Assembly (NCBI RefSeq): GCF_025766255.1 | Contig: NW_026516686.1 | Span: 372,001-436,000 of the forward strand | DNA: 64,000 nt | Origin: Zychaea mexicana | Taxonomy: Eukaryota > Mucoromycota > Mucoromycetes > Mucorales > Lichtheimiaceae | Reading direction: 5' to 3' | Part shown: piece after piece, positions 1 to 64,000 of the stretch | Layout of the letters: each line of letters opens with the position of its first letter | Numbering within the stretch: the first letter of the stretch is position 1 | Program-made: the position numbers and the translations under genes | Notes under the pieces: generated by a model | What the model was told of the DNA's origin: nothing | The model's database searches: none | Seen by the model: the letters and a program-made list of their open reading frames with translations, nothing else

Positions 1-1797
1 CTGTTTGTATGTGGCAAACTCTGCATCATCTGACATACCTGCTGTAGTAGACGCTCTTTGAACAAGCACAAAGGATGAGCCACTGCCGCTTTATTTTTGT
101 TTTCGCTTTTGCTTGGAAGCTTGCCTTCAGAGAGCACACATCCTTTTTACCGTCCCGTAGAAAGCCATAATATGGATATCTACTTGCTGCATTTTGTTGT
201 CAGCACGTACCTTTCTTTATACTTCTTACATATTGCTCTTTTCCTCAATGTTTACAGAGCTAACCAACATCTTCTGACTATATCTCTATGTAGCCTTTAT
301 CGAGGGCCAATATCGCACTTTTTAACAATGTCTAGTAAGATACGGCGTTACATTTTATAATACACTTGTACATAAATTAGCCGGGCGCCATATATAATCG
401 GAACCAAACGGAAGCATAACGATAGATATCTGCAACAAAGCATCCAAGGCCATTTAAAGTATGACTTCTGTAGCCTTAGTTTACTTTTGTTGACTACATA
501 ATACTGTGTATCGCTAAGCGGTGCAGGTCACTGTTTCCTCAAAGGAGCTGCGCGCTTGTGAGAGCTAGAGTATGCATACTGGAAAATATAACAGCAGATG
601 TGCTATGTCCCTTTCAAAGAGGGACCAGTAAGCATGTATAGAAAGCCGTGGGATCTCACGTACAGGATCTGGGCACTCTGATGACTATGTCCAGTATTAT
701 TAATCAGTGCTTTTGTCGTATTTGCTAGATGTGTTTACAGCGTCCCAAGCACTTGGCCTCGCGCATCGAACATCGTAGATGTCAGAATCAGAACAGTTCG
801 GAACTCAGAACGCAGTTATCAGTCAAAGCTGAAAAAGAGAGATATCCGAGCTCATAACAGAGTCCCGAAAAAAGGGTATTCCAGAAGATCTGTGTACTAC
901 TTATCGCGAATCAAGTCATGTAATTTATCGTCTCTCTTCTAAAGTAGTCAATTCCTTTCGGTAGATGGACAGTATCAGTGGGCCCCTTGTTGTCAACGCC
1001 TTTTCTTAATCGATAATCAGCATCACAGCGAACCTTCATATATGCACGCAGACAAACCTGCATACATCCTACTGCATTACACATTAAAACCCAAAGTCGT
1101 GGATTTGATCTTCTACGCTGAACACAAAGAATGTATAGGTATACCCAGAGTAGTAATTAGCATATATTATGTACAACACACACTGTTCTCTTGAATTACA
1201 AATCGTTTGAACACTGTAGTATTAGTCTTAATTTTAATGAAGGGGTACGTCGAGGAGACTGGTGATGGACGGTTTCTCTTTAATAGCATTGATAAGTGTA
1301 TGCCACGATCTTCCTTGGTAAAACTTACCACTTGGAGCGTATACACTCTAGACACGCACATATCCAGCTCGTGTATTGTCGAACTAGCAGTGTTTGGGTG
1401 CTATAATCAGCCTGCAATAAGTTGACAGGTGGAAGAACGTTATGTATTCCGTTCCGCTAATTAGGCCCCGACTTGCCGGTTGCTTCTTTTGCTGCAGCAA
1501 ATAAGAAATTACCGTTTAGGATGAAAAGAAGGGGCGCAGTTTCCGCAAGAGAGTTACACGAGACCTTAACCCTTCTTGGAGTATGAAGAGATGCTGAAGC
1601 AGGCGCAAGACCGGTTCCACATTAATAAAAAAAAAGGAGTTGAAATGATGTTCCATTTCTTTTCCTTCTTCTCTTCCTTTTGTTTTTGCCGTTGCTGCCG
1701 TTGCTGCCCTGCTGCGTGAAAGAGAGGCCTTCTTTTTTGTTTCTTTTATACTCTTGACCAAACACACTCAGGCACACACCGAAACCAACGTCTCGCC
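1..1797. other. No supportable gene; 5' flank of the first gene
   Basis: I see only short open frames without homology, codon bias or convincing splice sites. Bases from about 1500 on are purine/pyrimidine-rich and lead into the first gene, so they probably hold its promoter and 5' UTR. A short imperfect GTTGCTGCC-type repeat lies near 1690. Nothing else is recognisable. Confidence 0.5.
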
Positions 1798-3418
1798 ATG
1801 GTCACTCTCGAGAAAATTGTACGTACCATTTTTCTTACGGATTTCCTTTTTTCCCCTTCCGGTTCCTTTGCTATTTATAAACAAAAAAAAAAATAAGCTC
1901 ATTTCAACAATAAAAAAAGGGCCAGCGGATAAGTCAGTCCAAATGGACAAAGATATACGTAGCGCTAGCAGTGGCTCAAGCCGTCCTGATCATTGCCTTG
2001 CAGTCGGCCATAGCCAGCCAGAACACTAGCCAAGCTGGCGTGCTGCCTGAAACAGCGTCGACCTCTTTCGGAAACGATGGTATTGTCGACAATATCGCCT
2101 CAGCATATGACCGCATCGAACACGCCCGCGACCGCCTAAATCGAATAAAGTGGGAGAACGTTGCCTTTATCGGTTTCCAAGTCTGGTTCTGCGCAATGGT
2201 CTTTGATGCTGTGAGTTTACTTTACTTTTTTTTTTATGCAAAGGGGATCATCATCCCAATCTCCGGTACTCGTGACCTCGTCGATAAAACTTGTATGTGG
2301 TTATTCATAATGCTCATCATCATCATCATCATCATCGTCGTCGTCGTCGTCGTAGACTGTATATCAAAACGCACCCGAAGTCATCGCTCTCGCCGTTCTA
2401 AACGTGATCTGCTCGATCTTGGGCGGTCTCGAAGTCATGGACGGTAAACGCTGGCTCAGCCGGATCGAACAAATCAATTCAGACTACAACCTCGACATAA
2501 GCGTATCGTTTATCCGGATCGCCACCTACCTAGAGATCGCGCTGACAGTGCTTCTTGTTCTGTTCGCCCTTTCATTTCTGTACGTGTCCTACATGGTCGT
2601 ACGAGAGTTTGGCTGGGTGATCTATAAAAAGATCGGTCCGGATGTAGGCGTACAAAGTAAGCGCTTCATTTTAAACACACGTGGATGCTGCTGTCACAGA
2701 AAGACTCACTGGAAGTTTCGACCTTCAAGGAATGTACCGTATCTTTCAGTTCTTTGTCCTGGCGCTTAAAATCGATATTTTCATTGAATTCCTGGTGTCC
2801 TGCTTTTACTTTATCCAATTTGCTATTGAAAGCGGCTTTGATTGGGATACGTGGATCCAGCTGGTTGTCACCGTCTTGATCTTGCCGATGCTGTACTTTG
2901 GACGAATGACGGTTGCATCAGAAAGCTACGGACGGATGATCGTCTTTATTGCGTTCCAGTTTGTCGTCGTCTTTGAGTTTATTCTGATGCTTCGTCAAAC
3001 ACTGGAGCCAGGCAATTTGTGGTACACTTGGATCTGCTTTGGTGAGTCAGCGAATCAGTCAGGCACACAGAAATTAAACAAAAAAAAATAGAGGCTCAGC
3101 TACTGACTAAAAGTTTTGTTGTTGCGTTATCACTTTGACTAGTCGTTATCGGTATGGTGTTTGCCTTGGTAAGACAGAACAAAAAGAATCTTTCTTTTTC
3201 TCAGAAAAGAAAGGAACGAAGGAAGGGAGAGAAATGCTTACACATACGCATTTATCTGGTATTAGGCAACGGCTGTGCTGGGCGCGTGGACAATGCATAA
3301 TTTTGGAAAGGGTCTTGCGCCATACGTCCAAAGAGGTGACAAAAAGAAAGAACATCCCACGAGACATGAGCTGCGGGAGCAGAGCTCTCTCAACTCTTGG
3401 CGGATTGATGACGATTGA
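1798..3418 (+). CDS. Seven-span membrane protein, UPF0658 Golgi-like
   Basis: Six exons can be joined in frame: 1798-1822, 1972-2210, 2356-2656, 2700-3041, 3143-3168 and 3266-3418, giving 361 aa. The N-terminus (MVTLEKIVLAQAVLIIAL) could be a signal anchor. Hydrophobic segments follow around FIGFQVWFCAMVF, VIALAVLNVICSILG, IALTVLLVLFALSFLYV, FVLALKIDIFIEFLV, LVVTVLILPMLYF, IVFIAFQFVVVFEFIL and VVIGMVFALATAVLG, so about seven spans. The tail is hydrophilic and charged. From memory this layout fits the fungal UPF0658 Golgi membrane protein family of unknown function, but the family call is unverified. Introns are 43-149 bp with canonical ends; intron 2 contains a (TCA/TCG)n microsatellite and intron 4 ends in a normal CTAG acceptor. 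The gene converges on the downstream minus-strand splicing-factor gene about 270 bp away. Gene structure is secure; function is not. Confidence 0.7.
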
Positions 3419-3684
3419 AACAACAACAACCGCTCTCCGCCTTGTATCTTTCCTTCTTCTCTTAACTGTTCGTCATTTCTTCTTTATTCTTTTCCCCTTT
3501 TACCTGTACATGTACTGATAGCTGTTACTTTTTCCATTCTTCCTTTCTAATAACTACAAGCCTTCCTTCATTATACCCCCTTCCAGCTGCTTCGATCTTC
3601 CTTGATCCGTCATCGTCGTCATCCCACTCCCAAACAAACTTATAATAATATGTAAAAGAGAAGTAATATTGATTTTCTTTACTC

Positions 3685-5228
3685 TTAATCTTCTGTGCTA
3701 CGGCGCTTCTTCAATGATGCCAGAGCCTGTTCACGTAACTGCTGTGTCTTTTCTGCCGGATCACCATCTTCATCACCAGCCTCAGTTTCCCATTTGGATT
3801 TTTCAGCTTTAGGTGGTGGTGAGGCTGCTGCAGGGCTTGCTGATCTTCGTCTGCGTGATGATGACGATGATGCATCTGCAGGTGGTGATGTCCGACGGCT
3901 CCGTTTCGGACTGGGGCTTCGGCTTCGGCTTGGATTGCGAGGTGACACACTGCGTCTACTCGATCGTCGTCGAGGTGTGCTGGGGCTTCGCCGTCTTCTA
4001 TATTCACGACTACGGTCTCTAGGCGATGCGTGACGACGAGAATAGCGAGGAGGGGTTCGGCTACGGTAACGACGACGGTGGCTGCTGCGTTGCGATGGGC
4101 TTCGTGATCGATAACGGTGGCGTGGAGGTGGCGATCGGCTGTCACCATAACGACGTGATGATCGATGTGATGATCGACGAGGTGGCGAACGCGATCGTTC
4201 ACGTTTCTTCGGAGACCGGGATCTTGATCGTGATGATGGGCGTCCCGCATCCTGAAAACATAGAGGGTAAACTAGATTAATAACATATAAAATGAAAGGA
4301 TAACCCACTATGTATCGTTATCCCATAAACCATATCCACTATCCACTGATCAAACTTACAAATCGAGATGGCCGCTTTCGTTGAGTCCCACGATCTTGTC
4401 GCATATCATGTTCTTCTGCTTCCTTTCGTCGGCGAATAGCATCCATGACAGCCTCCTGACGCGCCTTGGCACTTTCTTGCTGTTCCTTATTCCGCATAAT
4501 TTCCTGCTTTTTCTCCTCCAGGAACTTTTGTGGTATACCACTCTTGGACTGCTGTGCACTAAGCAAGAGCCGCCATAGCTCTAGAATGAACGTTTGTGTA
4601 TTCTTTTCCAGAAATCCCGTGAGATTGATTTGCATCATTTTCGGATCAGGATTCTACATGACACCGAAAAAATAAAAGTTTGTTAGTAATCTTTACATAG
4701 ACACACTCTTTCTCTTTCTCTTTTTTATTTCTGGCATAGAATCCTAGACAATGCCTGCTAGTACCTTCTCTTCCAACAGCCCAAATGCAAAATTAATAAC
4801 GAGTTCATCCTCAAAACCTAAAAGTTCTGTAACGCGTGTGGTGATCCAAGGTTTAATTACATCGAACTTGACTTTGGTCATGTTGACCTGAAAAAAAAAA
4901 CCAATGATCGAATAGTACAGTAATCAGATTTGGTACACTAATTCAGACCTTCTTTTGTTATATGACTGTTACCTTTTCATCAAACTCTGGTGGGAAATCC
5001 ATGGATTTCAAGAGTTTCTTGTTCTTGTTGCTGAACCGCATGTCTTGGTCAGCACTTGTGCCCTAATTCAAGTTTTTTTTTTTTTTTTTGTAGCTGTGTG
5101 TGTTGGTATTGACTCATCCACGAACTAGTAGTAGTCCCAAGTGTTTAGAGAAACGCATGCAAAATAAAAAGAACAGTATGATCACCACCTCAATCAATTC
5201 ATACCTTGAAAAAGCCAGCGTCACCCAT
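3685..5228 (-). CDS. SRRM1: SRRM1-like PWI/RS splicing co-activator
   Basis: Five exons on the minus strand (5205-5228, 4973-5062, 4765-4887, 4360-4653, 3685-4251) give 365 aa. The N-terminus MGDAGFFKGTSADQDMRFSN matches the conserved start of SRRM1/SRm160. Residues about 39-110 form the PWI nucleic-acid-binding domain, including KPWITTRVTELLGFED and KMMQINLTGFL. A charged helical stretch rich in E, K and R follows (about 115-175). The last exon (about 178-365) is an RS domain full of SRS and RSRSP repeats and ends in a short acidic tail. The family acts in the nucleus in exon-definition complexes, bridging snRNPs and SR proteins and coupling splicing to 3'-end formation. The human protein is over twice as long; the short RS region is usual in fungi as far as I recall. 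Its start lies 163 bp from the stop of the next minus-strand gene. Confidence in identity is high. Confidence 0.9.
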
Positions 5229-5391
5229 GATTGAGATTGCGATTGGAAAGAGAGTGTATTATATGTGAGGTGGATTGCACTACACATATAACTGGGCCTG
5301 AATTATAATCCTCTCTCCCACAGCCGCCAGCCGCTTTATGTTATATGCGAACAACGAAACATTGAGGCAGAGAAGACAGCTTTCTTTTTGG

Positions 5392-7501
5392 TTATTCCAA
5401 ATTATTATTGTTGTTTTCCAGTAATGTCATCAATTCAGCGATTTGATTATTCAATTCTTCCACTGCTTTATCCTTCCTTGCTGCATCCTTTTTGAGTAGT
5501 TCGTTGTTTTTCAGCAAGGATGCTGCTAATTCTTGTTCCTCCTGATACTCCCGCTTTTTGTCCCGACACTTGTTCTTCCATCCATCCAACTTGCGTTCTG
5601 CTTTGCTTCGTTCCTTGTTCACTTCGACTATTTTGTTGCGTGTGTCGTGTTCCACTTGCATTAGCTCCTCGCGTTCCTTTTCAGCCGCCTTGACGTTCAT
5701 CATCAAATTTTTCACTTGGGCCGTTAGTGACGAGATTTGGATTTGGATCTGCGTGAGTTGTTCTTCGTAGTGTATTCGTTGTGATTCCAGTTGTGATGTC
5801 AACATGTATGTGTATTCTACAGTCATGGCATCTAGTTTTTCCTGTTGAAGAACATTCAAAATTATTAATAAACGATTTCCAGTAATGCTATCTAATTCTT
5901 TTTCTTTACCGGTGCCGTGTTGCCATTTTTCTGATATGTTTGTTGACTCGCTGAAGCTTCAGTCGTAGAAGAATGAGGTGTAGTCGCTATGGCAACGGGA
6001 GCAGAGCTTGTAGCGCTAGGCAACTCTACGAGACTTCCATCCACCATATTCTGTATTAACCGATGCACATATCTGAACAGTCCATTTGATATTGTCAGTA
6101 AGCTAGTGTGATCACAATAACCTACAACCTAATTTTCTTTTACCTATCGCCAGTATAGTCCCATATCCGTTGAGTCTCAATTTCCAAAGCATATGAATCG
6201 CCCGTTTCCATGTAGTGATCATATGCATGTGCATCGTGGTACCGACCACAGCCGATATGCCCACACACCATACATATCCAAAGACTTTCGGTTGATCCAC
6301 ATGTAAAGCATTGTGCTTCTTCGTCGGGTGTTGCGGGCTGTTTGGGTATCCTTTTGCTGCTTCCTTCTTCAAGTACAGGCTTTAACGAGTAATTACATAC
6401 TGGACAACTATCAGCATCGAGAAAGAGGGACACACGGTGAGACTTTATACTCTGTTTTGTACTAGCTCTGATGTGGAAAAAAAGAAGATACATACTCGCC
6501 ATCACCCCATTTGCTCAGGCAGTAGCATTGAAAAGTATGCTCGCATTGGATGGTCATTAAGTCAGTGACACTTTCGTCCATACGTTCCAGGCACACAGGG
6601 CATGTGGGCAATTCGAGTATGTTGACTGGAGCGTTTCGAACGTAAACAACGTGGCATAGTTCTGGTTCCATTACATTGAACTGTTTGCCGTTGAACCGTC
6701 GATGAAACTCGTTTGCTGCAGTGGGTGTTGTGAACTTTAACAATGCTGTGTATTTGTTAGGTGTATGGTCCCTGGATATAAAAAAAAAGAGCCAAATGTG
6801 TACCTCTAGTTAGCTCCCTTTGTGGCTAGTTATTTCATGCAATTTTTGTAAACCAGATATTATCATTGTTGTTACCGAATAATGCGGAAGGATTCGACAG
6901 GTGTATTACTACCACTACTACCAGCAAACTTGACGAAATCCAATGCTTGCATATAGGTAGGAACCGCTAATATGCATAGGAAAATTGAACCCTCTGTCGG
7001 TATATCGATGCCTTCCGTCTCTCGATAGAGATGCAGCGTACCTGAGCCGCAATTCGTTGTCGACACGACTTTATTGGTTTGAATAGACTCGATCGTAATG
7101 GCGCCAAAGCGGAAATCCCTGCGTGTCACTGTATTAGATTTATTGTCATGTTGTTCCTGTTGCTGCTTTCGCTGTGATCGTTTGTTATTCCTGTTCGTAG
7201 CGGTGTCGGTGGTTCTTTCAGCAGGTGTTGGTGGTGCATTGGGCTGCCGCGTAATGGTCGACGACGACGACGACGACGACGAAGGCGACGACGAATGTTT
7301 ACGTTGTGGTGACGATCGTTTAGATCGTGCAGGTTGTTTTTGGTCTTTTAGAGAAGCTTCATGGTCCTTGGCATCGGGAAGAACTTGAGGGAGTTGTTTG
7401 AATAGATCGGCGGGACCATACTGTAAAGTGGCCAAGTTTAAGCGTAGTTGGTAGAAAAACATGTATAAATCAAGCTGCGCTACAATGCTATCATCCCCCA
7501 C
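5392..7501 (-). CDS. BRAP: BRAP2/Etp1-type RING and UBP zinc-finger E3 ligase
   Basis: Five exons (6876-7501, 6496-6771, 6144-6407, 5910-6072, 5392-5841) encode 592 aa. Order of parts: Ser-rich and basic low-complexity region (about 50-110); BRAP2 domain (about 130-255); RING finger starting at Cys266 with TCPVCLERMDE, CEHTFQCYCLSKW and DCPVCNYS; UBP-type zinc finger (CFTCGSTESLWICMVCGHIG, GCGRYHDAHAYDH); and a C-terminal coiled coil from EKLDAMTVEY to the Asn-rich end. Family members bind ubiquitin through the UBP finger and act in the cytoplasm; human BRAP restrains Ras/MAPK scaffolding and nuclear import, and yeast Etp1 acts in the ethanol response. The RING has Cys where the second His of the C3H2C3 form would be (FQCYC), making it C3HC4. 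The start could instead be the Met at 7462 (MFFYQLRLNL), which looks more like a family N-terminus. It lies 137 bp from the DDB1 stop. Confidence 0.9.
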
Positions 7502-7638
7502 TTAAATACTATGAGATAGACCAGCTGACTTTACTTGAATAGTGTGCCGCATAACAAACGAAAATAGATCCACGAGGCCCTTTTGTGCATGGCTGTTATA
7601 TGCTACCCTCAACAAATGTGTTTTATTATCAAAAGTAG

Positions 7639-10600
7639 TTAAGAATGTATGCTCATCAATTCCTCAACCACTTGGCAGAGTCGTTCCACTGTGTAATCCA
7701 ATTTTCGACCGCCATTATGTCCCTCAACAACGCCTCGCATTTGCTGCGGCGTCAGGTCCAAAAAGCTTTCGATGAGATCTCCATCGATAAAATGTGAGCT
7801 CTTGTCTCTAATATCGTTGATTGCTATACTTCGCCAACTGCAGAAAAAAAAATTAAGTAATATAGCACCAAAACAAAAAAAAAATGTACAAAAAGAACAG
7901 ATTAATTCCTTACTCTGTGTGGTTCAAATCACCCAGACTTGGTACAATCTTGAGAAGGTTATTCTGCATTTGCCATAACAGTTTAAAGTGATCGGCTGAG
8001 AGATCCGCAATGACGCCAATTGTGCCGTTGGTTGTACAAAAGATCAAAGATGGTGCCACTGGCTTGTTGTCGTCCGAAGGATGAGATCCCAGTGAACCTG
8101 TCCGAAACCGTTGAATTCGCTCACCAAAGTGCCATTGGCTTACAATCTCCAAATTGGTGTCACTATTACTGGTACTGTCATTTCTCTTTTCGGTATTTTT
8201 GCTGTTATTGCTGTTGTCGGTGCGCTTCAATACGAGCAAGTGTCCGCTTTCTTCTGCTGCTGCAATGTATAAATCATCACTGAGAGCTTCAACGGATGTG
8301 ATTTGCTTTGGCTGTGGATCTTGTGCGGCAAGTTTCATGGTCTGTTTGTGCGAGTCGTAGTGAATGGCAACCACCGATGAAAGCATGTCTCCACTAACGA
8401 TGGTGTCGTTGTATGTAGCAATTGACTGACTGATGGTAGGAACACGGATTGTGCATACGGATGCCAAGTGGCCTCGTCCACTTACTTCGAGTTCCCATCG
8501 ATATAAATGTATCTGTCATGGCCAATTATGAGATATCAAGGACCGCGAGCGACATGACAACATAGCTACACTTACTGTCCCAGAGACACTGGCAAGTAAT
8601 TTTCCTTGGAATGGACGAATGTTCTCAACCATGGCCTCTGTTCGGAACTGGTTGACTAAATGTAATGTCCGTTCAGGCGTGATTCGATATACCAAAAGTC
8701 GACCTGTGCTTCCTCTTTCATATGGATCGCCCATGACGCCTGTGCCCAGCACATAGTATTCAGTACCATCGTTATCAAACACCATATTCGTTAAAGATAA
8801 TATTCGCTCAAAGTTTTGTATATAGACTCGGTCAATGACTACGCAATAATATATATGAGTTATCAATATCAATTTCAAATCTCCTTGTTCTCTTATGTTT
8901 CAGAAAGTTTCTTTTATACCTTTGAAATTCTGCTCATCCCGAATTTCAAATGCACTCGTTGTGGTTTTTGCAGTCAGCCGTGTTCCTGGTATTAATGTAG
9001 ACGTTACTACGCCAAACGTCCTTGACGATTCTTGGTACTCGATCCTTCGGGGTGTGTCGTTGGTGGGTATTTTGGTGATGTGTAATTTTTGAATTTCCTC
9101 CATTTGTCCGATAATCAGCCCATCTTTAGTCGTGAGAGCCACTGCATCCGGGAATGACAGGCTATTGAAAGATGTTGCACAGCGGACATCCTGTGTGATT
9201 AAAGAAATGATGGTTTAGAAGGAGCGGCCGCTGACAGTGAAACGTACTGAATAATTCGGTTACCTTGAGATTGACATTGGAATAAATGAGTTTCTGATTT
9301 CGGCTGTGGATCACACTTGGTTTGTCTGAAGCTGCAAAAACATGCATCGTGCCATTGGATGAGAACGTTCCGAGAGAAATCGGCATTTTGCCTAAAAAGG
9401 ATCGTTTCTCATCCGAAAGCTGTCCTCCCTCTTTCATCTTGTAGTTATAAAATTGGCCATCACCTTTTTAAATCACGACGACACGTGCCATTGTTTTAGA
9501 TTGAATATACTTTTCCTAAGTGGATCATGCAGAAAATTAAAAAGAAATTACCAAGCGCAACAAGCAGATACGATATATCTTCAAACTTGGCCATGAGAAT
9601 CGAACGAGGCATGGCTGTACCTGCCAGCGTTTCCTCGGCAACCATGTCAAGTGATGGTAACGATAGTAGCCGGACACCAACTTGTCGCCAAACACCCACG
9701 GCTACCACGGATGCTGTATATGGGTTCATGGAATCCAATGAGGTGATGTCGATACAAGACACTTCTTGATCTAACTGGGTCGCTCTATTGTTGATCTTTA
9801 ACGATTAAGCGTCGGCACCACTTACAAATCAAGAAAAAAAAAGTATCCTTACCCAATTTGTAGTAATCGATCATCGTCTTGAATTTGGAGCGCATAGAGA
9901 CGCCCATAACCGGTAGACACAACGCATTGCGAAGGATTGACGCTTGCTACGGTGATCTGCGACATGTCTGATGGTATCCATTCGTCCAGCAAGGGACTAT
10001 CCATCCCACACCCCATCAATCTCACACTGTAGTCCGTTACTTGAATAACACGATTGCCAATGACAGTGCCAGCAGCTAATGTCTGTCGATCCAAAGCAAA
10101 TCCAGAATATGTTGATAACTCACGCATTTCGTCCCCTCGTAGCTGCAATATCCGAGTTTGGCTTATGAACGAAAATACTAGCATATCATCATGCCTAACA
10201 TTTGAAAAAGTCATCGACGTTGTTAGAAGCAAACTCGAAAAAAAATTTTCGTTAAATAAAAAGAATGGTCATCACCTTGAATCAAACGATGGTCGTAAGC
10301 CCCAGATGCCTTTCACACCACTTATCTCAATTGTTGCCAGTTCGTTCAATCCAACACCGTTTCGAATGATCCGAAGTGAGCTGTCACGACCCACGCCTGA
10401 GCAAGTGATCAATTGATCTTGTCCCTATATCCATGATTCACACATACATCTTTTAATAAAGACGAATACCCCCTTTTTATCTTTGGTAGCCCGTTGACAA
10501 ATAACACACATACCTGCTTATCCAAATCTGCAATACAGAAATCGGTGATGGGTCCGATATTCGGAAACTCCTCAATAACTTCAATCACGTCTCTTTCCGG

Positions 10601-12219
10601 TGATCGACGCGATATATCCAGATGCACTAGTTGAGAATCGCCTGTGGTAGAGCCAATGAATACAACATCATTGTCAAGGTATGTAAGACAAGATGGAGTT
10701 GAAACCTGACCAAAATTCAAGCAAAATAATCAACACGTTGTTCCCTGTAACAGATCCTCGTTTTTATTTTCTCCATACCAGCTCCTCCACGATGTTTCGT
10801 CCCATTTACTAACCTTTCCCAATGCTGAAAACTGTAGTCGTTCGACTGTATTCGGTTCTTTTTCTGATAAAGTCAATTGCAGCAAGTGCAAAGTGCCTTG
10901 TGCCTGATCACCCAGCAAAATTCTTGTTCCGCTTTCATCCATGATAGTATAACTGCAATCAATTCCAAATCATAAGCCCACCTTGAATGGTTAGCGTCTC
11001 AAGATCTTCTCAATTCTCGCTGGTTTCTTCTTTTATCCTTCCTTGTAACTTTACCAGTTTATAGAGCATTTGTTAATCCCCAAGCCGCGCGGTGCCTTCC
11101 CTAACTTTAAGAAATGAACGGATGCCTCGCCGACTAACAAGGTACCGCCCAAGGGAGCTGGTAATGGGACCAGAAAATTATCATTCCAACTTGACGGAAA
11201 CTCTTCAATCATTTCATCTTTGGGTACGAATTCGCGCGTGGTCGGATCCAGCTCGTACGCTCGAACATGTCGCATCTCGTCGTCTGGGTCATCGTATAAT
11301 ATCGCGAGCGTTGGTACCTGAGTATCATGTAAAAATGCCATAGAGACCAACTTGTTCCCTCCCAGTCTATAAAAAAAACATCAAGCGCGTCAGACCAGCA
11401 CCGATTCAAGACCTCTTCTTCCTTTCCATACAGTTAGGAGCATACCCCAAGTTGATTTGCTGTTGTTGTTGTCGTTGATTCTTATTACGAGCCTTCGCAG
11501 CTTTGAGTGAACTTCGACGTCCTTGCGGGTTGGTTGCATTGTTGATAGTATTACCAACGCCGTTAATACTACTACTGCTTCGCTGGTTAAACGCGTCAGA
11601 TTTCGATATTGCCACCATGGATTCGTTAAGTGCCGTTGCAAAGTATTTGCAGGTAGGATCAAACATCCCAAAGACGTCTTGAGATATTGCATAAGGTGAA
11701 CCGGTGGCTCCAATTTCTCCACTTGCTTCGGATACGATCTGTTGTGTCTTTTCTGAATACGTCAATACGCAGTAGGTGAGTCGTCCAGTCAGAACAAACA
11801 GCGAAGCCTTGTCGCAGTCCTACAATGTTATTGTTGTGTGTAAGTTGATCGACTTGAGAACATACATCAAAGAAATCGATCGTTATGCAAAGTGTTGTAA
11901 AGTGCGTCGTGTTTCTAACCTCGGGTCGATACAGATCCAAAGCTTTGATCGTGCCATGAATACTAAATTCTAACGTTGGTTTCAATCCATCGGGCGTCAG
12001 TGTATAGATCTCAATCCGTGTCCCTTTCCTAAACGCGAAAAAAAAGAGTATAAAGTTAGACTACTCTGCTCTTGACTTTGTAACATATATTTCTATTTGA
12101 AAAGGATAAACTTACCCCAATATTAGATTCATTTCATCGTTTGCTGTAAATGGGCCTTTCACAGAGTACTGTGTAGCAGTAGGTTTTTGCGCTGTTACAA
12201 CATATTTGTAAAAGGCCAT
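7639..12219 (-). CDS. DDB1: DNA damage-binding protein 1 (DDB1), CUL4 adaptor
   Basis: Fourteen exons join in frame (12116-12219, 11920-12028, 11446-11819, 11055-11366, 10814-10952, 10514-10705, 10276-10424, 9853-10194, 9552-9784, 9264-9463, 8920-9190, 8576-8838, 7914-8512, 7639-7837), giving 1161 aa; human DDB1 has 1140. The start [16 protein letters not shown] and end [17 protein letters not shown]...VVEELMSIH are DDB1 hallmarks. Internal matches include [61 protein letters not shown] and [15 protein letters not shown]. The family folds as three beta-propellers plus a C-terminal helical domain and links CUL4 to substrate receptors in the nucleus for DNA repair and chromatin regulation. Low-complexity inserts, Ser/Asn/Gln-rich in exon 3 and Asn/Ser-rich in exon 13, lengthen propeller loops. 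All splice junctions are canonical and no frame damage is seen, so the gene looks functional. Confidence 0.95.
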
Positions 12220-13223
12220 GACACGGTTTCTCTCAAGATATAGAAGTTAGAAGGAGAAAGAGCAGCTTTGAATGAAAATTAAGATAAGCAATGGAGCGTC
12301 CCCTTAACTACTCCTCCCCCTCTGCAGACTGGTTGAATGCTGAGCCGACAAATCAAATGCCGTGTAATCGAAGCAAACCGCGCAGAAACTCACGTCTGAA
12401 CAATTTGGCTGAGCTTAAGACCCACGCTGAAAATTGGAGACATCAACTGGTTTTTATAACTTTATACTAATCGCACAGAACGAACGCGTCAGAGTATTGA
12501 TCTTTTAGCGACGACTTGATGGACTCTATTATCGTCACTGTCGACCGTAGCGCAATTGCAATAGCCATACGCAAAATCCAAGATGTACCTTTACACATGA
12601 TATTCCACGTCTATATAATCAAGTGTCACATTGAGAGGCAGGAGCTTAGGTTAACCCCTAAACAACCATGACCTACAACTAAACCTATATAAAGTCTTTT
12701 GGTCCCAGGGAAGTATTAGCATAGTATACCTCAAATTGCTACATACTCTTTCTTTCGAGCAGTGTTACCATTAAATTGAGCGCAGTGGCTTCATGTTTGA
12801 TTTAGCCTCTCAACTTTAAAGCGTCGCCATAAACCTTCGCCAGAGTCCTTTATCCTCCTTACTTGGAGGATAGCACTCTCAGTAATTCTGGCTTGCATGC
12901 TACAGCGCACAACGTGATGTACTTGACCAATACTCACTTTCATTAAATTCACTACGAAATATGTCAAACTATATTTTTTTAAGTATTATCATATAGAACC
13001 AGTAGTGGCCATTCCATATCGTAAACGTTACAATCTTATGCTATGTTAATTTGATCCCTATATGTGTTAGCCTAATACAGATGGTCTGAAATATGTGGAC
13101 TGAACCTACATTTGAACAACTAAGAGACAAAGAGTAGTAAAAAAAGAAGCCAAAGCTTCTCATGGAAAACAACTTTCCAACGTAGGTAGAGCCATCGTAG
13201 ATTAACCCGTTCCTATGGTACTG

Positions 13224-13266
13224 GTGCTGCGGTTGCTGCGGTTGCTGCGGTTGCTGCGGTTGCTGC
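13224..13266 (+). repeat. 9-bp tandem repeat (GGTTGCTGC)
   Basis: About five copies of a nine-base unit run in tandem. Two further units recur at about 13393-13412. Read in one frame this gives a Leu/Arg alternation, but the surrounding frame looks random, so I regard it as a minisatellite rather than coding sequence. Confidence 0.8.
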
Positions 13267-15090
13267 GCAACGCCAATGCTGCGGTAATGCTCTTATTCAA
13301 CAAGCTGTTCATCGAATCTTTACAGGGTAAAGGGTTCGTTCTATTTATAGTTGTTCCTTTTGATAATTTGGGGGTGCAAAAGAGTTGTAGAGTTGCTGCG
13401 GTTGCTGCGGTAGTTATGTATTGTATTCTGATTGCCGCTTGGTGTGTGGTTCTTTTGTATGTTTGGTTTATTTGTTATGGGTGGTTCTCGGGGTAACAAT
13501 AGTGTGTGGATCCCTTCTTGAGTTCTTCAATCCACATAACCCCCTATCCAATAGAACAATTTTGATCTGTTGCAAAGGGTAAGATGAAACGTCAACAACT
13601 CTTACAACAGGAGACCTTATCGACAAGAATCCGTGAAGCATGTAATAATGTAATTAACCAACAGACCTCATTGGATTCGTTTTTTCATTCACATACAGTG
13701 TTTAGAGGAGGCGTCATAGAAAAAAGAGCCTGTAAAGCTTATAGCGACGACAGGTAATAATTAACAACGTAAGTATAAAAGGTAAGGTTTTTTTATTTAT
13801 TTATAGACGAATCATCAAAAATGATAAAAATAATGTTTAAAATGGTCTTTATTAGAAAGCTTATGTCAACCTTCGTAATGTTGCTTTTGAAAGCAGGCGA
13901 CATCTATACTAAAAAATGCGACATTATTTTGCTGCCAAGCGACATTTATTATTATTGGCCTGCGACATTAGTTGTTGGAAATCCTGTACTGCATTCAGCA
14001 ACACGCGCACATAAACAAAAATGTCATTAGAACAAAAGGTGTCATGTTTTTTGTTATCATATAATATGGAAGGAGTCAATCTCAAAGAAGGAATACAAGT
14101 TTTTACAGCAAGTCATAATCATGACGATAGTCATTACAAATCTCATTGCTTATCTATATAACAAAGGGTACTGACCTCCTCTGCTTGTAGGCATGTGTAG
14201 TCACTTATTGGCAGTGGAATTATTAAGTATTTAAGGATGTAGATAAATAGAAATAAAGCATGATACTGTAGTGGTCAGGTTTCCATATCATATATACCGG
14301 CTAAAAAAATGGAAGAATAAACACTTCGCTGGTAAAGGGCAAATAAAAAGCAAATGCTATAGTGAGATTCAACGATATAAAAATACATATTTAGTTTAGA
14401 ACTTATATTTATTGGAAGGCTAATGACGATACGCTTATAGCATTCTTGTCGCTTCCTTGCGGTGCAGTGATTTAGAAAAAAAAATACAGAGTAGGAGGTG
14501 GTGCTTTGGCTGAAAACCCCCTTCTAGAGAGGGAAAAGGCCAAAGCGGATTAAGATGTTGGTGAGGAGAGGTAACAAAGTAAAAATAAATAAGGAACAAG
14601 GAAGAGATAAGTGAAGGTGTAAGAGGGGGGGAGAAGAGCTGACTATAGACGCTATGAGTGTAGTGAGGATCAGGGGATGATAATAAAATACAAATATACA
14701 TCATACGGGAATCAGGTAAAGCATTCGCTCTGGGTGTGCTGCTGGCAGGGAGCGGCTTTTCTTGATTTTATAGCTCGTCAGTTGCCAATTCCTCGTTTAG
14801 TGAAGTCGCCATCAGGATGGTTAAGCTTGCCGATCGGCACAAGGAGGCTTGTCTATAATGTAGTCAAGCGGCTTAGGATCGGTGGCAGCTCGGAAGGAAC
14901 GGCTCCAAAAGCTTTAACACAGGACGTGGCAATGGCTTGAACGGAGGGGTTTTAGCCTAAAGTTGACAGAGAACAAAATAAAAGGGCATATTAGAAATAC
15001 GTGTTGTGCTCATTCATAGATAAAGTGGTAGTATGATCGCCGGTAAGCTAAAGTTTTGATACCTTGTTTTAAAGTATTAATTTTTATTTT

Positions 15091-15215
15091 ATGGTGCGGC
15101 ATCTGGACCCCAAGAAGAGCACGGCTTATTCTGCTATCTTTGCAGAATATAGCATGTCTTCTTCAGGGTCCAGATATATAGTGGCTTTAGCTAGAAGTAT
15201 AACCAGCCGCACCAT
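15091..15215. repeat. Nested fold-back (inverted repeat) element
   Basis: Three pairs of complementary arms nest inside one another. The outer arms are ATGGTGCGGC (15091-15100) and its complement at 15206-15215. The middle arms are around TCTGGACCC/AAGAAGA (15102-15117), pairing imperfectly with 15157-15174. The inner arms are TATTCTGC (15127-15134) and GCAGAATA (15142-15149). The two sides differ in length, with about 30 bases unpaired on the right. It could be a fold-back MITE or a structured RNA gene. No target duplication is obvious. Confidence 0.6.
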
Positions 15216-16877
15216 ATAGACCGTGATTTTGGCCGACAACACCGCGGTCTCCACCAAGGACGCCCTCTCCTCCGCAACCAAGATTACCGCATCCGAAACC
15301 AAAGCTAGATCATCAGCCGTGGTCTCGAAAGGGTCCTGGTCGCGGTCGCCCTTGGTGGTAATGGAGGAGGGAAAGGAGGAGAAGAGATGGTGAAGGAGGA
15401 GGAGGAGGAAAAGAAAGGAAACTGGCTAACCAGCGGCTCGCAGATTGTAGTGCCGAGGCAGCAGCAAGCAAAAACGATTTTGTTGCCTGTGTGTGAAATA
15501 AAAAAAAGATAGCAGTAAAGATGTAACAAAACAAAAATAATCGGTATTTATGATGTATGAACAAAACCCTTCGTATCCGACCCATCTATCCGAAACAGCT
15601 CATCACTCTCTCAATTCATTCATCCAACCTTTTCTGGTACCTACCTTGTTCTTGTCCGGTTTCTCTGCTGGCAACACTTCTGTGTGGTTTCTTGCGACAG
15701 GGCATCTGGTACACATACTTTTGAAGATGATAGATGAACATCAAAGAGCTACCTTCCAGACAGGGAACCCCCAAGAGAAAAAGGGAAGATTCAAATAGAC
15801 AAGCCCGAGCTCCCATGTTCTTGCTATATAACGCTTTAACCTCCTCTTGTATCATATCCATCTATCTCCGCAATATGAAAGCGGCATCCTGTAGTTTATG
15901 TGACCGGACCGTAAACATTATCGTAATTCGAAAAAGTCGAGCTTCATGTTAACACGTTGTATTCCGGAATTCATATATGATGTTTTAAAGTTGATCAGTA
16001 ACTCTGTACTTACTTTTGCTCCTTCTTGGAGAGGGTAGATAAGAGGATGCAACTGCACATTACAGAAGTCAATCTTGTTTTAATCTATCGGATCATGAAA
16101 GCAGTATAATTTGCTTACTGCAGCCTGTCCCCCGGTGGGGTCTACATTTTGAGACGATGGATAAATGATGGGAAGGATGATAATAGAGAAGCGGTAGCTT
16201 ATTATTAGATAGTAGATAGGTAAAGGGATGGTTCTCAGTCATAGGACGACATATTATGCTTAACCGCACAAGAGAGACGTCGACACCCCACCCCCCCCCC
16301 CCCCCAAACAGCCCACACAGCGGGACTGGCGACGTTGATCCCGGTGTTTTGGTATACAAAAACAGCGACCAAGACGATCAAAACAGATAGAAATTAGCTT
16401 GCAGAAGAAGTTTACATGGTCCCGACCCGACGGTCCTCGACATGAGGGGGACAGCATGCTCCTTGTTGTTGTTGTTGTTTCAAAGTATTAATTTTGGTAA
16501 TGATTCCATGGGAAGCATAAGTTGGTCGCTTATAAGTTTCGATTACCTGCTAGCTGCTATTGTTTTCAACCGTAACATAGATTTTTCCATGGTTCAAAGC
16601 AGCGATCAGCGCACTATGCAGACGAGCACAAGCAGCACAACAGCATGAAAACAAAAAGGAAATGCTTCTTACATCCTTCATGTATATACCTCTTATCTTA
16701 TAAAAAAAGCAGAGAGACACAAGCAGCGCAGTTACAAAGCTGTGATGTCGAAGGCTGAATAGCGTTTTGTCACTCTTCTTTCCAATACTTTCAACAACCA
16801 CGGCAACAAGAACAACACAACCAACGTTTTCCATACGATAGCGCACTCTTATCTTTGATTTGCCAACGCACAACAGC

Positions 16878-17149
16878 ATGCTTGTGACGACAGTTTCGAC
16901 ACAATCAGAGCAAAAGCCACCAATTGGTGAGCATTTTAGATTTGCATTTCATACACATTCTTTGTTGCGTGTGCTCTTGCCTTTGCTCTCTCTTCATCTT
17001 TTTCACAAGAAAACTAACGCTCAATGTAACTTAACTTTGTCTTTGCAGGATTTAATCACCGAGCAAAGACAACAGCATATATGCTCAAGAATCGATATTA
17101 TTTCAAGGGTGTACTACTTACAAACACGAATGCTTTTTTTCCCTTTTGA
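16878..17149 (+). CDS. Possible small two-exon gene, unknown
   Basis: An ATG at 16878 opens a frame to a good donor after 16926 (gtgagc). A pyrimidine-rich tract ending in tttgcag precedes 17049, and the frame then continues to a TGA at 17147-17149, giving 49 aa (MLVTTVSTQSEQKPP, then FNHRAKTTAYMLKNRYYFKG). The intron is typical in size and signals for this genome, and the joined frame is consistent, which is the only support. I do not recognise the product. It could be the first exons of a longer gene with further introns, or chance. Confidence 0.22.
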
Positions 17150-20100
17150 CTCGAGCAATGCAAACGAAGGAAGACCATAGAGACCGGTTGACGAACCATA
17201 ACGGACCTTACGAAACGACAAAACGTGAAAAATTCATAACATACACAGGAAACAAACGCCAACGAATCATGTGACGATTGAAATCTACCGCCGTCGATCT
17301 TCAGGTATGAAAGCTCAAGTCCATTTGAACTGCTGACACGTTTGGCTTTTCTTTTTTCTTTAAGCATTCTACAGTCTTTTTGCTATGAGTGGGTGGGCAT
17401 GTTGTTGCCGTTCAGACATGTGTATGAGAAAGGGTCTTTGTGATTACGGAGGACAAATATTGCCGTGCATGCTTTTCTCACTCACCGCTTTTCGTCACAC
17501 TCAATATGCTCCATTGGTTGCGGACACCCAGGTGCTGATACTATATCCTCTGTATCTGGTTACCGTCACCGCTGGCACTTGCTTTATATGACCATTCCCC
17601 TTTTATGCCAACGCCGATTTGCTGCCATATTATTATAGGAATGCGAGCGCAAAGTGGTGAGCCATCGTTCCTCTCCAATGTGAGAACTAGATAACCACAG
17701 CTGCTGGATCAATGTTTTGCAGGATCTCGTTCACCTTAATATTAGAGCGTAAGGAAAGGCATTCAATCATTCCCTGGTAATTAGAGGGGAAAAGTGGTAT
17801 TACGTGTGTATGTTGATTGAAGGAAGCACATATAAATGACCCTTCTTCGTTTGTATGTAGACGCTGGATTTTCTTTGGGTCTGAGCTAGCAGTCGCATGA
17901 TCGCATGCTAAGTTTTATCATTTAATTTTAGGGATGGATGCAAGTATTACTGTACGATCAGAAAAAGCGCGACATAAAGTTTATATTTAATTTGATCGTA
18001 TTAGAGATTCAAACGGTCGTTTCATATGTATATATTCAAGGCTCCGGAAGACTGTATTCTGTTGATCGGTTGGTGGCTCCTGTACTTCATTGCCTTTCGC
18101 AACAGCTTATTTTACAAAGCAATTCCGAGCCACTGGTTTTTTTTTCGCAATCACTAGTCTTTTGAGGGCATGGCCAAAAGCTAGGGATAGTACCAGTATC
18201 CGTCTGAGTATGGTAGCACGGCTTATCATCACAAGTTTGATCAGGCAGCAAACACGGATGGGGATCGCCGAAGCAACATCTCCGCGATGATCCCTGGAAA
18301 CGCTGCTATATAGCAACGGCTAAGAGTGTGTCATTTTTTCTTATCTGACAACCTTTAATATGGTATGCCTTTTACAATAGATAAACTGATGGTTGTGGTT
18401 ACGGCGAAGATGGAATATTACAATGATCTCTACTCTCTCTCTCTCTCTCTCTCTTTCTTTACTTGTTTTTTGGTGCAAGTCTCTTTTTTTTTTTTTTTTT
18501 GCTGAAGAAATTGTTGAAATGTATACACTTATCTATCTCGATCAATGTCGAGTGCTGGATATACTACTGTACTTTGTCTCAGATAGGTGTGGTTTTTTAA
18601 ATAGGTACGAAACACATGTCATTATCTTTTATTATTTTGTGCGTGGAAAGAAAGAATAATATGCATTGGAACTCGTATAAAATAGGACTAATAATTGATG
18701 CGCTGTCTCTGTTATCTACTTGCAACAAGTTGCTGCTGCATAATGATGCTTCCAGACTAGAATGCACATGGAAAACTCGCACGTTCTTTTGTACTTCCAA
18801 TTACAATTATAAAGCACGCAATATGATAATGCACATGTAACAAGCGAATTCAATCTGGTCTCAAATGGTGAAAGGAGAACAATCTGCTAAAGCGGCGGTA
18901 GTATGTAGGTACTTATTATATTGCCACCGCTATTAGACGCGGTGTTCAGTAACACCGGCACTGTTAGACACAAAGCAACAATTGCTGTCGCCTACAATTT
19001 TAAGAAGACCGATGTATTAGCACGGTTTCTATGTGTGCATGTACTGTTAGCCATGCTACAAAAAATTATTGTTGTATACAAAACAACAGCGATAATTTCA
19101 TGTATGTGAGTGGTAAAATATAATGCTAGCTAAGCTGAATTATTTTATTTCCTTGGTTGTCCTTTTCACCGGCATCAGCAGTTGGGTGTGCCGCATTACA
19201 AAATTGTGTAACTTTCCTCCAATTGTTTTCGATACAGAAACAAGCTTTTATTTAAATGAACCTTGCTTTGCTATCTTGCGATTTGTATTGATATCGTGCA
19301 CACATAATATTCGAGGTAAGTATGATAGAACGTTTATTAAATACAACAGATACGATATAATGTATAACCGCTCATGCTGTTGCGGTCTCTCGTTCTCCCG
19401 TCATTATGTACGCATTTATAATAAAGGCACCTTCTATCAATCACAGCTTTTGGTCTTTTGCAGACAATCGCCATAGTCACTATTTTTATCTTTAGATTAG
19501 GATATCATTTAATACAATAATGGGGTTTGCTTGGTGTGGGAGTGGAATAGTAAGTTATGTTGGTTGCAAAGATTTAAAGCTGATTGCGTGCTAGGTCATC
19601 TGCATGACGACACAAGTGGTCAGAGACCCCGGGGATCATCACTGCGCACATCAAATATGACAACAAAATGCATGCATTTGGCGACAATAACTTCCACTAT
19701 ATGGAAGAGTACCAACATATATGTAGCCACTCTAATCATAGTTTTGTAAACTTTTATAATTGCTTGCAGTTGTAGTTAGCGATCCAGATTATAATGATGA
19801 GCTATTCTGCGCTTACTATTGTATGATCAAGAAAAAAGAGGTGTATAAACAACTATATTACGTATGTTGTGCAATGTGAGTAAAGATAATAAAAGGAGTG
19901 CCAATAAAATGCCAGGTACATTGAATTAATAAGGACTTTACGTTGAAGAACTTGAAAGATCTATATTATACAGTTAACTAAAATGTAAAGTGATTTACAT
20001 TAATATACAACCTGTCACACCGAGCGCGTATGTACGCTTACAAAAATCGAGGAAAGAGAACGCGATTTTGTTCATGGTTTGCACCATTGATGCAACCAAA

Positions 20101-20235
20101 CAAAAAGTAAGCCCACTAAAAAATATAGACAAGATAAGAAAGACATGGATGATGAATGCACAGCAGAACAGTATGGCGCGATTTCGTGCGAATCGTCGCA
20201 ACTTTCATAAAATAGCACAACAGTAACGAGAAACA

Positions 20236-20242
20236 TATAAAA
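20236..20242 (+). promoter_or_regulatory. Candidate TATA box of the dioxygenase gene
   Basis: TATAAAA lies 81 bases upstream of the ATG at 20323, a spacing compatible with a short 5' leader. No other core element is evident. Confidence 0.4.
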
Positions 20243-20322
20243 GCTTGCGTCGCATGTATTTTTCTTCTCGTATCTTAATAACCTTTTTTTACATAAAAAA
20301 GTCCTACTACTGGCTTATCATC

Positions 20323-22181
20323 ATGCCTCCCAACGTCGTTGATACTCAAAACGCCGAAGAGCTTACCGAATACCTCGAACAACTCGATTTGAAGAAACTT
20401 GTTCGTGAGAATAAAATTTATGCTGTCTATCCCGAAGTGTATGTAAGTATGAATAAGGACGTCCATATCGTGCGTCAGTACTTTAAGCATATATGCCAAA
20501 GGAAAGAAAAACCGTTGTAGATTTATTTGCAGCTCTTCTGACCACGCATTTGCGTATTATAGTATCCTCCATTGAAGCCTTATGACCACAAGGATCCTGG
20601 TCTATTGGCCGATCCCAAGAAGGCATCCATTTACGATGCTGCCGAGAAGATTTTTAATTTGACCCCACATATCGGTACTGAAGTCCATGGCATCCAACTT
20701 TCTAACCTGGCTGAACAGCAAAAGAACGATCTGGCATTGCTCGTTGCTGAACGCGGTGTTGTCTTTTTCCGCGATCAAGATATTCGCCCAAAAAAGTCGT
20801 TGGAGCTTGGCAGATATTATGGTAAAGCAGTTTTTAATTTAGTGAGCCGTGGTATGCTACATACCCCCAGACATACAGTTTTAAGTAATTGAATATGGCA
20901 ACACTATCTAATTAGGTCCATTGCATGTAAGGACCGAGTATTTACAGCTCGCATTTTTATGTTTCTTATCTCGTTCTTGCACTTTACACAAATTCTGATT
21001 GCTGATATTCTTTTCGGCTTTGTTCAATGTTTAGATTCACAATGTTGGCGGCCATCCACCTAATGTAGTAAGCAAACACATATGAATACTTTGCTGTATC
21101 TTCTTTTCATAAAATGGCAATAAGTAACTCATGTCGAAGACTAACATGTGTGTTTGCACGGTATCCGCTTGCCTATATTGACAGCCCGAGATCCTTACAC
21201 TTCAAATCGAGCATACTGATCCAAAGGTCCGTGAACGTCTCAGTTACCGTAGTCCTGGTGACGGTTGGCATAGTGATATCAGCTATGAGTTGCAACCTGG
21301 CGGTCTTGCTTTCCTTAAAATCGACACGCTACCGGGTGAAGCGGGTGGTGATACACTTTGGGGTAGCGCGTATGAGGCTTATGATCGGCTCTCTCCTGCA
21401 TGGAAGAAGTTTGCTGAAGGCCTCAAAGCTGGTAAGCGTAATCAATTGCATTCAACACCACAATGACCAGTAGTCTCTAGATAGCGGCGATTGATTCTTA
21501 TGCTTTTGACCCCTTCTCATAAAAGTCCATTCGGGTGACGTCCATCGTGAAACTGCTCGTCTTACAGGCCATCCTTTGCGTCGTGAAGCACCCGATAATG
21601 TCCATCCCGTGGTGCGGTAGGACTTTATTTTAATGACATAAAATTGAGGAAGAATGCTGAGAGTATAATCTGGTTTAACATGTGATGTGCAATTTTTTAG
21701 AGTTCATCCTGTAACCGGCTGGAAAGCATTATACGTGAACCGTGGTTTCACTCGCCGTATTGTCGACTTCACGCGTCGTGAGTCCGATGCAGTCTTGAAC
21801 TTCCTCTTTGATCATATCGAAACTGGAGCTGACTTTCAGGTTCGCTTCAAGGTACATCTAGAATCATTATTCATCACAGCTCATACGTCTACAATATTAC
21901 TGCAATGCAGGCTGCAGGTTTTCTATGGGGAGAGCAACATGCTAATTCGTTCTTGTGTCCCCTATGTTGCTATCAAAATGTAGTGGACTGAAGATACGGT
22001 AGCTGTTTGGGATAACCGAGTAACTTACCACAATCCCGTCTATGATTACTTTGGCTCTGGATTACGCCATGGCTATCGGGTCTCCCCATCCGCTGAAAGA
22101 CCTTACTTTGATCCCAACGGCAAGTCGAGACGCGAAGCTTTGGCCGAGAAGGAAGCTGCAGAAGCTAAAACAAAGTCTTAA
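20323..22181 (+). CDS. TauD/TfdA-family 2-oxoglutarate Fe(II) dioxygenase
   Basis: Eight exons (20323-20442, 20563-20821, 20916-20926, 21035-21067, 21185-21431, 21526-21616, 21701-21851, 21984-22181) give 369 aa. Exons 3 and 4 are tiny (11 and 33 bp) but needed to keep the frame and motif order. Diagnostic motifs: FNLTPHIGTEVHGIQLSNL and GVVFFRDQDI near the N-terminus, WHSDISYELQPG with the first His and Asp iron ligands, GGDTLWGSAYEAYD, TARLTGHPLR, ALYVNRGFTRRI, and WDNRVTYHNPVYDY with the distal His. The C-terminal Arg expected to bind 2-oxoglutarate probably lies in GLRHGYRV. The family oxidatively cleaves taurine, other sulfonates or aryloxy acids, releasing sulfite or the side chain; fungal members such as yeast Jlp1 serve sulfur scavenging. 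The substrate here cannot be told. Splice sites are intact, so it is probably functional. Confidence 0.92.
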
Positions 22182-22826
22182 TTGATACTGTATAACCCAT
22201 GTTTGCAGTGGAAAATAATCTTCTTAGATAGCTCATATAAGTTTGCAGATGTAATAAAAATATTCGCGGGTGTCGTTAAAGTGACACTGAGAACGTGCAT
22301 TAACAATGACCGTGGCCACATATACAAATTGTCTGTACAGTACCTCTATAGAATGGTTTAATACGCTGGAAAATAGAGTAGTGATTTCTCGTGTTGCTAA
22401 TCCCTTATTATGACACGTGCAGTGGAAAAATATCGATTGGTTGAAGTCTCTCTGAACCAGCGCTCATTAAACTACCTTATGTGATGCTGTTCGACCTTTG
22501 CAGAAAAACGAGTGATCAGTTAGAGCAGCCGAACCAAACGAGGTGGAAGAATCTCTGTTGCACTGTCCATCTAACACAAAAGTAACTGATAGAGAAACAT
22601 TCCCAATGCTGCGGGCGATCAGCTATAAAGAATGTTTTAACAACATGAAATACTGCTTTTTTACCTCTATCATCAACAAGAATGGGCCTTTATCAGCTGT
22701 ATTACTGCCCTTGCCCGACTGCAGATGAATATTTTTTTTTCGTGGTAGCATTAACGCGACTGGCCACATCAACCGCGTTTTCCGAATCTATCTCTTTCCT
22801 TTTTTTACATAAAACCCCCTCTCCAT
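22182..22826. other. Intergenic region between dioxygenase and large OB-fold gene
   Basis: About 645 bp without a supportable gene. The first 100 bases probably hold the dioxygenase 3' end (AATAAAAATA near 22253). The pyrimidine-rich 22770-22825 stretch just before the next ATG looks like that gene's 5' leader. Confidence 0.4.
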
Positions 22827-25800
22827 ATGACCCTTTTGTCGGTAAACAAGCTATGTAGTAAACGTAGCAGCACTACCTCTAACGAAACAAAAGCTGACAT
22901 TGTCGGTCGGTTCACCGTCGTGACTCGGGGAAACGACAACAACAGACGAAAGCGAGGTGGCACAATCCTTCTTACCGATCTCGTTACGCACGATTCCCTT
23001 TATTGTCGCATAGACCTATTCCATCACGACCTCGTCAATGTCGCAGTCAACATTACGCGCTGGAACTATATTCATCCTGATTATACCCTCAAGAATGACG
23101 CCAACGACGTGTTCAACAACATGCCGACGACAGCTTGGATTGAAGTGTATTTAGACGACGTATACCCACTCGGCAATCCGACGACGTCTATGCTGCAACA
23201 ACTGCTCAATGCAGACAAGATTGCCAACGAGTTACTTGCTTCGATTCCAGACATTGATCTGGTGTCCATTCCTGATTTGTTACATCCGATCAAGCGTTTA
23301 TCGCAAGAACAGCAGCAACAACAACAACCAATTCACGTCCTTGGTCGTGTCAGCGCAAAACCTGTTCGCCATCTCGAACGACATGGAACAGCAAGGTTTT
23401 ATATCGAGCTTGTGGGCTATCGGGGTGATACGTCGACAGTTATGGTGTTTGATGGCGATGATCTGATGTCTTGGTATCATACATTTCAGACAGATAGTTG
23501 GCATGTGTTTATGTACGTCGTCCCGGTTGATACGCAACTGGATGGGCAACTTGGTCGTGGTGCGCTTGCGTTTATCTCGGGTAAATCGCGCTGCTATCGA
23601 GTGGATGCGGATCAATTCGAGCGAATCAACCTCGGAATATCATCATTGCATAATGCGGTTCAAAAATCTGGAGAAGAAGAAACAGCAGAAAGCTCACAGG
23701 AACAACAACATCAATTCTTTCAACCATCGGCAACTTTGCGACCAGCAGAATCTACCAGCATGAGCACATATTCAGCCACAATCACGCGAGTGATTGACCC
23801 AGCTTTCGGTGTATATGAATTGGATAACCAGCTCATAACGTGCCTGTTCCACTATACCGATTATTCACTCGTTTACCCGTTCCGCCTGGGCATGCAGATC
23901 CAAATATCCTGTGCACACATGCTTGCTGTGGACACTGGATCTGCCATCATGCAAGCATGGGAAGCACCTGCGGTCGAGCGAGGTGACTACAAGACGCATG
24001 TGATCCTTGTTGGTTGTCGTCGAACCCATATCCGTATCGTCGGTTTCCCACAACATGTCCAATACCCATCCACAACAACAGCAGCAGCGAAAAAGGCATT
24101 GTCACTCTACGGACGAATTTACAAGGAATGCATCGAGACACGGGCGGATTTTGACACGTTACTGCAAAAGCTGGAAATGGAGGTGGCGCTGACACGCAAA
24201 TTCAAAACAGGGATCCCCGCAACAGCTCGGTTACGCAAGATCTGTGCCATTACAACACGCAAGGTGAAACCCAAAAGACCGTTTGGTGGCAGTATGTACA
24301 TGGACGTTTTTCATCACGATCAGTCGTGTTCGGCCGTCAAGACGCGGGAAAGCACGGTGAAATTGAATAAGTTTCCGTACATATGCGATTTGGCGACGTT
24401 TTTGTTGGAGGACGAGGAGCGGGCGCTGCAGTTGTCCAGACATGCTGGTGCAACGGGTACTTCCCGCGAGGATCAGCGGGTTGATTTGATCATGGCACCA
24501 TATGATACTGCGGAATCGGATATGACGGTGATGGGAATGGTGGATGCAATGCCTGACGGACGACTGTACCTGTTGGATGACACGGGTAAATTGCCATTGC
24601 TGATATTGCCCGAAAATAGCGCGCGACGAAGGCAGCTACAGCTTGGCGACGTGTATCAGATCCAACGGCTCCAGCTGGTCAAAGAGGATCTGGATTACCA
24701 GGAGGAAGGAGGCTCACGGGTCTTACTTGATTGTACATACATTGTTTGCGCTGTGGATGACCTTAAGCGCGTAGGCGTCGTTGAGTCAGCATCTCGAACG
24801 TCGCTCATGTTGCCCGAAGCAGTGGATGTCCGCAAAGTGACAGGATACAAACGGGAGCGAGTGGAGTTGGCTGTAGATGGCGACGAAACTGAACAGCAAG
24901 ATGATGCTGCATCTCACCCGCCCATGTTGCTGTATGTACTGGACATCCAACCGCCAATATTGTCGCATAAAGATGAAGCATTTGAATTGAGCAGCCATGT
25001 TCGAGCGATCCGATACCCCGTTGTCAATGAAGAGGACAACAGCAATAAAAAGAAACCGGAAGAAGTGCATCTCATTTTCAGTTCTCGGACACAGAGTCTG
25101 CGATTTTTGCCGCAGCTGCGGGCCGGCTGCTGGATAGGCTTAGGGGCCAATATTGACGAATTTCAACGGGTGGAGTCCGCTAAATACGTGCCAGAGAACA
25201 TCAAGATCCCCACTTCTATTGCGCTCACACTTGTCATCGATTTGAATCGACACCATATCTTCACCACGAGTCCTAGCAGATACAGCATTGGCGTTACCCC
25301 TACTACCATTGGATCGGTACCAACAAACATAAAGGGTCTTATTGGATCAGCAAAGAAGCAGCGGATATACCAAGTCAAGGACATACTTCCGACGACGACA
25401 ATACCGCAGAAAGCCAAGCTGTTGGTGACGGAGAGTGACGATGACGATGACGATGATGGAGACACCGGCCCTAGCATGGTGGAAGTAGGTCATCGGTTTT
25501 TTCAAGACACGGTGAACGTACAAGGCGTGATTGTCAGCAAAGGATTCCGCGATCAGCTATGGAGGGCTCGAGCGACAATAGACGCAAACGCGCGACATGT
25601 ATTTGAAGAATTCGGTGTGGGTACCGGCCAGTCGGGACGCAACCAGCTATTCTTTCGACTGCGGCAGACAGACGGCTTGGACACAGTTGATATTTACATG
25701 GACGTATGGAACAGGACGTATCCACTCGGACTAATCCCGGGGGCTCTGGTCACATTTTATAACCTTGTACGAAAACGGAGTGAACATGGGACTGTACATT

Positions 25801-26654
25801 GCCAAATGTTGCCATGCACATCGGCGGCAGTATCGGAACAACTTGATCCGCGAACCGAAACGATAATCACGGAGCAAATTCCGCAAAAGAAATTAAGTGA
25901 TATTTCCCGAAAACCGGGTAGCAAAAACAACAACAATAACAACAAAACGGATCCGTCAGTATTTAAGACCCCATGTGCAATTAAATCTATATCCTTTGTC
26001 AGCATGGGATGGGTCTGTGGTGAATGTGGTACGGGCGTTCAGAAGAATAAATGTTATCAGCTCTGCAAAACGGCGAAACGGATATTTACGGCAAACGCGG
26101 TCGCTACGGTGAGCGATGGAACGTCCCAGGCACGTGCTAATTTTGATGGAGACGGGCTTGTGTTCAAATTACTCAACATCCAAGACAGCCGAGCCGACAA
26201 GATCAAAACGGCAGTCTTGGAGCATGGCAAGGTCACGTATCAACATTTTGGAAACGATGGGCATGACGACGACGACGACGACGACAACGATAATTATGAT
26301 CACCATGGTAACAGCAACAGCAGCAACAATCAAGGCGGAGAAGAAGAAGGCGAACAAGTTGAAGTGTTGTCTGGTGGAATGACGCTACCAAAACTTTGTC
26401 AACGCGTGATGAGTACGGGCAAGGTGTTCATGCTATTTGCGCGCGAGATTGGAGAGAGGCTGAAAAAGGACGCAACTGTCATGCAGCAATTGAAAATTCG
26501 CGCAGTGACGGAAGAGGATGGACAACCAGTGGCGGTGGTATATAGACCACGGATTGTTGCGGTGGAACTTCAGCTGCTTGATCCTGCAGACTGCGCGTGG
26601 GAGATGCTTTCGAAACTGCAACAAGGACAACAACAACAGCACAATGAACAATAA
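22827..26654 (+). CDS. Large multi-OB-fold protein with zinc ribbon, candidate CTC1
   Basis: A single uninterrupted frame of 1275 codons, unusual beside its intron-rich neighbours. Several blocks look like OB folds: an N-terminal one with GGTILLTDLVTHDSLYCRID and ITRWNYIHPD; a middle one with VMGMVDAMPDGRLYLLDDTG; and a late one near residues 905-985. Near the C-terminus (about 1055-1130) a zinc ribbon WVCGECGTGVQKNKCYQLC is followed by ATVSDGTSQARANFDGDG. A zinc ribbon inserted before a DGTxxAR strand recalls RPA70 domain C and the last OB fold of CTC1. Human CTC1 is about 1217 aa with seven OB folds and acts with STN1 and TEN1 at telomeres and in fill-in synthesis by DNA polymerase alpha. 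Homopolymeric Gln, Asn and Asp runs (for example about 855, 1140 and the Gln-rich tail) are likely loops. Identity is an inference from layout; another single-strand DNA-binding protein is possible. Confidence 0.6.
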   Translation: MTLLSVNKLCSKRSSTTSNETKADIVGRFTVVTRGNDNNRRKRGGTILLTDLVTHDSLYCRIDLFHHDLVNVAVNITRWNYIHPDYTLKNDANDVFNNMPTTAWIEVYLDDVYPLGNPTTSMLQQLLNADKIANELLASIPDIDLVSIPDLLHPIKRLSQEQQQQQQPIHVLGRVSAKPVRHLERHGTARFYIELVGYRGDTSTVMVFDGDDLMSWYHTFQTDSWHVFMYVVPVDTQLDGQLGRGALAFISGKSRCYRVDADQFERINLGISSLHNAVQKSGEEETAESSQEQQHQFFQPSATLRPAESTSMSTYSATITRVIDPAFGVYELDNQLITCLFHYTDYSLVYPFRLGMQIQISCAHMLAVDTGSAIMQAWEAPAVERGDYKTHVILVGCRRTHIRIVGFPQHVQYPSTTTAAAKKALSLYGRIYKECIETRADFDTLLQKLEMEVALTRKFKTGIPATARLRKICAITTRKVKPKRPFGGSMYMDVFHHDQSCSAVKTRESTVKLNKFPYICDLATFLLEDEERALQLSRHAGATGTSREDQRVDLIMAPYDTAESDMTVMGMVDAMPDGRLYLLDDTGKLPLLILPENSARRRQLQLGDVYQIQRLQLVKEDLDYQEEGGSRVLLDCTYIVCAVDDLKRVGVVESASRTSLMLPEAVDVRKVTGYKRERVELAVDGDETEQQDDAASHPPMLLYVLDIQPPILSHKDEAFELSSHVRAIRYPVVNEEDNSNKKKPEEVHLIFSSRTQSLRFLPQLRAGCWIGLGANIDEFQRVESAKYVPENIKIPTSIALTLVIDLNRHHIFTTSPSRYSIGVTPTTIGSVPTNIKGLIGSAKKQRIYQVKDILPTTTIPQKAKLLVTESDDDDDDDGDTGPSMVEVGHRFFQDTVNVQGVIVSKGFRDQLWRARATIDANARHVFEEFGVGTGQSGRNQLFFRLRQTDGLDTVDIYMDVWNRTYPLGLIPGALVTFYNLVRKRSEHGTVHCQMLPCTSAAVSEQLDPRTETIITEQIPQKKLSDISRKPGSKNNNNNNKTDPSVFKTPCAIKSISFVSMGWVCGECGTGVQKNKCYQLCKTAKRIFTANAVATVSDGTSQARANFDGDGLVFKLLNIQDSRADKIKTAVLEHGKVTYQHFGNDGHDDDDDDDNDNYDHHGNSNSSNNQGGEEEGEQVEVLSGGMTLPKLCQRVMSTGKVFMLFAREIGERLKKDATVMQQLKIRAVTEEDGQPVAVVYRPRIVAVELQLLDPADCAWEMLSKLQQGQQQQHNEQ

Positions 26655-26859
26655 CCAAATAAAAATTTGAATATATGTGAGTTTATACGAAACAATATTT
26701 GTTTTAGTAATGATCATTATAATAATGTATATCCAAATCATATTTCAAAAAGTTGTATAATATAAATGGAAAGAAAGTCTAAAACTATGGTTTCATAGTG
26801 AATAGCAAAACAATGTTAATGAAATGATCATATACAATGTAAACAGTCCTGGCCGATTT

Positions 26860-27225
26860 CTCTGGTTACACCGGTACGCAATCTCTAGTTTCGGTCCATG
26901 CATCAACGTTGTCATGTTGCACCAATGGAATTGACGACCTCCACCACTTCTTGTTTGCGTCCTCAAAGGACCGACTCATCTGGCGAAGCGTGTGGCGAGA
27001 CCTGCTGCTTATGCCTGTCAAACATCATCATATCGAGGCTGCCATATTCCATATATGCAATTACCACACGACGCACCCGATCTACCCAGCTCTCAGGTCA
27101 TCACAGTAGTTTTACATGGCTTATGGCCTGGGAACTGGGCTTTGAACTTTTTTCATCATCTTCTATCTCAAATTCTGCATTCTTTATGTACCTTTACAAG
27201 CAAGGAAAAAATATTCAATAAATAG
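26860..27225 (+). mobile_element. Relic of the 3' end of a LINE retrotransposon
   Basis: Joining two frames gives DDLHHFLFASSKDRLIWRSV, then WRDLLLMPVKHHHIEAA, and after a frameshift VITVVLHGLWPGNWAL. This order (HFLF plus W near a CP-like zinc-finger site, then a LHGLW motif) is what I know from C-terminal regions of non-LTR reverse transcriptases in mucoromycetes. At least one frameshift and missing cysteines mark it as dead. The reverse transcriptase core is absent. Confidence 0.5.
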
Positions 27226-27350
27226 TTGTTCGTTATAAAAAATAATCATTTACTATAATTTCAAGGAGTATTGTTGTACATATAGTGCTATGTTAATATA
27301 AAGGTATCCTACCAAGCTTTAAGCTTCGAAGATGCGAAAAACGCACTATA

Positions 27351-28314
27351 CAGTTGTACCCCGGTTTTTGCAACCCCTGGTTTTGCAATTCCTCGTATAT
27401 CTGCAACTTTTTTTGAAAAATCCAAAAAAAACTTAGTAGTTTCGCAAATTTGCAACTTGCAAATGAGTTTATACGATTTGCATGTTATCGGGGTGAAAAC
27501 AGCTTCAATTTTTGCAATATCAACTGAAAGAAGCATCTGTTGCGGATTATGAGGAATAAAATGATGCGGTTACTGCAAGATAAATATGTAAATATGAAGA
27601 TGTATTTATTGTCGAAATACATAAAAATTATTATTTGGTAGTTGAGCCAGTAGAATCGGGACACATATATAGCACTGATTGGATTGAATCCACAAAAGAA
27701 ATGATGAAGATATAAGAAAAAGGGAACACACTACATATAGATATAGAAATAAAATGTTTGCTCAAAGGAGCTTTTAACTACATATCGAAGAAGTCATCAA
27801 GGGATGATTGTCGGGAGATTGATTGCTGCCTGAGACTCTCTGGAATCCTACGCAAAGACTTCTTTAAGTCGTAGTTATCGATATTATCCAAAAAGCTCAA
27901 AACTCCTGCAATTGCAACCTGTTTTTCCTTCGACGTTGGCCCTGGAATAGGCGAATCAGCGCTTTGGTCCATCGCCCGCTCAAGTGCTCGTCGTACGTTC
28001 GATCCTCTTGCTTGGATGTGAACTTGTGGAACGATTTTGTCATGCTTAAAATAGCTAATAATTATCAAACCACTAGACAGCTTCAATGAAAGAACGGTCT
28101 TATATATGCAAGTAGTAACATCTAGAGCTGTATGAATATTCCCAAAGAACGTATCGTACATCATCTCTGACAGATAAACAATGGGCTAGTGTTAATAGGA
28201 TGACTTATCCAGTGTATACTTAAAGCAGAATTGTTTACCCCGTTACTTGCAAATCCTCACTTTTTGCAAAAAAAAATCGGAAAACCCTCGGTTGCAAAAA
28301 CCGGGGTACAACTG
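27351..28314 (-). mobile_element. pogo/Tigger-like short element, copy 1 (964 bp)
   Basis: The element is bounded by terminal inverted repeats beginning CAGTTGTACCCCGG and flanked by a TA duplication at 27349-27350 and 28315-28316, the signature of Tc1/mariner-pogo transposons. Inside, on the minus strand (stop near 27778), a frame ends ADSPIPGPTSKEKQVAI, LSFLDNIDNYDLKKSLRR and RQSSLDDFFDM. That looks like the C-terminal tail of a pogo/Tigger (CENP-B-like) transposase; the DDE core is missing, so this is a non-autonomous deletion derivative. A second copy of nearly the same length lies at 54575-55535 in the opposite orientation. Confidence 0.85.
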
Positions 28315-28316
28315 TA

Positions 28317-29505
28317 TCTTGGAAGCTAACTTCGGCGCATGAATCGTTCTCTTCTGTTATCCACTGGCATGTTGTTATTGTAAATAGTATCCCAATTGTT
28401 TCGCTGAAAATGTACTGGCCATGGTTCAAAAACGGTCTAAAGAAGGGTGCCCTGTTTGAACTAAGCTTTTACATGTTCTTGAGTGGATCTACAGTATTAC
28501 ACATATATATGTTCAATTGTTGACAGTTCAGCTTTTGGTGCGATTGTATGATGCCAGCGCGCTTCAATCATGTTATGTACCCCCTGTATTATGAAATGAT
28601 GACAAAAAAAGTCGTCCACAGTAAAAGGATTATCGCATTTTTACCATTGGCCGAATTAACTGAACGCAACCTTAACGCTAAGTACCTACATTGATGACCG
28701 ACGACTTAAAAAAAGCGCAGACACTTTGAAGCTTCCAATGAAGCGACTGAAACTAAGCTATCTTGCAACAACATCTCAAATTGCTGGTGATATGCCAAAG
28801 GTTGTGGCGACATGTGTATAATACAACTGATTTTGTCAGGCGAGATACATAATCGCAAGTATCTTAGAGATACTGATCCAGCCTTGGAAGGTGATGCTAC
28901 CCAGGGCCTTGCCTCTTTTGCGGCGTCAAGAGGAAAACCCCTTGCGACACGTGTCCGTTGTATGACACGGAGCGAAGAGACGAAGGACCGCTAGTACATC
29001 TTTTGAAGGCCGTGGTGCTCTATTTCAAATCTTTAGTTTCAATACTGTACCACATACAAAGATATATTCCTACATTCAATCAGAAACTTACAAGCGATGC
29101 ATGATGTCTGCAAATGCTAATAGATCTTCATCTTCTATTTCAGCAGCTTCACAAATACAGTATCCTTTCAACTTTCAACATTTTCTTGGCTTATTCAGTT
29201 ACACTTTATATATTTACCAAAGTAATACGTACCAACGACAAGCGCATCTCCTTCATCTTTTCTCAGCTTACACATGCGATACAAAGGTTGATTCCTTCCA
29301 AGTGATGCATTCTGGAATGAATCCCTTTTTCTGGACGATGGCTGATCCAACAAAAATCATTTTACAGGGCCTCATTTTCCAAATTGAGCTACCTAGGCTA
29401 AATTGATCGAGCCACGGAAATGGAAGTGATGCTAGATGGTGTGATGATATATACGTAACGTATGTAATAGAATTTTATGTACAGTGATGATAAGAGGGGA
29501 TGGTA
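28317..29505. other. No supportable gene between pogo-like element and orphan gene
   Basis: About 1.2 kb with short, overlapping open frames only. The part nearest 29505 is presumably the 3' UTR of the downstream minus-strand gene. I see no repeats of note. Confidence 0.4.
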
Positions 29506-31906
29506 TTAAGTAGAGTGTCTTTTTTTGTTGGGATATGTGAAATGAAGTTTAGGAGCGTCGTCAACTGGATATTCATCATTCACTATTGCTTCGAATCTTC
29601 TTTTCGTTTGGTTATCAGCATTTTGCAATATTTCTTCAGCTGCTGAGACGATGTAGTACTATATAATATATAAGTACAGTAACATGACAATCTGTAATAA
29701 TATCTCTCAGACGTGTGGAAAATGAAAAAGCAACCTTACCATGTAATTCAATAATAGAAAGATGCTGCCATTATCAGAAAACTCTTCAAATTCAGCAAGC
29801 GTCGTTGGTAGTACAATGTGTTTGTCGGATTTCTTGGCAGCAACAAAGACATCTTCATGCTTATAGACACCATATAAATAGCCACGAAGCCCTGGAAAAC
29901 AATTATGTTAGATATATACATGAATGAATGACTCCATTTATTTAGGACCATGAATCACACCATCTTTCAACCACTTTTTGTTATCTTACCCATTACATCC
30001 ATTGCCAGAGGTGTGACAGTGCTGGAACCGCTTATATCCACCCCAAATCTTTTTTTCAGTTGTGATAGTATACAAATATTCGACAAGATGTTTTTTGATT
30101 GTTGCTCGAACATGAGATCATACTCAGCGTTTGCTTTCTTGTGTTCGTTTGACGCCAATTCAACACGGTTCTCTTCTCCATCCTTTCCATGAGTAAGCAT
30201 GTCGATTTTGCACCCGAAACCACCATTTTCCTCTTTCATCTCTTCTCTTGTGGCTTGGGACAAGATCTCACCACTAAAGCACGTATTAATTCAAGTTCGC
30301 TTATAAAAATATACTAAGCCCTTTGTTTTGTTTACTTACGTTCGTACTTGGATAATCGTGCACCGAAAAAGAACACGGAAAACATATTGCCACCGAGCAA
30401 AGGATTCATTCTCAGACATCATATAACTATGTCTGTTTTGGAAGTCGAATTGGATCATGTCAAATCTAAAAATTAATAATACATACATAATTAGTCAAAT
30501 AACGATGGTGCATTGATCAAGATAACGATGTAATAATATTAAAACCCCTTACATATATAAAAAGATATCGTAAATCTTCAATACAACCGAGCTTCCATCA
30601 TATTCTCCAGCTTTCAACATCTTGATCTTTTCTTCAGATATATAGATTCGTACGGCCATGATACCCCCCTCTTCATACTCCTAGAAACAAAGTTCTCGGT
30701 AAAATTAGCATGATAAACATGGGATTTGTGGCTCCCTCCTTTTATATTACCTTAAATATTTGCTTTACAGCATCATTCGCTTTGTCGTTGTATACACATT
30801 CGTTGTGAAAATTCTCGCTCTTGATCATATTGGACAAATGGCTGAAAGTGATTTCACCAATGTACTTCTTCATGTTGACTTCCTTGTCAGTTTTCAATGT
30901 ATTCACAACAGCAGACAATGCAAGCCTACATATCATTACATATTATGTTGGTGTTTATTCTTTTAATTTATTACTTAGCAATAACGCAGAACAAAGGAAA
31001 AAAACTTACTGTAAATGTTTTTCTTGTGCTTTTGTCAATTTGTCCATTTGTAGATAGACATAACAAGCACGGAATAAGTCTTTTTGAAGGCCATTGGTAT
31101 CAGCGGGAGGAAGGGGGGGCAAATGAAGTCCATCTCCCTTTTTCTGGATGAAAATCAGACCAAATCACAAGTATGTTAGAATAATTTGAAGATAGAATAT
31201 GCTTGAACTATATCTTCTATACCTTTTTCACCAAGTACTCCTTCAATGGTTGTAACAAATTTGTGTCGTGCGCCACGATGCTGCCACCATCCTGTTATAA
31301 ATAAAATAATAATGATACACATTGAGTAAATACACGAAAAATATGTTGTCGTTCGGTCGTGAGCAAATAAATATTACCTCGTTGATTGTACAATAACTGA
31401 CTTCAAGATTATCACTATTATTGTGATTGTTCTGAGCTTGATAAGCTTGCTATATAGTTTGAAAAATATTGATTATTACACGATCATATTTGATTATCAG
31501 CGGAATCTTTAGATATACCTTATCTTTAGCAAGTTCCGCCCAATTGACATTTCCAACGTCAGCTACAAAAGAAGCCTATGATATAATGTTGTGAATAAGA
31601 GCGATTGAGAATTAGAACAAAAAATGTAAACAAAAGCTTACACTGGAAAGTATGTTGGCTGCATGAGTATTAAAATCTTTTTTCAAGAGAGATTTTAGCT
31701 CGTCTGGATTTATTAGCTCTGGAACATGCTGCAAGACTACATCCTTGTTCAAGTTGATGAATTGTGATAGTTTTGCAAAGCGTATCGCTGTTTTACACCA
31801 CTCTAAGTAACCCTTCAGCTTGACTAATAAACATCAAATAAAATATTATTATATATGAGCCACACGTTTCAAATCTATACAACCTACCTTTGTACTCGGT
31901 TAGCAT
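29506..31906 (-). CDS. Orphan protein of a mucoromycete-type family, 516 aa
   Basis: Twelve exons join in frame: 31888-31906, 31642-31823, 31519-31575, 31378-31449, 31223-31291, 31010-31143, 30751-30925, 30553-30680, 30340-30465, 29990-30273, 29740-29891, 29506-29658. The product is soluble, with no signal or membrane segment. The central part has FDMIQFDFQNRHSYMMSE and RWQYVFRVLFRC. The C-terminal half has GCKIDMLTHGKDGEENRVE, FEQQSKNILSNICIL, PLAMDVMGLRGYLYGVYKHE and DVFVAAKKSDKHIVLPTTL. I associate this order (a KxDxL stretch, a Gln/Lys-Asn-rich helix, an MDxxG-GYLY motif, then a LPTT/EF block) with a large family of uncharacterised proteins in mucoromycete genomes, but cannot verify that here. 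All introns are canonical and no stop interrupts the frame, despite transposon relics on both sides. Function unknown. Confidence 0.72.
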
Positions 31907-32084
31907 GGTGATGTTACTAAACAGTTGGCAAGGTTAACAACCGGTTTGTTGTTCGGATATAAGCCCGCGGCTACGTAACAACTGGTAAATTCCCTTTTCC
32001 AAAATTGGACAGGTCCAATTGCACACACCCAGGCAGGACTGGTCATGCACACCCTTTGTTAAAGCTACAGTAATGCAGCTTATT

Positions 32085-32700
32085 TCTAAAAGCTCGTCGC
32101 TTTTTTGATGCTCTCATCGCAGGCCGCATTCGCCTACGTTATTTTTTTAACGTCTCCGCCTTCCTGGTTCGAGCGCTCTTGGGCGCCACTCAAGCCTCTT
32201 TGGTAGCACGGATGTGGTCACCAGCTTGTTCCTGCTTTTCATGACATCAGCAGCACGGAACCTCTGACAATCCGTGCGTTCCGACAACTATGCACTGCCA
32301 AACTATCCCATCCTCTTTCAGCCAATATTGGTGTTCTTTCTGCCTCGCGTTGGCGTCAGTTTTGGGACGCGACAATGTTCCACCCAGCCCGCAACATTCG
32401 GTAACACGCAATCCATTACACACTCCCACATGCTGAACGCCTCCACGGAATAGTTCGAACATTCATGCTAGTCCGCTTTGTCAATTATGTTGTCATGCAA
32501 ATGACTCCCTCCAACAATTTTGAAAATTCTTGTCCTTTACGCTGGCAAGTCTGGTGCAAAACATAGAGATCAATCTTTTACACCGAGGCACATCCAACAG
32601 CGCTTTCGGTTTCATTTTCAACCTGAACTGGACACAGGACTCACCTTTCTAGCCCCTCTTCGCGTCATGATCGTCCAAGCTGTCTCTTAAGCACCTGGCG
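32085..32700 (+). mobile_element. Decayed LINE 3' coding region
   Basis: Across several frames I can follow LSANIGVLSASRWRQFWDAT, FHPARNI, a His/Arg-rich stretch and CPLRWQVWCKT. This resembles the WRxFW..PARN..CPLxWxVW succession in the C-terminal zinc-finger region of mucoromycete non-LTR retrotransposons. Multiple frameshifts and stops show it is dead. Ends are not defined; no poly-A tail or target duplication is visible. Confidence 0.45.
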
Positions 32701-32939
32701 CACTTAGTGAGCCTTCATCTTTGATGATGTGCCTTTAATGCTAACAGTGCTTTCTCTTCTACCCTCACCCTCCTCTCTCAACTCCACAACATCCTCGGTT
32801 GACCGAGGATGATTGATAATAGACTTTCTTTCTTTTTCTCGTTTTGTTTCTTATACTCGTAAACTTTATTGTATCTCTATGCGCATTACATTCAAACATC
32901 CACACATTTCTGCTCTGTACATGTCTCGGAATTCAGTTA

Positions 32940-33820
32940 CAGTGGCCACTCGTTATAGTGATATGCCCAGTGAGACCCAAATCCTATTATCGAATTATTA
33001 CTTTATCGAATTGTCGTTCCGTCAATGATATTCGGTACATAGATTACCCGTGGCATTTAGCAAGCTCCACAAAAAAAGCTCTAGAATCACGTCCTGTCAA
33101 AATTGATAGTATGCAACTACTAAAAAAAATATACTGTGGGAGAAGAAGAATAGAGAGGCTGGAGAAGAAGCTGAAAGGCTTCTATTTGAGGAGCTTGATG
33201 CTAGGATTTTGGAAATATATGAGGAAACATGTGGCGTTGATGGTATTGAATTGATACCACATGAAGAATCGGAGGATATCCATGCACCAGCTTCTTTTGA
33301 CGACCTCATTAACGATGCTACTATTGATCGTAATTAAGGTACGTTCATAAACGGCTGATGTAAATGCATATATATAAATCACAGGCTTGTTTCTGATACA
33401 GACAGGTAGATGTTGATGAAGAAGAGAATAACCAGAGAAGACGGTGATGAGGAGAAGGAAGCATTGAAGCCACTGCACAGTAAAAGAGAGAGGAAGCAGT
33501 ATATGAGCGATTTATTGAAAACAATGGTGGTCGAAGACAACCTGAACGCTCAGTAAATTAGGCTTCTTAGAAAAAGATGCGCAAAGCACAGTAGACTCTG
33601 AGATATCAACTAGCGCAAAGCAAACTGGTCTTTTTTCCTTTTCTGATAAACAAAAATATACTATTGGCCCGCTCGATATAATGCTATTTCTGATGGTTGA
33701 TATCATATATCACAATAGCGAACTAGTAATAATTCCCGGCTTAATTTGATTTGGATCCAAAAACAAATCACTATATCGAAATATCACTATACCGAATATC
33801 GCTATAACGAGCGGCCACTG
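32940..33820 (+). mobile_element. Second TA-flanked pogo-like element (881 bp)
   Basis: Inverted ends of about 25 bp start CAGTGGCC and continue CTCGTTATAG at both sides (32940 onward and 33820 backward). A TA dinucleotide flanks each end (32938-32939, 33821-33822). Inside, a degenerate frame around 33140-33340 reads EEAERLLFEELDARILEIYE and then acidic sequence, similar in style to Tigger-type transposase tails. The core DDE domain is absent. The subterminal GATATTTCGATATAGTGAT-like repeats may be transposase-binding sites. Confidence 0.75.
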
Positions 33821-34080
33821 TAAACTGACTCCAACCGGTCACTTAAAAAAAGCTTATTTCTAAAGCTATGCAAACTTGCAGTAAAGAAATAATACAGCTC
33901 AAAGTATATGCTTAAACAGAAATATATATAAGACACGTCTTCACCTTTCATCGTTGTATATGGCTATACACAGGACGGGCAGTTTTATTATGTAATAATT
34001 CAGGAACACTTGAAGTGATACATACCCGCCTTTATTCATTAAAATTTTTACCTTCCTCATCACTGCTCATTTAAGCACAA

Positions 34081-35590
34081 TGTCAAAAACAATGAACTCA
34101 ATTTCAGAAGAACTTAACACCACGTGGGATGGATTCGATCTCGCAAAGGCTGCTTGCTATGCATGGGACAAGAAGAATGGTGTCCCGTTGCGTAATATTA
34201 GAAGTAATAAGACGGGAAATAAGAGGAAGCTCCAGATTGCTTGCAAGCATTATGGTGAGCCGGTCAAACAAGGGCGTATGTGAAGAGCAGAAGACTACGA
34301 CAAGATAAATGGTCATAATAGACGACAAGAGCGAGGCCATTGCGTCATTCAAGGATAAAAAGATCGACACTGGTCATATGGACTCTCAACGGTTTGGTTG
34401 CAAATTCTAAATGAACCTTCGTCCTTTGAACCAGACCAGCGACCAATGGCACATAGTCTCTTTCTATGAAGGCGGCCACAACCACGAGATAGCAAACAAG
34501 CCTTCTTCGTACCCAATGCTCCGTCGACTCGATCATGATGAGGAGGTCGTTTAGAAGACGGTACAAGCGCATGTAACCAACAAAGCTGTATTGTCTTATC
34601 TTGCCAGCAAGAACAAGGTTGCTCATTCAAAAGATGTCAGCGCATATTCGACAACGACCCAGATCATGCAATGTTCCAGCTGATCAGAAGCTTCAAGAAA
34701 ACGAGTACGGAGTCCAATAAAAGCAAAACAGCAAGGCGACAGACGTTTTTTGCAGTCTCTCTTCTTTGCGCACATATTGGCAACCGCACTCGCTCGCCAA
34801 ATCCCGGAAGTTGTTACCGTGGACGCCACTTATAAGACAAACAAGCACCGGTTACCATTTATCAACATTGTCGGAAATGGCAATATCGGATACCCGCATT
34901 TGATGAAGTTTTTGCATTGCTGGTTGCTGATTAACAGAGGAAAACAATGACAGCTACGATTGGGTGATTCGCAAGCTTCAAAATGTGGTTTGGCCAGTTG
35001 ATCAGTTCTCGTCCCCTGGTGTGCTTGTAGCTGACAGTGAATCTGCCGTAACCGGTGCTCTTGACCGCGTTTTTCCAACGTCAAAATGCAAAATCCATGT
35101 ACGACGCAACTTCAGGGTCAACCTACGCAAGCTTTTTGATGTCATGGTTACGAGGAACTTGGAAAAGCTAATAATTTTTTAATGGCTAGTGAATATCAAG
35201 ACAAGTTCAACGATACGCGATCCAAAATATCAAACGATAAGCTCGAGATAAAGGCAATGAAGATGCATAAGGAGGCTGCTCAAATGGCAAAAAGACCCGA
35301 CGTTCTCAAGGATTATTTTCACAGGTGTGTAATATTGAACAAGCATGGGGATTTTTTGACCACATGCTACTTGAGATTTAACATGTTTTCGTAGTACAGA
35401 AAGCTTGCTTCCAAAGACAAGTGGTTAGACAATTACCTCACTCATGTATGTAACTCATTTTGAAGATGAAAGCACCAACAGAGTCGAAGGGATGCATGCC
35501 AACAATAAAAAAGGCGATAATGTCCTCGGGTGGCAATTCCCTAGCTGCCTTTACGCAAATCGACGAGTTTCATCGATTGAAGGTATATCT
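34081..35590 (+). pseudogene. Decayed MULE transposase with FAR1-type N-terminus
   Basis: In several frames: an N-terminal FAR1/WRKY-like part (NTTWDGFDLAKAACYAWDKK, later LRPLNQTSDQWHIVSFYEGG with HNHE), then the MULE DDE core (PEVVTVDATYKTNKHRLPF, then VLVADSESAVTGALDRVFP and CKIHVRRNFR), and a C-terminal trace (NRVEGMHANNKKG). VDATYKT and ADSE carry acidic residues expected in the catalytic centre. Frameshifts near 34280, 34400, 34930 and 35180 and several stops make it non-functional. I could not identify terminal inverted repeats. Confidence 0.8.
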
Positions 35591-35649
35591 CTTGTAGTAA
35601 ATATATTGATTCGTTAGTGTCGAGGCTCTTACACGCTTTATTTCTTATA

Positions 35650-35703
35650 CAGTGGACCCCCGTTTTTGCAGTAGCAAAAAGTGGGGAACTGCAAAAAGTG
35701 AGG
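35650..35703 (+). repeat. Orphan pogo-like terminus
   Basis: A TA followed by CAGTGGACCCCCGTTTTTGC and then a GCAAAAAGTG doublet looks like one end of a pogo-type element related in design to the 27.4-kb copy. I find no matching opposite end within a few kb, so it is probably a truncated remnant next to the large KDZ candidate. Confidence 0.5.
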
Positions 35704-35805
35704 ATGGCTATAAGGGTGTTACACAGGCTGATATAGCTTGGCTTAAGTGTCAATTATCAGCTGGAAATCCCCTCCGCCAAGACTGCTATAGTCACTGATA
35801 GAGCT

Positions 35806-35861
35806 TTGCGGTTTAGACTATTTGGTCTAACCGCAAAAACCGCAAAAACCGCAAACTTCGG
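35806..35861 (+). repeat. Left end of candidate KDZ element
   Basis: TTGCGGTTTAGAC, a TATTT loop and GGTCTAACCGCAA form a hairpin, followed by tandem CCGCAAAAA units ending at CTTCGG. The same arrangement, complemented, ends at 46808. The asymmetric tandem part shows that this is a true inverted pair rather than just a shared palindrome. Confidence 0.7.
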
Positions 35862-35933
35862 CTGTTGAATGATTTGACCTCAGTCCAGGGCTGGTGCAAA
35901 ATTAACTATTCGTTTTTATTACACTGCATCTTA

Positions 35934-37554
35934 ATGACAATGCTCCCAAACAACGACACCAACCTCATCCCTCTGTACACGTACGCCCTTGCAATTTTTT
36001 CTAAGGAGCAGCGCCTCAGAAGCGAGGTGGAAAAGCGTTTCCTCGAGACTGAGGAAAACGTGGTGGGATTCCTCGTGACCAATACGGGAGGTGATGTGCA
36101 GCGTTCTTGTGCGCTTAAAAGCGAAATCGCTCGCTTGAAGGCTCTTCGCGATGTCAGAACCGTGCAGCAGGCTGACGAGGCAGCATCTTCTAGTTTTGCT
36201 GGAGAAAACGCGACCATGAAAGCCGAGATTGCGGCAATGGAGAAGCAGCTCACTGAGCAGTGGAGGACTCGCCGTGCCGCGATTGCCGAGAAGTACGGAG
36301 AGGATGTAAAGTCCTTGGATGCACCAAAGTTGCCTTTTCTTCGAAAGAACGCTGGAAAGGTCACTGCATACAATATGTTTCAAAAAGAGTTGTATCTCGA
36401 ACAAGGTCGTAAACATTTTTTAAGTTACTTATTTGTAGATCGATGCATGCTAACAAGTACTATTTGACTATCACCAGACCGCAAACGGTATAAGCATGAT
36501 CGCAGCCAAATAGGCAGCATCATGAGCGAAAAGGCCTCGATGTGGAACAGTCTTAGCTGGGAAGATAAAGCTTTCTACCAGGAAATGGCTGACGAGCATA
36601 ACAAGCAGCAACCCGCTTCTGAGCTGCAAAAGAAAAGAAGCGCTTTTGTTAAACTGTCAGGTTACCTTACCCGTAACTTGACAATGTTGAGAGAAGAATG
36701 TGGTGTGGAAGGAATCTGTTTTGTCGCACCATGCAACATTAACAACGCTATCCAACCCGATCAGGATGGATATGGCTCTGGTAACATTCTGTGGTTCTAT
36801 TATAAATGAACGCGATATTTATCTTATCAATTTCTGATGAACAAAACTTAGATGGCGGGATGCACTTCTGGAGCTTGATGCAAGCAGGAGCAATTGATTT
36901 GAATGGGAAAAATTTCAGTCACCATTTCAAAGATCAAATGCTTCAATACAACAAACAGCTTGGTAAGCTTATTTTGCTCTACTTCAATTTTTTTGTACCA
37001 ACTACATGTATGCTCATCTATCACTGAAGCTGCGTCCAAGAATGATACTTCCACCCAACAACCCTCCTCTTCTTCCTCCGCATCCGCATCCGCATCCGCA
37101 ACCGATAGCACTGCTGCTCCTGTGACATCTATTTCCTCGGGCCCGAATCAAGTGCCATCCATGACGACCCAAAGGCCCCGAACGGCTCAACATGATGGAG
37201 TGCAGAAATTGAGGAATATCATTGCCCAGAAGTACCGTACGTTTTTATTATAGATTAGGAGTGTCAACGACCTGACTTTGTGGATCTCGACGTACGAATA
37301 CCTTTTTAATACGTTTTACCTTAGGACAAGCAATATTTGAGAATTACCAAATTGCTCTCCCAGAAGGAAGAAAAATGGCATGGCAAGACAAAGCAATGTA
37401 TCGCGATATTGTCATGTCAGGCTGGCCTGAAGGAACCGAACGCGTCAACCCCAGCCGTTTACTGCAGCATGAACGAGATGAAATCGAGCGTCGGCTGGTA
37501 TCGGGTGAGCTCAAGTTTGTGAAGGCGCCACAACAGCAGCGACAACATGATTAA
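35934..37554 (+). CDS. HMG-box-like protein inside candidate KDZ element
   Basis: Five exons (35934-36405, 36478-36780, 36852-36962, 37030-37236, 37325-37554), all with phase-1 introns, give 440 aa. Residues about 20-130 are helical and charged, likely coiled coil (RSCALKSEIARLKALRDV, MKAEIAAMEKQLTEQW). Residues about 141-202 resemble an HMG box: AYNMFQKELYLEQDRKRYK, then ASMWNSLSWEDKAFYQEMAD. A second region has CGVEGICFVAP and GMHFWSLMQAGAIDLNGKN. A Ser/Ala/Thr-rich linker follows (about 300-345). The C-terminus has a second partial HMG-like block (MAWQDKAMYRDIV) and WPEGTERVNPSRLL. An HMG-type domain would suggest DNA bending or chromatin association. It starts about 70 bp from the candidate terminus and is undamaged, which fits an element-borne accessory gene. 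The start at 35934 is preferred; an in-frame Met at 35865 would overlap less typical sequence. Confidence 0.7.
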
Positions 37555-40500
37555 AGCCTTCTTCTCCTTCTTCTTGTTCAAAAAAATACCTTTTCTACTA
37601 TCCTCCACTGACAAATTGCTAGGACCACTTGAACTACTCTACACTTGCATTGCTGGAAGGACTTTAGTGGGAGTTTAAGACTATGAAATAGTATGGCTGC
37701 GGTATGTCTTGGTAAGTTCATGATGTGTACATAGGGAGAAGCGATGGTACTTAAAGACATGCATGTAACGCTTAATCACATTCGAAGTATATGTCTCCAT
37801 ATTTTCCTGCTGTAAGTAAGCGTGATCCACTTGTATTTCTTCGCAGTACGCAGCAATTTTTTTGTTGATATCATAACTGGGAATAAAGCAATTAAAATCA
37901 AAACATATCAACATTACATTTAGTTCAGTATTCATAATTTAGTGTAAGCATTTCGATATTTATTATTACTAGCTAGTCGTTATGATTTCTTTTCGCGCGG
38001 GAACATCTATACGGCAAAGTGTGAGCTCCTTTTGCTCAGAAACGAACCGTCTAACAAACAACTTTTAATAATAATTTTCACCTCAAAAGAGGGGATGGTA
38101 GGGTGGCATGGCTCTATCTAACGTATCCAATGATACTGCACAAGTATTCTTTAAAGATTTTACATTATTTCCACAAAGGGCAAGTCTACTGTCAGTGAAG
38201 TGTTAGCTCAATGATAACTTGTAGGCTAAAAACAAGAGAATGTTAAGTCTATTAGTTATACATGCATCTCATACACATTATCCACCTCTTTTGATGACAA
38301 TGAGCAGATACAACATACATATTACTGTCATGGTGACTCCTATAGCAAGTGGGTAGGTGGCATCGATGAAAGCACCCTTGCTATCTGTCTAACTTAATGA
38401 TGGTAGCTCTCTGTCATCAGTGTACCGGCATTCCCTGCCATCGACTTGACGGCACCCATCTTTCGAAGTGCGGCAATAATTTGCTCAAGGTTAAGTACAC
38501 TTCTTGAGATATCCCTTCAGTAATCCGCTTTGCTACAGTATTACTTCGACATAGATGAAAAACGAGAGCTTAGAATTTGAAATAGTCTACTAGAAATAAA
38601 AAAAATGTACGTACATTGAGGCACACAAACTTGCAGACAATACAAAAATGTATCTCGAAAAACCCAATCCTGTTGGTTTGTTTAAAGTAGATATCTGATA
38701 AAAGGTATTAGCAAGAGCAGGCGATCTTCTTTAGTAGAGTTCATAGAAGTTCAATTCTATTTGTCTCTTAGCTTTCTTTGTGAGATACCATTTTTTTTAA
38801 TATGAATAGTTCCTGACTATCATGTGGTTCTTCCAGTCATTACCACTATACTTGAGTTGTTAGATGGTATGATCACTACTTGTGCGATGCTGGAATGATG
38901 TAGTCATTTACATATTATACACATATCTTTCTGTTTTTAGGGTCGATTATTTATCATAGCCACGTTTACGATAATGCATACGTTGATAGGAAGTATCTGC
39001 AAGAGATGAACACTTTCATCGAGGCAAGTTTTTTTGGGTATAGCACAGTTCATTGTGAAGGATGGATGATTGATAATCTTTTTCTGGGATACACTCGCGT
39101 CGACTCCTATAAGCTCACTTTTCAGTGAATTTAAAATGAAATGAATGAGCTATGGGTTTGTAATAAATACTATTGAAAGCATCTCCGTTGGTGCTATGGA
39201 TTGAAGCTTGAACCTCTATAGACAATGATGGCTACAACCAATGTCAAGGCCGGGATAATAACGATGTGAGAAAGAGGTACTGTACGCACTCAAATCTGAT
39301 CTCTACAAGCACCTATGTAAAGATATATTGATGCCAAAATAAAAATACGGAAGATCTCTTAAACTACAACGACCATTTTACATAGAAAGAAGCGATAAAG
39401 TTCTATATACAGCGGCAGATCTTATTATCTTTACAAATAGACACAGAGCAAAGCATCAACAAACCAAACGTTGTACTTATCTACTGCTCGTTTAAGGACG
39501 GTAAGCTGCATCCATCAGGTACCTTATACTTCAAATATTTCTTCCGTTACAGTGAGAAAATTAGGGTAAATTGCAGACAGTTCATTCATGTAATTTGGTT
39601 ATACTGTAGCGCTTAAAACAGATGCATTGTAGCATGGGTCAGGAGAAGGATTAAATGGTAACGATGATGCTCTTCGTTGCTTATTTACATACGCGCAATC
39701 AGCAAGCTTCTCCCTATTGTATAGGCTTAACCTACTATCCTTCAGTCTTAATGCCAGATAGCGTACACTTAATACATTCTACTATCGACGTACAGTGATA
39801 GCCAGCCACTTACAAATGTATCTTTGCAGAGATGCTTTTTACTTGCTATCACTTTGAGCTCCGCTATGTATAGTATGTACTAGAGTGCTTTTCATTTGAC
39901 ATTGTTACAAAGTCTAATAGGTTTAATGACTGGCACAGTATACGTAATAATTACGAACAGATGATTATACTGAGAAGCCACCCACTTTTATAGGTACAAA
40001 ATAACAGACGTACCGACTTATTTTAGCTATAATAGATGCGCACGCTTGTTGCAGCTATTCTTTGCGATGAAGATTGAACCTTGACACTTTGATTTGGCAG
40101 TGTTTCAACCCAGCCAAAGCATCTGTCACGATTGCAACTATGACAGACGGACTCACCACGTTGCAACTATATGTCTATATTTTTTGAGAACTAAGTTTAT
40201 CGACGTCGATCAAAATACCTTTATATTGAGAAAGGCATTTTATAAAAGCATATTACTTTGGTTTACTTGAGTTAAACTGTAATTTACAGCCTTGCCTTAT
40301 TAAAATCGTGGTAGATGCCCTTATTCTTGCTGAGTTGCAACGTAGCATACGTACCTGGCAGGGTTGCAACTACGACAGACGGACCCACCAAGTTGCAACT
40401 GTATGTCTTGGTCTTTTAAGAACTAAGTTTATCAACGTTGATCAACATACCCTTATATTGAGAAACGCAGTTTATAACAGCATATTACTTTGCTTTGCTT

Positions 40501-41831
40501 GAGTTAAACTGTAATACACAGTCATGCCTTGTTAAAACGTAGATGCCCTTATTATTTTTGTGAGTCGCAACATAGCATACGTACCTGGCAGGGTTGCAAC
40601 TATGACAGACGGACCCACCAAGTTGCAATTCTATGGCAGGAGCATGTCAGTAAGTACACCATAATCATGTCAGTTGCTTATATTGAACTACATTCAAGGA
40701 AGATACATTTCATTTTAGTAGACATAAGCCCATCAACAGTCTATATACAGTATATTAAATTGTTACTACCGAAAGGTCTACTCAATTGATTCCAGCATAT
40801 GCTTGATCTGCATTTGCCATTACTATAAAAGAGCAGAGATGTGATCTACAGTATTCAGTCTCACATATTCCTATATCAAGAACACAGACACTAGTCAATC
40901 TACTTCTTAATACAGTACGCACAAATATAACTGAGTAAACTGTGCTTTGAGTACGTTTATGGGACCTATGTAATGATCTTTACTCGACAAAATGTTGAAC
41001 GGTAGTAAATGAACAATTCATCATGAATATTTTGTGATAAGAAAAACGAAGAAAGATAGGTATATACACATATACTGTACATATGCAGCAACAACATACA
41101 TCTATAAAAGTATAACATCTGTATGATGATTACAGTCGATGGCACAGATTATACTTGCATCGTGGTAAAAGTAAAAAAATATTACCGTATACGTATAATC
41201 AACTACAACGTTACTTTACTTGAGTATTATATATTAATGAGGGATAAACAAATAGTACTACTAGTTCTTGCCCCTTCTTCATAAACCAAACTATACTTCA
41301 TCCATATGATAAAGCCAAGTTAGCAACTAGAAGCTGATCACTGGTCTGCTCTTTATCAGAAATAACATTATACTTATCAACTGATATGATTTTTGCTCTT
41401 CATAATGTGTATAGTTATTACAAATATGTTTGATTGGCGTTTACTAATAGCTTTATCCCGGAGCAAGCAAGTAACAGGCGAAAATGATAATGCTTCTCGC
41501 AAATAAGCAGCACCGAATTGCTTAGTTACAACGTCAGAAAAAGCAGCTGTCAGAGTTGCAACTATGACAGGCACTTCTGGCTCCGCGATAAAATCGATGA
41601 ATGAGTTGCTTCACATAAAAAGAGCACTGGCTACCACCACTATAAACTACCTATATGCGCACCCCTGGCAATGTATCATTCTAGGTTTTACTGTGATTAA
41701 TCTTACATCTTCATATAGCGTGTTTCTTTTTCAACTTCGTACTTACGCACTTAATACAGTACGCCTTTCACTTGACTTAAAAAGGTGTGATGAGAGATTG
41801 CAGTTTTAATCGGAGCTCATTCATACTTTGT
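37555..41831. other. Gene-free interior of the candidate KDZ element
   Basis: About 4.3 kb, AT-rich, with only short open frames. It contains a three-copy repeat at 40131-40640 and a single related 20-mer near 41546. A minus-strand frame at 37681-37935 (NKKIAAYCEEIQVDHAYLQQ, later ETYTSNVIKRYMHVFKYHRF) looks faintly protein-like but has no recognisable partner exons. I cannot support a gene here. Confidence 0.4.
40131..40640 (+). repeat. Three-copy 220-242-bp tandem repeat
   Basis: Units begin with TTGCAACTATGACAGACGG-like motifs at about 40131, 40373 and 40593 and share long stretches such as AGAACTAAGTTTATC, TTATATTGAGAAA, GAGTTAAACTGTAAT and ACGTACCTGGCAGG. The third unit is truncated. 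A further isolated copy of the TTGCAACTATGACAG core lies near 41555. This might be a subterminal or regulatory repeat of the element. Confidence 0.75.
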
Positions 41832-41839
41832 TATATAAG
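41832..41839 (+). promoter_or_regulatory. Candidate TATA box of the zinc-finger gene
   Basis: TATATAAG lies 77 bases upstream of the start codon at 41909, close to the spacing seen for the dioxygenase gene. No other core-promoter element is evident. Confidence 0.4.
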
Positions 41840-41908
41840 CTGTCTTTTTTACGGTCCACGAGCTCAAAGCCTTCTTGATATTCCTACTGCGTTTCTTGCT
41901 CGAAAACT

Positions 41909-43054
41909 ATGTCTCCAACTCCTCCCAGGTATGTTTATTCAAGGAAATTGATTTATCGTGGTAATGGTATATACTAATATCTGAGCAGTAGCCAATACGC
42001 GCTCAACGACGCTGTCTTTTCCACTCCATCCTTACCACCTCCACCTCAATCCACTTTGCCTTGTGGTCGCCCGCGCCGCGCCTCTATGACACCCGGCATG
42101 CCAACGGAAACGTGGTACTCCGACAAATATAACCCAACGCAGTATCCGTTGCATAACTATTGCATCAACTGCTCTACGCAGTTTGTAGCAGACCACACCT
42201 ATAAGCGGCACCTAGTTGATGTCCACAAAGTGCGGTTCGAGCCAGTCAAGCCTGGTCCTAAAAAGACGATATCTGGAACGCTACGTATCTTGAACAAGAG
42301 GCAAAATGAAAGGAAGCGCGCTCTTGCCAAATCGCTGGTATACAAGGGGCAAAGGCGGGACGAAGCTGCAAAAAAGTACCTGAACAAGCTCGTTTCGTTG
42401 ATCGGTGCAGAAAGTTGGCATCACGCGTACCTCAAAATGTTTGAACATATTGATGCTACAATCGATCAAATTGAAAACGAGCCGACCATTGCTGAAAGCC
42501 GTAAGAAGTTTGGTGACTGCTGGAAGTACGCCGTGTACAAACTATGTGCCCTAGAAGGACGGTCAGTGTTTGACCCAACATACGAACACTTCTTTGGCAA
42601 CTTGTTCATGGAAGATGCGTATGATGCCTACAGTCAACTGTCCGGCAGGGATACGCTGAGCGTCAACGATGCGGTCAGAAATGCATTGAGTGACAGGGCG
42701 CCCAAGTTTTTAGCCAACTATGGCCCCAAGTTCCGCGCTTTCCGGTGGATTGGCAACCCCTTGTTGATGCGCGCCACTTCTGACTGTGGTATCGAGCGAG
42801 GAAACGCCACTGACGATGACGATCACGGCGACGGCGACCGCGTGTCGTATTCCAATATATTACGCGAGTCAAGAGAGAAGGAGTGGGCCAGACTCTTGTA
42901 CAAGCGGCACCCGGCCAGCTTAGAGGCAGGAGAAGGAGTAGGAGGAGAGGGAGAAACGGAGGAAGATTGCAGCACTGGTATTGAGCAGAGTGACGGGTAT
43001 ATTAGTGATGATGATGGAGGATTGGAGAGAAGAGAAAAAGACTTTATGTTCTAG
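41909..43054 (+). CDS. C2H2 zinc-finger protein inside candidate KDZ element
   Basis: Two exons (41909-41928 and 41989-43054) join with a 60-bp intron bearing a TACTAAT branch point and give 361 aa. After a Pro/Ser-rich N-terminus (MSPTPPSSQYALNDAVFS) there is one classical finger, YCINCSTQFVADHTYKRHLV continuing DVH, with Cys at about 65 and 68 and His at about 81 and 86 (spacing C-x2-C-x12-H-x4-H). A basic stretch follows (KPGPKKTISGTLRILNKRQN), then a helical domain to about 250 and an acidic, Glu/Asp/Gly-rich tail. I know no named family for the C-terminal part. Convergent with the KDZ transposase gene, 540 bp apart. It could bind element ends, regulate the transposase or be captured host cargo; the sequence alone does not decide. 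Confidence 0.75.
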
Positions 43055-43593
43055 ATGCACATTTTAAAACTATCTACATCATCTTTTACTGGCTTTCATA
43101 TACAATCGATTGTAGGTGAGCGAGCAAATGGATCTTGATTTATGATGTTGCAATTTATTACGCTTGTTCGAATGAGTATCTATGTTTTATACTTAACTTT
43201 TTGTAGCTCTTCGTCTCCCGCCCTTGGGGGAACCGAATGACAAACGGTAAAAGCTAAATAATGCTACTCAGTACGTTTCATGAAAAGATAGCCCTCAAAC
43301 CAGCAGCAGTAAGTGCTAGCGCTAGAATACAATCAATCGCTTTATCCATAATATTTTCCGTTTACCTAATTGTTTTGCAACGGTAAGTTTCACTAACGAA
43401 GTATGCGTTGAACACCTACATGCATAATCGATAGTGCCGATGCATTCTGTTTTCCATGGTAGTATACACCCATTGATTAGAGATTGCCTGCAGACGCTGT
43501 AGCCAAACATCGATCGGGATAACTTCTAAAGATATCTAACCATAACAACAGTAACATTTGATCTTAGTTTTGTTGATATATTTACTACTTTTT
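43055..43593. other. Convergent intergenic region
   Basis: 539 bp between the stop codons of the zinc-finger gene and the KDZ transposase gene. It is AT-rich and should hold both 3' UTRs. No other feature is seen. Confidence 0.4.
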
Positions 43594-46500
43594 TTATACC
43601 GGAACTTCATCGGCAGCGAAAATGCTCTCGAACATGTTGTCATCTTCATCGATCCACTCTTCGTCATCGTCATCGTTCTCATTCTCTCCTTGCAACTCGG
43701 GTGCCAGCTCTACTGTCTCCTGGTCACCTTCACCTTCTTCATCATCTTCGTTATCATCTTCGTTTGGCTGTCGTACTGTTGTCGATGCAAGTCTGGACTG
43801 CGTAGCGGTGCCGTTGAAAGCTGATCCATCAGCAATTTTGGCTAATAGCCGCTTCTGATCTTTCACCCATGTCTCGGCTCTCTCCAACTTCCGCTTCAAT
43901 ATAACCACCATGCCTTGTCTCTCGTACCAGAATCCGGCGCTCAAAGGTACTTGCAAGTTTTCCGGTACAGATGCAATGGCGTCTTGACGCTTCTTCACGA
44001 CGTCATCGCCGAATCTAATAACTGAAGCAGCTTCGTCCTTTTTTGTTTGTTTGCATATTAGAGTCGCAGATACATTGCTCAGTTTCTTACGCGCGATTTA
44101 TTACCTTCAAAATTTCGAGCTCTTCGTTGGCTCTTTTTAAACCATGGAAAGCGTCATAGGGTGCATCGTTTTCCACAGGAGAAATGATGTTACAGCGGAA
44201 ACGAAAGTGGCTGTTCTTTTTCAACACAGTGTTTGAATCCTTGTACAAGTCATAGCCTGTCGTTATAATTGTACCCTTTAATAACAGCTTCAGTGTATGT
44301 ATATGTATTCTGATAAACTTACCAAAAATTGGAGCTCTTGTTAATTTCTCGATATACTGGTCAAATTTGATATCAACCTGCTTACGAGCGGCTTTTCTTT
44401 GCGCTGCAAGGTTTTGCGTACGATTGTGACCTAGAAAATAATGGCATAATGCAAATTAGTCATTAACCCCATTAAGACATCCTTGATAGCTAATTACCAT
44501 TGCCCTGTTGTTTGAATGCCTGTTCGATTAAATCGTAAATGGCGATGGCAAGACGCAAGTTCTCTATGGCTCTGCTAGAGACGCCAAACCTTCCACCTCG
44601 TCCTGTATTGCTTGTTTCTCTCTGAACCGTCTCATCCAAATGGTCCTGCCATTTCATTGCCATTAAGGCAATGGAAATGTTATCATTCTCTTCAATACCG
44701 GCGTTCCTTAGTGCTTCCAAAGCGTCAGCTTTGAGTTCCACCGCGCGTTCGAACCTACGTCGGAGGTTCACACCTAGTAGTAAGTTCATTATTAGCAAAG
44801 AGCAACGCAGTTTTTAAAAATGATCATGAGAGACTCGGTACCAAGGTTGTCTATTCGCTGCTCGGTAAAGAAGTCAAGAGCAATAGTCAGAGTAAGCCGT
44901 CTGTTGAGAGACGACATGTTACGTGTCATGGCCACAAATCCGTTGAGGAAGGACCAAAGCCGCTCGAGATGCTCCCCATCCTGTATTCCCCACCCCTCTT
45001 TGAGGCGAGGATGAAAGTGGATCTGGCATTCTGGCGAATGACCAGTGATATGGAAAATGCCGACCGCAATAGGTACATCCTTTATACTGTCCAAGCATTC
45101 CGTTTCCTAATAACCAATACACAAGTTTATCGATGTTTAAACTTAATGAAAAGAGTCCAACAAAACTCACCTGCAGGGCCTTGCGAATTTTACAGCCAAC
45201 ATCGTACATGATGCGGATGTCTGATCCATACAATGGCATCTCAGATACTTTTTTTAAACAGCTGAGAACATAGGTGAACCTAGTGATTTATAGATAAGAG
45301 AATCAGTCTTTCGATAATCTTGACATCATCGTATCATCATACTCACTGTTCACCGGCTGTTGTTATGTCGATCATGGCCAAAGGAAGACCGTGACCACAA
45401 GTGCATGCGAATGCACCATTCTGATCAAGATGGTCCATCCGGCCACGTCCCTTTTCAAGAGCTTGCCAAGTACTGCATCCATCAGTTGCCTGAATACATG
45501 AATTTTTAGTATTTCAGCTGCATACAATTGCAATTTTTATCGCTCAAATCGTTTAGACTTACTGATCCACCATACGGGACAACTTGGCGATTTTTCACCC
45601 AATACCAATCTACTTCTTCTTGGCCAGCAAATACCACGTCTTTCGGATCCTGTGCTTTTTTGAATCTGCGTAGTTGCATGTTGCCATCTGCAGCAACAAT
45701 CTTGGACCCGGACTAGCAGAAATATCAGGTCATCAGCTCAGTATATGAAAGTAATTATATGCTAACACTAATCGTGCAAAAGTTTACCTTGTATTTGCAT
45801 GCTGGACAAGCCCTCTCAAGATCGCAATCGTCTCTAAGCTCCTTTTCCAAGTTAAGCATTAACCTTCCATACATTGGAAGTGCTTCACTAAGACGTTGCT
45901 TGAAGCTAGCAGCAATCGGAAGCTACATGAATAATCAACTATAAGTGACACTTGTCCAATAACGCTTTCACCGGAAAAAATACCTTTTGATGATACTCTG
46001 CTTGGGCCCAACTTGCAATGGAATGGACCGAAACACGGCAAATGTAGTGCAGGTTATGAAAACTGCGCATTTGCTCGATATGAACAGCGTGATTCGGCCC
46101 TGATGGTGTCATGGGAAACAGGTGGCGGCGCATCAATACCAACGGCAACGAATGATCTGGGCACTCGCTGCAATATTTAACTGTGGCAGTACGGATACCT
46201 GAAGCATACATGTTAACATCAGTAACATATTCTTCCTTTGTTTCAAAGATATGATTTCCTTTTATACGCACCGCACTTGTAAATACAAGTAACAGTCTTT
46301 TCCTTTCGCTTGCTTTCAGGACAATGGCAAAGCAGAGGATCGTCAATGGGAACCAGCGCCTGAGGTGCAGGCTCCTCAATACCATAACCTTGCTTATAAG
46401 CTGTAAGAAGGGAAGGTAGAATGTTTGCCCAGCTTTGAGCACGATTGTCAGCTTTTCTTCTCTTGTTCGAAGAATTTGTGTTCTCATCGCGCATGGGCGA

Positions 46501-46659
46501 TCGCTTGGACGCTGGCTGAACTACAGGTGGGACACTCAAAGTGCCTCCAAGATCCAAAGGCTGCGTGATCCTGATTACTTTTCTCGCTCCGTTGCTCTTA
46601 AGACTTGCAAAAGATGAGACGCGTTTGTTGCCAAATCCTCGTGCACGTTTGGGAGGCAT
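43594..46659 (-). CDS. Intact KDZ (Kyakuja-Dileera-Zisupton) transposase
   Basis: Eleven exons (46272-46659, 45984-46198, 45788-45922, 45563-45712, 45347-45489, 45171-45279, 44842-45106, 44498-44773, 44323-44430, 44105-44256, 43594-44037) join to 794 aa without a stop. A basic N-terminus (MPPKRARGFGNKR) is followed by Cys clusters typical of KDZ CxC modules (LLCHCPESKRKEKTVTCIYK, then KYCSECPDHSLPL and FPMTPSGPNHA). The RNase-H-like core shows AADGNMQLRRF, ATDGCSTWQALEKG, FACTCGHG, RIMYDVGCKIRK, HITGHSPECQIHFHPRLKEG and GIQDGEHLERLWSFLN. The acidic residues in ADGN, YDVGC and DGEHLER are the likely metal ligands. The C-terminus is a long Glu/Asp-rich tail. KDZ enzymes move large DNA elements in fungi and other eukaryotes. 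The undamaged frame and regular splice sites suggest recent activity. Confidence 0.9.
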
Positions 46660-46750
46660 GTTTATTGGAACTACGGAGAAGGAGGGGAAGTCATGTATTA
46701 TGGGAGTTAATACTGCTACATATCAAAGTCTGGGTCACACGATTCAATTA

Positions 46751-46808
46751 CCGCAGTTTGCGGTTTTTGCGGTTCTTGCGGTTAGACCAAATAGTCTAGA
46801 AACCGCAA
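46751..46808 (-). repeat. Right end of candidate KDZ element
   Basis: The complement reads TTGCGGTTTCTAGAC, TATTT, GGTCTAACCGCAAG, then AACCGCAAAAACCGCAAACT. It differs from the left end by a 2-bp insertion and a few substitutions. It lies about 90 bp upstream of the KDZ start codon and so probably overlaps the transposase promoter. Confidence 0.7.
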
Positions 46809-46819
46809 GTTATAAAACG

Positions 46820-48536
46820 ACACTAGCGACAGGGGCCGGAGTATTACTAGGATCAAGCGACAGTACTGCCTCCCGTGATTTGCTTACCATGTACCAGGTT
46901 CAGTGAAGCCGTATTGATGTCATCCTGCAAGCTCAGCCGTGCCTCTCATACACTGTCGATGCTTGGACAAGTGAATGGAAGGTTTCGTTTCTTGGTATCA
47001 CTGCCCACTGGATCGATGACGACTGGAACCAACAATCCATTGCCTTAGGTCTCCAGCTTCTCTCCAGCCCTCACACTGGTGCCAACATGGCGGGGGCGTT
47101 CCTGAAAGTTTTGAACGATTGGAACCTCGTGTCCAAGCCGTTCTTTCTGACTACCGACAATGCATCCAATATGACGACAATGGCCACAGAGATTGAACTT
47201 GCTGTTGGACGCGATGTCTTTGATGCCGAAGAGAATCGTATCCCCTGCATCACGCATATAATCAATTTGGCGGTGCAAGCGATCTTCCACAAAGGTTTAG
47301 AAGCGGAAGCGTACGACAATGCAGAGCAAGCCTTGGACAGTGACAACCAAGAAATAACTACAACCATCAATGCAGGTAAATAAGCAAAAAAAAGCAATAT
47401 CCACCCATCAACATGTGTATAGTAATTAAACTTAATTTACCTTAGGCAAAACGTTGCGTAAGCTTCGCAAAGGGATTGTTGCCATCAGAGCGTCTCCACA
47501 AAGACTGGATCATTATCATAGCTCGTTCAAGGTCGTTGCCCACCAACATCCAACTACCGACGATAACGACGAAGCCGTAGATCAGGACGAGATTGAAGAT
47601 CGCCGTGAGCTGGTATTGGACGTTCGCACTCGTTGGAATTCCACATATGCCATGCTCCAAAGAGCTCTTACAGCCAAGCGTGCATACAATACGACGTGCC
47701 GGAATCTCGAGGCCCTTCAAGGATACTTCTTGACAGATGACGAATGGACATGTCTGGAGAAGGTGACCGAGTTACTCCATGAGTTCGCCCGAATGACCCC
47801 ATTGCTGTCTGGCGCTAGCTACGCAACTATGAACCTGGTCATTCTTGCTTACAACCGTTTGCTTGAAAAGCTCGAACTATACATGGATAAATGGGAGGAT
47901 GTAGGTTATAACTCTATATATGCGTATTTCCATCGAACACTATTTATCACATACTTACACGACTACTTCTTCATATGTTAGACATGGCCTGAGCTAGTGC
48001 ACGCAACACAATGTGGTTGGGAAAAGCTCAAAGGGTACTACTGCAAGGCTCAAGGCCACTCTTTTGCCGTTGCTACTGCCATGGACCCTCGATTAAAATA
48101 CGAATAGTGGGAAGACGAGAACTGGGGAGAGTATCGCGAGGAGGCTATTGAGATGGTGCAGAAGACGTGGCAAACATATAAGCCATCAAGAACGCAAGAA
48201 CCATCCCCATCAAACCCGGATGCGTTGATCAAGAAGAGGAGATCGAACACGGACCAGCTGGAAAGATATGTTTCCACAGATACAGTAATCGACGAGTCTG
48301 ACGGTGAGCATACTTCGATCGTTTTGGAGTTCTGGCGGAGGGACGTGAACAGTGGCCAAGAGTTGAGGCAAATGGCACGCCGATACTTGGCGATTCCAGC
48401 CTCATCAACAGGATCTGAACGGCTTTTCTCCCGTGCCAAGCAATACATTCCAAGTGAACGGAATCGGCTTGGGTATAGTAAACTGGAAGCAAGTGTGCTG
48501 CTCGACTCGTGGTCCAAGTATTTTGGTGAAGATTAA
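46820..48536 (+). pseudogene. 5'-truncated hAT transposase with two nonsense codons
   Basis: Three exons can be followed (about 46820-47372, 47456-47899, 47982-48536). Motifs: SDSTASRDLLTMYQV, YTVDAWTSEWKVSFLGITAH, KPFFLTTDNASNMTTMATEI, CITHIINLAVQAI, DVRTRWNSTYAMLQRAL, and the hAT dimerisation region MARRYLAIPASSTGSERLFS. The BED zinc finger and N-terminus are missing. In-frame TGA (46904-46906) and TAG (48105-48107) codons are each explained by one C-to-T change (CGA and CAG). The rest of the frame is intact, so inactivation looks recent. The truncation point coincides with the right end of the KDZ candidate. Confidence 0.85.
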
Positions 48537-48879
48537 GAAGGAGTTGCTGTTCGCCGTTTCCACGTTGTGTTAGAGAAAACAAACAGCGGTTCTGCAATTC
48601 TTCGCACTCACCCTCCTTTTTTTACTTCCCTTTCCCTTGACCCACGGTCACCTACAAAAAAAATTCCACTTCCCTTTCCCTCCCTTTTTTTCAATATTTC
48701 AAAGCCATTGCCTCATTGATCGTTCGACTTCTTTATTACTTTCTTCCAGTAGCTATGCCCTGGTTGCTTTTTCTTCTTCCCTATCCTCTTCTTTTTTTCT
48801 GATGTTCACTACTGCTAAATTTAATAAATGCCACCTTGTACCATCTAAAGCTTACTTTTCAGTGATTTGTATTCAAAAC

Positions 48880-49050
48880 TTAACTCTATACTCGGATTTC
48901 GGATTTGATCCAGATTTATACGAAACGGATTCAGATCCCATATTTACAATCCGGATCCATTCCGGATTGCAAAAGAGCTGATCTGTTTTATACGAAACGG
49001 ATTCGGAATCGCTCGATCTGTTTCGAATCCGTTAATGACGACCCCTACCC
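48880..49050 (+). repeat. Probable 3' subterminal region of the hAT element
   Basis: Repeated GGATTCGGAATC/GGATCC-like and ACGAAACGGATTC motifs in both orientations lead to GAATCCGTTAATGACGACCC and CTAC. Dense short direct and inverted motifs next to a GGGGTCGTC-type tip are what I expect of hAT ends. The opposite end is not present, consistent with 5' truncation, and no 8-bp duplication can be tested. Confidence 0.5.
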
Positions 49051-49055
49051 AGAGC

Positions 49056-50430
49056 TATATCTATAGTTTTTATAGAAGCACTTGTAATAACATGCAATCC
49101 CATCCCACACCTGTTTATGCAGACAACTGAAACATAATGACTACATAATGTATGATCTTTTGCTTTTATTTTTTTATCCCAGCCGTAACATCTACAGTAA
49201 CAATGATAAAACCCTACATTCCACCCGTCAGCATATATAACTACCTTATCCATCAAGACCAGCAATGTTCGTGTTGGCATATGCAAAAAGAAAAAGGTAA
49301 TCGTCGTTGCCATCGTGTGTGTGCGAGTACAGCGAATTGCAGAGGAGGATTATAGCTGTGGTAGTGTGTATGCATCATAGGAATATAATTATCATCACAT
49401 TGATGTGTATACAAACAGCAAAGAAAGAGATGGCCGTCATTACGATTATGATGTGCTTGAGCGTATAAGTATCAAAACAAAAGACCGGCGTCATAGTCGT
49501 CATCGTGTAATATGGGCGTACATGATAGTGAAAGGCAAATGCGTCAGGCTGTATATTTTGCAAGTCAATGGCGGATCAGCGTCATGTTGTATATGATTGT
49601 GTTTGAGTAATAGAGAAGAAGATTGTTGCGTCGTTGTTGTTGTGAGTACGAATCGATTATGCAAGTCGAAGACGATGTTGTATTACGCACGTAAGTTTGA
49701 CGTTGGAATGGTACAAGATGGTGCATAAGTATATACATAGAAAAAGAGAAAGAAGCAGTAATTCTGAATGGGCATATCTCCACTAAAGCTATACCTCAAG
49801 CACACCCGATAACCTTTTCCTTCCTTTGTTCACTTACCCGGCGTTTTTTAAGCAGTAACGGCGGTCTACTCCTTACAAATCTTGAGCAAGCGCTTTTTTT
49901 ATTAGAAAACAATTACCTTCATTTCGTTTTTCAAGAAATCCGTGGATTGTGCCGTTTTGTTTTCTTTTTTCTTCTATTCATCGTGAAGAGAGTAGGAGCC
50001 ATTTACAAGTGTGCGTCGCAGCTGTTGATTTGCAAGGCGAATGGTAATGAGAAAAAAAAAACGGATCTTTGGTTGTTGTTGTTTTTTCCTCCCTGCTTCC
50101 GCTAACAAACCCCACACTTTCCACCTACCTCAGCCACCACCCTCCAATTTAACGTTCAGACCCTGTTCCCACAGCAAAATAGTAGGCTTGTGCACACAGT
50201 GAGTCTCTAACGCACTCTTGCCATTTCCTGTACGTTAGCCTGAAAGCTTCCTATCACGAGTAAAACAGCCATACTATATCTTACTTGACTTTGGCTTTGT
50301 ACTGCTTGACTTTTATCATGTCTTGACTTGAATTGAAAATCTTAAGTACTTGCAAATTCTGCTGATCTACTCTGCTACACTTAATATATTATCTACTTCT
50401 TCAACTTTTTTGAAGTCTTAGTTGACTAAA
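49056..50430. other. No supportable gene
   Basis: About 1.4 kb of short overlapping frames on both strands and pyrimidine-rich stretches (50080-50150). No homology is recognised and no clear transposon end is seen. Confidence 0.4.
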
Positions 50431-50469
50431 ACTATATCCAGGCTGACTGTTATTATGTCCAGGTTGTCT

Positions 50470-50945
50470 ATTATTTGTGTTTGGATTGATTATTATTCTT
50501 GTCCAGATTGATTTTCATTCACGTACAGATTGTTTATTATCTTATCCAGATTGATTTTACTCATGTCCAGATTGATTTTAATTCATGTCCAGGTCGATCC
50601 TTATTCATGTCCAGATCAATCTTTATTCATGTCCAGATCGATCTTGATTCATGTCTGAATCAATCTTTATTCATGTCCAGATCAATCTTTATTCATGTCT
50701 AGCTCGATTTTCATTCATGTCCAGCTCGATTTTTATTCATGTCTAGATCGATTTTCATTCATGTCAAGCTTGATTTTCATTCATGTCCAGCTCGATTTTC
50801 ATTCATGTCCAGCTCGATTTTCATTCATGTCCAGTTCGATTTTCATTCTTGTCCAGATCGATTTTCATTCATGTCTAGATCAATTTTCATTCATGTCCAG
50901 TTCGATTTTCATTCATGTCCACTCAGATTAATATTCATGTCTACT
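50470..50945 (+). repeat. 22-bp minisatellite
   Basis: About 20 degenerate copies of a 22-base unit, typically ATGTCCAGNTCGATTTTCATTC with variants in the middle. Unit regularity is best from about 50580 to 50930. Because 22 is not a multiple of three, every frame reads the same peptide cycle (FIHVQ, FHSCP, FSFMS), so the open frames here are repeat artefacts. It ends within about 65 bp of the mitochondrial-like segment. Confidence 0.9.
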
Positions 50946-51015
50946 CTGCCTAAATAAAAGTTCAAACGTCCGCTAGGAGATGAAAAATCCTGTAAGGCTT
51001 TGTTAAAGTAGTAAT

Positions 51016-52190
51016 TTTTATGTGCATTAATTTATTATCTTTAATAATCTGTTTTACTTTATATATATTTAATAATATTTTAAATAATAAAATTCCATCA
51101 AAATTTTACATATTATATATATGAATTGTGTAACCTTTATATTTAGGTCTCATAGTATCTTCAATTGATTTTAATAACATTTCTTTAGAGCTATTATAAT
51201 CTGTTAAATAATATAAATTTAAATTATAACCATTGTACCAACCACAAGCATATAGAATAAAATTATTATTAATATCTCTATATGTCTCAATATCATAACT
51301 AATAATTTTATCATCTCTAATCATACTTTTTTTACTTTTATTTCTATGAATAGGTTTGCAATTAATTATTGATTCATTATATAATAAACATTCAGTACTA
51401 TTATCAATTACTAAAATATGTTTATTAATAAATCGTTTTAAAATATTTTCAGTTAAAATATCTTTGAATTAGAATAAAATATTACCTGATTTAAGTACAT
51501 ACCCAATTCTACTATTTGGATTTAACTCAGTGATAAGAATATCAATATCTAAAGAATATCTATATAAATTACCATATAATGAATTATAATAAAAATCTTT
51601 TTTAACTAAAATACCTAATTTATTTAACTCAAAACTGTACAGTAAATATTTACTAGATAAAATTTTACTTTGAATATCTCTTACAGGTGTTGTGTTTGAA
51701 TACTCTTTAATTTGATGTTTAATACTTTTGAATTGCTCTAAATCAATACTTTTAGATAAAATAATATTTCTTACATTAAGATAGATAGTATCACCTAAAT
51801 CTAAGTTATATTTTATTGCTTCTAATTCGATCTTAAATTCAATAAAATCAAAGATTTCATTAGGATCAGTTTTATTCGTAATAAGTAATTGTCTAGATAG
51901 ACTATATACATGATTACCACTAATAATAAGAGGAATGATACAAAATAATTTATTTGCACTTAAACTATTTAACATTGTTGTAATAGCACTAACTCCATTA
52001 CTTCCATAATTATACAATTTACAATATTTATTATCCTTCTTTTTCTAATCATACTTATTGTTTCTATATTAATGAAATCAATCATTTTAGAAGGATCAAA
52101 TCCCAAATTAACTAATACTTCAGATTCATTAATAGATGAACTATATGCTTCACTATTATTTTCTGAAGGGTATTTATTTATACATACCAC
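51016..52190 (-). pseudogene. dpo: Broken family-B DNA polymerase (mitochondrial plasmid dpo)
   Basis: The N-terminal region (52190 to about 51470) has VLVNLGFDPSKMIDFINIET, then after a frameshift near 51970-52017 the frame continues PLIISGNHVYSLSRQLLIT and IKHQIKEYSN. An in-frame TAA at 51469-51471 interrupts it. The next part holds exonuclease motif I, ISYDIETYRD (Asp and Glu ligands), followed by FILYACGWYNGYN. A second TAA at 51106-51108 falls exactly in exonuclease motif II (IYNM, stop, NFDGILLFK), which should read N-x3-FD. Similarity ends near 51015 (KDNKLMHIKIT); the polymerase domain is absent. Such enzymes replicate linear plasmids by protein priming. Truncation plus three lesions show it is inactive. 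Confidence 0.8.
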
Positions 52191-52305
52191 TGAAGGTAAT
52201 AAAGCTAAAAGTAAATTATCCGGAGTATTAATCTAGATATTACTAGTAATTAAACCATCAAGTGTTTTAATCCTAATGTAACTTGAAATAAGCTCTGTAA
52301 AAGAG

Positions 52306-52408
52306 TTTAAATCGCAGGTATTCGAAGGGAAAATAGGGCAATCGCTAAAAATATAGAATAAGTTTGTAAACATCATTTTTTTAAAGTAAGTAAGTAATTA
52401 GATAGCAT
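52306..52408 (-). repeat. Degenerate second copy of the ORF leader
   Basis: This stretch and 53660-53770 share an ATGCTATCTAATT start, a poly-A slip site, AATGTTTACAAA-like sequence, GCGATTGCCCTATT and a CGCAG cluster. Here the frame is broken right after the start. It looks like a duplicated 5' leader placed upstream of the polymerase remnant. Confidence 0.6.
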
Positions 52409-52543
52409 CTAATTTTTAGTAATGATTTATTTAGTTTTAAGATTAATTATCTCTACTTCCAGTACCGCCACAAGAAGGCATAAATCAAGGTACCGGGGGG
52501 AATTTTATAAAATAATAATAATAAATATTGATATCATAGGAGA

Positions 52544-53770
52544 TTATTTATTATTATTATAAAATAATAATAATAATCTTTTATATGAATCATCAACCCA
52601 GAATGATTCGTTTAAGTAATAGCAAATAACTAAAATTCCAATATGACATAATAACATAATTATTAATAATACAAAATTATTCCAATCTCTTAATGAAATA
52701 ATAAGGCAAACTAATTTATGTAATAAAGGTCTATTCTTAATAAATTCTTGTTCTTCAATTTTAATTAGTTTACTTAATATACCTAAAATTAAAAAGAAAC
52801 AACCAAGAATTCCAATAAATGTATATAGACAAATACATAAAATTAAAATAGGAGTAGGATTTCCATCACTACCTCTAAAATATTCATTTAATAAATTAAA
52901 TACATCTTGTGGATTTTCAATGAATTTTGAAATTAATTCTACAAAAATATTACTATTTTCATTTAGAGAATTAATTCTGAAGTTTCTATCTGGTGGAGGA
53001 CTACCAGATCTTTCAATAGAGTGATAATACATTCTTTCATACATTTCTCTCAATTTTTTTCTTTCTTCATAGTTATGATTCATCACTTCACCTAATCTAT
53101 AAGTAGCAAAACCACCAATAGTACCAACAACACCTAAAAATAATCCATTTCTAGGATTTGTTTTTGCAATTTTAACTGCAGCAGTTATTGTTGTTCTAGA
53201 AATAATTCCCGCAGCAACTCCAGGAGAAGTAATTAGTTTATCATTTTTAAAATTACTATTTGATGGATGATTATTTGACCCTGCACCTCCATCTCCAAAA
53301 TAAACATTAAAAGTATTTTTTGAAGGATTTGTATTAGATGAATCAGGGGCAGAACTTATATAAATTAATAAACTTAGTAATACTAAACCTAAAGAGCCTG
53401 TAAAAATGTTAGAAAGATTATCATTTAAGAGGTGAATAAATTCTATAAAATAAAGATGAATAGAATCAACTAGAATATTAGGAATTAAAAATATAGATGC
53501 AAATCTAAAATGATTTTTATCTGTAGAATAGTAATACTTATGTTTAATAAACTTAATAATGGATAGAATATTATTCTGTAATAAAGAATAATAAGTTTGT
53601 AATAATCTATTACATCCATAAATAAGTATTTTAAACCAATAACTAGAAATAACCCAAACTAAGTTTAAAGTTAATCGCAGGATACGAAGGGGGAATAGGG
53701 CGATCGCTAAAATTTTAAAAGACATTTTTGTAAACATTTTTTTTAATAAATTAATAAAATTAGATAGCAT
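52544..53770 (-). CDS. Intact plasmid-type membrane protein, 408 aa
   Basis: One open frame starting at the ATG at 53768-53770 (MLSNFINLLKKMFTKMSFKI). Hydrophobic segments: about residues 16-45 (ILAIALFPLRILRLTLNLVW), about 88-110, about 125-145 (TGSLGLVLLSLLIYISSA), about 205-225 (LFLGVVGTIGGFATYRL), about 310-340 (ILILCICLYTFIGILGCFFL) and about 370-395 (VLLIIMLLCHIGILVICYYL). A Gly/Asn-rich stretch NVYFGDGGAGSNNHP lies at about 155-170 and a charged region KKLREMYERMYYHSIERSG near 240. I do not recognise a named family; uncharacterised membrane proteins of this kind accompany the polymerase on mitochondrial plasmids. No TGA is needed for Trp, so code usage does not discriminate. It is surprising that it remains open while its neighbour has decayed. 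Expression in the nucleus is unlikely. Confidence 0.6.
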   Translation of the reverse strand: MLSNFINLLKKMFTKMSFKILAIALFPLRILRLTLNLVWVISSYWFKILIYGCNRLLQTYYSLLQNNILSIIKFIKHKYYYSTDKNHFRFASIFLIPNILVDSIHLYFIEFIHLLNDNLSNIFTGSLGLVLLSLLIYISSAPDSSNTNPSKNTFNVYFGDGGAGSNNHPSNSNFKNDKLITSPGVAAGIISRTTITAAVKIAKTNPRNGLFLGVVGTIGGFATYRLGEVMNHNYEERKKLREMYERMYYHSIERSGSPPPDRNFRINSLNENSNIFVELISKFIENPQDVFNLLNEYFRGSDGNPTPILILCICLYTFIGILGCFFLILGILSKLIKIEEQEFIKNRPLLHKLVCLIISLRDWNNFVLLIIMLLCHIGILVICYYLNESFWVDDSYKRLLLLFYNNNK

Positions 53771-54090
53771 CAATCAAAAAATACTATTTTTTTAAAAAAT
53801 AAAGACATTTAGTTTCTCATAAAATAATGATACTTATAGAATCCACCTCAAAATGTATGTCTGAATAAGATCCTATCTAGAAGGAAAGAAGTATGTTTGT
53901 TTTTTTTCCTTCTAAAGAGGTTTAATCAATAATTTAGTGATTACCAAAAATTCTTAATTTTTTATCAGTCACTAGATTATTAAAATTGTATATATCTTTT
54001 TATATTTATTTGAATATTAATTATGTCATAAATCTATTATGCCATAATGTTCATTAGAAAGGTAAAGTAACACTTTACCCTTTCTAAATG

Positions 54091-54125
<35 letters not shown>

Positions 54126-54299
54126 ATAACAATAAACAACAACATTGACATGTTCTTGTTTTTTCCTAATGGTAGAAAATACTCGAAATTATTATTTTAA
54201 TGTATTTTCAGAATATTAAAAAATAAAAACTTTATTTTTTTAATATTCAAAGAAAAGGATAAATATAAATATTTATCTCTTTTCTTAAAAAATAATTTA

Positions 54300-54440
54300 T
54301 TGATAGAAATTACCCTGAAAGGGTTAAAAGCTTGTGTAGCGAGCTAATTTCTATCTAATAAATCTATTTTTATTTAAACTCAGAACATAAATGTTCTAAA
54401 AAGAATATTCTATTCTTTTTGAGTTTAAATTCAAAAATAG
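54300..54440. other. Two branched hairpin structures in the palindrome spacer
   Basis: First structure: stem GATAGAAATTA/TAATTTCTATC enclosing a CCCT-GAA-AGGG hairpin and a GCT...AGC hairpin. Second structure: stem TTTAAACTCA/TGAGTTTAAA enclosing GAACAT-AA-ATGTTC and AAAAAGAAT-ATTCT-ATTCTTTTT hairpins. Both form three-way junctions on paper. They resemble the double-hairpin elements described in fungal mitochondrial genomes; no tRNA anticodon arm is evident. Confidence 0.6.
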
Positions 54441-54574
54441 AAAAAACAAATTGTTTTTCTATTTTTTAAGAAAAGAGATAAATATTTGTATTTATCCTTT
54501 TCTTTGAATATCTAAAAAATAAAGTTTTTATTTTTTGATATTCTGAAAATATATCAAAATAATAATTTTGAGTA

Positions 54575-55535
54575 CAGTTGTACCCCGGTTTTTGCAACCG
54601 AGGGTTTTCTGATTTTTTTTTGCAAAAAGTGAGGATTTGCAAGTAACGGGGTAAACAATTCTGCTTCAAATAGACACTGGATAAGTCATCCTATTAACAC
54701 TAGCCCATTGTTTATCTGTCAGAGATTATGTATGATACGTTCTGTGGAAACATTCATACAGCTCTAAATGTTACTACTTGCATATATAAGACCGTTCTTT
54801 TATTAAGCTGTCTAGTGGTTTGATAATTATTAGCTCTGTTAAGCATGACAAAATCGTTCCACAAGTTCACCTCTAAGCAAGAGGATCGAACCTACGACGA
54901 GCACTTGAGCGGGCGGTGGACGAAAGCGCTGATTCGCCTATTCCAGGGCCAACGTCGAAAGAAAAACAGGTTGCAATTGCAGGAGTTTTGAGCTTTTTGG
55001 ATAATATCGATGACTGCGACTTAAAGAAGTCTTTGCGAAGGATTCAAGAGAGTCTCAGGCAGCAATCATTCTCCCGACAATCATCCCTTGATGACTTCTT
55101 CGATGTATGTAGTTGAAAGCTCATTTGAGCAAACATTTTATTTCTATATCTATATGTAGTGTGTTCACTTTTTCTTATATCTTCTTCATTTCTTTTGTTG
55201 ATTCAACCCAATCAGTGCTATATATGTGTCCCGATTCTACTGGCTCAACTACCAAGTAATAATTTTTATTTCGACAATAAATACATCTTCATATTTACAT
55301 ATTTATCTTGCAGTAACCGTATCATTTTATTCCTCATAATCCGCAACAGATGCTTCTTTCAGTTGATATTGCAAAAATTGAAGCTGCTTTTACCCCGATA
55401 ACGTGCAAATCGTATAAACTCATTTGCAAGTTGCAAATTTGCGAAGCTACTAAGTTTTTCTTGAATTTTTCAAAAAAAGTTGCAGATATACAAGGAATTG
55501 CAAACCCGGGGGTTGCAAAAACCGGGGTACAACTG
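54575..55535 (+). mobile_element. pogo/Tigger-like short element, copy 2 (961 bp)
   Basis: Same terminal repeats (CAGTTGTACCCCGG), nearly the same length and the same internal frame (SADSPIPGPTSKEKQVAI, DNIDDCDLKKSLRR, RQSSLDDFFDV) as the 27.4-kb copy, here on the plus strand. It is flanked by TA at 54573-54574 and 55536-55537. One Gln codon upstream of the conserved tail (near 54872) has become TAA relative to copy 1. It sits inside a palindrome arm of the mitochondrial-like segment. Confidence 0.88.
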
Positions 55536-55849
55536 TATTTTCTACCATTAGGAAAAAACAAGAACATGTCAATGTTGTTGTTTGTTGTTGTTGTTCTTGT
55601 TGTTCATTTAGAAAGGGTAAAGTGTTACTTTACCTTTCTAATGAACATTATGGCATAATAGATTTATGACATAATTAATATTCAAATAAATATAAAAAGA
55701 TATATACAATTTTAATAATCTAGTAATTGATAAAAAATTAAGAATTTTTTGTAATCACTAAATTATTGATTAAACCTCTTATAGAAAAGGAATACCTTTT
55801 CTATATAAACTAGCATAAAGTATTGATGAATATTTATAATATTCATCTA

Positions 55850-56379
55850 GAGAGTTAAACATAAATCTGATGATTACAAAAAATTCTTAATTTTTTTATC
55901 ATCTATAATATTTATATAGTTAATATAAATAGTTTTTATTATATGTTTATAAGAAAAATAAAACAAATTGTTTTCTATTTCTGTTCCTCCTCCTCCTCCT
56001 CCTCAAAATAAATAACAATAACAATAATAACAACAAACCCTTAATAGGCTTTTTATGTTCTTATTTATATATATTAAAAAATAATTAAAATCATTGATTT
56101 TTATGTTTTTTTTCTTTCAAAAACATAATTTGTATTACAAATAATTGTTTTTTAATATATATAAATAAGAACATAAAAAGCCTGTTAAGGGTTTGTTGTT
56201 ATTATTGTTATTGTTATTTATTTTGAGGAGGAGGAGGAGGAGGAATAGAAATAGAAAACAATTTGTTTTATTTTTCTTATAATCATATAATAAAAACTAT
56301 TTATATTAACTATATGAATATTATAGATGATAAAAAAATTAAGAATTTTTTGTAATCATCAGATTTATATTTGACTCTC
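55850..56379. repeat. Second palindrome of the mitochondrial-like segment
   Basis: Arms of about 237 bp (55850-56086 and 56142-56379) are near-perfect inverted copies around a 55-bp spacer. They carry GAGAGTTAAACATAAATCTG, the TTAAGAATTTTTTG block shared with the first palindrome, a (TCC)n/(GGA)n run, an (AAC/AAT)n run and AGCCTATTAAGGG-like sequence. Confidence 0.88.
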
Positions 56380-56470
56380 AAAGGAGGATATATAAATAAC
56401 TGTTTCGTGTTAAACCCATTACCCTTCTAAAGGAGGATATGTAAATAACTGTTTCATGTTAAACCTATTA
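56380..56470 (+). repeat. Two direct repeats at the right edge of the AT-rich segment
   Basis: Units AAAGGAGGATATATAAATAA then CTGTTTCGTGTTAAACC (56380-56421), and a second copy with four differences at 56429-56470. Both are mitochondrial-like in composition. Normal sequence begins immediately afterward. Confidence 0.7.
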
Positions 56471-58982
56471 CACCCCGATGTGATTCCCAAAGGAGCGAGA
56501 AGGTGGGAGGTTCGTAGTAACAGGATGTACTATAATGGTAGTCCCTGTAGTCGTATGGTGAGTAAAAAGGTTCTTCAGTGTAAATGATGGTAACCATGTT
56601 AGACTTGGATTTTGAATACACTGGTGAAGAAGAAAAAAAAGTTTTTTTTGATAAACAAGTGAAAATTGAATTTCCACCAGACGCGTGACGTTGTAATTTT
56701 TTTGTCACTATTCTGCTTGTTCTGAGCATAATAAAGCAAAGGAATACAGGAAGAATGGGGAGCTGAAGAAGTACAAGTACTATGGAAACGGCTGTTGTAG
56801 TCGTTATGCGCGTGCGTCGTCCCTGTGTGTCTGGTTGTGCGTGTATATTTCACATATGCGGCTGCTCCACTTGATTTTCCAGACACCGTGTCAATGTCAA
56901 AAAAGTTTTATCTGATGGTCAGTGTGCCTACTATAAGAGGATTAAGTCCGCGGTTGCAATGGCAACAGCAGGTTATAGAAAACTAAGATTTGATGTCGCT
57001 GATCCAAGCGTTGCGTCATAGATGACCATACTCAAGTACATTAATAAATGGCTAGTGTTGAGCTTATCGCTCAATACTTCTTGTAAATGTCAAAGCTTTT
57101 TTTACACAAACAAGCGAATCGAAGCTTATATGCATGGTAACAGGAGGTTATGCAGCAGCTCTTTATAGCGTGCTGCCTTTTTCTCTCTCCCGGTGCGTCA
57201 AAGAATCGAAGAATGACTTATGGCTCTATTCAGTGCAGTGCTGATAAGCTTCTTAACAGAATGCATCAAAAACCTACAAAAGGTTACAGTATGCTGGGTA
57301 GCTTTGGACGGTATGGGATGACTGGATCTCCTCGACATTTAGGGTAGATCTTTGGTCTTGTTTACGGTTTTTAATATGAGAGACGACTGATGTACACTTA
57401 TTCGCTGAATTATATACTGTATAATAATGTAGAAATGCATATGAGAAAAGTAGTACCGTTAAGTAAAGTTTTCAGATGTCGTCTTGCTAGTTGTACATAA
57501 TGTTCGTTCCTCGTCTTTATTCTTCGAGGTAATATATATTCTCTCCATATATTCTTTGCTGGAGTGATATACTTTACATACTAACCTCGACGTTTCTCTT
57601 GCATTCCATATCTTGTTATTGAGTTTCAAACCAATTTTAATATATGGGTATACATTCTGTGCACAGAGGTGGTAAGCAGCGTACAAGCAAGTAATAGTGT
57701 TTGTTAGCATTTGACGATGTACGAAAGCTCTGGAGCTTGTACAACATTCAACATTCATCAGCACGGCGTCAATTAAGGTGACTGATCACATCAGTCAGTG
57801 TATAAGTAGAAAATGAATGGGAAATAGGTTATAATCATACTTTTTTTTGTATCCGCTGTCCTAACTGCTGCTATATACTGAGACAATGAACCATCAAAAT
57901 ATAATGGACATCGTTTTATCGCTCTGGGACCAAGGCGTAGCAGGCATCCCTTGATCCGTCTCGGGCGTGTTATGATAAAAAACAATGACAGGGCGATGGA
58001 GGATAGTCGGAGAACTTTAATCGTGCTCTGATGACAATGGTGGTGAATTGTCTTCGCCTAGGAACTCCCCGTCCAGTAGATGCTCTTCGGGGTGACAGAG
58101 CCGGTCGATTTCTCTAAGGACGTGTAATATCGCTGGCCATATAGTCTGTCATTTGCCGGTTGCTAAACCGACGTCGGTGCGTGGTAGTTTGTTAAGGATG
58201 ACATCAATGGTATGCATCCCTGGTGATACGATAAGAATTGTGGCATATGCGTCAGTAAGCTCTTGCCACTTGGACGGAGCAGCGGACAAACGAGACTGTA
58301 GTGACCGCGGTTGACAGCTCGTGCACCACAACGGCAGTCCTAGTGTGGGTAATAGCGGGTAGCCAGTGCAGGCGCCAGCTAAGCAAGCGATGGAGATGCT
58401 GGCAAGTACAGGACGAGATCGATCGTGCTTGTGGGCCGAAGACACTGAACCGACATGGATGCTTGGCGTCGCTTCTCTAGTTCTCCAATACGAGCTTGTG
58501 CGAGTACTGTGTTGACAATGTTGGTGGGAGGATTTACAGAGTTGAGGAGCTCTCTATGAATATCTGTGAACAACCTTGCACAGACCTTATCACACATTCC
58601 ACTATTACATTGGCTTGACTTTTTCCTCCTGACCAGAGTGGGGTGGGGATTAATTCTTGCATCTAAACTTTATATCAAACGTATCCACGCGAACCACAAG
58701 GAAGCACCCGCAATGTCTATTGGCGCAGGTCAACAGTCTTTCACAAACAATAAAAACCAATTTTTCATCTTTTTCCGTAGTAAAATACATGAAGTTTTGA
58801 AAAATGATTGTTCTTATTACAAATGTTGTGGTTTGCATCATATGAAGACAAAGTTGGCTCTATTACTATTAAATGTGTTTGTTGTAGAAATATATGTGTA
58901 TGTGTCTCATTAATCAACCTATCAAAACGTTAAGGCACATTCAGTAACCTGTAAATCTGTGACACCCTTCTTATACATGCAC
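56471..58982. other. No supportable gene
   Basis: About 2.5 kb. Minus-strand frames at 58149-58597 overlap in different frames (NPPTNIVNTVLAQARIGELE, KWQELTDAYATILIV) and might be the shell of a decayed gene, but I recognise no family. A 95-codon minus-strand frame at 56599-56886 has no homology. The last few hundred bases belong to the 3' flank of the TM9SF gene. Confidence 0.35.
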
Positions 58983-61783
58983 TTAAACACTCTGAAGTTT
59001 TACCTTAACAGCTGAATATATCCGTCTAATAACACTGTAGGTGCAGAAAAAGCCCAGTGTGCCTGTAGCTAGTCCCAGCAGGCCACAACCCATCAGCGTA
59101 TGTACAATGTAAACAACCCCGCTTACTACTCCTTGTATATCTGTTCTTATCCAGTAGAAAACGACCGCATATCTAAAGTCCAATTACGTTGACGATTAGC
59201 CTAAGTGCTGTATACAAGAACCGGATCTATGTTAACTTACACAAACATGTACAAAGATGATGCACCGCCTACTGCAAATGACATCCACCACCAGTGGTAG
59301 TCCTAGTATTTAGTAGAAACAGAAGCGTCAATAAGGTTAAGCCTCAGAGATGATGTATACACATAAAAAATCCCACATACCTCATTACAGAGCTGGAAGA
59401 ATACTAATACCACTGACACGGATGCAGTAGCTATAGCAAGCAAAGCGCATGCTGTGACAGCATACAAGGTAAACAAATGGATCTCTCCGTGCCAGAGTGA
59501 TTTTAGAAGCTCGTCATAATCCACAAATACAACAGCAAATGGGATGACGCCACCGACCGCGATGCTTTCATGCGTGAATAAGACATTAGCATGGAATTCA
59601 CACTAAATTATATTGAAAGCACGGTTGTTACATCAATTCTTTTTCACTTTACCTCACACTGTACGTTTGATACCATCGTTTGTCGGGGATAAACCTAGGC
59701 ATTTGCGTAACCCGTGCTGGATGTTCAATACGTTCACGTCGGTCCCCAATGAATGCACCTAAGAATGTCAAGGGCATTGACACCAAGAACCACAGCAATG
59801 TCAGAACGAGCCAGCCTTTTACAGATATTGCACGTGATGAGCGTAAAGACCAAGCAAAGAAGCTTTCGATCATAAGACATGTAAAGATGGAGCCAGGTAC
59901 AAGAATAGATGTCTAATATGGAAAATTTACTTAGTAGGGTGTTGTTGAAAACACATCGATGTCTCGCACAAACAAAATCTTTACCAGCACTGTGTTCAAA
60001 AACCAGGATCGTCCACGAAACACTTTGTATATTCGTGCACTATAATAGCCTGCTACCGCACTAATAGAGAAATCATCCTTTATGTCAGTGACTGTAGCTC
60101 CTCCCCATATCCTGCCACCCACAACCACGGACCACACTGCTCCAGATACTTTACGAAGTCCAAATATAAGCTGTAGCAGCAAAATTCAATATAGCACCAG
60201 GTTTTGCAGGATGACAATAGCCATTGGCAATGCAAACTATATATCCCCATAGTGTAGGGCGCTATAGATCAGTAAACCGCCAGAGTAATAACTGAATCCT
60301 TCTTCGCAAATTTTTTTTGATCCGGCTACCTATTGTTGCAGCAAATGATAACAAGAGCTGCATGCCTGATCCAACAAGCGGCGCCAGCAATCCACCATAC
60401 ATGGGCCGTCGAAAGACATCACGATGAATCAACCGCCATCCAACCACATCTTCAAAGTCGTCATAGATTCTATAATCACTGTCTTCATGCACAAGCTGAT
60501 CCTTTCGAAGCGTCTTCATCAAGATCACAGATACCACGCCGAGCAGAAATAGTACAGTGATAAAGCTGTTGATCATTGCATAAAAGTGGGTGTCTGGATT
60601 CGGCGCAATAAGGTACGTGTCCCAACGGCGCTGTGCTGGTAATTGCTTCACCTACCATAAAAGATAAGCACCCCATCTTGTTATTTACACCATCATCCCT
60701 AATCCTGTTGTTTCGCTTCCTCATCCTTCTCTCTTCTCTCCTTCAAAATGTATATCGGCTGTTTAGAGTAAATTACCTCTTTCCATTTGATGGAGTATGT
60801 AAAGGTAACTGATTTTCGACGTTCAGTCACCTCCTGCATGGTATAATCGATGGAAGTATGGGTGCATTGGCCATTCGCTACACTATATAAAATATGCATA
60901 TAAAAATTTGGGGCTGACCACCGCCTACATTTACTACTATCACAACTTACGAGTCTGGATATACTTCAAAACCAACAATTTGAATACGATCGGTAGCGGT
61001 TGTTTCACATGGTGCGTAGAGGATATTGAATATGACATGGTTATTGAAAAATGCTTGGTTGTTCTAATTACAATAACAAGAGAATGTCAACCACGTTGCT
61101 CTAACACCTTTTTCGGCTAAAAACTCAATTTTACCTTGATCTGACCCAATGGAAATCCGACGCGGTATGCCCTCGTATTGACCTCGTTAGTGTAAGACGC
61201 GGTTGCACCAGGCAGATCATCGAGCCACCTATAAAACAAAGTGTTTAGTTTTTCCCGTAAACAAAAACTAGGATATTCCATACCATTCTACTTGATAACC
61301 ATCGAGAATGAGCTGCTTCGCAACCATAGCATCCTCTATAGACCAAGTCTTGGTACACAGCACGTTGCAGTCTACGTTATCGAGCGTTGATATCTAGAAT
61401 ACAAAGTTTGCTTGTCAGATTCCGTGCCTGTGAACTCGTTTTTTCACTCCAGCGTTTGTTACCTTGTAGTCACTTTTGACGAGCCAGTCGCCGCGCCAAT
61501 CTTGATCGACAACAAGCCAATTTGACAGGCGGGATTTATGAGACCAATCGTCATCGGTGTACGGAGGACAAATAAATGGTTGAGAAGCGTATCGGTGAGG
61601 GAGTTGATTGCGTTGTGAAAAGAGTTTGTTGTAGTAGAGAGGAATTTGCTCGCCTCGGTCATAGCATTGGTCGTTGCTATTGGCTTGAACGAAGGGAAGA
61701 AGAAGACAAGAAAGAAGGAAGAGTAGTGGTATGAGAACAAGAGGGGACGAATTCAAGGAAAGGAGCGCGTGTCGGTTCGACAT
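58983..61783 (-). CDS. TM9SF/nonaspanin (EMP70) family protein
   Basis: Twelve exons (61463-61783, 61284-61393, 61135-61228, 60951-61063, 60777-60882, 60330-60651, 60155-60236, 59985-60060, 59653-59912, 59381-59564, 59241-59302, 58983-59172) give 639 aa. A signal peptide (PLVLIPLLFLLSCLLLPFV) is followed by a lumenal domain with YYNKLFSQRNQLPHRYAS, FICPP, CTKTWSIEDAMV and EWWLDDLPG. The transmembrane part starts near TYSIKWKE. Typical nonaspanin motifs follow: PDTHFYAMINSFITVLFLLG, WRLIHRDVFRRPMYG, SAVAGYYSARIYKVFRG, TFLGAFIGDRRERIEHPAR, MPRFIPDKRWY and RIYSAVKV near the end. Members have nine spans and act in Golgi/endosomes in membrane-protein sorting and, in yeast, adhesion and copper handling. 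Exon 7 (60155-60236) is easily missed; without it a spurious longer open frame appears. The tail ends KVKLQSV instead of the usual short KVD. Confidence 0.93.
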
Positions 61784-64000
61784 GACGGGCTATACCGTAC
61801 AATGCCGAAAAAAAAGAATGTTGTTGGCGTTTTGCTTTTTGGTGCTGAACGAGTGAAAGGAATGTTCTGCTTTTTGTGAAAGGAAAATATGATGAGCTTT
61901 CTTTTAGAATGGTGCTAAAAAGTACGAAAAAAGCTTCGGTGTTTTTTGTTTATATGAACTCTTTCACTATGCAAAATAATAAAAAAAAGGACCCTCTTCC
62001 CTTTCTCCCAAAAAAAATGCGCGGAACGTCTTTGGCCCGCATAAAGTCGACACAATACCTTGGAGCGAATCCCTATACAGTAGTATGTGGCGACGATGGA
62101 AACCTAGGAAATTCCTTTGGCCACCAGCCACGGCCTTAAATGGGTGAAAAACGCTGAGAGCGGTGTCTTGTATCTTGGCGGCCGTCAGAGTTTATGGTTA
62201 CACGGAATATTGAGCACGCTCTCTCTTTGTCTAATGCACACACTTCAAAGAAAACATGCTAAGATATTTTTGGCTTGCCAGAGTTCATTTCGCTTGTGCG
62301 GGTTAATCTTTTCACCTGAGACTATTTTGGAGCATTGTGATATCAGGCAGTAGTAGAACAACATGAGCTTATGCGTTTCCATACCGACTTTGAAAGGCTA
62401 TGTTGTAAGTAGATAATAAAATAGATACAGTGAACATTATGATCGTCCCATTGTATTACCCTGGCGTGTAAAAAAAGGTGAGCGAGACGATGAGAGACCC
62501 GCAAATAGGCGATGTATGACAGCCTTGTACCACGCTGCTCCTCTTTACATGATGTAATGAACGACATTTTGTTTTATTCGCCATACTTCGGATCGAAGCG
62601 AAGTAAACATGCATTAGTTCATACTTCAAGTTTAGGAAAAGGGTTTGTCATTATAGACATCTTCTATATTAACAAAAACAATCCACCGCTTCTATCTGCT
62701 ACTACAATGCGACAGCACATACTGGATAATACACACAAACCTTCAGCGACAGACAAAAAATGTTTGGAATATCCAAAATCTCCAGATTACCGTTTGGGTC
62801 TTTTGAGACCTTGCAGCGTTTTGGAAGGTCGTTTTAGGTGCACGAAAAGCTACAAACGGCCATCTGTATCCCTCACACAAAGATTTCTATAGTAGCTTCC
62901 ATGATATATCAAAAAACACAAGATATACACAAACTGTTTATAGCATAGTTTTGTCGAATGACTTCACCAAATACAATATTTGGCAACTTGCGACAGTCGA
63001 AAGGATCATCGAGCAAGGGACATTAAATGGAAGGCACGAGACGCGCTTTACATGGCTTACTATACATACAACTTTGCCCACTACATTTTATTGATATGAT
63101 ACAAGCAACAGAAAAATCATAATTCATGTTTGTAATTCCAATATGATGCATATTGCTCTTCCTAACAGTATTCGGACTATTTAAGTACAGAGTACCGTTT
63201 TTTTTTCGAATGCAGTACAATTATAGATATGCGCACCACACAGGATTTGATCTAGAGAGTAGAGTGGTACGTTGCAAAATGTATGTCTCGAGCTGAACGC
63301 CGGATGATTCTGTCAAAACCTTTGTTTCTCAGTAGATGCGATCATCGCAGTGCAATTCAAGATGGTGGGGTGTGATACAGTACATCTGAAGAAGGAAGCC
63401 GGCGACTTTCATAGTCAACGTTTACATAGCGCAGCACAAACTACCTCAAATACTACCATTGGTAATAATGTCACGTGTTGAAACCCGTCTAACGATCACA
63501 ATTCAATTTGAAAGCTGTAAGCACTAGTTTGTTTAGAATGATGCGCCACTTAAATCTACTAGATTTCCGTTTGACGATTCAGATGGAAGCCTCTTTTGTG
63601 CATGCGTACATACATAGAGCAAAACTCCTTACGTAGCTGTAGCTCGGCTATTTGAGTATATGCGATTTGGGCAGACTACTGTATTGTGTAAGAACTTCTA
63701 AAGGATCCTATCCTGGATTTTAGTGACACAATCAGCATATCATTGCTTGCTATGTCAATTTTGTCACTGAGATGCTACGATTATATTCTGACGACATATC
63801 AACCTATGCTCAATGTTTTTCATTCTCATGATCCTATCAAAACATAGGCTAGTGCCAGTTGTATACGCGCTATATTGTCCCAGCACAAGCTAGTACTACG
63901 TTATATAGCTATGCGTGATGATATCCTTCATCGGAAACTGCACTACTAGACAGCAAACAAGGAAAGTAAATGTATGCGTATAGTTGCCTACAAGTACACG
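61784..64000. other. No supportable gene; 5' flank of the TM9SF gene
   Basis: About 2.2 kb. The first 100-200 bases should contain the TM9SF promoter. A plus-strand frame at 62512-62892 has no homology, codon bias or splice signals that persuade me. No repeat or RNA gene is seen. Confidence 0.4.

Follow-up and report, generated by a model that had tools for sequence, protein, structure and literature searches.

The window, i.e., the whole 64,000-nucleotide stretch analysed here, contains what is probably (roughly 0.6) a KDZ transposon of the cut-and-paste type, autonomous and recently active, that encodes three dedicated proteins: an HMG-box protein, a single-finger C2H2-type protein and a KDZ transposase (Table 1). 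A second full copy, C207, is 99.4% identical to the window copy (C146) and carries all three genes between the same two ends, all of them intact in both copies. In the genome, this family is represented by four left and four right ends with differing flanks. The existence of other copies with the same ends and genes, anticipated by the original prediction, is borne out by these several copies, nearly identical and sharing their ends, and it supports the proposed recent transposition. Together with the recurrent gene order and the purifying selection described below, it also supports the reading of the HMG-box and C2H2-type proteins, both putatively DNA-binding, as element-encoded partners or regulators.

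Table 1. Coordinates of the KDZ element and its features in the window.
Feature	Position	Strand	Remarks
Left target-duplication copy AATTAT	35752..35757	+	Partner at right end of C207; absent from right end of window copy
Whole KDZ element	35758..46854	+	11,097 bp; borders set where homology among differently flanked copies stops
Outer left end	35758..35805	+	Seen in 4 copies; CAGCT start common to diverged relatives
Left subterminal inverted repeat	35806..35879	+	Four AACCGCAA octamers (35806-35854), 80-128 bp upstream of HMG start codon
HMG-box protein gene, 441 aa	35934..37554	+	Pfam HMG_box_2 over cut-off; exons 35934-36408, 36478-36780, 36852-36962, 37030-37236, 37325-37554
Spacer palindrome CTGTCATAGTTGCAACTATGACAG, 24 bp, 3 mismatches	40123..40146	.	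Inside ~230-bp direct repeat
Spacer palindrome, 4 mismatches	40355..40378	.	Second direct repeat
Spacer palindrome, 3 mismatches	40585..40608	.	Third direct repeat
Spacer palindrome, 1 mismatch	41547..41570	.	430 bp upstream of C2H2 exon 2
Single-finger C2H2-type protein gene, 361 aa	41909..43054	+	Exons 41909-41928, 41989-43054
KDZ transposase gene, 794 aa, 11 exons	43594..46659	-	Pfam KDZ and CxC2; candidate catalytic D255, D370, E425
Right subterminal inverted repeat	46733..46808	-	Four AACCGCAA octamers (46758-46808), ~100-150 bp upstream of transposase start codon
Outer right end	46809..46854	-	Reverse complement GATCCTAGTAATAC; partly common to diverged relatives
Right flank AAGCGA	46855..46860	+	Inside hAT-like repeat (by eye); target differs from that of left flank

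As predicted, the three multi-exon genes are all open (the HMG product being 441 rather than 440 aa), with gene models derived from sequence alone and GT/AG introns by construction. The transposase matches the KDZ domain PF18758 (139.1 bits, cut-off 26.6) and a CxC-type zinc-chelating cluster (CxC2, 31.7 bits, cut-off 27.0), both scored on an 816-aa model. As a gene model this longer version was rejected, since it retains a 66-nt intron whose splicing is required by the reading frames of C231, C143, C55 and C49; an apparent frameshift in the C207 KDZ gene was an artefact of the same retained intron, and with it removed none of the three reading frames is broken in either copy. D255, D370 and E425, which we take to be the catalytic D, D and E, are present in 12/12, 9/12 and 11/12, respectively, of the rows having a letter there, in an alignment of 13 rows patched from tblastn pieces in which some misses may reflect misalignment. 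The HMG protein exceeds the cut-off of HMG_box_2 (24.5 bits, cut-off 22.4) and falls below that of HMG_box (17.3 bits, cut-off 25.4); searches of solved structures gave nothing convincing, HMGB1 chains such as 5zdz being a weak sequence match (E 0.2). The C2H2 label refers to one C-x2-C-x12-H-x4-H pattern at residues 65-86, recognised by eye; this protein stays below the cut-off of every Pfam zinc-finger model (the best, zf-C2H2_3rep, scores 13.6 bits, cut-off 30.8), and in lineage B the second cysteine of the finger is a histidine. An AlphaFold model of the C2H2 protein (five sequences; mean pLDDT 41.5) did not have the quality needed for a fold search; tblastn of the protein against plasmids gave no match.

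C143, C49 and C277, which represent two diverged lineages, carry the HMG, C2H2 and KDZ genes in the order of the window copy, in each case on one contig. This recurrence of the same genes in distant relatives suggests that they are working parts of the transposon, not passengers. Homologs of the C2H2 gene were found at nine loci (eight besides the window; 12/12 candidates scored), and a KDZ gene adjoins in 8/9, whereas stretches reaching 5 kb around the listed KDZ loci make up ~1.2% of the genome; the ninth, which has no KDZ match, is 788 bp from a contig end. KDZ copies without HMG/C2H2 neighbours, named in the original prediction as evidence against it, do exist in part: 42 of the 50 KDZ loci have no C2H2 match within 5 kb, C69 and C111 among them being copies of the window-element family cut by contig ends. 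Thus, the gene set is limited to one KDZ lineage, yet it stands.

In agreement with working roles, dN/dS against C143 is 0.21 for HMG (429 codons), 0.20 for C2H2 (326 codons) and 0.11 for KDZ (546 codons, from the 816-aa model), values that are rough because dS exceeds 1 in these comparisons. For C2H2 and KDZ, C207 was left out as too alike and comparisons of fewer than 60 codons were dropped, the threshold being 40 for HMG. These ratios indicate that both partner genes are under purifying selection. HMG compared with C207 gives a dN/dS of 0.90, with a bootstrap pN/pS range of 0.36-3.65 and changes too few to tell. Between C146 and C207, 15 of 4,798 coding sites are mismatched, compared with 56 of the 6,299 remaining ones (Fisher p = 0.00015). 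Alternatively, the two extra genes could be passive cargo, i.e., captured host genes travelling along with the element. C231, C55 and C64, in which KDZ and C2H2 are present with no HMG match, are in line with this view, as is the distribution of HMG-related loci, of which only 6/22 have a listed KDZ match at a distance of 15 kb or less (none is listed so near the remaining 16/22, and some loci, e.g., C61, are cut by contig ends), implying that HMG genes exist apart from detected KDZ genes too. However, the shared order of three genes in two diverged lineages, a dN/dS of ~0.2 for both partner genes and the position near a contig end of the single C2H2 locus lacking a KDZ match render a cargo role highly unlikely.

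The element also has defined ends. It reads 5'-CAGCTGG ... CTAGGATC-3', and its CAGCT start recurs in C143, C49, C277 and C272, C190 having CAGGT. The inverted ends of 56-58 bp originally proposed are real as inverted repeats but wrong as element borders; they are subterminal, between-copy homology extending 48 bp (left) and 46 bp (right) beyond them. The repeats span 66 nt with 88% complementarity (35814-35879 / 46733-46798), and the runner-up inverted pairs of the same region are 33-34 nt long and 74-79% complementary. Taken as an inverted repeat, the whole 130-bp ends were matched by 0/300 shuffles and the outer 46-48 bp of the window-element family by 165/2000; in lineage B, the outer ends are significant (0/2000 shuffles as good). 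Additionally, all eight AACCGCAA octamers of the window lie at the element ends (2.1 expected), a number that 0/100 shuffles reach.

The predicted 8-bp target duplication did not hold, the best reading being 6 bp. The AATTAT duplication is 6 bp long, or 8 at most if the last two element bases are counted, and is supported by 5/5 empty sites fetched for comparison, a sixth locus (L020) having been left out of the count as a chance match only. The duplication at C49, ACTTTT, is 6 bp when compared with one empty site (C35), the seventh base being different, and C277 is flanked by the pair CCCTCG/CCCTTG. A 7-bp reading gives one perfect site and a single mismatch in each of C49 and C277, a 6-bp reading two perfect sites and a single mismatch in C277. 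The 6-bp reading is favoured because the base preceding the duplication is C at 5/5 right ends of the family. The two ends of the window copy lack a matching duplication, because its flanks come from two different targets, and thus the locus has been recombined or misassembled. As flanks have been swapped between the two full copies, a misassembly is possible there. Joining the left flank of C207 and the right flank of C146 as one insertion, on the basis of a shared AGCGA, was rejected because the seven further copies retrieved for the right-flank repeat differ before the site.

The surroundings had been described as decayed transposons, which fits the left side, where a MULE transposase fragment lies at 34931-35179, but not all of the right. 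The right-flank repeat, hAT-like by eye and with no Pfam match at E 0.01, has eight other copies at 97-99% identity, so not every neighbour is old; Rfam gave no match within the window. Flanks made of other repeats, mismatched at the two sides of the window copy, could suggest a composite locus, whose HMG, C2H2 and KDZ genes would stem from separate nested or neighbouring transposons. Nevertheless, C207 has all three genes between the identical two ends, C143, C49 and C277 share their order on single contigs, and no HMG-C2H2 part with complete ends and duplications of its own, apart from KDZ, was found in the genome. A composite origin is therefore scarcely credible, and a single three-gene element remains the preferred reading.

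Within this element, the HMG-C2H2 spacer contains candidate regulatory sites. The half-site of the 24-bp palindrome occurs eight times in the window (0.2 expected), always within the spacer, and the palindrome nearest the C2H2 gene has a counterpart 437-462 bp upstream of C2H2 exon 2 in four relatives. Three of the four window palindromes lie inside the direct repeats of ~230 bp, while in C143 six of eight recur at 66-bp intervals, so these copies are not independent, which the shuffles do not take into account. C143, C231, C55 and C82 are alike at the palindrome and were counted as one lineage; in lineage B the palindrome is absent (best match 13 of 24, with 470/500 shuffles as good). A search of the spacer for a further coding gene common to lineages returned only palindromic repeats and short weak matches.

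HMG-box proteins often act via DNA bending, and the RAG recombinase is a DDE enzyme assisted by HMGB1, an HMG-box DNA-bending protein. By analogy, the DDE-type transposase would recognise the AACCGCAA arrays immediately inward of the element's two ends, and the HMG-box protein would bend these ends into a paired complex; it is an analogy only, as the HMG protein is host-encoded in the RAG case, whereas it is element-encoded here. Because the terminal arrays lie just upstream of the HMG and transposase start codons, their binder could also control expression. The zinc-finger protein would be a second sequence-specific factor that, most simply, would bind the palindromes located upstream of the C2H2 gene, acting as a regulator of the element. 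It is also conceivable, though somewhat unlikely, that both partner proteins are regulators or anti-silencing factors outside cutting and joining, for which the transposase alone would suffice: the palindromes suggest regulation, but HMG-box proteins commonly bend DNA, and the sequence does not distinguish between the two roles. We tentatively entertain the possibility of a self-contained three-protein transposition system, with its own DNA-bending cofactor and site-specific regulator, matching binding arrays at its ends and an operator-like palindrome upstream of the regulator gene, kept across diverged KDZ lineages. If true, this system would be a eukaryotic DNA transposon independent of host architectural proteins. 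The family provides two near-identical full copies whose genes are intact and whose ends are defined, along with short target duplications and candidate binding sites, which makes the need for the HMG and zinc-finger proteins in transposition directly testable.

The gene set, originally noted as unseen in a mucoromycete KDZ element, is not new in all its parts. KDZ elements with an HMG-domain gene, often together with TET/JBP genes, are reportedly known from basidiomycetes through the work of Iyer et al. in 2014. Those elements and the window element alike combine a KDZ transposase bearing a cysteine cluster with an HMG-domain protein, and the window element appears to add the C2H2-type partner and the spacer palindromes, for which no description was found. 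TET/JBP domains gave no Pfam match in the ten open frames and two spliced proteins scanned, and no title or abstract listed in searches of open-licence literature describes HMG and C2H2 genes together on a KDZ element.

Many fungi harbour KDZ elements, which are of large size. Accessory genes are frequent on fungal KDZ elements (PMC12477816). Movement of KDZ elements has been shown in Cryptococcus, in a report whose available parts do not address the role of extra genes (PMC12810828). The Cryptococcus elements KDZ1-KDZ3 resemble the window element in size (~9-11 kb) and in combining KDZ with a CxC domain, but have terminal inverted repeats of 139-241 bp, and the words HMG and zinc finger are absent from the main text of that report (PMC12810828). 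An 8-bp duplication, as in Zisupton and Dileera, is not seen in the window-element family; however, duplications in Cryptococcus are 8 bp for KDZ1 and 4-8 bp for KDZ2 and KDZ3 (PMC12810828), and thus 6 bp would be compatible with the KDZ superfamily. Giant KDZ elements of brown algae are likewise large with extra genes, an HMG plus C2H2 pair being unnamed in the accessible sections (PMC12477816), and two further articles, as far as available, name KDZ in lists only (PMC7473861; PMC11075540). Kyakuja elements, described with CA..TG ends, 7-bp duplications and no inverted repeats (PMC12730594), share the CA start and a short target duplication with the window element, which in turn differs from them in its CAG..ATC ends, a duplication best read as 6 bp and clear subterminal inverted repeats.

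The element is best read as an autonomous KDZ transposon that carries two co-inherited putative DNA-binding partners, an HMG-box protein (HMG) and a single-finger C2H2-type protein (C2H2). According to predicted exon models, HMG has 441 aa in 5 exons, C2H2 has 361 aa in 2 exons, and the KDZ transposase (KDZ), encoded on the opposite strand to the other two, has 794 aa in 11 exons. The KDZ, CxC2 and HMG_box_2 domains have Pfam support; the C2H2 zinc finger falls under every Pfam cut-off, and the predicted structure of this protein was too poor for a fold search. The inverted ends of the original prediction (56-58 bp) are real, spanning 66 nt with 88% complementarity, but they are not the element termini, which were set by copies with different flanks in the one genome searched (50.3 Mb, 305 contigs, the window being C146:372001-436000), within which all copy comparisons were made.

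Further copies with the same ends and genes, proposed as a check on the element, include a second full one on contig C207, 99.4% identical to the window copy (C146; 71 mismatches over 11,090 aligned bases). All three genes are open in both, and mismatches are rarer in coding sequence (15/4,798) than elsewhere (56/6,299; Fisher p = 0.00015). The element's first 21 bases match exactly at four places (C146, C207, C78 and C61) and its last 21 at five (C146, C207, C111, C69 and the decayed C276). With up to 3 mismatches, the first 21 bases match at three additional places: C2, a rearranged remnant flanked by 146 bp with an 89% match to the element's right end, and C36 and C296, where reading the flanks revealed no adjoining element sequence. 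Contig ends cut into the element at C78, C61, C111 and C69. Judged by an earlier 816-aa model, the KDZ gene is open at C69, whereas C111 covers only 8 of the model's 10 exons; at C61, lifting over the exons gives stops in the HMG copy.

Eight copies of the octamer AACCGCAA are present in the 64-kb window against 2.1 expected, a count reached in none of 100 shuffles, and all of them lie at the element ends, four per end in mirror order. Searched genome-wide with up to 3 mismatches allowed, this subterminal array gives 8 matches, all exact, at four left and four right ends. Similar arrays lie inside the ends of lineage B, the diverged relatives C49 and C277, and also at C231 and C46.

Past transposition follows from these copies together with target duplications. 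In all five fetched copies, the repeat to the left of the window copy continues into the sequence that adjoins the C207 copy on its right, the two overlapping by 6 bp (AATTAT). To the right of the window copy lies a different repeat, hAT-like by eye; it has 19 matches, and the 7 others that were fetched continue without the element. The two flanks of the window copy are thus unrelated and show no duplication, reflecting either recombination of two copies or a wrong assembly join. In lineage B, C49 compared with one empty site on C35 shows a clean 6-bp duplication, ACTTTT, and C277 has CCCTCG/CCCTTG. The duplication, anticipated earlier as 8 bp, reads best as 6 bp at AATTAT and ACTTTT, the former becoming 8 bp only if the element's last two bases are counted; read as 7 bp, the AATTAT site is exact and C49 and C277 have one mismatch each.

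The three-gene set is old. In C143, which starts with CAGCT, all three genes keep their order and orientation, with DNA identity of 66-72% and a KDZ match that ends at residue 235, and C49 and C277 share the layout. KDZ identity over shared columns is 56% (C49), 62% (C277) and 71% (C143). Relative to C143, dN/dS is 0.21 for HMG, 0.20 for C2H2 and 0.11 for KDZ, figures that are rough because dS exceeds 1. Additionally, C2H2 adjoins KDZ at C231, C55 and C64, where no HMG match was found. Overall, 8 of 9 C2H2 homolog loci have a KDZ gene within 5 kb, a distance from listed KDZ loci that takes in about 1.2% of the genome; at the ninth, C82, the match stops 788 bp short of the contig end.

The set is not general among KDZ loci, of which there are at least 50, matches being merged by hand (one of two merged lists scored 55 of 151 candidates). 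KDZ copies lacking these neighbors, which the original prediction regarded as counting against the gene set where the ends differ too, are common: 42 of 50 listed loci have no C2H2 within 5 kb, including two contig-cut copies of the window element's family (C69 and C111). C2H2 occurs within 5 kb at 8/50 and an HMG match within 15 kb at 6/50; both partners accompany KDZ at 5/50. Conversely, 6 of 22 merged HMG-related loci have a KDZ match within 15 kb. Some of the remainder are partial, such as C272, which has the left end and spacer of lineage B but in which neither C2H2 nor KDZ was detected.

Coordinates of the element and of other features (unprefixed positions refer to the window)
Feature	Position	Strand	Description
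Whole KDZ element	35758-46854		11,097 bp; CAGCTGG to CTAGGATC
Three direct repeats	40097-40635		spacing ~230 bp; one spacer palindrome each
Repeat right of element	46855-47250		8 other genome copies at 97-99% identity, hence recently active too
CTC1 (CST telomere complex) match	22755-26651	+	1299-aa intronless open frame; Pfam 73.1 bits, cut-off 27.8; likely a host gene
Open frame	52547-53773	-	409 aa; no Pfam match at E 0.01
More distant KDZ gene	G000 C1:255964-267669		HMG-related open frame ~10 kb away, same relative layout, no C2H2 match; could be a further lineage
Lineage B-like pair	G000 C289:187005-187952 and 194025-194910		opposite orientations; 79-80% identity to lineage B HMG gene and left end
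Repeat within HMG gene span of C49	L081:5734-6107		~375 bp, absent from C272; 27 other places listed, 93-97% identity; resembles a short element with recent activity

Most of the HMG-C2H2 spacer cannot be aligned across lineages. It holds a 24-bp palindrome (up to 7 mismatches) four times in the window element and eight times in C143, and in 231 kb scanned, overlapping loci included, every match is found upstream of C2H2; crude shuffling of the window, done 20 times, produced 4 matches in total. These copies are not independent, as three of the four in the window element lie within direct repeats and six of the eight in C143 are spaced at a 66-bp period. The gene-nearest palindrome is better evidence: its distance ahead of C2H2 exon 2 is 430 bp in the window element and 437-462 bp in C143, C231, C55 and C82, four similar relatives that represent a single lineage, and it matches at 19-23 of 24 bases, with 0/500 shuffles as good at each locus. 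The palindrome is absent from lineage B (best 13/24, with 470/500 shuffles as good), which has a different motif, GATGCGCAAC, in three copies.

Within such an element, HMG would act as a cofactor that bends the element ends, and C2H2 may serve as a regulator or second binding factor. An HMG-domain gene was reportedly noted on KDZ elements by Iyer and colleagues in 2014. Accessory genes are often carried by fungal KDZ elements (PMC12477816). That leaves four points for which no description was found: the C2H2-type partner, the tightness of its linkage, a duplication of 6 bp and the palindromes.
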